Assembly: GCF_964204865.1 (NCBI RefSeq)
Contig: NC_135252.1
Span: 13,227,383 to 13,291,382, forward strand
DNA length: 64,000 nucleotides
DNA from: Styela clava
Taxonomy: Eukaryota; Chordata; Ascidiacea; Stolidobranchia; Styelidae
Direction of reading: 5' to 3'
Under the pieces are notes generated by a model. It saw nothing but the letters and a program-made list of their open reading frames with translations, ran no database searches and was not told the origin of the DNA. Positions 1 to 64,000 of this stretch are shown here, one piece after another. Position numbers and translations under genes: made by a program. Numbering within the stretch: position 1 is the stretch's first letter; every line of letters begins with the position of its first letter.

Positions 1-1215
1 GTTTTAATTGAACACGAAGTGGACCTATGAATCGTTTTGGTATTGCACAAGAAGTGTACATATGGATAGTTATGTTATTATGGTATTTTTTATCATGTTG
101 TTAGTTTAGTTTTCTTTTTTTCTCCTTCTTGTTGGAAAAAAGACCTGCTTTTTTATTAACTACTGGACCAATTGCTTTGAAATTGTCAGTGATTAAAAAA
201 TGACATTAAAATTTTATTTGTTATTTGTTTTTCACTTCTACATTTCGTGTGATGACCTCAAAATCAATAAACATTATTTGTAGCGGTTCGTTGATCTCTC
301 TCGTGCCACTTTTGTTTCTACGCGAAAGTCGGAGATTTTTTGACAGTACTGTAAAGGATGAGGTAGACTACTACTTCGTTTTGATCTCCGTGTACATATA
401 TTTGAGACATCGCTCTTTTGTTCCTTGTCGCATCCATGTTGCCGTATGCAACTTGTTAAATCGCTCCATTAATTTGCAGCATCGTAATATGATTTTTACA
501 CTACTACTACCACATGGCGACCCTGTTCAGGGTTATATTATAGTTTGTAGACTACCTTGATTTTTGAAGCATATATTATATACGAATATGAAACGAAGGG
601 TACACATAAATACTTTTAAACTGTTTATTATAACATGAAGTATATAATAGATTTTTATGATTCTCTGTATATCGGAGTGATTATGGAAGTATTCCATCAA
701 AATTTTACAGGTTAGGGAAGCCAAAAATTAACATGTTTATGACAAAAATTGGGTATGCCAGATTTTTTTTAATTAAACGATATTTAGGAGCCTCTCTAAA
801 ATTATTTTGAAATCCCGGAGGCTGTCATTGAAATATTTGTTTTCAATTTAAAAAATCTTTCTTTCAAAACGAAATTGATCCCAACATAGTTTAACAGGAT
901 TTTACCATTTATTCTAATTTGGCATGGTCAGCAAGATCGTGCATGTCGTGAATACAATGTATATATATGCACTTCAAGATATTTTTGTTGTTTTTTTCTT
1001 GTCATTCTTAGATTTCGAAGTCTAAATGGTCATTCGGGCATAAAACAAAGCGGAGTATAAACATTATCAAATATGTAACGGGCATTAACATAATTCTTCA
1101 ATTTGGATAATTCTACATTGATCTAAATATACACTTTAAGTCACATATACAATTGCAATTATTTTTATGAAAGTTTTCCCAAACATTATTACAAGCATGA
1201 ATGTCCAGATTCGGG

Positions 1216-3269
1216 TTAAGCTAACAGATAATCCGATGGGTTCAGGTCACCACACCCGAATGTCACTAATGTGTTCGGGTCGATTCCTTGCTCAACTGCA
1301 AAAGCTTTGAGTTCTGAAAGATTGTCATCGTTTATTGTCGGCGTTCTGGTAAAAAATTGTAAAAGCTTCTGACCTGTAACACAACAACGGTGAAATAATG
1401 ATAGTAATAAAATAGTCATAAACTGCAATCAGACAGGAAAAGTCAACTGCAGTTTTTTCGGAGCAGTTTTATTAATTTCAATTGGAGTAAAACAATTATG
1501 AGACATGTAACCATATTAAGGGTCAAAAGTCATGAATATAACTCACCAGCCTCCATTGGAGTCAATATACTGAAGAAAGTAGAATAGTCGGTTGAATAGT
1601 CATGTGGATGGGAGTAGAACAATGGCTCTCCTGTAAATAGAAAGTGGATTTGCAAAATATCGCATTTCATGCAATTCATGTAACACTTTTACCTTTAGAA
1701 GGAGGTCTTATCTTTGTGCCAACAGAGAGCTGTTCTTGATAAAGCTTTGTTTCTATCTTTTCCCAGCTTTTCTCTGAAAGAAGTTAAATGCCAATCATAT
1801 GATCGTGGTATGATTAATTAATTCTGTGACTTCACTGTAATGAATATTGACAAGAACTACATGATACAGAATGATTGCTCGGTTCACTAGAAACTAGAAC
1901 CCAATGAAACTGCCTAATTTGTACGCGATAACAATCTTGAAGGTGAATATAAATCACTGAAACTCTCACCAAACTTCTGATTATGCCAAATTTGACCCAG
2001 GTGGTCGCGGTATAAATCTTCTGCAAAGGAGTGAGGATTCTGTGATTTATTCCTGTTATGAAACAAATAACATAGGAATTTTAATAATTTATCTCGTGTA
2101 GATCGATATATCGTATTTTCCGGCGAATAAGTCGCTTTGCTAGACCCAAACTTATGGCCTGATTTTTTTTGGGGGGAGGGGGGTCGTCCTACAAGGCGAG
2201 TATGGTAATTTTCATTTTTTGGTGTCGCCTTATTATGTATTAGGTAATGTTCTTTTATGGGAGACGCATTCGCGAGTTGAACACAATTAGATTAAAATTT
2301 AAAGACAGTTTGAATTCCTGTAGTTATCATGGATTGAATATTACAATACAAGAAAACGTCATTATAGGCTATTTCAACCAATGCACAAACGCGGCGACCG
2401 CTCAAAAGGCATTACATGGTAATTTGAGATTTCGATATTGTCGCGATATTACAACCCCGACTTATTGGCAGGTTATATGCAAAAAAAACATTTTTTCAGG
2501 CTCAAAAACGGGCCTCGTCTTATTTACGGGGTAGACTTATTCGCCGGTGAAATACGGTATATATTTTATTTTTATCAACTAGCAACGTTGTTTTCCTTTT
2601 GAAATACTACTCACTTGGGTAAGTTATAATAGTATAGACTCATCCCATTCTCTGTTACGTTGAAAGGTGCAACAACATGACACTTCCATAATACGTTCCA
2701 GGACGAGACGTCCACACCAAGTGTGAGAAACCAGACTCCTTGCAACTGAGAGTAAGATGGAAAGTGAAATACGTTTTTACGCTTAGAGTGCTCGGAGCAT
2801 TGGGTATTTTTTATATTTTTCAAAACGGATATTTTGTAAACACGGGTTTGTTTCGAAGTATTCGTATTTTTTTTTCAGTAAAAAACACAGAAAAACTGCA
2901 GCTTTACGTAGCAATTACAACTCGTAATCGTTGCGCTCCATTCGTGAGACGGCGTAGGTCCATTACAAGATCACACTATTTTGTAACTGCCTCGAGTACG
3001 CAATGAAATTAGAAAATATTTTTTACAATTCTTATGATGCGATTCTCCGTGTCATTTTCAACATATTTCGAAGAAAGAGCAATAGTGTTATTGTCCTGGA
3101 GAACATCTCAGGTACAAAATTAGAGGTATAATACAATTAATGTTCAACAAATACTTTTTTATCAACTTACGCGTTCAAAATCAGTATCATTTCCTGAATA
3201 TATTTCTCGACTCCATGCGAACGATAAGAACAGAATAATCAAAGACAAGGAAGAAGTTGACTCCATCAT
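1216..3269 (-). CDS. Secreted lipocalin-like protein, array copy A (six exons)
   Basis: Six exons with GT-AG borders and matching phases: 3269-3171, 2745-2615, 2052-1970, 1773-1693, 1630-1547, 1373-1216 (636 nt, 211 aa). Exon 1 encodes a signal peptide starting MMESTSSLSLIILFLSFAWS. Exon 2 opens with LQGVWFLTLG, which fits the lipocalin G-x-W motif at the first strand (Gly36, Trp38). Cys55 and Cys200 could form the usual bridge between barrel and C-terminal tail. The last exon has FFTRTP followed by a helix-like segment, as after the lipocalin barrel. NDT (27-29), NVT (62-64) and NKS (78-80) are possible glycosylation sites. Lipocalins bind small hydrophobic ligands outside the cell; the ligand here is unknown. 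Exon 3 must start at 2052, not after the nearer CAG, or the frame breaks. The reading frame is fully open. Family assignment rests on motif and size only. Confidence 0.68.
2111..2557. mobile_element. Terminal-inverted-repeat element (MITE-like) in intron 2 of copy A
   Basis: The ends are inverted: CGTATTTTCCGGCGAATAAG at the left and the reverse complement of CGTATTTCACCGGCGAATAA at the right. The element lies in the intron between exons 2 and 3 of the lipocalin-like gene. The equivalent intron of unit C (near 13428) lacks it and reads straight through a TATA-rich site. No transposase is encoded; the open frame inside (2247-2534) is a by-product. A relative lies at 19272-19636. Superfamily not assigned. 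Confidence 0.75.
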
Positions 3270-3870
3270 CCCAGCCTTGTGAATATCTCAATGCGAATAA
3301 TTGCTGGAATGACAGTGCAGAGGGAAAAAACATATTAAATAGAAGCATAAATAGGAACATTATATAATGGGTCGTGATGCAAATATGTCATGATGTTTTT
3401 ATTTTGTCTGCACTTTTTCGATATTTTTTGAGTGTTCACTAGCATTTCCTTTGAACACTGCTATTGAAACGCAGAAACATTATTTACGTTCTATCTTTTA
3501 AATTTGTGAATTACACTTATATACGTACATTCAGGAAACAACTTTGAAAATTTTAATTAAAAATTTACATATTTATATTGGCGAAATTACATTAGGGGTT
3601 CATTTGCACATGAAGCTAAACTTATGTAAGTCGCAAGGTGCGTTTAAAACGTAGAACCATGTCACAGCAGCCAGGTGTGTTGCAGATTAAAACAGATGAA
3701 TCTATATCGCATTTTCTAATTTCAAATTTTGTATGATTGATATATATATATATATATGTAGGTAAAAGTCAAATTCGGAACTTTGGGTATATCCAGCCAC
3801 ATACTCAACAATTACACCACGCTTTGAATAAATCAATTTCTGAAGTGTCAACTACACCTGATAATGTTCA

Positions 3871-4460
3871 ATGATGAAAATCAACAAAAATCGTTGTAAT
3901 ATTTCCGAATCATATGCTGTGCCCAGGGAAGATCGAGTAATGTCGCAACTTCGTCGCAACCGTGGAACACGTTTCAAAGAATTGTAAATCGTCAAAATAT
4001 AGCGTTTAATACTATTCATATAAAAAGATTAATGACAGTTTCAGTATTTTATTTTCACCTTCAAGACTGTTATTGGCTTATTGCTGTAGTTAGTTTCCGG
4101 GAAACCAAAAAAATCATTGTATATTAAGTAGTTCTTGGCAATTTTCATTGAAGTGAAATCACTGAATCAATCAATTATACCAACAATTTGATTGGCATTC
4201 AATTTGCTTTCAGAGGAAATCTGGGAAGAGATGGATACAGAACTTTATCAAGAACAACCTTCTGTTGGCAGTAACTTGGCGCAGAGATAAGATCACACTC
4301 CCTCCCATGAGAATTTATGAAAGATGTTACTAAAGCACGAATTGCGATATTATACAAATCCACTTTCTATCTACAAGAGAGTCATGGTCCTATTCTCATC
4401 CACGTGCCTATCCAACCGAATATTTAGTTTTCTTTAGTCATTTGACTTCAATGGAGAATG
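3871..4460 (+). pseudogene. Plus-strand decayed copy of the lipocalin-like gene, unit A
   Basis: Opposite to gene A and facing away from it, two segments match its exons 4 and 5. From 4214, after a CAG acceptor, the sequence encodes a relative of the exon-4 peptide (EEIWEEMDTELYQEQPSVG), then a stop after a small insertion. About 4375-4460 matches exon 5 (YSHPRAYPTEY) and ends at a GT donor, but its acceptor AG has become AA. A 39-codon open frame at 3871-3987, shared by all three units, precedes them; I do not recognise it. No exon 6 match follows in this unit, because a repeat replaces it. Probably non-functional. Confidence 0.65.
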
Positions 4461-4869
4461 GTGAGTAATATTCACGAAATTTCCTCAGTAATTTTATCAT
4501 GTTCCACTTGATGTTCACATGTTTCATCATTGTTTTACTCCTATGGACCTTTCCCGACCTTTGACCCCCAAAAAATTCTTCCCATACTTTACCATTGCAA
4601 ACTTTTGGGGCTATTTTAAAAGTGCTTTGGCGAGTTGGCGCCTGTAAAATAGGGTATTTGTTTCAAACCATCATTATGATTTATCGCATACAACAATCTG
4701 ATTTTTAAAAGTATCGGTAAAGAATTTTAGCCTAGTCTATCACAGATATTTCTACACTAATTTTTTATAACATTTAATTATTTACCGAATAAAACAAGGG
4801 TCGTCACAGTTGCTTTGCTGTACAGAGGGTGGCTGCATTGCATCATTCAACAAAATTTAGCCATTTTAT

Positions 4870-5125
4870 CTTTTCCAATTATTGGACACGTCAGTGTACA
4901 TAGCGATCGTTTCGATATTATGTTGTTATTGTTCATGTTCTTCTCCGTCACCATAAAATCGTAATTTGATATTACCACCATAAATTGATTTTTTGCCAGA
5001 AGGCTATTACTTTTATTTATTTCAAGAATTTCTGTGGACTTCAAGAGATTAGTTTTTTATGTGTCAGAATAAAAAATAGCGACACCTTGTGACGTGTCCA
5101 TATATTTGAGCTCAGTTCTCTTGTT
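4870..5125. repeat. Dispersed repeat containing ATTGGACACG...CGTGTCCATATATTTGAG
   Basis: This stretch runs from ATTGGACACGTCAGTG to CGTGTCCATATATTTGAGCT. The same elements recur at 10560-10815 and, in reverse orientation, at 51385-51615; partial copies lie at about 130-430 and 5915-6075. The ends carry short inverted matches (GGACACGT / ACGTGTCC), so a small non-autonomous DNA element is likely. No coding content. Confidence 0.6.
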
Positions 5126-6860
5126 CTAAACTAGATTTTGTCAATGTTCAAATATCAAGTTTGGAGACAATAGATTTTTTTTCCGCTATCGAAGACCGAA
5201 CGCGTTAAATGTTAAAGAAGTTTTAATATATTTTCTTGTCATCGACTAGTCAATATATCATATTCATGATATCCAAATGACATGTGCAACCCTTTTCTAA
5301 ACCTATGGCTGCTTCAACCATTAGTCTAACAATCTGGCTTATTCAAGACAGCAATAATTTGAGATTGAGTCTACACAAATTAAATGTGTTAATACGCCAA
5401 ACGAGCAACCGATTTCTAGTTGATCAATCGCCAAATAGCCTTGCGCGGTATTCGTCGGTGAATGATAATATGATGGAAATCGTTTAACTCTAAATTATTC
5501 ATAGCGAAAGTCATAGCTATTTTACTGATTTTTATTTCCCTTCTTAAGTCAAAAGTTTGACAAAGATTGATTTGTACAGAGCGTAGTTTACTTGCGAATA
5601 TATCTCAGGCACGCAAAATTTATTTCAAGAAATGTAATGATAGAATGTAACGCATTTAGAAAAAACTGTGCAATTGATGAATATTTACCTAACAGTACCA
5701 CAATCAACATTATATCGTTTTTATTTCATATTTATTTTGAGAATTTGTGATAGAGAAGTGCATGAGCTGCGTAATTGATGATATCCCTGTAACGATTACC
5801 CCAAGTTTTATGATCAACGTTAATGCGTAACGAACGAAGAAAGCAAAGATTTAGCACCAAGACAGAAAATTTTATGAAATGCGGTTTCATACAGGAACAG
5901 AAAAACCCCTAGCTTTTATCATTTACTACTGGACCAATGCTACTTTTTTGCTACCTGAAAGTCGGAGATTTTTTGACAGTACTGTAAAATAAAAGGTAGA
6001 CTAATACTTCGTTTTGATCTCCGTGTACATATATTTGAGTCATCACTCTCTTGTTCCTTGTCGCATCCATGTTGTCGTATGCGAGTTGTTAACTCGATCG
6101 CGTTGCATTAATTTGCAGCATCGTAATAGGATCTTTACACTACTACTACCACATAGCGACCCTGTTCAGGATTATACTTATAGTTTGTAGACTACCTTGA
6201 TTTTTAAAGCATATATTATATACGAATATGGAAGGTAGGGTACACATCAATACTTTTAAACTGTTTATTATAATATGAAGTATTAGATTTTTATGGCTCT
6301 CTGTATATTGGAGTGATTATGGACGTCTTCCATCAAAATTCTACAGGTTAGGAAAGCCAAAAATGAACATGTTTATGACAAAAATTGGTTATGCCAAGTT
6401 TTTTTTTAATTAAACGATATTAAGAGCCTCTCTAAAATTATTTTGAAATCCCGGAGGCCGCCATTGAAATATTTTTTTTTTAAGTCAAAAAATCTTTTCT
6501 TCAAAACGAAATTGATCCCAACATAGTTTAACAGGAATTTTCCGTTCATTCTAATTTGGCATGGTCAGCAACATCGTGCATGTGGTGAATACAATGTATA
6601 TGCACTTCAAGATATTTTTTATTTGTTTTTCTTGTTATTCTTAGATTTCGAAGTTTAAATGGTCATTCGGGCATAAAACAAACCTGAGTATAAACATTAT
6701 CAAATATGTAACGGACATTACCATAATTCTTCAACTTAGTTAATTCTACATTGATCTAAATATACACTTTAAGTCACATATACAATTGAAATTATTTTTA
6801 TGAAAGTTTTCCCAAACATTGTTACAAACACTATTACAAGCATGAATGTTCAGATTCGGG

Positions 6861-8913
6861 TTAAGCTAACAGATAATCCGATGGAATCAGGTCACCACAC
6901 CCGAATGTCACTAATGTGTTTGGGTCGATTCCTTGCTCAACTGCAAAAGTTTTGAGTTCTGAAAGATTGTCATCGTTTATTGTCGGCGTTCTGGTAAAAA
7001 ATTGTAAAAGCCCCTGACCTGTAACACAACAACGGTGAAATAATGATAGTTATAAAATATACATAAACTGCAATCAGACTGGAAAAGTCAACTGCAGTTT
7101 TTTCGTAGCAGTTTTATTAATTTCAATAGGAGTAAAACAGTTATGAGACATGTAACCATATAAAGAGTCAAAAGTCATGAATATAACTCACCAGCCTCCA
7201 TTGGAGTCAATATACTAAAGAAAGTAGAATAGTCGGTTGAATAGTCATGTGGATGGGAGTAGAACAATGGCTCTCCTGTAAATAGAAAGTGGATTTGCAA
7301 ATTGCAATCGCAATTCATGCAATTCATGTAACACTTTTACCTTTAGAAGGAGGTCTTATCTTTGTGCCAACAGAAAGCTGTTCTTGATAAAGCTCTGTTT
7401 CTATCTTTTCCCAGCTTTTCTCTGAAAGAAGTTAAATGCCAATCATATGATCGTGGTATGATTAATTAATTCTGTGACTTCACTGTAATGAATATTGACA
7501 AGAACTACATGATACAGAATGATTGCTCGGTTCACTAGAAACTAGAACCCAATGAAACTGCCCAATTTGTACGCGATAACAATCTTGAAGGTGAATATAA
7601 ATCACTGAAACTCTCACCAAACTTCTGATTATGCCAAATTTGACCCAGGTGGTCGCGGTATAAATCTTCTGCAAAGGAGTGAGGATTCTGTGATTTATTC
7701 CTGTTATGAAACAAATAACATAGGAATTTTAATAATTTATCTCGTGTAGATCGATATATCGTATTTTCCGGCGAATAAGTCGCTTTGCTAGACCCAAACT
7801 TATGGCCTGATTTTTTTTGGGGGGAGGGGGGTCGTCCTACAAGGCGAGTATGGTAATTTTCATTTTTTTGGTGTCGCCTTATTATGTATTAGGTAATGTT
7901 CTTTTATGGGGGACGCATTCGCGAGTTGAACACAATTAGATTAAAATTTAAAGACAGTTTGAATTCCTGTAGTTATCATGGATTGAATATTACAATACAA
8001 GAAAACGTCATTATAGGCTATTTCAACCAATGCACAAACGCGGCGACCGCTCAAAAGGCATTACATGGTAATTTGAGATTCCGATATTGTCGCGATATTA
8101 TAACCCCGACTTATTGGCAGGTTATATGCAAAAAAACATTTTTTCAGGCTCAAAAACGGGCCTCGTCTTATTTACGGGGTAGACTTATTCGCCGGTGAAA
8201 TACGGTATATATTTTATTTTTATCAACTAGCAACGTTGTTTTCCTTTTGAAATACTACTCACTTGGATAAGTTATAATAGTATAGACTCATCCCATTCTC
8301 TGTTACGTTGAAAGGTGCAACAACATGACACTTCCATAATACGTTCCAGGACGAGACGTCCACACCAAGTGTGAGAAACCAGACTCCTTGCAACTGAGAG
8401 TAAGATGGAAAGTGAAATACGTTTTTACGCTTAGAGTGCTCGGAGCATTGGGTATTTTTTATATTTTTCAAAACGGATATTTTGTAAACACGGGTTTGTT
8501 TCGAAGTATTCGTATTTTTTTTTCAGTAAAAAACACAGAAAAACTGCAGCGTTACGTAGCAATTACAACTCGTAATCGTTGCGCTCCATTCGTGAGACGG
8601 CGTAGGTCCATTACAAGATCACATTATTTTGTAACTGCCTCGAGTACGCAATGAAATTAGAAAATATTTTTTACAATTCTTATGATGCGATTCTTCGTGT
8701 CATTTTCAACATATTTCGAAGAAAGAGCAATAGTGTTATTGTCCTGGAGAACATCTCAGGTACAAAATTAGAGGTATAATACAATTAATGTTCAACAAAT
8801 ACTTTTTTATCAACTTACGCGTTCAAATTCAATATCATTTCCTGAATATATTTCTCGACTCCATGCGATAAGAACAGAATAATCAAAGACAAGGAAGAAG
8901 TTGACTCCATCAT
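6861..8913 (-). CDS. Lipocalin-like protein, array copy B, with frameshifted signal exon
   Basis: Exons correspond one to one with copy A: 8913-8819, 8393-8263, 7700-7618, 7421-7341, 7275-7192, 7018-6861. Exons 2-6 are open with intact splice sites and identical lengths, and keep the G-x-W motif and both cysteines. Exon 1 differs: copy A has GCGAACGATAAG where B has GCGATAAG, a 4-bp deletion that shifts the usual start out of frame with the mature protein. In B an upstream ATG at 9004 is now in frame through exon 1; it begins MFLFMLLFNMFFPSALSF, which is hydrophobic. Copy B is therefore either a recent pseudogene or uses this longer leader. Coding differences from A in the last exon include Lys to Gly, Ala to Thr and Asn to Ile. 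Confidence 0.55.
7759..8205. mobile_element. Same intronic TIR element in copy B
   Basis: Nearly identical to 2111-2557 and at the same intron position, between exons 2 and 3 of copy B. The shared insertion shows that it was present before the A/B duplication. It has the same inverted ends (CGTATTTTCCGGCGAATAAG) and no transposase. Confidence 0.75.
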
Positions 8914-9394
8914 CCCAGCCTTGTGAATATCTCAATGCGAATAATTGCTGGAATGACAGTGCAGAGGGAAAAAACATATTAAATAGAAGCATAAATAGGA
9001 ACATTATATAATGGGTCGTGATGCAAATATGTCATGATGTTTTTATTTTGTCTGCACTTTTTCGATATTTTTTGAGTGTTCACTAGCATTTCCTTTGAAC
9101 ACTGCTATTGAAACGCAGAAACATTATTTACGTTCTATCTTTTAAATTTGTGAATTACACTTATATACGTAGATTCAGGAAACAACTTTGAAAATTTAAA
9201 TTAAAAATTTACATATGTATATTGGCGAAATTACATTCGGGGTTCATTTGCACATGAAGCTAAACTTATGTATGTCGCAAGGTGTGTTTAAAACGTAGAA
9301 CCATGTCACAGCAGCCAGGTGTGTTGCAGAAAAAAACAGATGAATCTATATCGCATTTTCTAATTTCAAATTTTGTATGATTGATATATATATA

Positions 9395-9502
9395 TATGTG
9401 GCTGGATATACCCAAAGTTCCGAATTTGACTTTTACCTACATATATATATATATATGTAGGTAAAAGTCAAATTCGGAACTTTGGGTATATCCAGCCACA
9501 TA
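9395..9502. repeat. 108-bp perfect palindrome with TA-rich centre
   Basis: The left arm begins TATGTGGCTGGATATACCCA and the right arm ends with its exact complement, TGGGTATATCCAGCCACATA. The centre is an AT dinucleotide run at 9441-9456. Both 54-base arms pair without a mismatch. Units A (about 3745-3803) and C carry only the right-hand arm, so the left arm is specific to unit B. It could extrude as a cruciform or hairpin. Position: between gene B and its plus-strand relic. Confidence 0.9.
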
Positions 9503-9569
9503 CTCAACAAATACACCACGCTTTGAATAAATCAATTTCTGAAGTGTCAACTACACCTGATAATGTTCA

Positions 9570-10159
9570 ATGATGAAAATCAACAAAAATCGTTGTAATA
9601 TTTCCGAATCATATGCTGTGCCCACGGAAGATCGAGTAATGTCGCAACTTCGTCGCAACCGTGGAACACGTTTCAAAGAATTGTAAATCGTCAAAATATA
9701 GCGTTTAATACCATTCATTTTAAAAGATTAATGAGAGTTTCAGTAATTTATTTTCACCTTCAAGACTGTTATTGGCTTATTGCTGTAGTTAGTTTCCGGG
9801 AAACCAAAAAAATCATTGTATATTAAGTAGTTCTTGGCAATTTTCATTGAAGTGAAATCACTGAATCAATCAATTATACCAAAAACGTATTTGATTGGCA
9901 TTCAATTTGCTTTCAGAGAAAATCTGGGAAGAGATGGATACAGAACTTTATCAAGAACAACCTTCTGTTGGCAGTAACTTGGCGCAGAGATAAGATTACC
10001 CTCCCTCCCATGAGAATTTATGGAAGATGTAAAACCTGAATTGCGGTATTATACAAATCCACTTTCTATCTACAAGAGAGTCATGGTCCTATTCTCATCC
10101 ACGTGCCTATCCAACCGAATATTTAACTTTCTTTAGTCATTTGACTTCAATGGAGAATG
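9570..10159 (+). pseudogene. Plus-strand decayed lipocalin-like copy, unit B
   Basis: Same layout as in unit A: a 39-codon open frame (9570-9686), then an exon-4-like segment near 9916 (EKIWEEMDTELYQEQPSVG, then a stop after an insertion), then an exon-5-like segment ending at 10159 before a GT donor. The acceptor of the exon-5-like segment is AA instead of AG. No exon 6 follows. Confidence 0.65.
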
Positions 10160-10559
10160 GTGAGTAATATTCACGAAATTTCCTCAGTAATTTTATCATG
10201 TTCCACTTGATGTTCACATGTTTCATCATTGTTTTACTCCTATGGACCTTTGACCCCCAAAAAATTCTTCCCATACTTTACCATTGCAAAACTTTTGGGG
10301 CTATTTTAAAAGTGCTTTTGCGAGTTGGCGCCTGTAAAATAGGGTATGTGTTTCAAACCATCATTATGATTTATCGCATACAACAATCTGATTTTTAAAA
10401 GTATCGGTAAAGAATTTTAGCCTAGTCTATCACAGATATTTCTACACTAATTTTTTATAACATTTAATTATTTACCGAATAAAACAAGGGTCGTCACAGT
10501 TGCTTTGCTGTACAGAGGGTGGCTGCATTGCATCATTCAACAAAATTTAGCCATTTTAT

Positions 10560-10815
10560 CTTTTCCAATTATTGGACACGTCAGTGTACATAACGATCGT
10601 TTCGATATTATGTTGTTATTGTTCATGTTCTTCTCCGTCACCATAAAATCGTAATTTGATATTACCACTATAAATTGATTTTTTGCCAGAAGGCTATTAC
10701 TTTTATTTATTTCAAGAATTTCTGTGGACTTCAAGAAATTAGTTTTTTATGTGTCAGAATAAAAAATAGCGACAACTTGTGACGTGTCCATATATTTGAG
10801 CTCAGTTCTCTTGTT
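10560..10815. repeat. Dispersed GGACACGT repeat, unit B copy
   Basis: Copy of the repeat at 4870-5125, differing by a few bases, located after the plus-strand relic of unit B. See also the reverse-oriented copy at 51385-51615. Confidence 0.6.
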
Positions 10816-12557
10816 CTAAACTAGATTTTGTCAAAGTTCAAATATCAAGTTTGGAGACAATAGATTTTTTTCTGGTATCGAAGATCGAACGCGTTAAATG
10901 TTAAAGAAGTTTTAATATATTTTTTCTTGTCATCGACTAGTCAATATATCATATTCATGATATCGAAATGACATGTGCAACCCTTTTCTAAACCTATTGC
11001 TGCTTCAATCATTAGTCTAACAATCTGGCTTATTCAAGACAACAATAATTTGAGATTGAGTCTACACAAATTGAATGTGTTAATACACCAAACGAGCAAC
11101 CGATTTCTAGTTGATCAATCGCCAAATAGCCTTGCGCGGTATTCGTCGGTGAATGATAATATGACGGAAATCGTTTGACTCTAACTTATTCATAGCGAAA
11201 GTCATAGCTATTTTACTGATTTTTATTTCCCTTTTCAAGTCAAAAGTTTGACAAAGATTGATTTGTACAGAGCGTAGTTTACTTGCAAATATATCTCAGG
11301 CACGCAAAATTTATTTCAAGAAATGTAATGATAGAATGTAACGCATTTAGAAAAAACTGTGCAATTGATAAATATTTACCTAACAGTACCACAATCAACA
11401 TTATATCGTTTTTATTTCATATTTATTTCGAGAATTTGTGATAGAGAAGTGCATGAGCTGCGTAATTGATGATATCCCTGTAACGATTACCCCAAGTTTT
11501 ATGATCAACGTTAATGCGTAACGAACGAAGAAAGCAAAGCTGTAGCACCAAGACAGAAAAATCTATGAAATGCGGTTTCATACAGGAACAGAAAAACCCC
11601 TAGCTTTTATCATTTACTACTGGACCAATGCAACTTTTTTGCTACCTGAAAGTCGGAGATTTTTTGGCAGTACTGTAAAATATAAGGTAGACTAATACTT
11701 CGTTTTGATCTCCGTGTACATATATTTGAGTCATCACTCTCTTGTTCCTTGTCGCATCCGTGTTGTTCCATGTCGTATGCGAGTTGTTAACTCGATCGCG
11801 TTGCATTAATTTGCAGCATCGTAATAGGATCTTTACACTACTACTACCACATAGCGACCCTGTTCAGGATTATACTTATAGTTTGTAGACTACCTTGATT
11901 TTTAAAGCATATATTATATACGAATATGGAAGGTAGGGTACACATCAATACTTTTAAACTGTTTATTATAATATGAAGTATTAGATTTTTATGGCTCTCT
12001 GTATATTGGAGTGATTATGGACGTCTTCCATCAAAATTTTACAGGTTAGGAAAGCCAAAAATGAACATGTTTATGACAAAAATTGGTTATGCCAAGTTTT
12101 TTTCCAATTAAACGATATTAGGAGCCTCTCTAAAATTATTTTGAAATCCCGGAGGCTGCCATTGAAATATTTTTTTTAAAGTCAAAAAATCTGTTCTTCA
12201 AAACGAAATTGCTCCCAACACAGTTTAACAGAAATGTTCCGTTCATTCTAATTTGGCATGGTCAGCAACATCGTGCATGTGGTGAATACAATGTATATGC
12301 ACTTCAAGATATTTTTGTTTGGTGATTCTTGTTCTTCTTAGATTTCGAAGTCTAAATGGTCATTCGGGCATAAAACAAAGCTGAGTATAAACATTATCAA
12401 ATATGTAACGGACATTAACATAATTATTCAACTTGGTTAATTCTACATTTATCTAAATATACACTTTAAGTCACATATACAAATGCAAATATTTTTTTGA
12501 AAGTTTTTCCAAACATTGTTACAAACACTATCACAAGCATGAATGTTCAGATTCGGG

Positions 12558-14157
12558 TTAAGCTAACAGATAATCCGATGGATTCAGGTCACCACACCCG
12601 AATGTCACTAATGTGTTTGGGTCGATTCCTTGCTCAACTGCAAAAGCTTTGAGCTCTGAAAGATTGTCATCATTTATTGTCGGCGTTCTGGTAAAAAATT
12701 GTAAAAGCTTCTGACCTGTAACACATCAACGGTGAAATAATGATAGTGATAAAATATTCATAAACTGCAATCAGACAGGAAAAGTCAACTGCAGTTTTAT
12801 TCATTTAAATAGGAGTAAAACAATGATGAGACATATAACTATATAAAGAGTCAAAGGTCATAAACATAACTCACCAGCCTCCATTGAAGTCAATATACTA
12901 AAGAAAGTAGAATAGTCGGTTGAATAGTCATGTGGATGAGAGTAGAACAAAGGCTCTCCTGTAAATAGAAAGAGGATTTGTAAAATATCGCAATTCATGA
13001 TTTGATCAAATCTTTACCTTTAGAGGGAAGTCTCATCTTTGTGTCTACAGAAAGTTGTTCTTGATAAAGCTCTGTATCTATCTTTTCCCAGCTTTTCTCT
13101 GAAAGAAATTAAATGCCAATCATATGATCGTGGTATGATTGATCAACTCTGTGACTTCACTTTATTGAAAATCGACAAGAACTACATAATAAAGAATGAT
13201 TGTTCGGTTCACTAGAAACTAGAGCCCAATGAAACTGCGTAATTTGTACGCGATAACAATCTTGAAGGTGACAATAAATCACTGAAACTCTGACCGAACT
13301 GATGATTATTCCAAATTTGACCCAGATGGTCGCGGTATAAATCTTCTGTAAAGGAGTGTGGAATCTGTGGTTTATTCCTGTTATGAAACAATTACAATAG
13401 GAAGTTTAATATAATTTATCTCGTGTACCTCGATATATTTTATTTTTATTAACTAGAAACTTTGTTTTCGTTTTTGAAATACTACTCACTTGGGTAAGTT
13501 ATACGAGTATTGACTCATCCTATTATCTGTTACGTTGAAAGGTGCAACAACATGACATTTCCATAATACGTTCCAGGATGAGTCGTCCAGGCCAAGTGTG
13601 AGAAACCAAACTCCTTGCAACTGAGAGTAATATAAAACGGAATATACGTTTTTGCGCCTTCAGTGCTTGAGCATTGGGTACTTTTTATATTTTTCAAAAC
13701 GGGTATTTTATAAACACGGGTTTGTTTTGCAGTATTCTCGTCTTTCGTATTTTTTATTTACATGTGTAGGGTAACACGGAAAAACTGCAACGTTGCGTAG
13801 CAATTACAACTCGTAACTTTGCGCTCTATTCCTGAGACGACGTATGCCCATACAAGATCACATTATTTTGTCACTGCCTTGAATAAGCAATAAAATTAGC
13901 AAGTATATTATATAAGGCTTATGATGCGATGCTTCGTGTCATTTCAACATATTTCGGCGAAAAATTATAGTGTTATTGTTCTGGAGAACATCTCAGGTAC
14001 AAAACCAGAATAATAATATATACAATTAATGTTCGACAAATACTTTTTTTTAACTTACGCGTTCAAAATCAATGTCATTTCCTGAATATATTTCTCGACT
14101 CCATGCGAACGATAAGAACAGAATAATCAATGACAAGGAAGAAGTTGACTCCATCAT
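12558..14157 (-). CDS. Secreted lipocalin-like protein, array copy C (six exons, intact)
   Basis: Exons 14157-14059, 13620-13490, 13377-13295, 13098-13018, 12958-12875, 12715-12558, with the same lengths as copy A (211 aa). The signal peptide exon is intact (MMESTSSLSLIILFLSFAWS). The G-x-W motif, Cys55 and Cys200 are kept. This copy has more substitutions than A and B have from each other; its exon 2 ends with an altered segment reading NRMSQYSYNLPK. The exon 3 donor is GTCAGA rather than GTGAGA, so slightly weaker. The intron between exons 2 and 3 is only about 110 bp because the TIR element of A and B is absent. Identity as a lipocalin is by motif and size; ligand and tissue are unknown. 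Confidence 0.68.
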
Positions 14158-14737
14158 CCCAGTCTTGTGAATATCTCAATGCGAACTATTGCTGAAATGA
14201 CAGTGCAGAGGAATAAAACATATTAAATAGAAGCATAAATAGGAACATTATATAATGGATCGTGATGCAAACATGTCATGATGTTTTTATTTTGTCTGGA
14301 AGTTTTTGATATTTTTCGAGTGTTCACTAGCATTTCCCTTGAACACTGCTATTGAATGGCAAAAACATTATTCACATTCTACCTTTTAAATTTGTAGATT
14401 ACACATATATATATATACGTACATTCAGTAAACAACATTGAAAATTTAAATTAAAAATTTACAAATGTATATTGTCGAAATTACATTAGGAGTTCACTTA
14501 AACATGAAGCTAAACTCATAGATGTAGCAAGGTGTGTTTAAAACGTGGAACAATGTCACAGCAGATTAAAACAGTTGAATCTATATCGCATTTTCTAATT
14601 TTGTATGATTGCCATATATATATATGTAGTTGAAAGTCAAATTCGAGACTTTGGGTATATCCAGCCACATACTCACAAATACACCACGCTTTGAATACAC
14701 CAATTTTTGAAGTGTCAACTACACCGGATAATGTTCA

Positions 14738-15543
14738 ATGATGAGAATCAACAAAAATCGTTGTAATATTTCGGAATCATATGCTGTGCCCACGGAAGAT
14801 CGAGTAATGTCGCAACTTCGTCGCAACCGTGGAACACGTTTCAAAGAATCGGAAACTGGCAGAATACTTACAAATATTCGATTTGCGTTTGAAAATTCCA
14901 TTAATCGTCAAACTATAGCGTTTAATACAATCCATATATATATAAAGATTGATGAGAGTTTCAGTGATTCAATTGGCATTCAATTTGCTTTCAGAGAAAA
15001 TCTGGGAAGAGATGGATACAGAACTTTATCAAGAACAACCTTCTGTTGGCAGTCTCTTGGCGCAGAGATGAGACCACACTCCCTCCCATGAGAATTTATG
15101 AAAGATGTTACTAAAGCACGAATTGCGATATTAAACAAATCCACTTTCTATTTACAGGAGAGTCATGGTCCTATTCTCATGCACATGCCTATTCAACCGA
15201 ATATTCAACTTTCTTTAGTCAATTGACTTCAATGGAGGCTGGTGAGTAATATTCATGAAGTTACCTCAGTATTTTTATCATGTTCCACTTGATGTTCACA
15301 TGTTTCATCATTGTTTTACTCCTATTGAAATAAATCAAAATTGAGCAAGGATTCGATCCAAGCACGTTAGTGACGTTCGGGCGTGGTGACCTGATTTCAT
15401 CGGATTGTCTGATTGTTTATGATTATTTAATATTAAAATTTTACCGTTGCTTTTGCAGTTGAGTAAGGAATCGATCCAAGCACGTTAGTGACGTTCGGGC
15501 GTGGTGATCTGATTTCATCGGATATATCTATTTATTAGCTTAA
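14738..15543 (+). pseudogene. Plus-strand decayed lipocalin-like copy, unit C (most complete)
   Basis: This relic retains more than those in A and B. An open frame begins at 14738 and runs to 15091. An exon-4-like segment starts near 14994 after a CAG. An exon-5-like segment (15158-15241, 84 nt as in the genes) has a good AG acceptor, an open frame and a GTGAGT donor. Two copies of an exon-6-like segment follow, at about 15338-15416 and 15458-15543. In both, the Cys200 codon TGT is CGT (Arg), and the second has TAA in place of a Gln codon. Matching 3' flank continues to about 15705. The damage argues against a functional product. Confidence 0.7.
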
Positions 15544-15705
15544 CCCAAACATGAAACATCATATTTATACTTGTAATGGAGTATATGACAATGTTTGGAA
15601 AAACTTTCACATAAAATAGTTTCAATTGTAAATGTGACTTGAGTGTTTAGTTTGGTTCAGTTGAAGAATATGTTAGCGCCCGTTTTATAATCGATAATGT
15701 TTGCG

Positions 15706-17054
15706 GGCCAAATGCTTCCCACAAGGAAAATTTGTGCGGCCCGCGGAGAAGTGCCAATTGTGAATGCCATCCTTTACAATAATGCCAAAAAACACTTTAA
15801 TTAACTAGTATTTTGCTGTGCATGTACAGAGGTGTTGATAATGTTTAATTGTTTATCGTCGAAAGAATATTTTTGGATCTTTTGTATAGTGCCCCCGCCA
15901 AAAAACGCCCTAGTCAACGATTCGTTTATTCTTACAAAAGCATAATACGCACGCTATAACCGGAGCACTAATATAGTAATATGATTGGATCATATTATTC
16001 ACAAATCGAAAAGTTTGAAACATTTGATACGAAATTTTTGATGCAAAACAGTTTGTTTCAGGTATTTCGATGAAATCAACAGGCAGATATGGCCCTCAAA
16101 TTCTAAATCTATGCTGTGGGTGAGATATCATACCAATTAGAAATCTTGGTAATTTTTCGTATCTAAAAATCATGCATCAAAGACAATGAGACCCATATAC
16201 GACAAAATTTCAAAATATTGTGGTCAGCAAAAGCGTTCAATTTTTTATCAGACAAGTTATGATTAGTTACTTTTCAAAAAAACTGGAAATAGCCTATTTC
16301 TTGGAGGAAAAATTTTTTTAACACTGCAAATTTCTTTTTGGTTTGCACTTATAGAATTCAAGATTCTCACAACTTGACACTTTATGGAGCATAGGGCACG
16401 AGAGGATAAAATATTCAATTAATTACTTACAGCAACTGGGATTATAACCCTTATGAATATTACAGTGATATAATTAGTCATTGTCACGTGCGCACTACGT
16501 TTTTATTCCATTGCTGAAAACAAGACAAATTAAGACCATAGTTTAATAAATAATGACGAATCTTAACAATAAAGGCAATATGCATTATTTGAATATTTAT
16601 TTTATATCTAAAGCTGGCGGAACCGAACAAACAAACTGTGGAAATACAATTGATTTCTTTGAAGCAGGAGTTCCTAAACCGCGGGTCATATCCGGCCCGC
16701 GTAACGATTTAAAATGGCCCGCCGAGCTCAAGCGAAATGGTGTTCAACAGATTTTGTTTGTAAATTTTTGCGATCTACCGCCTATTGATATGTCATTATC
16801 ACAGTTTAAGAACGTGTTTATCGTAACAATTCAATCATATCGGTATCTAAATTATAGGGCAGTAATTCAGTTATCAGTCCATGAGAAAGCCCAGAGATGC
16901 AAACGAAAGCAAACGAAAATTAGACGTGGAAACAGAAGTTTCTTGAATAAATGTCAGCGCTCGTATTTCTGCATTGGAAAGAATCTTTACTTCAACGATT
17001 TGTCTTCTTTTTAAAAAAAATGTCAAATGTGAATCCACAGAACTCCAGCTAAAC
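15706..17054. other. Gene-free stretch with GC-rich hAT-type end fragments
   Basis: No exon is recognised. Two patches rich in GCGGGCC / GGCCCGC (about 15706-15765 and 16675-16730) resemble the ends of hAT elements in which GGCCCGC is common. The open frame at 16553-17014 crosses the second patch, matches nothing I recognise, and is best treated as chance. The rest is unremarkable AT-rich DNA. Confidence 0.5.
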
Positions 17055-18180
17055 CAGTGGTTCTCAAACTCTTAGAAAAATTATGCATAACGGTCCCCTT
17101 TCAATTTTTCATTTATTGAATGACATCAAAACAGTTCAATGAGATGGCTGCGCCTGCTTGGCTTCCACTTGGTTTTCCACCTTGGGTTCTGTTTCGAATA
17201 ACGCAACTCTCATACCGTGTCTCATGTCATTCTGTTCCAACAATTCGTTTTAATAGCGAGCAACGTAGAAAAAGCTGCCTCACATTCGTGAGTTGTTGCA
17301 AATGAAATGAGGGCAGGGCAGCACCGACATGCCTTGGTTACGGCAGCAAAATTTTACCCGCCATTGGTTTTCAGGAATTAAATGAAACGCAACGTACATG
17401 AAGAAGGTAGCATTTTTGAAGAAAAATGGGAGTTGCAATATTTCTGCATTTCTCAAAATTCTAAAGCACATTGTTTAGTTTGTCACATTTCTATCAGTAC
17501 AATGAAAGAATGCAATATACGTAGACATTATCAGAATAATGGTGTGGTCCAAAAAGACAGTCATTTGTTTGTGTACTGATCTATACATGAAATAATAAAC
17601 GGTAAATTTTAAAATTACTCAAATTAATTAAACATTCTCAGCGATCCAGATTAACGATCGATGATCTTGTTACCTCGTTAATTAGAGTTGGTGATGTAAA
17701 ATCATTGCAGAATGATATTAGTAAGCTGGTGCCACAAACGAGATGCCAAACATCAGGACATATGAAATAAAAAAACATTGAGTGTATTCTGTAATATTTT
17801 TGTAAATTTTAGGCCTATATATTTGGATTAAGTCCTTTTTAGGGTATGTATTATTCTTTCCTTATCAAAACTTTGTTCAAAAATGTTTTGGATAGTTGTA
17901 CATAAAAATTTATGATTTTTTGTAATAAATACATTAAATTGCAATAATAGTGAAATGCAAATATTGATATGTAAATGGCATTTGAAATTTATGAAAATAA
18001 CAAAACTTCATTCGGCTGTTTAATTGCATAACAAAATATTTCTCAAACTACACCTGTCTAAAAATAAGCTTCAAGTATACATTATCAAAATATATCAAAA
18101 ACTGTTAGCGCCCTGTGCACAATTTCGAAAAAGCAATGCGGCCCTCGAAAACCCACGAGTTTGACGTTACCGTTTGATGT
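17055..18180 (+). mobile_element. Degenerate hAT element (ZBED/GTF2IRD2-like family)
   Basis: The left end reads CAGTGGTTCTCAAACTC, the typical inverted end of one hAT group. Two transposase remnants follow on the plus strand (see 17382-17770). A poorly preserved right end may lie near 18136-18180, where GCGGCCCTCGAAAACC and AGTTTGA occur. The right limit is uncertain, and no target duplication was found. Confidence 0.6.
17382..17770 (+). pseudogene. hAT transposase remnants: BED-type finger and C-terminal tail
   Basis: The first piece (17382-17579) encodes a segment with EEKWELQYFCISQ, the C-x-x-C pair CLVC, then NIRRHYQ. This is the arrangement of the N-terminal zinc finger of ZBED5/GTF2IRD2-type hAT proteins. 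The second piece (17639-17770) encodes QRSRLTIDDLVTSLIRVGD and ends in RCQTSG before a stop, like the extreme C-terminus of the same family. The roughly 500 residues of RNase-H-like core normally between them are missing, so this is an internal-deletion derivative that cannot be an active transposase. Family recall is from memory. Confidence 0.65.
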
Positions 18181-18254
18181 AGCCAGATTAGAAAAGTTAT
18201 CAAATATAATGGCGTTCGTTAAAGGTTATCACGCAAACCTTTTTGTAGTATATA

Positions 18255-18746
18255 TAGGGTTACCATATTTTGGTAACCTCAAAGCGGGACGCCTCCAAAG
18301 ACCATAGCTGTGATTTTTTCAGCTTTAAATTCACCGATTTTAGATTAGTGGCCTACATTTAAAACTATCCTTACTGTCTTCACTGACCATATTGCCATCA
18401 AGAGTTTATGCGCTGTCTGTATAAATATCGGTTTCGGTTCGAAAAATAGAAAGGAATTTACGTTAACGTTAAGCACCCTTTTGGCGTACGGTGCTTACAC
18501 GTAACTAAGTGTATCAATTATCCGCTAACATAAAACAACGAAACAAACAAAACCACGCATCCACCTTCAGCAAGTAGGTTACCGGTACGCTACACTATAA
18601 CGAGAACTTGCTAATTGGTAATGTTCGTGCATTATGCTGACTGACTAAACGCCAAAGCGGGACTTTTGACTGACCGGTCGGGACGACGGGACAAGACGTT
18701 GAAAAGTGGGACCGTCCCGCCTAAAACGGGACGTATGGTAAGCCTA
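18255..18746. mobile_element. 492-bp non-autonomous TIR element with perfect 8-bp target duplication
   Basis: The ends are TAGGGTTACCATA at the left and the complement of TAGGCTTACCATACGTCCCG at the right, both followed inward by GCGGGAC-like sequence. The 8-bp AGTATATA occurs directly on both sides (18247-18254 and 18747-18754), which fits a hAT-type insertion. No open frame of note. Confidence 0.8.
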
Positions 18747-18754
18747 AGTATATA

Positions 18755-19271
18755 TTCACGGTTTGACACCCCCAACGACTAACGGGGACACCCCTGGTCT
18801 AGCCCACCTCTTCATGCACCCAATTCTGGCAACTTTGGTTGGGCATTTTTGGCAATTGACTCCAGCTATTATCAGCTTGGCAATATATTTTTCAATTTAT
18901 CTTTACTGTTCACTCCCATTTATAAAATCGATCAATTCGGCAGTGGAAAACATTATAAATTTATTAATATGGCGTGGCAAGTATTTTTTTTTTCAACTAC
19001 CTGTATGTAATTTATCATGTTCTTCTTACTTTAAAATTTCTGTATGGCTGTGTGTGTGGGTGCGTGTGTGAAATATTTCCATTATTTTAGGTGAGTGAAC
19101 ACGTACCACTTCTTCTTGGCAAAACCTCCCATCTTATATACATTCTGTACGCTTCAAACCTTATCTAAGGTTTTGTTTGCTCTCCTGATTTCATAATCAG
19201 TTTATGTTTATTTATTTTTACCAATCATTTTATTGTTATGCTGATTATGGAGTCGAAATAAACTTAGACTT
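18755..19271. other. Gene-free stretch with GT-rich run and possible retroelement 3' end
   Basis: No gene recognised. A GT-rich run lies near 19044-19068. The end, GGAGTCGAAATAAACTTAG near 19250, resembles the 3' terminus of many non-LTR retroelements or SINEs, but no coding part is present. The open frame 18763-19071 has no recognisable features. Confidence 0.35.
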
Positions 19272-19636
19272 ACCGTATTTCCCGGCGAATAAGTCGCTTT
19301 TCTAGACCCAAATTTTTGGCCTGATTTTGAGGGGTTCTTTTGAGGGGTCTTTTTAGGCGAATATGATAATTTTCATTTTTTTGTGTCCCCTTATTGTATT
19401 ATGTATTAAGTAATGTTCTTTTATGGTGGAAGCAATCGCGAGTTGAACACAATTAGATTAAAATTTAAAGACAGTTTGAATTCTGAATTCTCTTAGTTAT
19501 TATGGATTGAATATTACGCTACAAAAAAACGTCATAGGCTATGGTACCGGTACCGTACCGGTATGATTTTAACCAATGCGCAAACGCGGCGACCGCTCAA
19601 AAGGCATTGCATGGTGATTTGAGATTCAATAAGGTC
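19272..19636. mobile_element. Truncated copy of the TIR element found in lipocalin introns
   Basis: Starts ACCGTATTTCCCGGCGAATA and follows the order of 2111-2430 (AGACCCAAA, GGCCTGATTTT, GAGTTGAACACAATTAGA, AACGCGGCGACCGCTC) with several indels. It ends near 19636, before the right inverted end. It shows that the family is dispersed rather than specific to the lipocalin array. Confidence 0.7.
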
Positions 19637-19784
19637 AGAAGTTTATTTAGTAGATGAGTCGTCCGCCTCTCGTACGGTACCGGTAAGTAGTGTTGTCTGA
19701 TACAGATTTGTTTGTTTGTTTTCAAATTTTGTTTCAAGAACTTTAACTACTTCTAATACTGGAATACAGTCAGACAGTATTAGA

Positions 19785-20710
19785 TAGCCATATTGGGTCT
19801 CGTGTAGTTTCGTACCTAACTTACTTCTAGTAGGCGTAGAAATAGCGTAGATTTTTTCACGTGTCAGTTCTAACCCCCACCTGACCTCACCATCCAAAAA
19901 TTACGTCACTACGACGTCACAGTGACGTAATACAGTAATAGAGCCCTTCAAACTATGCGAACTGTCATCCAAGATGTGCAGACGAGGGGTCTGGTATAGT
20001 TTAGTACCACATGTACTTCTAGTTTACCTGGCTCAACAATTTTTGCATATGTCAATCCTAACCCCCACCTGACTACGTCACCGAAAAATAACCTCATTTC
20101 GACGTCACAGTGCTGCAGTGGCGTAATAAGGCCCACCGAAGTATGCGGATGGTCGTCCAAAACACGCAGTCGATCACCCGAAATCGAGCAGGCAATTTCT
20201 CTCGTTTTCTCGTCACAACGATCACGATAGGAGAGAGATCGCCGGCTTTAGCAAGTTCGTTATCGGCGGCTCAGATGTCATTTCGGGCGATTGTAATTAT
20301 ACTTTGGTAATCCCTATGACGTGATGGTGACGTCATAGTGACGTAATTTTTGGATGACATAGTCAGGTGGGCGTTCGGAATAACATATGCAAAATTCGTT
20401 ATGCTACGCCCACTGGAAGTACTTGTGGTACTATACTAGAACCCCAGACGAGAACCCGAACAGCCATTTCTCTCGTCGCAACGATCCCTATAGGAGAGAC
20501 ATCGCTGACGTTAGTCAGTTCTTTATCGTCGGCGCCGATGTCATTTCGGGCGATCGTACGAGTATTTGGCAAGCTCTATGACGTGATTGTGTCGTCGTAG
20601 TGTTGTAATTTTTGGATGGCGTAGTCAGGTGAGGGTTAGGATTGTCATGTCAAAAGATTGTTATGCTACGCCTACTAGAAGTATGTTAGGTACGAAACCC
20701 TCCAGTCTGC
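19785..20710. repeat. Cluster of palindromic repeats with CGTCACAGTGACGTAAT motifs
   Basis: Several related blocks occur in both orientations. TACTTCTAGTAGGCGTAG with TAACCCCCACCTGAC (about 19805-19890) is mirrored by GTCAGGTGAGGGTTAGG and CTACGCCTACTAGAAGTA (20620-20685). An inner pair lies at 20010-20130 and 20325-20440. Each block contains GACGTCAC / GTGACGTAA. The arrangement looks like nested insertions of one palindromic element. Open frames across it lie within the repeats and are not genes. Confidence 0.65.
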
Positions 20711-20876
20711 CAGTCTATACTGAGAAAAGTGTATTTTTTAGCCTTATTTTTTATTGGTGTGACTGTTTTTTTCTGATAGACGAAATAAATCTTTCTCTCT
20801 TGCAGTGTTCCATGTCATTGATTGATTTAAAGGTATTGGTTAATTTTACCGAATCCCAAGCGGGGATTGGTTATGT

Positions 20877-21101
20877 GTGAGAGGATTGCTGGACTCTTCG
20901 CCGCCGTAGGGTGGTTCACGTAACCGCTGGTCGGTTCAGCTTCCTCCACCATCAAATCCATGCTTCCGGAAAACAAATAACTGACTAGTCCCATACCCAA
21001 AATGGGATGATAACCGGACGAGAGGCCGTGGTTCGCCATATGGTCAAGCTGTCTTATCGGCTTTCCTCTCCCTATAGATAAATATGTAAATACTATCCTG
21101 A
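20877..21101. repeat. SINE-like dispersed repeat, complete copy
   Basis: Begins GTGAGAGGATTGCTGGACTC, continues with GGTGGTTCACGTAACCGCTG and a segment with GATGATAACCGGACGAGAGG, and ends near GTAAATACTATCCTGA. The same unit occurs at 49106-51364, split by a transposon, and as pieces at 61169-61210 and 63122-63160. The GGTTCACGTAACC stretch is loosely like a tRNA box B, but I cannot show a tRNA origin. Confidence 0.65.
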
Positions 21102-21865
21102 CTGTACAACCTGGCAGTTTTGGTTCTATTGAAGTAAAAACTGAAAAATCCTAACTGCTGAATGAAGCCAAATAAAAATGTGATGTGAAAATAAATGCTA
21201 TAACTGCTTAAATAATGTCAAACAAAAATGTAATGTGACAATTTTTATACATCCTTAATTTTTAATAATTTCGTCGAAAAAATGAAAATTTCACATCACA
21301 TTTTTGTTAGGCGTTATCCAGGCAGTTTTGACATCAATTTTTTGTCGCTTCGGCTAGACTCTACTCTCAGGATCTTGATTTCTCTGAAATTTGTTTGTTG
21401 TAGTTTTATTTATTGCCCTGTGTTCCAGTATCCAGGTAATGTTTTTGTGTTGTATCAGTTCCATGGGTCTAAATACGAAAAGAATATATAACCTAACTAA
21501 AAGTATCATTCGTACTTCAGTACTCTTCTCTGTTCATTTTTGCTTGCTAACATCTTGAATCTCAGTTTATTTTGAGTTTATCACTATTCAGTTTTTGTAT
21601 TTTTTACTGTTTTCATGCATGTTTTTTAGACGAAGGATCTCTGAAATCGGGAATAAACAGTATTGATGTACGATAGACTAGTTTTTCAATATTTACAAGC
21701 TGACAAGCACTTTGTTCTCTCAGAATATTGCTAATTTCACTTACTACAAAAATAAAGGCTCTACCAATAAAACAACGCGAATGGAATTTTTACTCTATTT
21801 TCACTTTTTGACCTTTTTTTTTATAGATAAATTTTATTGTTTAATCACCATCAGCAGCATCAATA
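21102..21865. other. Upstream region of the MCC-beta-like gene
   Basis: No gene recognised. A roughly 60-base segment with AAAAATGTGATGTGA recurs at 21170-21200 and 21215-21245, with the complement near 21285-21310. Just upstream of the next ATG, at 21811-21826, is a long T-run followed by TATAG. It looks like a splice acceptor, so the 5' untranslated region may be spliced, in cis or by spliced leader. Confidence 0.4.
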
Positions 21866-23578
21866 ATGATGACTATATATAAGTCATTGTTTATCTGTCG
21901 AGGAAGCCTTTCCAGTTCTTTGTTTGGAAAACAACTTGCTTCAAACTCTTATTCAATTAGTCAAAATGGTTTGAGAATCCAATACTCGTCAGAATCTATT
22001 TCAGAATCCCTTCCAAAAATAAAGTCTTTTGATAGTAGCATGATGAAGCACATGTACAGTTTCAATTTGAAAAATATTGACAAATTGAGGGGCAAATATA
22101 ACAGTCTTGTGGCTACTGCTTATCAAGGAGGTGGTGAAAAGGCAATAAAGCGGCACGTAGAAAGAAATAAAAAAATTCTTGTTCGTGAAAGACTGAAGAA
22201 AATTTTGGATACAAATTCACCTGTACTAGAAATTGGTACACTGGCTGGATATGATATGGAATATGGAAATATTGCTTGCGCTGGAGTAGTAACTGTTATT
22301 GGTAAAATTCACAACACATGGTGCATGGTTGTTGCTAATGATGCAACTGTAAAAGGTGGTTCAATTTATCCTATAACTCTCAAAAAGCAGTTGAGATGCC
22401 ATCAAATTGCTGAAGAAAATCATTTGGCTTCTATTTATCTTGTGGACAGTGGAGGTGCATTTCTACCATTACAATCTGAAATTTTTAATCCTGGTGGTAG
22501 AATATTTCACAATCAAGCTGTTATGTCCTCACAAGGCATACCTCAGATCGCATTTGTGTGTGGGTCGTGTACTGCTGGGGCCGCCTATATTCCAACAATG
22601 GCTCAAGAAGCTGTGATAGCTGATCAAATTGGTACTATATTTCTTGGCGGTCCACCGTTGGTACAAGCAGCTACTGGTGAAAAAGTGACACCAAACGAAT
22701 TGGGGGGTGCAGATTTACATTCTCGATTGAGTGGTTGCACTGACCACTTTGTCAAAACCGAAATTGAAGGTTTGAAAAGGGTTCGGGATATCGTAGCAAC
22801 AAGTAATTTGACAAAAGTGAAGGGAGAGAATTTCTATTATGAAAAAGATAAAACCGAAATATGTAAACTTGCTGCTGGTAATAAAGAATATAGTGTTGAT
22901 GCTCATGAGATCATTAAGTGTTTGGCAGATAACGATGGATTTCACGAATACAAAGAACAATATGGTACTTCACTTGTCACTGGTTTTATGTTCGTCAGTG
23001 GTATCTTAGTTGGAGTTATCGCGAATAATGGCTACATAACAGACAAAGCTGCTAAAAAGGGCTCCAATTTTGTGCAATTGTGTGGAGCTCGACAAATTCC
23101 TGTTTTATTTCTTCAAAATTTGTGTGATGACGAAACATTGTCTGTGAATGATACCAGCAATTCTGTTATCAAATCAAGGGCCTCCTTCATGCAAAGTATT
23201 GCCACTTGTCCTTGTCCAAAAATAGTGATCAGTGTTGGAGGATTGGTAGGCTCACCTCACATGCATCCGATGTGTTCTTTATCTATGGGTGCAAGATTCC
23301 ATTTTGTGTGGCCAAATGTTAGATTGGGTGCTGAATTTTTGTGGAACAGTAACTCTGACATTTCGTACTCAGAGTATGAAACATTGAAGCATAAATCTAC
23401 AGCATTCTATGGTGCGTCTCAGTGTTGGTACGATGGCATTGTTTTGCCAGAAGACACAAAAGAAGTTATATTCTTCTGTCTTAGTATATTTGAACAGGAA
23501 AGAGCAACACGCCTACAGCAGGCAAATAATCAAGCTATTTCGGATCCCAATAATATGCATACTGTTATCAGATTGTGA
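21866..23578 (+). CDS. Intronless MCC-beta-like carboxyltransferase relative, probable pseudoenzyme
   Basis: A single 570-residue frame, close to the length of MCCC2 (563 aa in human). Residues 1-50 look like a mitochondrial leader (basic, Ser-rich). The first carboxyltransferase half is well kept: QGGGEKA (87-93), VRERL (106-110), ANDATVKGG (157-165), DSGGAFLP (194-201), GSCTAGAAYIP (233-243), FLGGPPLVQAATGE (259-272) and GGADLHSRLSG (280-290). The second half keeps VTGF (371-374), AKKG (396-399), PVLFLQN (412-418) and WPN (482-484). The usual biotin-side loop TGFMVG is replaced after LFLQN by LCDDETLS. The glycine-rich YGAGNYGMCG loop that makes the second oxyanion hole is replaced by VGSPHMHPMC. 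GGEQAA is absent. MCC uses biotin carboxylate to carboxylate 3-methylcrotonyl-CoA in leucine breakdown. Lack of introns suggests a retrocopy, and intact coding over 1.7 kb suggests selection. Confidence 0.82.
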   Translation: MMTIYKSLFICRGSLSSSLFGKQLASNSYSISQNGLRIQYSSESISESLPKIKSFDSSMMKHMYSFNLKNIDKLRGKYNSLVATAYQGGGEKAIKRHVERNKKILVRERLKKILDTNSPVLEIGTLAGYDMEYGNIACAGVVTVIGKIHNTWCMVVANDATVKGGSIYPITLKKQLRCHQIAEENHLASIYLVDSGGAFLPLQSEIFNPGGRIFHNQAVMSSQGIPQIAFVCGSCTAGAAYIPTMAQEAVIADQIGTIFLGGPPLVQAATGEKVTPNELGGADLHSRLSGCTDHFVKTEIEGLKRVRDIVATSNLTKVKGENFYYEKDKTEICKLAAGNKEYSVDAHEIIKCLADNDGFHEYKEQYGTSLVTGFMFVSGILVGVIANNGYITDKAAKKGSNFVQLCGARQIPVLFLQNLCDDETLSVNDTSNSVIKSRASFMQSIATCPCPKIVISVGGLVGSPHMHPMCSLSMGARFHFVWPNVRLGAEFLWNSNSDISYSEYETLKHKSTAFYGASQCWYDGIVLPEDTKEVIFFCLSIFEQERATRLQQANNQAISDPNNMHTVIRL

Positions 23579-23939
23579 TTTATCAAATGAAACCGCAAAT
23601 TAATTTAGCATTTAGTAGTTTTTAATTTGAACGAACATGATTGCTACAATTTGTCGGTGGTTAGTGTGAAAATTGTATACTTTGTTATATCAAAATCAGT
23701 GCAATACCGGTGGCGGTAATATATATTTAACTTGTCTTGGTAAAAATCTTTAGCATCTATCTAGAGCCAATCCTCAAATACATTTTTTGTTCACTTCGTG
23801 CCTAATTCACCATTTATAATCAAAGTCTATGCAGCATATTATGTCTAAAATTATTGTGTATAAAAAATTATTCTAGATATACATTTATCTATTGTTCCTG
23901 ATTAAAGTAAGGAGTATTGAAATAAGTATTGAATATTGA

Positions 23940-23945
23940 AATAAA
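23940..23945 (+). terminator. Candidate polyadenylation signal AATAAA
   Basis: AATAAA about 360 bases after the stop of the MCC-beta-like frame, the first clear canonical signal downstream. Use not shown. Confidence 0.35.
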
Positions 23946-24002
23946 CTTTAAAATTAAGATTACTGCGCTTTAACCGCTGTTATCTCAATATGGGGGCCAT
24001 GT

Positions 24003-24165
24003 TCACAACACGATGATCATGTAAGTACTTCTAGTTGGTGTGGCGCAACCATTTTTGCATATGTTATTTCTAGGAATACGAATACGCCAGTGGTTAGGAA
24101 TAACATATGCAAAAGGGGTTGTGACGCGCCAAATAGAAAACTTACGGCGTTTTTAGTGAACATGC
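24003..24165. repeat. Palindromic element with TGCATATGTTATTTCTA / GGAATAACATATGCA arms
   Basis: Left arm: TACTTCTAGTTGG, then GCGCAACCATTTTTGCATAT. Right arm: AGGAATAACATATGCAAAAG, then GTTGTGACGCGCC. The arms are imperfect inverted copies around a short centre. The arms contain the motif AACATATGCAAAA seen also at 20375-20395, so it belongs to the 19.8-20.7 kb palindromic family. Confidence 0.65.
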
Positions 24166-24708
24166 GCCCAATATGAATACAACATTAATTACCGGTAACT
24201 TATTAATAATTAATGTGTTTATATTATAATTCAAATAAAACAGTTCAATATTCAATATTATTGTTGTATTATGATTTATTGAGATAGAGGCCACAACTAT
24301 TTGCAGAGAATCATGCCAAAGTATACCAAATAATTATGTTTATTATGTAAATATGTACCTCTTCGATAGTGGCTGATTGGTAGTCCTTGTTTCATATTTG
24401 TCATGATTTAAAATTTGGTTGGATCATGTTCAGTTACTGAGTATTGGTAAAAGATTTACTCTTCATTTAATCTGGTAATAATGTTGTAATGTATATCATG
24501 AAAAATTATTGAAATAGTTTTTTTGTAATTCCTATGAGTTTTTTGTTATTTTCACAGTTTTTATGTAGTGTTATTTCTTGTATGGTAGGTTTTATGACTG
24601 ATGGCTTTCGTGTTGTGCTATTTTTGATCATTCTGTGAATTGATAATGAAAGAAATTGATGAATTTGAATTTGCTGGGTGAATACCACAACAAATCCAAG
24701 ATACTCCA

Positions 24709-27700
24709 ATGGGGTAGGTGGAATTTGTGTAATGTAAGAATTTTATCATGGCATGAATGTCAGAATGAGAAAATTAATGACTGTCAAATAGTTATGCAGT
24801 GATATTCAAATAAAAAGTTCATTCATTTTCAAGAATTTGTTTATTCAAAATTTGTCCGTGAGATTGCAATTTATTAATGATTTTACAATTAATTAGGTGG
24901 ATATTATAATACATTTTTTAAGTTTGAAAAAAATTCCCAATTTGTCAACTCAACTGTCAAATGGTTATGCAGTGATATTCATATTAAAAGTAGGCCTTTT
25001 CATTTTCCAGACTTGGATGATCGAAATTTGATTTTACAATAAATTTGGTGCATATTATAGTGCATCAAAATTCAAAAGTTAAAAAAAAAATCCACATTTG
25101 AAGCAGTCATGTTCAATAAATGTCCACACGGTTTTCCTTTCATCATATCTAACTTTGTGTTCAGGGAAGTACCAATCTATACCACAAAGGCTCACGTCTT
25201 CATGATTGACCCAGTGACGAAGAAGTCCTGGGTTCCAGCAAGCAAGAATGCGATTCCAGTCAACTTCTTCTTCGATTCAGCTCGCAATACATACAGAATT
25301 ATTGGAGTTGAAGGACCCAAGGTGGGTTGTTTTCATACAATCTACATTCCATATCCAGTAAATATAAATACTGTAGGCCTACATGGAAAACAATTGAATG
25401 AGCCATCTATACCCATTCCATCTCCTTATTGACTGATTTTAAACTTGCTTATTCCATCAACATTGACACAAATACTATTGATACCCTAAACTAAATAGTT
25501 TTCATTAAACTCCTGTTAATTCAGGATGTATTTTCGAGGCCACTAACTATTCATCAGTGATCAGGGATAATAGATTCGTAATTACCGTATATATGATCGC
25601 AAATAGGCCGAGTTTAAAACTCAAAAAAAAAAGGTGCCAAACTAAGGGACCGAATAACTTTACGATATTTTATTCGTTAAGGGGCGGTGATAAGGACTCT
25701 TATCGAAATTAACCGCGTTGTGGACGATCAAAGGAAATTGTTTTATGCTGACTCAGGGACTTTCTTAAACTCCCGACAACAATCCCTTCCATTAATACAA
25801 ATCATGACGCATGAAAAGCAATATGGACTTTATTAACATGAATTTACAAGTGAGAGTTACGAATAAGAATCTACGGCCGTCGCTAACAAACAGAAATGAT
25901 AAACTTGAGAAATATTTGTGTTACAGCAATTTTGTTTTCTTTCTGCGCCTTTCAAAAGGCGTCTGGCGTGTTAAGATTCGTAGCGATCTATAAGAATGTG
26001 TTAATACAGCGTTATTTCTTTCCTTGAAACAGACAAGGAACGAAATTAATCGCCGTTGTGGCGATCAAAGGAAATTGTTTTATGCTGATTCAGGAACTCT
26101 ATTTTAAACTCCCGACACAATCACGACGCACCGAAAAGCAATAAAGACTTTGTTTAACATAAATTACGGGTAATAATCCACCTACGGCCCTCCCTAACAC
26201 GCAGAAATGATAAACGTGAGAAATATTTGCGTTACAGTAATTTTGTTCTCTTTCTACGTTTTTCTTGAGGTGTTCGGCGTGTCACGATTCGTAGGACCGG
26301 CTTATGTGCGATTTTATAAAAAATCGCTGTTTTAAGGCCGTTTTTAGGGAGTCGGCCTATTCTCGATATAGGCGTAATTTCGAGTAAATACGGTAATTAT
26401 TTTATTCAATATTTAGAAAAATGTTTTTATTCAATAAATTATAATTTTGAGCAATTGAAATCTTCAATTTCTGAAAGCTATGAATAAATAGACAAATCAA
26501 ATCACTGTTTATATCAACTATCCTCTATTAAAAAATTCAAACACATTGATAAATGGACGCATGATGACATTCAATAACCACATTCAAAAATATTTCTTTA
26601 GAATGTGTTCAGAATAGTGAAAGAATTTTGGTCATCCATGCTAGTGTTAATTACATCCCTCCGTTTCGTGATAACACAAACTTGAGAAAAGATTCAAATT
26701 GCTTTAAAATATTTGGACTGAACAGTTGGGTTAAGTGCTTGTATTTATTTTGAGATAATAAATTATTAGAATGTCAGAAGTCTGTGGTAAAGCAAACAAA
26801 CCATTTTTCATTTTATGTATTTAACATTGTGTTGATTTTTTAAAGAGAAGTATGCACCTTGTCTTGAATTCACAATCGACTTTAATTCCGCTGTAAACAG
26901 GTTCACACGACTATCTGAAGATGTATTGAATAATTAATGAATAATACTATGCTGATTCCGCCACATGCCCGACTCATCCATTAGATATCATCATGTTATA
27001 CCTTAGTCTTGTCACCGTCCTTATATTATTAAAAGATTAAGCCACTTCAACAAAATATATAGCATATTGCACAAGACAAGAAATGTTGAAGCTTAATAAA
27101 GATAATCTTCATACATCTGTTTTTATGTTATTTGATCCATATACTTGGGACAATAAGTGCTGATTAGGAACATCAACTTATCCGTTCCGCAAGATGATCT
27201 GACTGTGGAAATAAACAAAATCAACTTCACAATTTTAAGTTTGTCCTTAATTTTGTTTCGCCTATTTTAATTCGTACTCTTTAATTGGCTATTTTTGTAC
27301 AAAAAAACTATTTTCGATTGGATGAACATGCACGCCAAAGAATTTCATTTGGAAAAAAAAATGCATATGATGCCTTTCTGTAAAGTACTGTTCCGTTACT
27401 GTAATATTCTTATTGAATGAAATATTTTAATTTAAATTTAAATGGTGTATGCCAAAACTTTGCCAGTTTTAGGAATATCTCATTGAAAAATGGTATTTTT
27501 AAACTTTAAACACCAATTTATTATAAAATGTGATGAAATGAGATTTTTTTAAACTTAGCATATGCATATCTGGGGAATTAAATTTTTAAAGAAGAGTTGT
27601 TAGAATTCAGATGCTTTCCTTTATGTACAAGTTGATTGAGATTCACAATGTACTGCACATTCCATTGGCATGTAAATCAGATTTTTAGAACATCTTCATC

Positions 27701-30700
27701 CATACATATAATTTCAGTTCTATTCAACTTTGTGCATAATCGTCATTTTTTGTGGCTGGGAACTGGGTTTGCTACTGGTGTGTAAACTTTATAGAAATAT
27801 TTCACTCTTGTAAGCTTTTTCTCTAATTATTACCGGTACATAATAGCCATCTCCAGAGAAGTAATACCCACCGAAGCCAGTGCTAGAACGTACATTCTTC
27901 AAAAATTATTTGCATAATGCAAAATAACCCTTTTTAACACATACGTGACTGACTGCACGATCGATTGGCATGTGACTTAGGAATTAATATATATGCCTTC
28001 TTAACCCTTCAACCCCGGTATAAGAATTTATCAATACATCAATCATACAGATAAATCATGAATGCCAAATTCTCTTCAAAATGTTTCAACAAACCTTAGT
28101 TCCTCTAATTGTAAAAAATTAAAAACAGTAATGAGTAATTCCAATTTTCATATCAACTAATGAACTAGATGTTTCATTTATCTTGTAAATCTTTCATGTG
28201 CTGCTTAATGTATTCTGTATGCGTTGTTATAGGACTACAAGTGTTTGAAAAAACTTGTCTGAATATTAAGTGATGTAACCCAAAAAAATAGCATGAATTT
28301 TGCACATTTTTCATTTGTGGAATTTTATGGAGATTTTCCGTTTATGACTTATTAATGTATATACATTCTCAAACATGTTTTGGCATTTATAATATGGTCT
28401 TGTTGAAACTAGCTCTACATTCTTTAGTAGCTTCAGACATCTTATAAATAGTTTCTTTGCGTCTGTGGAAGTACACTCGTGCGTAAGTAATAAAAATAAC
28501 CTTACAAGAAAAAGCATTATCATTTAATAATATTATAACGATTAATCGATCTGTTTCTCCTCAAATGTTTCACTCAAAGAGCACAAAACGCATGTTGCTA
28601 ATCTGTTTTTATCATGGTGCTGACATTGTTAATTGATCATGCAATTTAATTGAATTTGACTTGTTTATAACATATCCCAAAAAAGTTAATTTATACGTAT
28701 TGCAATTACCGGTAGTATGGAGTAACACTGAATATGGTCAAAATTAGTAATAGTTTATATTTAAAACTCCAAAACTAGGTTCTTGAACTTTACAAAATCA
28801 AGATATATTTTGTATGTTTACATGTTTTGGTTCTTGTTATATTTGTGTGTCAGTGAGAGAATCTTTCACATTTTAAACATTACTTTGACTTTTGTCTCTT
28901 TTCTGGATTTCTCTCGTGTTTTTTGTTTGTTTATTGTAAGTTGCAATGTCTTTATAGGAAATCGAACTTACAATTTTAAGTAGAGGTAGTTGAAATCATG
29001 TGGAACAACATTGATGTATACACATTATACATATAGGCTATGCATCTCAATATAGTTCATAGATGAAGTTAAGTACTCGGGTGAAGTCAACATAGATTTT
29101 TAAACATACATTCGACAAAAATCTTAAATCATATTATATTCTTTTTCAGGCCATCATTAACAGTACTGTGTTGCAAAACATGGCTTTCACCAAAACATCA
29201 ACAAAATTTGGCCAATGGGCTGATGTCCGTGCAAACACTGTATATGGTCTAGGATTCTCATCTGATACACTACTGAATAAATTCGCTGAACAATTTGAAG
29301 ATATAAGGTTTGTCATTTAAACATTGAACCTTCAACTCATTTTAATTGTGTTCAAATTCAATTATCTGAATCGTTAAACAGAATTGCAACGAGCTTCATC
29401 TATCACATTGGTGTTTTCGAGAATGGTCAACGGCCATCAATATAAAGTAATAATGAAAATTTTGTATGTATGAAGAGACAGTATGAAGCTTTCATTTTAA
29501 AATTTTAAAAAATAAATATATTGTAATACGGCACAAATCTACTTTTTTATTGAGTCTCATCAAAAATTTTACATTTTTAAATTTTATTATACAAATGAAA
29601 AAAATTCTTTCGCAACGCCAACATGTTTGAATATAAAATTCTTTTCTTTGACACTCAAAACTGTCATGGCAACATCTTCTTTGTCTTGAAATTTTCCTAT
29701 TTGCATCTACCACAACAATAGTCAGCCATGACAAATTCTATTCATGATTAATTAGTCACCCCTGGAGTTTGTACAGCTAATGGACAATGAATGAAACTAA
29801 TTAAACAGTTGATTTACTGCCCTTGGAATTTTAATAATATAATCCATTGGGTTGCGTTAATAAGTGCAACCAGCCATGACTAGCGATAGACTTTATAAAA
29901 AGGAAAGGCTGGCTTAAAGCAAGCTATGTAACTTGAGATGTTTATATTTTATATTGTTTGCAATTGATTTCATTAATAGTTATAATTGATCGAAGTAAAC
30001 ATAATGGGTATCGTATTATCGTGTGAATATTATCATGTTTGATACATATATGATTGTTGGTTGGTAAGCCACAGAAATTTCAGACATTGATTTCCATCGT
30101 TATGACTCTTTAAGCATAAAAATATATCATTTTAAATTCTCTCTTCAATCCAATCTTATGTTTTCAATTTGAACTAGTTTATTGGCATTCCAAATGACAT
30201 CTTGACTATGAATAACTTGAGCCAGATTTTCACAATTTAGTACATTATATGCAACTACTTGGAATAATTTAAAAATATTTTCATATAAAAAATCATTCAA
30301 CATATGACAGTCACACAAAAAATAAACTTGATTTCTACCTATAACACCATAATACTAAAGAGATATTAATCAAAAATGTTTATTCAGTTTTTCTACCCCT
30401 CAGTGTAATACATCTGCTATCGTGAACAGTGATTTTCATTCTGTTATTCTTACATTTATTACAGGGAGCGAGCAGCAAAGCTGGAGTTGAATGATTCTTC
30501 ACCTCAAACTAATGGTCAAGTCACTCCACGAGTAGTTGAAGAACCTCGTGCTGTTAATAATACAACCAAAGAAAAGGTTTCAAAATAGTCTATTTGTAAT
30601 TTTTTTCAATTTAATAATATACAAATCATTATTATATAATTTAAAAGCTGGATTGCTTTATAAATAGCAGTATAGTAGCAGCAAATCATATAGACGTTCC

Positions 30701-33700
30701 AAACTTTTGTTTCCTGAAAATCAGTGTCTCATACGCAATATGTTATGAAGTGTATGGACTACAACACAAGCTAGTCATTAAGTACAAATTTGTTTCTTCG
30801 AGATTTCATGGTAAATATAAAGTATGGTATGTTTTGATCTAAAAAATGCAAAATGACATATCATAGTTTTGTGTCATATGTAAACCATGTAATTTATGTC
30901 ATATGTAATTTATAATCATTGATCAACATAGATTATTATAGTTATCTATTGGGCTTTATATATGCAGGAAATGATGAACAAAATTGAGAAGTGCTATTCT
31001 CAAAGTCATGTGAAAAATACTCCCTATTTTTTTTTTGGAGTTTTTAATAATATTATAAGGTTTACATAAACAGCGAGCGAACCCAATTCGAGTACTTGAA
31101 AAAAACGAGATTACAAAAGAATTTTTGGTTATGAATATCCTAAAATGTCCAGATATCTCCTTTAAAGAATTGAACGGTTTTTCTCCAAGTATGGATGCTT
31201 CATACTTGGTAGATACCTATATGGGATTATGTGAGAGTTCAAAATTTTTCGCAAGTTTTTTTGTTCTAATTTTATTTTATCTCTGAACCTTGTACTCTCA
31301 CATGCAATATGAATGAAAACCTGTTAACGCACAATACTCGTACAATGTTGATGGTCCGTCGCATCACATTTTTAAAAAGCGAATGGATAGGATAAATTAT
31401 TTATATCATTAACTGTCTTTGCAATCCATTTCCTTACAAATACTAAATAATGAACAGAACGAGAACAAACGCTTGAAGACCTTCGGACATCCCTATAATG
31501 AGTGTTTAATAGAAGCTTTGTTTCTGATTTGCATTTAACTGCCATGTTTAGCGGGATACGTCAATACTATCGATCAATATTAATGCTTATGCTGCTATGC
31601 ATTCTACATGAATAGCTTCTCCTTGCTTTATGATGTGTTATTTTGGAGTATGCCTTACAATAATTCTGATTTTGTATTGTTGGTAGCTGATCGTAATATC
31701 GTAATTATTAGTGATACGATTTAACTGCGAAATAGTACGCAAATTTTACTGTAATTTTCCGTTGCCTAATTTGGTCATGCATTAAATTGAATTTTTTAAC
31801 AAGGTCTGGTAATATCCCTCTACTTGTATTGATATATATCCCCTGAAGAGAGTGAGTCAGTGAATCAATACTCCATGACGTTTTCTAATTCCCAATTGCA
31901 TGTACTTCAAGGACACTCAGATTTTTTCTTTGAGCTAAAGGTTATTATTCAGTCTTTTGTCTATATTGTGCTCTGTGAAAGAGAAAGTACTAATAAAGAT
32001 TGATAAATTGATTGGTTTAAATATACCAAATCCGGCATGTCAAACTGTCTGACATTTTGAAATGTTGCATTGTAAAGAAATTCAACATTTGTAATAACTG
32101 ATTTTAAGAAATGTGTAAAAGTGATTTGAGACTGCGTTTCCAACTGGGGGCCTTTTTTCACACACAATATCTTTCTCATATAAACGGATGGCTACATTTT
32201 TTTCAAAAAATCACCTAATCACTCAGAAACCATAATTATCAAAATCTGGTCATTGGTCACAAAAATAGTCATTACTGATAACTAAACACTTACTGGAAGA
32301 ATTATGAATAAACGTTATGATAAGTATAGATAAGAAGTATAATAATAGTGTTCAATATTACATGACTGTAGAAACTAAACTATGGCAATTTATTCATGTT
32401 TGATTAGTTTACCACATCGCTATCCAAACTCCCAAGTCCCAGGTGTAAAACGATGGAAACAAAAATGATTTTCAGATACAAAAAATAGAGTTTTATTCAG
32501 ATTTGGTACCTAATATTAAATGGTGTAAATTTACTTTTCTTGTTGTTTTAACTTGTTCAAGATGTAAGTTGAACATATAGGCCTATACTTCATTTTTAAT
32601 CTTTGTTATTATGAAAATCAATATCCTCTCCTCATTAATAGTATAAAACTATTGGTTAGAACAATAATTCAAGTCTATGGTATTTACCAAAACCTTCGGG
32701 AATTTAGTTTTACTTCATTTTGTAAAATTTGTCTGCAGTGAAATTATTCGAGGAATAAAATTTCACATATGACATTTGCTTTAAAATAGATTCACTGAAA
32801 GTAATTGACGAATATATTTCTCGAGTACTATACCATTTTGGATGTGTAGGCCCATATGTTACCCACACTAACATAACTTATACTTATTCATTTTTCACCA
32901 TACAGCATGGGAAATATCAAAAGGATATTCTTTTCATGCATATTTAAGAAATTTAATCTCTCCGTTTTTTAAGGATGTTCTGGTGAAGGAAGCAGAAGAC
33001 GAACTTGTTAGTTCTGCATCAGATGACAGTCGATCAACAAACAATCAGAATAATTCAGAGATTAAACATCTTCGCATGAGTAATGATAAATTAAAAATGG
33101 CGCTAGCTCAAAGGTTTGTTTTCAAATTTCTTAAGGATACAGTCAAGCATAAAAAAAATATTTTAGTAATTTCCTTAAAATATCATGTAATAAAAATTTT
33201 CTTTATGGTAAATTTGAACTTGGATTAGATGAAGTAAAATTTAAATAACTCACTGTTTAGACTATATTCTAATTTGGGTCATGTGCAATGAGTTTAAAAT
33301 TGAAAAAGCAAAAAAATGAAGATGAACAATGATTCGATTGGTTTTAAGTTTTCAAAAACAAATGAAGGATTTTTTGATTTATACTGTGAGACATACTGTG
33401 AATTGCTCAAAATGATAATTTTGTTAAATGGAATTATTATAAGTTTTCAACAATTTAAAATATCAAATATAATTTTAATTTTAACATTTTCCGATTATTC
33501 TGCTCTTTTTGGTTTTCTTCAATGTATCCTGCTTTATTTTACTCAGGGATTTTTTTAATTTGAAAACTCTCTATTAAAACCAGTTGCATGGTACAATCTC
33601 ATAGTATTATACTCAAAATATGGGTTTATCTGTAGTATGTGTACCAGGTTAGGGTTAGGCCATAATTTTATATATAAGTGAATATCCCCCCTGCCCATAG

Positions 33701-36357
33701 GTTTCAGTCCCGTTACACAACTTGATATAAAATAGGCGAACAAAATTAGTTACCTCTATATTGGTACACACACTTCTGGAGCGCCCAAATGTGGACATCA
33801 CATACATTTACACCTACATACAAGTATTATATCATAAATTTACCAAATTACATTTATTCAACAAAAACCATTATGGCAGATTAATGGTAAACACACATCA
33901 CACTAACCCTTGTTGTTTTGTGATTTAATAACATTTTTCACAGGGAATTCATATTCAAGGTCAATTTAACATTTCCTTATTCGGAACATAAAATTTCATG
34001 CCAATTTGCCTTCTCTTTTCTTTATATTTAAAATTGTCCATTGTCTTGAAACATCTGTGCAGCTAATGGTGTGGAAGATAATCAGAGAAATGTCAATGGA
34101 TAAAGATTGCCAATTTAATTTTAATTCTGAGCAACGTTTTTAAATGAGACTTTCAATCAATTTAAAAATGTAATATGTGATGATTATTTGTTGCGATATT
34201 TTAGGAGTTGCTATGCTTTTGTATCATAATTATGTAAAGCATTTAGAATCTCGCTTCAGTCTTTCTTTTGTTATAGCTGTCACTAAAATGTTCATAATTA
34301 AAACTAGACTTTGATTCAATACAATACAGAAAATTTTGATTAATTAATAATAAATGCAATGATCTAATTTGATTAAAAACCTTCAAACATTTTTTGGGTA
34401 TCCTCAATTTTGAATTTTCTGTGCATCTAAATTTTTTGGTTTTCCTCTGTCGACTTTTCTAATTTGTTTTAAAATCATTAATGTGAAAAATTTCAAAATA
34501 TTTTATCTTCAGTTCAGCCAATGCTAAAAAATGGGAAACGGAACTTCAAGCATTGAAAAATACAAATGCCAGGCTTACTACTGCTTTACAAGAATCAATG
34601 TCCAATGTTGATCAGTGGCACAGACAACTTGCTTTATATAAAGAGGAAAATGAAAAACATAAAAAGAAGGTGAGATATGAAGTATATTATGTGACTATTT
34701 TGAATCCCATGTACAATTTTAAATGTTTTCACTAGTTCGGTGCATGGTACAAGTATGAATAACTACTGCATTTTCCCGCATATAAGCCGACCCCCTAAAA
34801 ACGGCCATAAAACGATAAATGTAGAAAAATTTGCATATAATCCGAACCTACGAATCGCTCTTGTTGTAACAACTTATTATGATTCGAGTTGTGGCTGTTG
34901 GAATTAAGTTAACATAATGTCATTTCGTTTGAGTGCGATCAGAGTTATGCGCGTATAAGGCTGATCCCTTAGTTTGGCCACCTTTTTTTTTCGAGGTTTA
35001 AACTCTGCTTATATGCGAGTGAGTATACAGTAATGTGTAAATGTAATGTGTAAACAGTGAGTATACAGTAATCTCATTAAAGGCACTTTTCCAATGTAGA
35101 ATGATCTCAGTCTTTTTTATTAATCTGGCCCTTTTATTAAATGAATTTTCTCTAAACAAGGTGAAGTGAGATCACATAGAAGTAAAGGAGAATCATTTCT
35201 TAACAAAGTTACAGGCTGAAACGCCAAGGGACAATGACCAACTTCACAGATTTGGGGTGTTGCATTACGAGCTAGAAAATTCCGATCACCGCTATATTTG
35301 AAGCAGTTCATGTCAATATGATTAAAACCACAGCAGTAGTGCATTTCACATAACTGACTGGGGACAATTGTATAAGCTTCTTCATTCTTGCATGGCTCAC
35401 TGAAGGGTTATCGTAAATTTGCCTCATTTCTCATGTCTAGGTTGCTGAGCTGGAATCTGAAGTCTCTCAAACAAGAAATCTATCAGATCAAAATGCTGAT
35501 TTAAGGAAACAGATTGAGTATGCTCGCAAGGATGCAAATGAGAAAGCACAGGAATGCAACATGCTGCAGCAACGGGTTGGAGTTCTTGCTGTCGTTGAAA
35601 ATCAACACCAGGAACTGACAGTTCGATTAAAGGTGGGATTCGCGTGTGATTGAATATCAAAGTCTTTGTTAGTTTGACATTTTCTGCAGTTAGGTTAGAG
35701 CAATGGTTCACAACTGCGGATCCAAAGGGGAAATAAAATAACAAAATGAAACTACATGTCGTTGTGATATAGCGTACAAAGATAATAAATGATATAACCA
35801 GGCAACAGTGTAACATGATATATTATTCATGTGATCGGATAAGTTTATTCCTTTCAAAAAATTCTTCTACAGACTATTCAGTCAAGTTCAATTGGATGTT
35901 TGAACTGTTTGTTCTTGAGTCGTTTAACCATACAAGAAAAAGTTTCTAACATACCGCATCCTATATAGTTCATCCATACAACAATTTCGATTTCTTTACG
36001 AGGGTGATTCCCCAACTTTCTGGAAAATCATAAGGGTCCATAGATGTAGACGTGCCTCATAAAGAAGGTCTCTGGTCTTAATGAAGTCTTAATTTCAGTC
36101 ATAATGGACAGAGCACGTACATGCAAGTGATAACAAGCCAGCAACACTGACATTGATTCTGTTATTTTTATATTTAGCAATCACAAAACGATAACAAACA
36201 GCTGAAAGAAGAAATCATTCGCTTGGAAGGTAGACTTGATGAATCTGGAAAAGCCAAAAGCAAGAGGAAACTAGAAGCGCAGGCGCTGTTAGGAAACCTT
36301 GCAGATAAGTTGACAGACATTACAGAAATTACACAAAAGTTACAAGGAACCTTGTAA
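24709..36357 (+). CDS. HOMER: Homer scaffolding protein (eight coding exons)
   Basis: Exons 24709-24713, 25165-25321, 29150-29307, 30465-30576, 32974-33113, 34513-34669, 35441-35632, 36178-36357; all phases join, giving 366 aa (vertebrate Homers are about 340-360). Residues 1-110 form the EVH1 domain. Phe14, Trp24, Phe74 and Gly89, the ligand-groove residues, sit at the same numbers as in mammalian Homer1 ([29 protein letters not shown]). Then come a Ser/Asn-rich linker and, from about residue 190, a coiled coil ([34 protein letters not shown]) to a heptad-like C-terminus. Homer binds PPxxF motifs in mGluR, IP3 and ryanodine receptors and Shank, and tetramerises through the C-terminal coil. 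The start was placed at ATGGG|GTAGGT because it restores Met-Gly-Glu, the conserved N-terminus; the upstream ATG at 25109 would read through an acceptor (TTTGTGTTCAG). Exon 1 is the least certain. Confidence 0.92.
25583..26394. mobile_element. TIR element with internal duplication, in Homer intron 2
   Basis: The ends are TACCGTATATATGATCGCAA and the complement of TACCGTATTTACTCGAAATT. Inside lies a duplicated block: TTGTGGACGATCAAAGGAAA near 25720 and TTGTGGCGATCAAAGGAAAT near 26056, each followed by TTGTTTTATGCTGA and AAACTCCCGACA. The same family, without the extra block, is found in reverse orientation at 34764-35032 in the same gene. Insertion may duplicate only TA. No transposase. Confidence 0.7.
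34764..35032. mobile_element. Shorter member of the same TIR family, in Homer intron 6
   Basis: Starts TACTGCATTTTCCCGCATAT and ends with the complement of TACTGTATACTCACTCGCAT. CCCCTAAAAACGGCC and CCTACGAATCG match the far side of 25583-26394 read in reverse. The tail has a small local duplication of GTGAGTATACAGTAAT after 35050. Confidence 0.7.
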
Positions 36358-39300
36358 AGAGCAAACTGACAACATTTACACAATGACATGCGAAGTTGTC
36401 ATCAACTTTATTGTGTCGAAAATGTTATTATGCAATCGACTTAACAATTGATTTCTAATTTGTTGAGTTTGAGCGATTGGAACAAACAATTTCCTATTTT
36501 TCCCTTGAAGCTAATGTTTTAATTTAGCCAGTGATTTTATCCCCTGACCATTTTGGCTAGAGCATTAATAAGTATATTAAAATTTAATGCGGTGATTCGG
36601 CATATTTCAACTAAATATTTTATTTTAAAAATGAAGCAACTTAGTAATAACTTTGTAATCTTTCATTTGAAAAAATTTCCTGAACATTTTGGATTCAGAG
36701 CTAGATAGCTGTTAAATTTGATATTATATGCTCTCGATAAGTGTAGCAAGAATCATCGATAGTTTTTTAAATTCCATTCACATCTTAACAGTGTTTTATC
36801 CACAAGTGAAGCTGTTCTTTATATCAATTTTACCTTGTCTGGCATAGTTTATTTTCACATTTTGCTTTCGGTTGATAAAAGGTGCTCCACTCACTGTTGT
36901 GTTACATTGTTCAGTCGCAGTGCACTGCCTATTTTGTAAATGTCCCAACTTGTCTACCTGCTTATAAGAATGTACAGATTTATTTTTTGCTGCTTCCCTA
37001 ACTCTCGGCTCGTTACATATCTCGTTTACTAATTGCACTTACCCCTGTGGTTGTTGAATTCTCCACCCTACACATTAGATAGAGCTGTAAAGCTTTTTAT
37101 CAAAAATTGGTCGTTTTCTTTGTGTCTGTTATGCGAATGTTAAAAGTACCAGGTCTGTTGTCAAGATACACCTATTTATATATTCCTCCAGCTTCGAGAA
37201 AAAAGACAGTTTTCAGTTCTTTTCTCTTGTCTGTACTCATTTCCAATGGTTGCTGTTCGTTTAGTTTTTTACAAACTAGGCTGTTTTTTGTATGTCGTTT
37301 TTATTAATTATATGTCTTTACTTTGAATATTTATAACATATACTAATAGCTTATATACATCATTAAATATGGTAAAAATAAGAATTCTGTGTTTACCTAA
37401 AAATACTTTGAGTATATTAGTTTTACTGAATTCAGACACTACTGATTCTTCTCCCTTCCTGGGAAAAAATTATTGTTTTGCCACTACCTGTCATTTTTGT
37501 TATTGCCAGAAATTGCAGTTGATCTATATCTCGAAATTATTTACTATTGGCTCATCTTTAATTTGTTACTTACCGTTACCGGTAACAAAAATTTTCGTGT
37601 GATGCATAGGATTTTTGGATATTTGAATCCATTCAAAACGAACATGTTCGATATTCATATTCTTTTTATGAGAACAATTTAAAATAGTTAATTGGATAAA
37701 TTGCCACTTGGGTTCGGAGGATTTGAAGTCTCACAGTATAAACAGAAAGGCTTTCATTTAATTAATGGAAACTAAAAGGAAATTGACATAATGTTTATCT
37801 GAAAATTCCCTGTATTTACAAAAAAGTTCATCAAATATACAATGAGTTTTATGTGTACTTGTGGACTGTGGTTGACCATGGCCCAATATAGAAAATATTC
37901 CACCAAAGTTGATTTAGAATGTATTCAGAGCGGTAGAATATTCGGATTTAGCCATATCTTGCTAAATATGATGAACATGTCATCAAGAAGTTGCAATTTT
38001 CTTCTGTTAAATGTGCTTTTGCAAGCTGTACAAACTGAATCTGCAGTGTGATTTCTCATTCATTGTAAACAAACTGTAATATATTCTTTTCCACAGTAGC
38101 AGTAATATGCTTTTGTATATGCTTACTGCAATGCTCTATTTCTATTTTATCCCTTGAACTAACAAATTCTTCACTAGTTTTTATCAATTATATGGTTTGT
38201 ATTTTCATATATATATATATTGCTGCTATTTTGCCCTATGTTGAAAATGTATTTCATTTCTTAACAATTTAAGGTCATTACAATTAGTTGAATAAACAGC
38301 CAAGTTGAATGCTATTTTACACACTCAATATTATTTTACCTGACCCTATCTTCAACGTGTCGCTGTTTCTATATGTGATTTTCATATATGAACAACTTCC
38401 TAGCTTTGAAATAAACCTCATTTGATTGTCAACAACCTCTGATGAATTTCTTCATTATTTATGAATTTATTTGATATTAGAATCATATTGCTAAATGCAT
38501 TTCAACTATATTGAAACTAACAATTTCAAGTTAATCCTAGGAACCAGGGCTTTGGAGTCCGGAAATAGTTACGCAGGACTCCGAACTCTGATCCATTTAA
38601 ATAACGACCCCTGGTTGAAAGGCCTTGTCCTTTGTTACTCGTCTAGTGAGAATACTTTGTCAATTTATTGTTTTAGTTTCACCGAAAATTTGATCTTTAT
38701 AACTATCTTATCCATGTAAAATGAAAAAACAACACCACAGCTCTTGTAGTAACTCATATGCAGCTTTTATTTTGCTTCTCAGAGTGGTTCCTTGACCAAG
38801 CAATTGCTGTAGAAACCAGATGAGTCGAAGTACTTGGTGGTTTTTTATTGTTTGAACCAGTATTGAATTACTGCTTTGTCATCATATTTCTTGGATATTT
38901 AATGATTTCGTTCAATTTTCTTGACACCAACGTTCCAAGGTCTCTTAACCTTTACTTTTAAAAGAATATTTTGGGAGTTAATGATTCAACAAATAAAAAT
39001 TTCACTAACTTGCTGATATGAATTTTGTGCCGAGTATGTCTATACAGTACTTACTACATTACATACAGTACTATAATCATTAATTAGGAATAGACATGAA
39101 AAAATGGTGCTTCATGCAAGAGTAAGCCACGCTCTTGGCATAAGTTGGCTAGTTGTTAACAAAATTTAGAACGTAGGTGCAATTTTACTATTCTGATAAA
39201 ACCCTCTAAGAATATCTGCAAAAATTATGTCCGTAGACCATATTGATAAATCACAGGATGAGAACAGAAGGGGCCTAAGTCACATTTTTGGAATTTCACT

Positions 39301-39852
39301 CTTTTCAGTATTTTGGGGTTTTGAGCCAGCCATGCTCTACAAGTTGGTGGTCTTGAAATCCTGAATTTCTCAATATTAAAAATTTTACCTGGTCCACCGC
39401 TATCCTTCTCTAGAGTTGGTTTCTTAACTTGCGCTAACTAACAAATGATCACTTACGGTAAATGACTACATTAGTTTGAACCCTATTTACTGTAATGCTT
39501 TCATTCTTATTATTAAATGTGGTGTATAAGACAACTGCTGCAAACAAGTAAAAAGTAAAGTTATGTATTTTATAGGACTAAGCGTTGCGAGCTCGAAAGG
39601 GGCCATGAATCGTGAAAGTTTAAGAGCACCGCTCATTTTTGTTCACTTGGGATCACTCCAACATGGCCTGATTCTACTAAACGATAATTAATCCCCATAG
39701 TCAAGTGTCATGATCACACTTAATACTGTACATATACGAGAGACGAATATTGAAAAACAAGCTAGAAAAAAATGTATTTTATTATTGATCAGCATAAATG
39801 GCAGTGAACATTCAAATAATAAATTTTATCTTGGCATTCCATTCCACCGGTA
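36358..39852. other. Intergenic stretch between Homer and PTCD1 (convergent 3' ends)
   Basis: No coding exon recognised. Part of it is probably Homer 3' untranslated sequence. A TA dinucleotide run lies near 38209-38220. A 75-bp inverted-end element occupies 38542-38616: AACCAGGG and CCCCTGGTT ends, with GGAGTCCGG and GGACTCCGAA inside. Short open frames here show no conserved motifs. Confidence 0.45.
39778..39783 (-). terminator. Candidate polyadenylation signal for PTCD1
   Basis: AATAAA on the minus strand, about 70 bases after the PTCD1 stop at 39853, a suitable position for the 3' end. Confidence 0.55.
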
Positions 39853-42800
39853 TCATGAAAGAACAGGCTCTTCATCTGTTGCAATTTCCATATGATTTAA
39901 CCATTCCTTATACTGTTTGCGAAAATTGAAAACTTTATGTTCAAAATCTGGATCAGCAGATTTCCACTGTCATAAAAAAACAGAATCAAGCATAGGTGTT
40001 TATGAAGTAACTGAATATCAGAATCTGTTCTGATTTATTACCATACAGAGTCAAATATCTCTGAAGACACAAGCAGTAGTGGGATTCAGCCGGTTCGCAC
40101 CGTTTTTATAGAACCGTCTCACAGAATTTTATGAGATCAGTGAACCGGTTAGCATTACTGTTTACTGTCAATGTTCTTTTTGTAACAGAACCGGCTGCAA
40201 AAGCTACTAACAGAGTAAAGTGAAAAAAATTGTCAAACTATGGTATATTTGAAAGTAGTCGAATTACACCAGTGCACTGAAGTTCTATAGTTTATAAACT
40301 TTGACTTTCTGATTGAGTAAAATAATACTTAGTTAATGAAGGTTGTGTTTTAAATTATTCTTTATTACCCTGTTATATCCCTCTGGCCATTCCGATGCTT
40401 TCTCCAAAAGTTCAATCGTTTGATGGTCAGCTTTCACGTTAGATTGTTTCATTTCATAAATAATTCGACTGAGATATCTGTAATCATATCCCTTCACATC
40501 TGTATAACAAATATTTACTTTGAGTATAAAGCATCAAACGGAAATAGCACTATAGTCAAGACTCACAAAGGCTGTAAAATATTCTCAGAAGCAAATAAAA
40601 ATGATGAAAATTATCAGATCAATTTTATAGTGTTGAGCAACATGTCGGGTGGTATTCTGCATATGCAGATGCCTTTACTAAAACTACAATTTCGTGATGC
40701 AGTCATTGAAACGCTAAGATAGTAGGCCTATGGAAGGCTCCAAAAGCGCCAATCATTTATATACATTTAATAAAACCTTGAAACGAAATAAATTATTTCG
40801 CATTCGCGCATTGACTACATGGGCAAACCTTCATATCCTGTTATTCTGGTTCCTCTAGTATTCTTCAATGCTGCAGATATTAAACTGTTGAAAAATATGT
40901 GATCAAATTCAACCTGAAATTTGAAATGAATGGGATTGGTTATGTAACAAAACTAGGGTATACTCCATCAATAGGGTTGGGGCCAAGGCCATCTATTGCC
41001 TTTTCTATGCTTTTGGGCTGGTAGACCACTATTACCTATAATTAAGACATAGTAAATATTTCGCACATGTACTCACAGCTAGCTTACCTTATAGAAATAT
41101 TCTAATCTACTATATCTTACAAATTTTACATTGTTATGGGCTTATGGCACGATGCTTGTAATCTGATTTGAATTGAAAGTAAGTATTTACAAAGGTTTTA
41201 TTCATAGAAACGAACGCTCATACATAGGCCTACACCTGACTTGCTTTTAAACTGGAGAACCTTTACCAAACCAATGCACGGCATTTCATTATTCATACTA
41301 ATCCTTATCACCTCATTATCCAACTTACATTGGCGTTTTTAGCTTCATTTATCAATGCTACTCCATAGTGACCTTTCACACATGTTAATGCCATTGTGCA
41401 CCAGGTACGATAATTTGGTGCAAACTCCTTTGCCACCATTTTGCTCAAAATCAACTGAAAAAAGAAAAATATTGTTTCTAGATTTGCTAATTTGCCTTAA
41501 CAAAAATCAAAATCACCAAGAATACTTAAAAGGGGGCATTCCAATAATTCGAGAAAACAGAAAAACAACTTGGATAAAAACATGCAAGGAAAATCAACTT
41601 GGAGTGATATCGAGTATTTGTTCTAAGAGATATGCTTCATTGTTGAATTTAAATTTGTTTAACATAGAATAGAACCGTCTCGATTAAGAATGAAAACCAA
41701 TACATGCAAATTGAGACTTGTCATTAGCATGTGCATAACTCAAAGTCAGGTTTTACATCATTTATGAAGTTCACTTGTTCCACATGATTAATATCAGATT
41801 TTATAATGTATTGAACAAATTTACATTAGTTGGGATAAAGGCTGAAAACACCTAATTATATTGGGAAACTTCCAATTGTGAAAAAAAAAATAATGGTTGA
41901 ATAGCCTTAGAATTGAATATTCAAATCTCACCCCCACCACCTCAGTCAGGGTGTAATAAATCGGATAGGCAATACTGAACCATTCCAGTTTTCCCAAACT
42001 ATAATATTTGCTTGTATAGAGCCTTGCTTGAAGCAAAAAGCATATAAATACTCTGTAAAAAAAATTAAACAACCTTTGTTCCATTCATATCAAATCTTCC
42101 TGCTCTTTTCCTTATAATCAAGTTGAAAAAATCTGCATCAAGTTTTACGTTATTTTGTTCTGCAAATTCAATCACTTCGTCTTCAGCTTCTCTATTCGAT
42201 TCCAACACTTGAATTAATGTTGATAAGAGCTTGACAGAAAACAAAAACTTGTGAGTACATTGTAAGGTCCGATTAGAAAAAGATATTTAAGACCAACACT
42301 GAAATATAAGACCTTGATAAGTATGATTGAACTTTTTTTTTTTCTTGATACATGATGCTTAACCATATTATCAATAAGATCACATGCTATATTATAAGTC
42401 CAGGTCGTGATCGTGACAAACCTCAAAAGCCACGATTTTCAACATGAATTTATATGGTTCATTATTATTGCTAATGACTGTGACTTACGACTGCATATTT
42501 AGTAGAAATGCATCTCGACAGGGATGTACAAAACAAACCGAATATTCGCATTAATTTGAAATTAACATGATTCAGTATTTTAATTATCAACAATTTAAAA
42601 ATGAATACATAAGAGTTGCTCATTTTGGTTTGGATTTTGGTCTTTGTATAACATAAAAAATACTATTTATTTACCATCACGGTTGGGTTAATTTCGTGTT
42701 CTTTCAATATTTCAAATACATGCTTGTGCCCTCCAATCAACTGTAATCTTAACCATGGCCGATCGCACCTTGCAATACTGACAGGAATATTATTATTTGG

Positions 42801-45800
42801 AGCAGGTTGCAAATCATTTTGAAAAGGCAGTAGTAAGAGGTTCATGTGTCTTCTGGATGAGTCTGATGCAGTTGATATTGTCGCATCAATAACAATATCA
42901 GAAACCGGCTTATATGACAAAGAAAAATTGTCGTCTTTGTTTATTTTGTTACTAGTTTCAGACTGTAAATTTGTCTCAATTTTTGGAATATCTTCAGACA
43001 ATGGTTCTTCAATAATGCCTGCATCGATTGTTAAAATCTCTGGTGATGAAGGTACATCAATTCCCGGTAATTGTTTCTTTGTGGCGGCCTGTCCTTTCAA
43101 CCAGTAAACTCTTCGTAAATTATCCCTAAAGAAATCTTTATACTCGGCAGGGTCTGGAAGTTCAGTGACAAGTTTCCTGAAATCAAGAATATGTGACGGT
43201 TGGACAACAATTTATATTTAAATTGAGTCACTCACTCAACCTAATTTAAACATAAATATTCTTTCAAGGCCAAGAGAAGCAATATCATTGTAGGACACTC
43301 CACTACAAAATCACATAATACGTTCAAATACTGTAAGATAGTTGAAAAAAAAAAAAAAACAACAATTAATCATCAACACTCAACAGTTTCAACTAAACTT
43401 CAGTAAATGGGAAACCTTTGTTCTGGGTAAAATGAAAGTTTTTAGTGTTTATATGTTTAGTAGTCGAATAATATCACCCAACACACTCTATTGAAATAAT
43501 AATTTAATGAGATAACACATGACACATCCTATGATAAAGTTAACCAAATGATATTTTCAACAACCGGTCTTTTTAGACACACTATTGAGTTTTCAATATG
43601 AGAAAAACGCCCGATTTTACAATATGACTTGATGCGAAGGACCACTAAGATTATATGTTCATCAACACAAGTCTATCACTGTATACCTGTATGCTAAATC
43701 CGGATTTCCAATTCCACAATGTTTTAAAACTTTCAATAAATACATGATTGATTTTCCATCTGGTTTTATATTTAACATCAGCATCATTCTCCAAACCTGA
43801 AAATAGTGTTAAAAGTATATCTGAGTATCTTTTGACCGAATATAAATCGATTGTAAATGCTTTAGGCAACACACTGAAATAGAACCCTTTGGTCTATAAG
43901 AAAAAGTCAGAATATAACAAGTTGAATTATGTTGGCTTCACAGATCAGACTCCGCATCAACCACCTCATGGAGGGTGATATCAACCGTGTAGGTAAGGGT
44001 TAACGTCTTTCTTCAGAGTTGAGTTTACAAAAATATATACAGGAAATAGTAACAGTCTGTATTCTGGCAATAATTACAAATGCAATAAAAAATAAAATGC
44101 AAACCTCAATTGCATGCCTGAATCCAGCTTCTTTATCTCGTTGTAAACATAACAGAATCATATTAAATGTTTCAGAATCTGGTTCAAACCCAGCCATAAT
44201 CGATTCACGAAATATTCCCATCATCTGTTCTGTGGTTCCATGTTTACCGAAAGCCTTCAATGAATATGAATGGCAAGACTTTCATAACTCATCAAATAGA
44301 GAAAGTCACTAACATAATTAAACCAGAAATATGAAGAATTAAATACCGGTACTAAACAATCATCATCCAACCCTAATATTGTATAGTTGGAATTAGAAAA
44401 AAAAAATAACATACCATGAATTAAACTGCATTTAGAGTGAACTTTTACCAAGAATATCAAAACTCATTGGATTATCGCTTATTATACTGGAATTGAAAAT
44501 CGGGAGGATGGAGGAAATATTTTATTCATTATACCTAATTGAGGGAAGATTGCTATGGTGACTAACCTTAATTATAGCGTTGTATGTTATTCTGGAAATT
44601 CTTATATTTGATTGATGTATCTTTGCATATAAATTGATTGCTTTTTTCAGGTTTGAGCTGTCAAAAAAAGGTTACATTATTTTAATAGAACATTTCATTT
44701 TGATGTTTTTAACAAAATCAAAAGTCAAGGGACATCAGAAGACTATGTACTTTTTGATTGCACATATCAAATTTTAATTACAATGTTAACCCATTATGGC
44801 AAACTATACAGATCCCTTTTCATGAATTTCAAACTTATTCTTCAAACTCATTCATATTAGATATATCAGTCATGTGCTATGTAGTTTCCCACTGCAAGAA
44901 GCTCAATTACCAAATAAGATGAAAGATCTACCTGTTTGAAGATTGTGCGACTGCATTGAATAGCCCAGTATATGTAGCTTCAGAAGGGCTTATTGCTCGT
45001 TTCCGCATCTGTAAACGAAAAATATAATTTCTGTGATAATTCTTAGCTACTATAATACAGCAAATGCTTGACAGTTCTACCAAGATAGGATAACAGCTTT
45101 AATCCAGAGTTTGTCTTTCATTCGAGAAAATATCAAGTGGTTAGCACAGGGTGGTCCAAGGTTGTTGGCTTCGCGGGCCACAATGGTGCCAAGAATAGGT
45201 AAATAGTGCAATACAAAACATACACTTTTATTGTCCAAACACACTGATCATTATTTGCAATTATCAAGCTAAAGCCACCAAAAAAACTCAATAAAAGGTG
45301 CAAAAATCTTACTATATCTACAGTTGGTGTAAGATTTCAAACTCCTCATCTCGGAAAAAGTGCCATAAGGAAAAAAAATTGTCACCGACACAACTTGCAG
45401 AGATATCAAGCAAGCATTGTGATATTTTATCTCCCATATCCAGTCAAAATCTATTAGTCAACTTGCTTTTTAAACTCATGTTTAAAAATTAACTCACAAA
45501 TAACTGAGGCTTTTAGGCTGGTTGCAAAAAACCACTCGGCGGGAATTATAATGTTCGGCCATTACATCAATATTTAGTTATCAGGCATACCCAACCTAGG
45601 CTAATAGATTTCCCATTCGATTTCTAGTTTACTATGAAACCTATTCTGTTAGCATATATTCCGGACCAAAAATATAGAAAGCCAGTTAACAATTTAGAGT
45701 TTTAAAGTACATTATCACTTCGCTAGTTGCCTCAGCTAACCATGACACTAGTCAATTCATTGACATGTAGTGATGTCGAAAGATTCTAGTTATTTTTGTG

Positions 45801-47550
45801 ACAAAAGAACACCGAATGCGATTTTTGTTCACTTTCGCTCAAATGCAACGCAGGCCACAGATAATGAAGCGGCGGGCCACATGTTGCCCGCAGGCTTGGG
45901 TTTGGACCACTCTTAGTTAGCATATCATCAGAGGTGGACATTTTAATTAGGGTTACAGTCTTACAGATCTCCGTTTAAAATTAGGATTTTGAAGACAATT
46001 ACACCATGGTATCAAAATATAATCAGTCTGTAAAAAGATCTCTTAACAATTCTCCCTAACGATAATATGTCAAGCGAGTACTTTGCTAAGTTCCCTTATA
46101 GGAGCATAAATATAGTTGAATCCATCAAAAACATAACATCTACCAAGAATATTACTGACATTCAAAATACGTGTATTTGTAAGAAATGTGTTGAAAAAAT
46201 GACGTTGTCCTTTATTCACACTAAACCAAAATGACTACTTATCCAGGGCATTGCTAGGATCGGAAAAGTAATTAAATCCAACAAAGACACTTCATTAAGA
46301 ATATCACTTAAAACTACCTACTTGTATGTATAGTTGAAATGCCTTATTTACATATCCCTTTCTACCTAATGCGCCAATAACAACTGTATAATTCATTTCT
46401 TCTGGAAAAACTCTATCTTCTTTAAGCATTTTTTGTTGAAAAAATTGAAGACATTCTACTGCCTGAAAAGTATTAATATTCAAGTTAAAAAATAAGAAAA
46501 AATCAGACTTTATATTATAATTCTGGGTGTAAAATTAGTACAACAAGCTAGGATGAAAAATGGGTCGACTCCAAACAGACAACCAAAAAATGATAAAAAA
46601 TGAACTGCCCGAACAATATCTATACTGGGAATGAGTCGATATAGAAGCTTAATCCGGCCATACACCCAAGGTGTCAGTGGGCTAATCATTTTCAACTACA
46701 ACTGAGTCAGATTCAGAGTTATTTTATTTGTCAATACAGTAAAAACATTCAACAATAATAAAGTTCATACAATAAGTATTGGAATGACAGATGTTGTGAA
46801 GAACGAAATGCTCCGTCATTGAGTCTACAACACCTTTACCACTGCAATAATGCTAGATACAATTCCACATGATAGTGTAGAACATTATTAACTGACCTTG
46901 TCTTGTTTTGCCAGTTTTTTGCATTGTTTGAAATACCAATAAGGTGTATAATTAGAAAACAATTTTGCTTTCGGAATATCTTCCTCATCTTTTTCAGGAG
47001 GCAATCTATCTTCTGCTGGAAGCTTGAATACAGAGAAACCTAAACTTGAAACAAAAATTTATCAATTAAAAATCTGCATTCACATTTTTTTTGTCGTTTT
47101 TCATATTTAAATATAATTTTGACCCCATTTACATCTTATGAGGATCACTCGAACAAAGTGTTTTTATCTTCAGTGAGGCACATCTCAAGACACAAATCAA
47201 TAGTGACGGGACTTCGCCCACACGTTTTTTATAATTTGATCAAAGGGAAGTCAAAAAGACTCATACCAGAACTTATGCCACCAAAGTAGCAAATTAAACA
47301 ATGAAGGCAATACCTAGAGACCTATTGACAAAACAAAAGCAAATTATCTCATTGTACCTTTTCTTTCCGCAAGGCTTCCAAATTCTTCAGTCTCCTTGTC
47401 ATCAGGTACAGATGAACTGGCTGAAGACCACAAGCTTTGGCCAACTTCTACATCACCATTATTCAAAGCTGAATACATGCTAAGTCTTGCACCTGTGAAG
47501 TTGTACACAACACGGCTCACAACCCGGCGCATAATGCGGTGAAAATTCAT
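39853..47550 (-). CDS. PTCD1: PTCD1, mitochondrial pentatricopeptide-repeat protein (13 exons)
   Basis: Exons 47550-47358, 47039-46897, 46462-46322, 45008-44932, 44657-44567, 44254-44105, 43796-43687, 43176-42675, 42229-42074, 41454-41329, 40913-40829, 40499-40369, 39966-39853; phases all join, 672 aa (human about 700). The basic N-terminus fits a mitochondrial leader. TPYWYFKQCKKLAKQ (exon 2) matches the conserved family entry segment. PPR units follow: NYTVVIGALGRKGYVNKAF, SEATYTGLFNAVAQ, ITYNAIIKAFGKHG, SETFNMILLCLQRDKEAGF. Exon 8 is a long acidic, poorly conserved linker. More PPR-like helices and the C-terminal block FRKQYKEWL, as in human, complete it. PTCD1 acts in the mitochondrial matrix, where it lowers leucine tRNA levels and supports 16S rRNA/mitoribosome function. 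Intron 3 holds a hAT-like element (45147-45914). Confidence 0.93.
40079..40205. mobile_element. Short AACCGGTT-rich repeat in the last PTCD1 intron
   Basis: AGTGGGATTCAGCCGGTTCG at the left and AGAACCGGCTGCAAAAGC at the right, with GTGAACCGGTTAGC between. The GGATTCAGCCGG start and CCGGCTG end are inverted. This resembles a widespread animal MITE type containing AACCGGTTC. No target duplication found. Confidence 0.5.
45147..45914. mobile_element. hAT-like non-autonomous element in PTCD1 intron 3
   Basis: Ends CAGGGTGGTCCAAGG and the complement of TAAGAGTGGTCCAAACCC, with GCGGGCCAC motifs just inside both. The flanks GGTTAGCA (45139-45146) and AGTTAGCA (45915-45922) match in 7 of 8 bases, the expected hAT duplication size. 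No transposase frame. Confidence 0.75.
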
Positions 47551-48100
47551 GGATAAATTGCCACATTTAACAAAAATTGTAGTTATAGCTGCAAAAATAC
47601 AAAAAAGGTATTTAGCAGTACAAATGGCCAAAATACATTTCGCAAGCTTAACGCATAGCTTCAAACATAATGCACCGTATGCATTTCTATCCCAATGACA
47701 TGATATGATAGAATACTGACAACTCTGCACATTTTCAAATATAGAAATGGCCAATATTGATATAAAAACATGATTTAAATTACATTATATCTTGTAAATG
47801 CTCTAACTAAACAAAGTTTATCAATTTTCCTAGTTCCTGAATCATTTATAGATACGATGACTTAAATATTAGTAGTTATGATCTGATCGCCATTAAAAAT
47901 TTCAGTTTCTCAATCCAAGAAGCCGTAAATGCCATATTGTGATTTATCATTGCAAGATGGCTCATGAAACTGCTGACAGTTACCAGCATCTTCATCGATT
48001 AATTGCAATCGACTTCTCTCAATCATCAGTTGATGTCGATACATAACTGGGATCATTTCACTACCCCTAATGAAGTAAATGCAGAATAAACCCTGCTATG
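47551..48100. other. Spacer between PRKRIP1 and PTCD1
   Basis: About 550 bp between the PRKRIP1 stop and the PTCD1 start, both genes on the minus strand. It must hold the PRKRIP1 3' end and the PTCD1 promoter or leader, but no clear AATAAA or TATA box was found. An open frame continues upstream of the PTCD1 ATG to 47754; the nearer ATG at 47550 gives a better leader peptide. Confidence 0.4.
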
Positions 48101-48652
48101 TCATCTTCCTCCGATAACAAATCTTGGTTCTTCAGAATCGTCTTCTTCCTTATTTGCTTCATCATTTTCTGATTCAGGAGAATCACTTGCTTCTTTTTGA
48201 TCTCCCTCTTTCTGCTTCTTCAATTGCTTTTTCTTGAAGAGCATTTTTTGCTTTTTTCTTTGTCTTTTAGCTCTCTTTTTTGCAGTTGATTCCTCTTCTT
48301 TATCCTTTATACTTTGTATCTTGTCTTCATATTCAAGATCAAGTCTTTGTTTTTTATCCATTTTATCATGATATTCCTCCCGGGCAAATTCCCTTCGTCT
48401 GATATGACGATAAACATGAAATTCACCACTTCCTGCACCAGCACTTGAACCCATAACATCACGAACAAATTCAGGTGCATCACGTGGCTTCCATATTTTT
48501 TTTGGTTCAGGAATGTAAACAGGTTTATCAGGATTTTTCATGAGTTTTTCAACTTTTAATTTTTGTAGTTCGGCCATACTTTTTGGATGAATCACCTTCT
48601 TTTCGGCTGCTTCTTTCGGCATCTTGGCTTCATTTCTAATTGGTAACTCCAT
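48101..48652 (-). CDS. PRKRIP1: PRKRIP1, PRKR-interacting protein homolog (single exon)
   Basis: 183 residues from the first in-frame ATG at 48652 (human 184). The family core is almost identical: [19 protein letters not shown], then [20 protein letters not shown], with [20 protein letters not shown] just before it. After that comes a long basic coiled-coil region rich in [12 protein letters not shown], an acidic Ser/Glu tail, and the terminal FVIGGR resembling human FTMGR. The human protein is nuclear/nucleolar, binds double-stranded RNA, inhibits the kinase PKR, and is a spliceosome component that bridges the U2 and ICP branch helix region. No intron interrupts the coding sequence, unlike its neighbour PTCD1. 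Confidence 0.95.
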
Positions 48653-49105
48653 TTTCAAAATGAATATTTCTGTATTTGGGTCTGTTTGTACCTAACTAAC
48701 TTACAGACTTAACTGTAATTCAGTAATTTGTTGATTCAATTATTTTGTCAAATAGTTTATTCCAGTATTCAGCTATTAGTGCCTTTTGTTGTGAGACAGT
48801 GCTGCAGTGAGTAGCCTACAGAAGTAGCCTAATTGATGTCACTGACATACAACATTAACAGTAGGGATGTCCGTATCCGAATAGTCTACTAAACTAATCT
48901 AGAATAGCACCGAAAAAACATTTCGAATATCATTTAATACAAAAATACAATAAAGTTCATCACATTACACATCATCATCCAATATAATCCCCATCATCAT
49001 TGTATGTTCCATTAATTCAGCATCAGTATCATCCAATTTTTTCAAATACATATTCACAAATACATACAATAAATTATTGTAATACACCTCAATGAATACA
49101 ACCAT
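48653..49105. other. Upstream region of PRKRIP1
   Basis: No gene recognised. It should contain the PRKRIP1 promoter; no TATA box stands out. A run of CATCATCATC lies at 48971-48998. Confidence 0.35.
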
Positions 49106-49212
49106 GTGAGGATTGCTGGACTCCTCGCCGTCGTAGGATGGTTCGTGTAACCGTTGGTCGGCTGCCTCCACCATCAAGTTCATGCATATGAAAAACAAAT
49201 AACTGGCTAAAT

Positions 49213-51230
49213 CAGGGGTCACCAAACTACGACCGGCAGGCATGATCCAGTCCGCGGCGTCATTTTATCCGGCCCGCAATACTGCAATAGCACACAGAAA
49301 TGACCAAATTTTTTCCAAGGGAGATTTTCCCCGAGCATCTTCTTTCTTGTTTATTTCGTAACATTGGCCAATCAGAAAGATGCAAAGAAAGTGACGTAAT
49401 AATAGGCCTTTTCGCATCCGCTAGGACATAGGTTCTCAAAGTGCTCCGTACGGAGCCCCAGGGCTCCGCGAGAGAAACCCAGGGGCTCCGCGAGCTATTC
49501 GATTGCTCTTCAAAATACTGACTCAAAATTTTGTAACTGTTCAAAGAAGCAATAACAGCTTTGATAACATCTGACAACAATATAGCCTCGAAATATGGTA
49601 AAGGGCCGGAATTAAAAAATGACATTATTTATGAGCAGTAGCGCAGCCGGGATTCTTAAGAGGGAGGTGGTTCAAAATTGGAATCGGAAATTTCTGCGCA
49701 ACATTTTTCGCGATTAAAAAAACGGATAACGAGATTTCTGTTGCGTAAAATATTCAATCCAAGACCGATGGAGCATTTGACGTGTCTCGTCGGTATAATG
49801 TAGTTGTGCTCATCGTTACTCACGTTTGATTCGAGATTACTATTAGGATTACTAAAATGAAAGAATACTATTCTAAAATAACATAAAATATGTGATAAAC
49901 TGCCAACTATAAATAAATTGGTGTCGTATTTTTGCGATTTGTCAAACTTGATTTGTTCTTTCGCACTTGAGATTATTTTTAAGCAAGATATCGCTGTTTA
50001 AAAAATCACAATGTCTGGGGAAAATACGAACAAATGAAAATTATTTTATTGCATTCAGCTCCGTCGGTAGTTTCAGAATGAAAAAAGGTACATCGCGGAT
50101 CGCGCGCACCATTGATTGCGTGCGGCTGCGTCGGTAGCTTCAGAATGAAAAAAAAAGGTAAATCGCGCGCACAATTGACTGTGTTTCGATTTCGCAGCTA
50201 CTACGATGAAAACCTAACATAACACCAAATTTTGTGATTTACAATGTCTATAGAAGCGTTTTCAATCTGAGGTGAGTCTGCTAAAACCAAAGTGTGATCT
50301 TCCATTTTAAGTTTCAGTTTATAAATACTTTAGAATGCCGCTTTTCAATCAAAAAATTTGAGTTGTGGATTTACCTTTTATCGATTATTATTTTTAGCAT
50401 TTCGTCGCCGATGACTATAATATGGTAACATGTTTTTCACATTGAACTCATAATTCCCCACGAGAACAAAAAAGCAATTAACGTCGTCATTGTGTAACAA
50501 TACATGTATATGCCGAGGGAAATTTTTGATTTAGGGAGAATAAACAGCGGCGTAAAGATGTTTAAAACACGCCATGCTGACGGAAAAAAAATCGGCGATT
50601 GTAACAAAATGAAATAGCGCACGTTACTAACGGCCTTTTAATTAAGTCTTCCAAAAATGACAAAAAAGAAAAGATTCGATCCCTAATTTATTAATATGTT
50701 CGTCAAGTGTCAAATTTACAGCTTTAGTATAAAATTTAGATTTATTTATGACTTGTGTTAACCCTATTAAAAAAGGTTCAGCATTTAGAATAAATAAAGT
50801 ACTTTTAACTTGCTCGGGAATAATAATCTGAAAGTAACAATTTTAAAATTTATTTTGGGGCTCCGCGAATAATATTCAACCTTTCAAGGGCTCCGCAACA
50901 CCAAAAGTTTGAGAACCCCTGCGCTAGGACACTTTTGTCAACCTGACAGATTTTAGGTTGAGGTTGTAAACAATACTTCGTTTTTGCGAGTTTGAATGCT
51001 ATTCGTATATTTGATTTGCTAGGATGTTCTCGATCTCTCTCTATTCTGCGATATAGATATAATTTAATATTCAAGTCTTCAGAAATGTAGAATATATATT
51101 GTCGAATAAATTGAATGGATTTTCCAACTTTTGTGAATTTATTGTATTGCATTTATAAAATTCATCCGGCCCGTTTCGGCACAGTTTGAGTTATACCCGG
51201 CCCGCGGTCAAAAAAGTTTGGTGACCCTTG
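49213..51230. mobile_element. Outer hAT-like element in the SINE-like repeat
   Basis: Starts CAGGGGTCACCAAACTACGA and ends with the complement of CAAGGGTCACCAAACTTTTT; both ends have GGCCCGC motifs inside. Target duplication GGCTAAAT (49205-49212) and GGCTAATT (51231-51238), 7 of 8 matching. About 520 bp are its own; the rest is the inner element. No transposase. Confidence 0.85.
49427..50921. mobile_element. Inner hAT-like element, 1495 bp, perfect 8-bp duplication
   Basis: Left end CATAGGTTCTCAAAGTGCTC; right end is the complement of CAGGGGTTCTCAAACTTTTG. GGGGCTCCGCGA repeats lie just inside both ends. CGCTAGGA flanks it exactly (49419-49426 and 50922-50929). Two copies of TGCGTCGGTAGCTTCAGAATG-like sequence lie at about 50060-50150. 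No transposase frame. Confidence 0.9.
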
Positions 51231-51384
51231 GGCTAATTAATCCCATACGCCATACGGTACCCGAGATGGACTGGTAACCGGACGACAGGCCGTGGTTTGC
51301 CATATGATTAAGCCGTATTATCGACTTTCCTTTCTCTCGGGATGAGTATGTAAATCCTATCCTAGCAGCTCAGGATAATACAAG

Positions 51385-51615
51385 AGAGCTATGCTCAAAT
51401 ATATGGACACGTAGCGCCACCCAGTGAGAATAATTTTGATGACGTCATAGCGAAAAAAAAGTAATAGCCTTCTGGAGAAAAATTTTATCTTCAACCACTG
51501 AAAATTTCAAAGCAATTGATCCAGTATTCGAAGAGAAAAGCGACTTTTTAAAAACGTGTCAAAGAACAACAACAACATAATATTGAAACGATCGCTATGT
51601 CCACTACGTGTCCAA
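51385..51615 (-). repeat. Dispersed GGACACGT repeat, reverse-oriented copy
   Basis: Read on the minus strand, it matches the repeats of the lipocalin array: TTATTGGACACGTAGTGG, CATAGCGATCGTTTCAATA, CCAGAAGGCTATTAC, and ACGTGTCCATATATTTGAGC. It also carries TACTGGATCAATTGCTTTGA, the counterpart of 163-183. It is the most complete copy by eye and defines the family outside the array. Confidence 0.7.
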
Positions 51616-52403
51616 TAATATATACTACTTTTCTGGACGAAAAATAAAGAATTTTTAGAAATACGTCAAACGCAATAACCAAGAAGGCCGGGAAATTGAA
51701 GCACATAAGTTGAATCGCGGACAAAGACAGTGTTCATCAATTAGTCTTCATTTTCAACAGAAGTGAATGGTGGTGTGGAAAAGGAAACGACAAAACTGAT
51801 AGGCTATATAAAAATTCTTTCCTGACCACTCGATTCAATGGATATTTTCCATTTAAACATTTCTCGTTGACTGACACTCTCGCTTCAATTTACTTTTTCA
51901 AATTTTCTTTATTCATCATAACATGTTTGAGAACTAGTAAAATCATTTGACTTGTTTTGACGTCATCCGCTGCTGAACCAGGTAATTATTATGTCACTGA
52001 CACGATAACTTGATTGTCGTTCGCGCTCCTCGTCAATTGCGGTCGGAACGTTTGTATCACAGCATGAATACGCACGGTATTATTGCATTTCATATTGTTG
52101 TTTGCAACGCTCTTGTGTTACGAATAAAAGATTAACACTTGTTTGTATATTTTATCCTACTGTGTCCCGTTGTCGAACGTCACATTAATATGACCACTCG
52201 CAGCATAATTACGGTATTTAATACACAGGGTTAAACTTGATTGCAAACAGTTGAATCCGAATCAATTGTCGTAGGCCTACAGTATATATATACATTAGTT
52301 TATATATAAACAGAATGTTATCTACGCTACTTTTGAAACATTTTATATTTTAAAAACGTATAATGACTGATATATTTTAAAACATCGTGATTTGTAGCTG
52401 GCT
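51616..52403. other. Downstream region of the CAP gene
   Basis: No gene or repeat recognised. It should include the 3' untranslated region of the minus-strand CAP gene; no canonical AATAAA found close to its stop. Confidence 0.35.
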
Positions 52404-55400
52404 TCAGCCAAACGTGTTCATTACAGTGCCCCAAATACTTGACAAAGCTATCCAGAGGAAGATTGAAGGACGGGAACAGCCTGCTGATCCTGAAATAAAA
52501 CACATAATGGAGTAGAAATGTTCGATTATCTTGACGAAAAACAATGATCAATATAATCTATGCCTGAATACAGTAGGCATGGTGAGTTGAAACACAAACT
52601 GGTGCTAGCACTTCAAATCAGTATGCAGTCCGTACAATCGTATGCGGTGGCGGGCGTAATGGGCAAGATTTTTTATTATTCATTTTGAACAATTTTCCGT
52701 CGAATTCTGAGAAAACAAAGTTCTTTGCATTGAAGTTTTTCGTACCTTTGGGCTTCACTTGCGAGTTTTATTTAGGTGTCTCTAATTTCGGTCCAAACGA
52801 AATAATGCCAATATGTTTTCGAAAGAGTTGCGTTTAAGCTGCTAGACTAGGTTTACATAAGTTGCCAGATTTTTTAATACCAATTTTATGACTATTTTCC
52901 AACGAAATGCTGTTTATGAAATGAATAGCCAGTTTGCGATGGTAGACTTGCTGAAGAATACATATAAAATCTTGTGATAGTAAGGTGAGGCATGTATTTT
53001 TATGAAACCAGAAAAGTCTAAAATATTGGTAAATGTACACCATTCATTGCACATTTGTGTCACAAACCTGTGGTGCTTTGTTCACTTGTCTTAGTTGGTG
53101 CATCAGTGCTCATGTTTCCGTGTAAATAGGTGATTTCGTGTTGAATCGTAGTGGTATCTGGGTATACATGCGTTATTGAAGTTGTCAGGCTTTGTGTTGT
53201 TACTTTCAAATAAAATCAATGGCTTACGTTGTGAGCAATACACTCATAATCGAGGGTATCAAACTATTAACTTGTCAATATGTTTTACCTTCCTGGAATT
53301 AATGCGTTCACGGACAAACTGATTTATTTAGGCAACTAGTGAACTAGTTAAAAAAATTGCAGGTTGAGAAATGAGATGATTTCATATAATAATGTATGGG
53401 AAAACGAAAAGATGGTTGGTTTAAAGTCTATAATGCGTTATCACTATACCTTCAATATTGACATCTCCTCTAGCAGGATTACTACAAAGTTTATCAACGC
53501 AGACGTCTTGGTCATTACATTGTGAACAGGATGTTCCTTTTATATAAGGCTTGTATCCTGAGAAATGAAATTCGCACATTCTAATGATGTCAAGTATATA
53601 CTGCAAAATTCTCTCAATGTAAATTGATGAATCAAGTTACAATCAATTCATTAACCTCGCCAAGGACGGCTTCGGTGTTGTTAAAACTTACCCTTTTTTT
53701 AATTATTTGAAGGTTGTAAAGATAAAAATGTCTTATGGGCACCAAAAACCACCATTGGTGGCTTTGCGGAGGATTTTAGTTTAGTGATATTGTTAATGAA
53801 ATCAATTACTCAGTAGATAACGTAGGGTAGCGCACCTCGTATGTTTCCCCCTGGTGCATAATTGCAGGCAAATAGAGTCGCGTCTGTCCATATTTTACCG
53901 TCGACAAGGACAGATTCACAAGTTGTCATTCCACAGCCAACTTTATATGATTGAGCCCATACCACCTGAAAATAGGATAGTTTACCCGCTTTTCATCCTG
54001 CCTATTTTGTGTTGCGCTGGGAATGAAATTTTGGCAATAAATAAAGTCAAATGTATATATGTATATATATACATACATAATATTTAAAACAAAATTTGCA
54101 TATAATTTTTTAACATCTTATCGTCCGGAATATTATAATAAAATGAATGCTCAAACGAAAGGATTCCGCAATCAAAGTAAGACGGATTGTCTTGTGTGCT
54201 GTCATTTTTTTATGCGTCGTTGCGAAGTTCAGGAGAAAAAAAGTGGAAGTAACAAATATTCATCGAGGACAATTTTGTTCAATTCGTATTTAATCATCAA
54301 TAAGAACCGTACGCTTGTATTACCGCAGTCATACGTTTTACAATTCGCATTACCTCACCACAAAAAGTTAAAATCGGACGATCGTGGATCTTTTGGCATA
54401 ATGTCAGGTCAGCAAAAATTTCGTCCAACATTACATAACGTTTTAAAGAATGTAACCTGAAAGAGAGAACGACCCAGCGACGAATATCCCGCAAACTGGC
54501 AACATGACGCGGCTCTATGAATGCCGATCACTGCATCAAGATATACCGGCATTCGTAGATATGGAGAACAGCGCCGCACCGAGAAAAGTCGTATAGTCTC
54601 AAGGTCCTATTCAAATAGAATACCATACCTGAGTATAATGACCACAAACTTTTCCTGGAGTACAAGTCAGTGTATCAAATGAGTAATCACGTTTTTCATC
54701 ATCCCAAGCCACAACCGCACCAGGTCCATAATTTTCGTCTATTTTCCTCCCCATCGAAATATACAAATTTTCACCAACATACGTAAATCCGTCCAATTTA
54801 CGATCCTGAATGTGTACATCAAACACAAAAAAAAATAATATGTTTCATGGTGTAAAAAAATTTAGTCTGGTTTTTCACTTTTCTGAGGAAGATGAGAGAC
54901 GATATGTACAATATTTTCGTGTTAAAAATAATAAACAAAGTTTGCGATATACTAATTAAACAACATTTAATTGGCATATAAAAAAAGTGCATTTTGATCA
55001 ATTTCAAGGAACAAATTAAACAAAATATTCACTGTACGCCCGGTAATGTCTGCAAACGAAAATTTATGTTTTATAAATGCATTTAATGCATCCTTTAAAT
55101 ATATTTTTACTACTTCCATCTTCATATATTCTTTGCTTCATTATGATTAACCTGTTAAAATCAGATACGGAAATATTCAAATTGAAACATTGTGATGCAA
55201 AATTCGATTCGAGGATGGAATATTTGAAACTTACATCCCGAATTGTTGTCTGTCTGAAATCATACGATTACGTAGCATCTCTAATACCTAATTGTTCATA
55301 CTTGGTATTTATTGAAGCAAATAATCGTTTGAAAGTTTTGATATTTATTATACCAAGTCTTGAGTTCTCTAACCTCATTATGTTCATATATGCATTTCTT

Positions 55401-56371
55401 TGTATAGTCAGACGCCAATCGCTCGAGATCGTCATTCCACGACATTTTCAGCATATTTGCAGCCGACGGAGAAACAATTCGTCGAAGTTCATTGTGTTTA
55501 TTCAATATCAATTCCTTTTCACTATTTGTAAGTTGTAGGTGAGTATTTGTGGCGCGGCGCTCCAGATTATGTGAACGCCTGTGAAACACACATTCGAATA
55601 TTGAGAGATTCGAAAGAGCAGCCAAGAACGCCATTTTTGGGCTGGAGTATTTAACCGGTTTTAAATTTCTTGAAATTTTCGAAGCAAATTCATTAAATTG
55701 AATCACCAGACAAATTGTTTTCTAAACATCGGCATCCATATTGAAAAAAGAATTCAAGGTAATATTGACTGATCTGCCATTAAGCCTTGTGAGAAGTTGA
55801 CAAAAAATGTATATGCTTTTAGCTTTAATAAAGAAGATTCGGGATGATTTGTGTGCAATAAATAAAGTAACTACTCGCATCTACTTGCGATCTCGGTTTA
55901 CCAAAACATTAAAGTTGATTATTCTGGAATCGTATTTAATGCAGAGAAGGTTCAACACCGCAGCATAGTAATTTAAATAAGATTTGCATATATATATATA
56001 TATATATATATGAGCAGGTATATGGTAATGAGGTAAAAGTCTGCATATGAAAATAAATAAATCTATCTGTTTCTATGACGGTGTACCTTGAACTTATTTG
56101 ATATTTACTGAGTCTCAACTGAAATAACAAATCGTATTGTATATACGAGAATGTTTTAAACATTTCACATAAAACTAAATCACATAATATAGAAAGCATA
56201 TAATCAAAATACTGTATTCTTAATCCATTTTCCGCTTAGTCACATACTAAGTTTTAAACATATATAATCAGGAAAAATAGCTTACAGTTCAACCGTATTA
56301 GCGTCATTCGTGCACCATAGCACCACTGCTAAAACATGTAAGAGAATTATAGACTGGAACTTCAAGGCCAT
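52404..56371 (-). CDS. GLIPR1-like CAP (CRISP/antigen 5/PR-1) protein, six exons
   Basis: Exons 56371-56286, 55578-55374, 54805-54629, 53965-53836, 53557-53450, 52489-52404; phases join, 263 aa (human GLIPR1 266). Exon 1 is a signal peptide (MALKFQSIILLHVLAVVLWC). The CAP domain follows. The four residues of the CAP cavity are present: His in LNKHNELRR, Glu in KKCIYEHNE and YVGENLY, His in VCGHYTQ. The signature HYTQ|VVWAQSYKVGCG spans an exon junction, then NYAPGGNIRGYKPYIKG. The hinge SCSQCNDQDVCVDKLC has the Cys spacing of GLIPR1. The last exon adds a hydrophobic tail (IFLWIALSSIWGTVMNTFG), so the protein is probably held at the surface by a transmembrane helix or GPI anchor. The exon 2 donor is GAG|GTTAGA; using the later GT would break the frame. 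CAP proteins bind sterols or lipids or act in secreted defence; its role here is unknown. Confidence 0.9.
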
Positions 56372-57322
56372 GTCGCCAACGATCAACTTAATAAGTAAAA
56401 TTGATTTTTAACGTCAATAACTCAGGTCTCACTGATCCAAAACTTACGCCTACCTGTGGAACTTTTGATGATCTATTTCGCAAAAGGAAATTACGCATCA
56501 TATTGGCGGGCTTCGCGGCAGAATTGCGGAAGTTGATTAGCTTATAGTAATATTATTATTATGACTTCATTATTCAATTTTTCGGGATGAAGGTGTGATA
56601 AGTCATGAAGTAAGTTACACGTTTGACTTACTCATGTTGCAAGCAAACATGATGGCGTTAAATTTACGATCACTTATTTAGACTTCTATCTTGAGTTTAC
56701 GATCGTATTGCTTATATTTGTGGTTGGCGGTGTGGATGTATGATAAATGACTGGTACCAAACTTAGTTTTGGTTTATAAAAAACCCTGCCTTCTAGTGAT
56801 TTATATGCGTGTGTGAGCTGTCCAACTGATTAGGCTAGTGAGAGTTAATATGCACACCGAATATGATGACGATTAATGTTACAAAATATGTGATTTTCTC
56901 CAGCTTCAAAGCAATGAGCTAACTTAATTTGAGTCGCTAACGTCTGGGCCTATATGAGATGATCGTAATATTGCCTTACGTCAAATATTGTGTATATACT
57001 CTATAAATGATGACTGCTTGGAACAGCTGTCGGTGATTCTTGTCTGAATTCGGATAATACAGTGGTGGTAGTCTGCTTAGTTGTGATTTTATTGAAAAGC
57101 ATCACACATGCTTCTGATATTTTTTTGAAAAACTATTTCGCGGCATGTGCAATGAGACACAAACTCGTAAGTCTTTTTCTATAATATTCTACTACATTTG
57201 CGAGCGATTCGCGGATAACTCGACGTTTTGTTTTGATTATCGATCGTTCCTCCATACGAACCAACCGAGATGAATAAAATTGCTCGATTGGATAACTTCA
57301 ACAGCGAGAGAGCTTTTTACTT
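56372..57322. other. Upstream region of the CAP gene
   Basis: No coding exon recognised. It should contain the CAP gene promoter; no strong TATA-initiator pair stands out. Confidence 0.35.
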
Positions 57323-57655
57323 TTATCGATCTTGATCGGTAAGTATGTTGATAGGTTTGTCTGTCTGTCTGTTTGTTTGTCTGTTAGACACTTTCGTATC
57401 TTACGCGATATCTGACGAAAGCGAGGTTGAATCTGCTCCAAATTTCGCATGTGCATTCATCATCTCGGACCAGAAGTCTATTGATTTTGGATGAATTATG
57501 TCCTATAATTAGCGAGTAATTGATTAATTAGTGATGGGACACGCGATGTCACTATAGAGTCAGAGCGAATGAATCGAAACCGCAGTTTCTGTTTTGAGGG
57601 ATCCCCTAACTTTCGATCGATACGTCTTCGGTCTCCGAACGATATTCTTGTTTTA
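57323..57655 (+). repeat. Dispersed repeat, left member of an inverted pair
   Basis: Runs from TGATCGGTAAGTATGTTGAT, through a CTGT/TTGT run (57358-57384), AGCGAGGTTGAATCTGCTC, TGCATGTGCATTCATCAT and ATAATTAGCGAGTAATTGAT, to GGGATCCCCTAACTTTCGAT. The same order occurs in reverse at 61951-62245. Probably the end of an unrecognised transposon family. Confidence 0.7.
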
Positions 57656-58557
57656 GGATTTCGTTAGGTATCAGTGGCTGCTCATACCTGGCCTTGTTCG
57701 ACGAAAAAGACACGAGTGAGCGTCATATTCAAATAAATGCTTAGGCCTACTAACACGCACCAACATATATCGAACGTATTAGATATAGAAACATAAAGAA
57801 GAATGGGATTTTCCTATTCAATGTCTACAAAGCCGCAATACAACAATTAGGGCGTGGTCATGAGTTTTTTTCTGTTTCGGTATTTTGGAAGTGTGATTTA
57901 TATCTAGTATTCAAATAACTCATATATACTTGAAGATGTCGAACCGTCTTTGTGCCTTAACAAAAATTAACGGTGCCGAATAACTTGATTCAATATCAAA
58001 CGGCATTAATGAACTTTACATTGTGTCAAGTCGCTTGGCCGCAAGTAAATAAATAAAAATACTTGGCTGAAAATTAAGCAACTGGTGCTCAAATGATGAT
58101 TAGTGTATCGGGGACTGAATTTGAAGTTTCGGATTTTGTATTTTCATTCAACGATTCGGGTAAAAAAAGATTTGAAAAAGTGCACGAATAAGCTGAAAGT
58201 TTGAAATGTACCCCAGTTTTTTTGTGATATTGAATAGAAGCGGAGCGCCTCAAGGCTTTTATTATGGCTGCCACACCAGGAAATTTGTACTGACAGAAAA
58301 CCTGTCAGCTTGGAAAGCTAGACACAGGATATTCGCTCAACTGCGCCTGTAGACAAGTTCACGCCTTCGAAACCAAACTTAGAGTGAATGCCTGGTGTAA
58401 AAAAGAATGACATCGTGTTTTTTTGCCTGTGTTGATTGATACAGACAAAAAATGCAATCGAAATCTGGTGTAAGAAATGTTCCCTCATTTTAATTTTTGG
58501 CACTAGGTTGTGTTACAGGAAAGTGTTTTGCAATATCTATTTTTTGCAGTCATGCCA
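57656..58557. other. No gene recognised
   Basis: Open frames on the minus strand (58089-58274, 58318-58503) show no family features. Nothing else stands out. Confidence 0.3.
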
Positions 58558-58565
58558 GTCTTACG

Positions 58566-58668
58566 GTGTCTCCAAAATGTCGTGTCCCACTTGTACCACG
58601 TGTCCAACTTGTACCACGTTTCCCACTTGACACGTGGTATAAGTGGGACACGTGGCACAAGTGGGACA
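58566..58668. mobile_element. 103-bp element built of CCCACTTGTACCACGTGTCC units, with target duplication
   Basis: GTCTTACG flanks it on both sides (58558-58565 and 58669-58676; the match extends to CAGTCTTACG). The element starts GTGTCTCCAAAATGTCGTGT, like the ends of the 1.9-kb element at 61211-63121. It contains direct copies of CACTTGTACCACGT and then their complements (ACACGTGGTATAAGTGGGAC), so it folds on itself. Confidence 0.7.
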
Positions 58669-59204
58669 GTCTTACGTTAATCGTTTAATTTTATAAGCGT
58701 AGTACATTCATATTCGGTTAAATGAAGTGATTCATATCCAAAATTTGATACTAATAATTCATCGCATATATTATTTCCATATTTTATACATGATGAGTCG
58801 CAAATATCTATATATTTTATTGAGCCAACTTGGCTATATATTCCGACCAATAATCTGGCAACCTTAAATTCTCCTGCACGTCGCTCTCTTCTTTCTGTGG
58901 TTTTATTGAGCGCACCTCTGTCATTAGGCTCCGGAATTTGTCATTTGTAGGTCCTATTTTTCATATTTGTTTTGTTTATTTAATTAATATTTGAAGTGAT
59001 AGTAGTCTAACTAGATTAAATTGTGTGTAATTACTGGAATAAACTCACTGATGTTCATTACTACTGTGAGAATGCAATCAAGTCAAAGCAACAAATGGTG
59101 GATGAACTATTTGGGATCGGGCTTTTTAGGTATTTCTGGTGTTACCGCACATTGGATCACACGATATCATAGTCAGGTGATAGCACCTGTTATTACGTAT
59201 AGCC

Positions 59205-59402
59205 TACATCTGGGATTCATAATTTTAACGCTAAATGCCAATGGATGAGTCTTGCAAATGACGAAATTTAGCCTCGAACTCGGAATTTCTTTCCTCTTGT
59301 CTGTAAGGGAATGTAAAATGCAATCGGGATTCGTAATTTTTAACGTGAAATTCCGTTTGCTGGGTGGGTCTTGCAAATAAATAAAAGTGCAGCCTCGGAA
59401 TA
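59205..59402. repeat. Two diverged direct copies of a ~75-bp unit
   Basis: GGGATTCATAATTTTAACGC at 59213 and GGGATTCGTAATTTTTAACG at 59328 each continue with GAGTCTTGCAAAT / GGGTCTTGCAAAT and GCCTCGAACTCGGAAT / GCCTCGGAAT. No coding function apparent. Confidence 0.6.
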
Positions 59403-59514
59403 TAATATATCTTTTTACGGTAGCTGGATTGTGAAAGAAAGGGAGATTTTCTACGCCGGCCTTGTATTCCTGACACTCGCTGATCATCCTAGGCTTTGCA
59501 TGCTTACTGTCTTT

Positions 59515-59730
59515 TCATATCTCTCCTTCGCACTCTCCCATCATCATCTCTCCTGTCGCTTGCTTTTCCTACTTATACCTCCTTTTGCTGCACCCTTCTT
59601 TTTGGCGTCCTTGCCTAATTCTCTGCCTTTGCTCTCTCTCATCATCTCTACTGTCTCTTGCTTTTCCTAAATTTCAACTCCTTGCTTCTACTGCCTAACT
59701 CGTTGCCCTCTCTGCGAACCCCCTTACAAA
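59515..59730. repeat. Pyrimidine-rich tract with an internal duplication
   Basis: The plus strand is almost all C and T. CATCATCATCTCTCCTGTCG with TTGCTTTTCCTA recurs as CATCATCTCTACTGTCTCTTGCTTTTCCTA-like sequence about 90 bases later. Could form unusual DNA structure; no gene. Confidence 0.55.
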
Positions 59731-61168
59731 TAGGCTTTACGTTTAGCCGCACCTCTACGCTCCCATTGCGCCACTGCCACCGATGAGATTCGACAGTGTA
59801 AAATCTTTCTTAATTAACAGATATTTATCAACGCCATGCGTGACAACCCCTGACGATACCATGTAAGCGTTGGTTCGAAGTAGGCTACGTGCACTTGGAA
59901 TGGGCCCGAATGGAATCCTGAAATCTAGGACTAACATGCGCGTTATTTAACTATTGAATGCATGTTTCGTTTTCAATAGAAGCTACTTGTGCGTTTGAAT
60001 TGGCCACCCTCGTGGCAGGTGAGAATATGTGTGAAACGAAAAGAGTCGAACGTTTGGGTTGCGAAATGAAACAATCAGCGATTCCAAATTAACAGCATTC
60101 CAATAGGTTATGGATTTCCCCATGGATGTTAATCATTTTTCATACATGAGCTATTCATGTACATACACTGCGTCCTTTATGGCACGTTCTAAAGGAATGT
60201 ATGACCACTCGAGTTGCTCAATTTTCGAGACCGCGAAAAGCCATAAAAAGTAACAGAAAACTTTTGTATGGAGTCTGTGAGTCAGACCCTCGGATGCACA
60301 ACCTCCCGGCCATTTCCGAAAATGCTTGGCCAATTGATGGCATCAGAAGTTTTTTTCAATCACACAGATTACAGCGAACTATGTAAAAACATTAACAGTT
60401 TTTCAGTCGGGCTTCGATAAATTTGAAATAAATCACATAACTCAGCTAAAATACAAAAGGTCACAACCTGTAGTATTTTTCTTGACAGTTGAATGAAAAC
60501 TTTGAAAAAAAGGTGATTCTTAAGATGTGGCCTAAACCAATTCGTACATTCTAAACGTCGGAAGTACTTTCAAAATAAGCATAAAAATTGCAATATAAAG
60601 TATATATATATATATATAAAGATTTTTCTGAGGTCAATTTCGGAATCGGGATTTTCTCCTTAACAATCCTGGGATTTTTCGGAATTGGAAAAACTTGAGA
60701 AAAGTACAAAAACAAGTCGAAGATTATAAAAGTACAAACCTCGTTTCTTGTGACATTGAAGCATAAACATAAGCGCATCAGGGCTTTCGCAATAACGTTC
60801 TTATTATATATTGCTCTCCGAATACCAATTCAGAAAAGTGAATCTGGTAGTTGGTAAAAAGTATTCAGTACAAACTCGATATCATCAATTACGAGACATG
60901 TCGAATCTGGTTGGTTGGAGGATGTCTCAAACCAGAAATCTTCCCCCAAATAGTCTCGGTCTTGTATATCCTATTCTGCGTATGAAGTGGATATTAGGAC
61001 AAATATAATTATTCAGAAGGTTAGCGTCGTTATTTTAACAGCATAACGCGGAAAGTACCAGGGTACAATGTAAACCAGTTTGTTAGCGTCAACTTGCGAA
61101 AACACTCCTAAAATAATAAACAAAAGTTTTGTAACGGCAAAGTATGAATCGCGTGGGGGATAATTATG
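59731..61168. other. No gene recognised
   Basis: Short frames only, without family features. A TA dinucleotide run lies at about 60601-60617. Confidence 0.3.
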
Positions 61169-61210
61169 TGAGGATGTTGGGACTCCCCACTGCCTTCGGG
61201 TAGTTCACTT
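61169..61210. repeat. Left fragment of a SINE-like repeat
   Basis: GTGAGGATGTTGGGACTCCC, ending GTAGTTCACTT, matches the start of the 20877-21101 repeat. It is interrupted by the 61211-63121 element; the repeat resumes at 63122 (GTTCACTTAACCGCTGGTGG). Confidence 0.65.
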
Positions 61211-61950
61211 GGGTGTCTCAAAAATGTCGCGTGCCGCTTGTTACACTAGTCACACCACGTGTCCCACTTGTTTTCATTATACTGTTATTATTGAAGTGCT
61301 TTCGTTTCGAAGTCAAAAAAATGTTTATCCGCAGCGTTTAGTTTTATCAAAAATTATGCTTTGACTTAGTAGTATATATACTCACGCTTTGACGCACGCT
61401 TTATTCACCTTTGATTCTGGGTTTGCCCCAACAATCACAGGAAATGGTTACAAAGACCCCGCCGTGTGGATCGAAATAGACGATAGAACGTACGAGTAAT
61501 CGTAGTTGGTTTGCTTTCTTTGTATCAAATAAATTTAAGACCTGGCTGATTGGCGTTGATAAGATAATATTATTTCATCATCGTAGACGTAAACAATACA
61601 AATGAACCTTATTCGTTAACACTATTTAATGAAATGTTTTGTCATTGCCAATTTGTATATTTATGGTTTAAAAAATACAGAAAATCGGCGGTTACCAATC
61701 TTTGACGGCCTTGTTACATGCATACCGCCCCCTGCATACATAAGGGTGGCATAAAAAACCTATTATCTCATACACATTTCTATCAATATAATCAGAGATT
61801 TTTGTTATCGACTGACTTCAGATTTGACTAAATCAGACATTTTTAATAATATTCTTCTATTGTCTCAGTCGAAGGATGACGATATTTATGCACACTGTCG
61901 TAAATCATCAAATTCCAATTCCAAAATCTTTTAAGATCACAACACTAATA

Positions 61951-62245
61951 AAACTAGAATATCGGTTAGAAACCGAAGACTTATCGATCGAAGGTTAGAG
62001 GATCCCCTAAAACAATGGTCTTACTCCATAGTGACACCGTGTGTCCTATCACTAATTAAATATTAACTCGCTAATTATAAGACATAATCCATCCAAAACC
62101 AATAGGCTTCTGATCCGAGCTATGATGAATGCACATGCAAAATTTCGAGCAGATTCAACCTCGCTTCCGTGAGATATCGCGTGCATCTAACACACATACA
62201 GACGGACAAATACCTATCAACATATACTTACCGATCTTAATAAAC
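61951..62245 (-). repeat. Right member of the inverted pair with 57323-57655
   Basis: In reverse it reads AAGATCGGTAAGTATATGTT, AAGCGAGGTTGAATCTGCTC, TGCATGTGCATTCATCAT, ATAATTAGCGAGTTAATA and AGGGGATCCTCTAACCTTCG, matching the left member in order. It lies inside the 61211-63121 element. Confidence 0.7.
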
Positions 62246-62834
62246 TAATAGTTAAAATATATTTTACGCGTTGTACGTAGTTTGAGACAGTGGTCGCAAC
62301 CATCGGGAAGCAGTGCAATATTAAACCGTTAGAGGCAATATGACCATGATATATATTTGTTTATCTCAAATTCGACCACGGTCTGATGAAATGATATAAG
62401 TTTACGCAAATCAATAGTCAACAAAGAAAATTTATCGTTAATCAATATCGAACAATAGAATTTGCTTGCGTTATACAGTTTAGTTGGACCTTCAAGTTGA
62501 GTAAAAGAAGTGTTTTGAAGGGCGATGCGCAAATAAATTTAGATTCAAACTTGCAGGCTGATTGCCTACGCCTGGTTTAGAATATTTGATCGGTACATTA
62601 CTTTCTGGAACCAGCTTCTAACCCGTATACTTATCAACGACGTGTGTATTATCCGATAAAACCTCGGCCTGAGATAGCAATGCTACATTTCTATATCGGA
62701 AATACCAACAAAAGTTCAAACTTATCTAACTGTAAAAGCGATTAAAAAGGTGCAAACCCCTCACTTCTACGAAAATTTCCGAATTGCTGAATTATAATCC
62801 ACATGACGAATTTTTTGACGTATTTCCTCGGTAC

Positions 62835-62959
62835 TTTTTACAAAATTTTTCTGCGATTTTCATAATGCGATTCTACCTTCTACTCGATATCAAAAAAAAA
62901 TTTTTACAAAATTTTTGCGATTTTTATAATGCGATTCTACTTTCTACTCGATATCAAAT
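62835..62959. repeat. Tandem duplication of a ~62-bp unit
   Basis: TTTTTACAAAATTTTTCTGC...GCGATTCTACCTTCTACTCG is followed by TTTTTACAAAATTTTTGCGA...GCGATTCTACTTTCTACTCG, with only a few differences. The copies look recent. Confidence 0.8.
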
Positions 62960-63160
62960 AGCTCAACAATGCCTGAGTCAAAAAAAGAACCAATTGATCA
63001 TTGAACGACATTGTTAAATGGGCGTTCCAGAAGTGTGTGTTGTGCTCAAAAATGATGTGTGTGCAACTTGTCCAATTGGGACACGTAAGACAAGTCGGAC
63101 ACGACATTTTCGAGACACCGGGTTCACTTAACCGCTGGTGGGTTAGGGCAAAGCGTATAT

Positions 63161-64000
63161 ATAATATAAGCGAGGCAACGCTCAGACAATGGACGCCATC
63201 TTGTGCCTATAGTTCTCGGCAATTTAACACGGCGCCTTATGAGAAGTTCCAACACAATTATTGGAACATACCTATTATTTTCACTAATATTTTAGGTAAA
63301 AAAATTTTGAAGGTCGCGTTTTGAAGTAGAATCTTAGCCGAACATGCTTATATTCTTTCATGTTGGCCAAATTATATTTATAGTACATTAAATATTCACT
63401 TCAATTTATACTATTTTGTTCTATTTATTAATTACGATCTTAATACAACCAAACTCTCCAATCAAATCAATGAAACGAAAAGCATACAATAAAAATAACA
63501 AATACCAGACAGTACAATATGAGAAAACAATAAAAATTAAAGACGGACCCTGAAATCAAAGACAACTTTCAATAGCAGCCAAATTAACCCCTATAATCCG
63601 GTACACTAAACCAGCTACTTACAATTTGCAAAATAGGCTGAGAATAACCCATGACGGGCACTTTAAAAAAACCACAAACAATTCCACAGGTGCACAAGAT
63701 TTGACCAGCATTGTTGATAGCCAATTTCATGAATAAACTAAAAATACAACGCCAAAACAACTGTAAACGGTACACTGTACCGGTACTAAACAATAATATC
63801 ATCCTACTTTCTAGCATCGAAATATCTAACAATCCCAATCTAATAGTCATAAAACCAAGATTAAACATCTTTGATAACCTACTTGAGACTTAGAGGCACT
63901 TTTTCAGATATAAAATACCCTTAAACACTCAAAATCTAACTGAAACAATCACAACTGCACTGCTGCAAACCACAGCATAGGCTAACAGGATACCAAAAAA
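63161..64000. other. Unassigned right end of the window
   Basis: No gene could be assigned. On the minus strand, 63730-63623 starts with ATG and encodes MKLAINNAGQILCTCGIVCG plus a hydrophobic continuation up to a GTAAGT at about 63622. It could be a first exon of a membrane or secreted protein continuing left, but no following exon was found. Confidence 0.25.

Follow-up and report, generated by a model that had tools for sequence, protein, structure and literature searches.

A tandem array of lipocalin-like genes paired with inverted relics in the ascidian Styela clava

The window analyzed here, a stretch of 64,000 nucleotides of Styela clava DNA, carries three tandem units, each composed of a six-exon gene on the minus strand and a gene relic on the plus strand. 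Self-BLAST and unit alignment delimited unit A (304..5937; 5.6 kb), unit B (5938..11628; 5.7 kb), and unit C (11629..15702; 4.1 kb), none of them assigned a strand, close to where the preliminary description had placed three such units. Unit A comprises a gene, a relic standing head-to-head with it, and a spacer. Unit C closes with the relics of exon 6 and a 3′ flank in inverted orientation. The spacer between units A and B (4548..5937, unstranded) is 98% like that between units B and C, and 596 nt of it (5321-5912) recur with 91% identity directly left of the window, at positions 13226732-13227327 of the same contig (C3). An unstranded element of ~450 nt with inverted ends lies in intron 2 of gene A (2118..2567) and recurs in intron 2 of gene B (7766..8215), the ends being approximate in both cases; it is absent from unit C in the unit alignment. 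Scans of the window returned no Rfam matches at the gathering threshold and no tRNA.

Gene A (1216..3269, minus strand; exons 3269-3171, 2745-2615, 2052-1970, 1773-1693, 1630-1547, and 1373-1216) and gene C (12558..14157, minus strand; exons 14157-14059, 13620-13490, 13377-13295, 13098-13018, 12958-12875, and 12715-12558) are intact. Each displays a six-exon open reading frame of 211 amino acids with a signal-like N-terminus (judged by eye), a G-x-W motif, and two cysteines. Open frames and GT-AG sites give both genes intron phases of 0,2,1,1,1, an order that may correspond to the one in lipocalin genes. All 16 six-exon chains of the genome also fit them, but the model builder presupposed those phases. 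Gene B (6861..8913, minus strand; exons 8913-8819, 8393-8263, 7700-7618, 7421-7341, 7275-7192, and 7018-6861) is frameshifted.

The plus-strand relics are decayed. The relic of unit A (4025..4547) runs from intron 3 to intron 5, and its exon 4 bears an insertion and has lost its splice donor. That of unit B (9724..10246) is identical in kind, both in content and in exon-4 defects. The relic of unit C (14914..15702) holds exons 4-5 (within 14971-15341), two partial copies of exon 6 (15341-15419 and about 15449-15540), and 3′ flank. Both exon 6 copies encode arginine in place of a cysteine, and the second also contains an in-frame TAA. Thus, plus-strand relics of exons 4-5 are present in all three units and those of exon 6 solely in unit C, as had been described before, and the introns are covered too: homology to the genes starts close to the 5′ boundary of intron 3, includes the introns, and reaches the 3′ flank in unit C, with about 71-79% identity over stretches of 190-550 nt. 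All three relics have the exon-4 insertion and the lost donor in common, suggesting from their sequence that these were most likely dead before the tandem duplications.

The genome (376.6 Mb) contains 16 six-exon chains on two contigs, gene B with its shortened exon 1 among them, and the association of a gene with a head-to-head dead partner recurs in two further clusters. The first, at C3:12.946-12.963 Mb, is a four-unit cluster about 265 kb from the window array and in opposite orientation. It is collinear with the spacer and relic of unit C, and the relics of both clusters lack the same 16 nt in their 3′ flank; the two pairs are probably of common origin. The first unit of this cluster, at C3:12.948 Mb, lacks exons 2-3, so that, together with gene B, two of the seven genes across the two clusters are broken. 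In the exon-6 tree, the window relic and the relics of this cluster did not form one group, and their exon-6 defects differ; hence, relic death before the split of the two clusters is unsupported. Meanwhile, the gene/relic pair at C3:17.600-17.639 Mb formed independently of the window pair. Compared with the genes there, its inverted copies show about 76-79% identity across exons 1-5 and 66-73% in the region of exon 6. An exon-6 stop is common to all three relics there, but only two of them stand opposite a gene belonging to their own subfamily.

According to the preliminary description, an inverted gene pair had been amplified at a later time. The common exon-4 defects and the homologous pair with its spacer ~265 kb away speak for this history, but the inverted copy of the window was found from intron 3 onward only. 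It is conceivable, albeit somewhat doubtful, that the relics derive from a partial inverted duplication spanning intron 3 to the 3′ flank and were never coding. The homology has its onset at the start of intron 3 in every unit, a relic of exons 1-3 was not found in any of the three, and searches of the minus-strand relics at 12.95 Mb matched exon 6 and flank only. However, the three inverted copies at C3:17.600-17.639 Mb retain remnants of exons 1 to 6, which indicates that inverted copies of full length do form and then decay within this gene family. In addition, exon 5 of the unit C relic is still open in frame and retains its two splice signals, which also speaks against a copy that was never coding.

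Unit B is a mosaic. Its left part is 98.0% identical to unit C and 91.5% to unit A, its right part is 98.6% identical to unit A and 88.8% to unit C, and the middle (6501-7190) is at near-equal distance from both (94.7% to A, 93.9% to C). A private 55-nt insertion forms a perfect palindrome with 60-bp arms. Such a pattern could result from unequal crossing-over or from a chimeric assembly. If unit B were an assembly artefact, two haplotypes of an array made of A and C would have been stitched together, and the animal would have only two genes here. The hybrid make-up itself, C-like on the left and A-like on the right, is also expected from mis-joined haplotypes, and the private palindromic insertion points the same way. 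Moreover, unit B differs from its likely sources at 1.4% (right) and 2.0% (left) of aligned sites, which is within the heterozygosity of marine invertebrates, among which values of this size are common. Yet a simple join would not yield the equidistant middle stretch, a four-unit array of like kind exists at C3:12.946-12.963 Mb, and the window array sits within a 25.6-Mb contig. We consider the artefact unlikely and retain a crossover between units A and C as the source of unit B.

Exon 1 of gene B measures 95 nt, against 99 nt in genes A and C. Because of this 4-bp deletion, the normal start is out of frame and leads to a stop after 61 codons. Hence, the earlier claim of a six-exon, 211-amino-acid gene in every unit holds for A and C and not for B, and the related claim that one member of each pair stayed intact fails in unit B. 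Gene B might have retained its function by starting at an in-frame ATG further upstream or by splicing from a weak donor within exon 1: in the upstream direction, the frame entering exon 2 stays open beyond three ATGs located 64-91 nt ahead of the normal start, and a GT within the shortened exon would restore the frame. We find this quite improbable, since those ATGs sit in a promoter-like stretch (TATATAA/TATTTAA, by eye), and the inner donor does not, by eye, show the usual consensus, while splicing there would remove ~15 residues in the vicinity of the likely site of signal cleavage. Exons 2-6 differ from those of gene A by six replacement and four silent changes, which are few and not clearly constrained.

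The lipocalin-like character of the proteins, noted in the preliminary description, was made firmer by a family profile built from 11 members out of the 16 genomic chains. This profile obtained 64 PDB matches at E<=10, and among the matches listed, 60 of 60 were lipocalins by name. The best was crustacyanin A2 (E 9.7e-5), with the similarity concentrated C-terminally (profile 134-192 of 210). Alignment with hhalign to 42 bacterial Blc sequences gave a probability of 92.4 and a score of 48.2, which none of 300 column shuffles reached (best 25.5). A global hhalign alignment (score 20.5) put the motifs out of register and was discarded. That the proteins are an unrelated secreted family with G-x-W by chance is very improbable: single-sequence searches stayed under all cut-offs and the profile of A and C lacked a PDB match, but the wider profile listed lipocalins only and the Blc score exceeded every shuffle.

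Lipocalins typically have a signal peptide and about 160-200 amino acids, and their conserved motifs are a G-x-W near the mature N-terminus (motif 1), T-D-Y (motif 2), and an arginine before the C-terminal helix (motif 3). The precursors of the window family are 202-214 amino acids long with a hydrophobic N-terminus (by eye), and G36-x-W38, T145-x-Y147, R169, C55, and C200 are invariant in the 11 members. The first of these, G36-V-W38 in all 11, fits motif 1; T145 and Y147, with D146 in at least 90%, align with the TDY of crustacyanin and darcin; and R169 aligns with the arginine of Blc SRTPTI and fits motif 3. The T-D-Y and the R-x-P segment with the C-terminal helix align with crustacyanin A2, apolipoprotein D, and Blc, which figure among the profile matches and are all of low overall identity to the window family, and G-x-W aligns to crustacyanin as a weak separate piece.

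Single sequences were less informative. In the Pfam scan, genes A and C reached 13.1 and 13.8 bits, below the cut-off of 23, and the best single member of the 11 had an E-value of 0.00068. PDB searches with single sequences gave sub-threshold matches only, the two-sequence profile of A and C found nothing in PDB, and NCBIfam listed one family at E 0.23. Among the viral_contigs sequences, there was no relative of A/C and none of Blc. The structure model of the exon-6 peptide was of low confidence (pLDDT 63), with helices only and no strand, and was set aside as uninformative.

The organization of the array has a counterpart in mouse. According to PMC2533699, the class B Mup genes, which encode lipocalins, share one strand and each stand head-to-head with a pseudogene on the forward strand, and gene and pseudogene were amplified jointly as a tandem unit of about 45 kb; the pseudogenes have in common an early inactivating change, a stop codon within their first coding exon. 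The window array is likewise a head-to-head gene/pseudogene arrangement that would have been co-amplified after pseudogene death, with the same exon-4 defects in all its relics, but its units measure 4.1-5.7 kb and its relics are 5′-truncated. Similarity to the Mup proteins themselves is at profile level only (E 0.003-0.1), with no close sequence relation. Teleost ApoD clusters are also tandem lipocalin genes, with no mention of gene/inverted-pseudogene units in the available part of PMC6325677. Meanwhile, a single lipocalin was detected in Ciona according to PMC8420045, versus the 16 six-exon chains found here; both are non-vertebrate lipocalins.

It had been proposed that these proteins belong to no described family. 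Indeed, no search named an exact family; yet they belong to the lipocalins, and Mup genes share their layout (PMC2533699). Judged from sequence, the window genes represent a new family of lipocalins whose array is of a type already described, since the listed profile matches are all lipocalins and Mup genes are organized likewise. It adds a divergent lipocalin family, two members of which fall under the Pfam cut-off when scanned singly, and provides, beside mouse Mup, a compact case in which a lipocalin gene is tied to an inverted pseudogene and the two were amplified together.

Based on these findings, we propose with good confidence that the array encodes secreted lipocalins and grew stepwise from a gene and a head-to-head inverted copy, unit B being an A/C crossover hybrid. 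A gene would first have acquired the inverted copy on the plus strand, which would then have decayed and been dead before the window units duplicated. Gene, spacer, and inverted copy would have duplicated jointly, giving rise to the window array and the oppositely oriented cluster about 265 kb away. Lastly, units A and C would have crossed over while misaligned, producing hybrid unit B, in whose gene the reading frame was lost. The products may be small extracellular proteins with an eight-strand barrel, most likely carriers or scavengers of a small hydrophobic ligand, in which C55 and C200 would form a disulfide.

The suggestion that selection on dosage or ligand accompanied the amplification was unsupported. 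The dN/dS between A and C was 0.22 (Fisher p 4.5e-6), and among the 33 of 120 gene pairs with dS below 0.9, 29 had values of 0.2-0.7; the two broken genes likewise lend this suggestion no support. Positive selection was not supported either: the highest dN/dS among these 33 pairs was 1.1, on 13 changes.

More speculatively, and with little credence on our part, the dead inverted partner may not be a bystander: the pair that it forms may drive amplification, or the relic may be kept on account of a shared two-way regulatory spacer or as a source of double-stranded RNA; the lipocalins might additionally bind metal or heme. Amplification by the inverted pair itself would be palindrome-mediated, and double-stranded RNA from the relic would tune the intact genes. 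The dead copy was amplified along in two independently formed pairs of the family and in the mouse Mup pair. The pattern arose at least twice in the genome of the window, so that a role of inverted pairs in favoring amplification can be tested. As for the proteins, W-x-C-H is invariant and H-P-H nearly invariant among the 11 members, and these residues could confer metal or heme binding.

The window covers C3:13227383-13291382. As the preliminary description had proposed, it holds three units in tandem; together they occupy 304-15702, namely unit A (304-5937; 5.6 kb), unit B (5938-11628; 5.7 kb), and unit C (11629-15702; 4.1 kb). Each of the three carries one six-exon gene on the minus strand. 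The joined exons of genes A and C form open frames of 211 aa, and their introns are GT-AG with phases 0, 2, 1, 1, and 1. Exon 1 of gene B measures 95 nt rather than 99 nt, and translation from the usual start would then end after 61 codons; therefore, the claim of a 211-aa gene in all three units holds for A and C but is wrong for B. The array is genuine and informative.

On the plus strand, an inverted relic, i.e., a decayed partial gene copy, is present in all three units, with its 5′ side towards the 5′ end of the gene. Homology to the genes runs from approximately the start of intron 3 across exons 4 and 5, at about 71-79% identity over stretches of 190-550 nt. The unit C relic extends further, through two partial copies of exon 6 and into the 3′ flank; both copies carry a Cys to Arg change, and the second an in-frame TAA. 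The plus-strand relics of exons 4-5, with exon 6 in unit C, had likewise been described correctly. All three relics display an 11-nt insertion in exon 4 and a lost donor, so the inverted copy was most likely already dead when the window units duplicated.

The genome (376.6 Mb, 379 contigs) holds further members of this family. When all of it was searched with protein C, at least 100 matches reached E<=10, and C3, the contig of the window, accounted for 96; this is a lower bound since the search scores only the best candidates. A simple, purpose-made exon-chain builder with preset intron phases, run on eight stretches, yielded 16 six-exon chains: three in the window (B only with its shortened exon 1), three at C3:12.952-12.963 Mb, two at C3:13.121-13.127 Mb, one at C3:13.377 Mb, six at C3:17.593-17.672 Mb, and one on a second contig (C13:15.886 Mb). 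It built no six-exon chain at C3:12.923-12.941 Mb or C13:14.012-14.020 Mb.

Judged from profile comparisons, these genes are a divergent lipocalin family. Taken singly, proteins A and C score 13.1 and 13.8 bits with Pfam Lipocalin, under the cut-off of 23. We aligned 11 of the 16 chains, leaving out B, two near-identical 12.95-Mb copies, one near-identical 17.61-Mb copy, and the 17.664-Mb chain, which has a short exon 3. This alignment has 20 invariant columns, including G36-V-W38, C55, H56, T145, Y147, R169, P171, and C200. Its profile matched 64 PDB sequences at E<=10 (best E 9.7e-5), and all 60 matches listed are lipocalins by name, among them the established lipocalins crustacyanin, darcin and other Mups, rodent OBP3, beta-lactoglobulin, ApoD, sandercyanin, Can f 6, Fel d 4, Q83/Ex-FABP, PGDS, and Blc. 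Pfam Lipocalin was matched by 10 of the 11 members at E<=10 (best 0.00068). Aligned with hhalign to a set of 42 Blc sequences (the E. coli protein plus 41 that remained of 80 after redundancy filtering), the profile scored 48.2 with a probability of 92.4, compared to at most 25.5 for 300 column shuffles and 12.3 for the reversed profile. The three window proteins alone scored 38.7 over a 35-residue C-terminal segment (300 shuffles, at most 29.0). The initial label of lipocalin-like thus appears well placed. A W-x-C-H motif (53-56, gene C numbering) is invariant among the 11 members and an S-H-P-H motif (138-141) nearly so; both are possible metal or heme ligands.

Gene/relic pairs also occur elsewhere on C3. 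The cluster at 12.946-12.963 Mb comprises four units, mutually 96-98.6% alike, each with a plus-strand gene head-to-head with a minus-strand exon-6 relic; its fourth gene, at 12.948 Mb, is without exons 2-3. Unit C of the window has a spacer and a relic that are collinear with these units (74% and 78-80%, respectively). Furthermore, the relics of both clusters have in common a 3′-flank deletion of 16 nt. The genes of the window and the one at 13.377 Mb do not have it, and the genes at 12.95 Mb have flanks that are not alignable at this site. Together, the collinearity and the common deletion indicate that the inverted pair most likely predates both clusters. Counting against this, the exon-6 relics of the two clusters bear unlike defects, and an exon-6 tree (87 usable columns) places the window relic apart from the other relics.

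Three more plus-strand relics, 93-94% alike, lie at C3:17.600-17.639 Mb; they retain parts of exons 1-6 and all three have a common stop in exon 6. In the exon-6 tree, they group with genes of their own cluster at 17.615, 17.632, and 17.653 Mb (support 100/99). They thus represent a second inverted pair, of independent origin. Two of the three relics are head-to-head with a gene of that three-gene group, and the third (17.601 Mb) is opposite a gene of a different subfamily. The sequence that separates these gene/relic pairs, at C3:17.606-17.652 Mb, contains repeats in direct and inverted orientation, ~1-6 kb long and in many cases 86-99% alike. Within the stretches searched, the members at 13.12 Mb and 13.377 Mb and the one on C13 showed no inverted partner.

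Unit B has a composite character. Its left part (5938-6500) agrees with C at 551 of 562 aligned sites and with A at 507 of 554, its right part (7191-10240) agrees with A at 2946 of 2987 and with C at 2143 of 2413, and between these parts the three units are about equidistant (92.9-94.7%). Such a hybrid results when misaligned A and C units of an older two-unit array cross over, and this would also explain why an element of ~450 nt in intron 2 is present in A (2118-2567) and B (7766-8215) and not in C. Mis-joined haplotypes, a less likely origin of B, would look similar. This element has inverted ends and looks like a MITE; a partial copy (79%) lies downstream at 19271-19627. A 596-nt copy of the spacer, 91% identical, is found directly left of the window; the array is therefore bordered by the spacer at its left end, and the spacer may have aided recombination. 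At 9395-9502, a 55-nt insertion private to unit B creates a perfect palindrome whose 60-bp arms span a TA repeat, through either template switching or an assembly artefact.

Between genes A and C, we counted 19 replacement changes and 21 silent ones (dN/dS 0.22, Fisher p 4.5e-6). Of 120 chain pairs, 33 had dS below 0.9, and 29 of these gave dN/dS of 0.2-0.7, with extremes of 0.13 and 1.1, the latter based on 13 changes. These values argue that the intact genes are retained for function; the 33 pairs gave no clear signal of positive selection. In the related clusters of the window and 12.95 Mb, two genes out of seven are broken. Selection on dosage or ligand, as first suggested, is not supported by these data.

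The mouse Mup class B array consists of reverse-strand lipocalin genes, each head-to-head with a forward-strand pseudogene; the pseudogenes have a common inactivating change, and gene and pseudogene were co-duplicated in units of ~45 kb (PMC2533699). It is the precise precedent for the organization in the window. ApoD clusters are known in teleosts (PMC6325677), and one lipocalin was reported in Ciona (PMC8420045). Among the titles listed in searches of open-licence papers on lipocalins of tunicates and on lipocalin clusters and expansions, none concerned this family, a silence that is weak evidence of novelty. The array is new as a member, and its kind, a Mup-like gene/pseudogene organization, is already known. 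What is unusual is that the amplified inverted pair recurs independently in one genome.

Other coding features were observed in the window. An intronless ORF of 570 aa at 21866-23578 has a carboxyl transferase domain (Pfam E 1e-79); we take it to resemble the beta chain of methylcrotonoyl- or propionyl-CoA carboxylase, and it is possibly a retrocopy with its frame retained. A minus-strand ORF at 48101-48658 matches DUF1168 (Pfam E 5.4e-41) and presumably resembles PRKRIP1, and a minus-strand exon at 55296-55706 encodes part of a cysteine-rich secretory protein with a CAP domain (Pfam E 3.3e-7).
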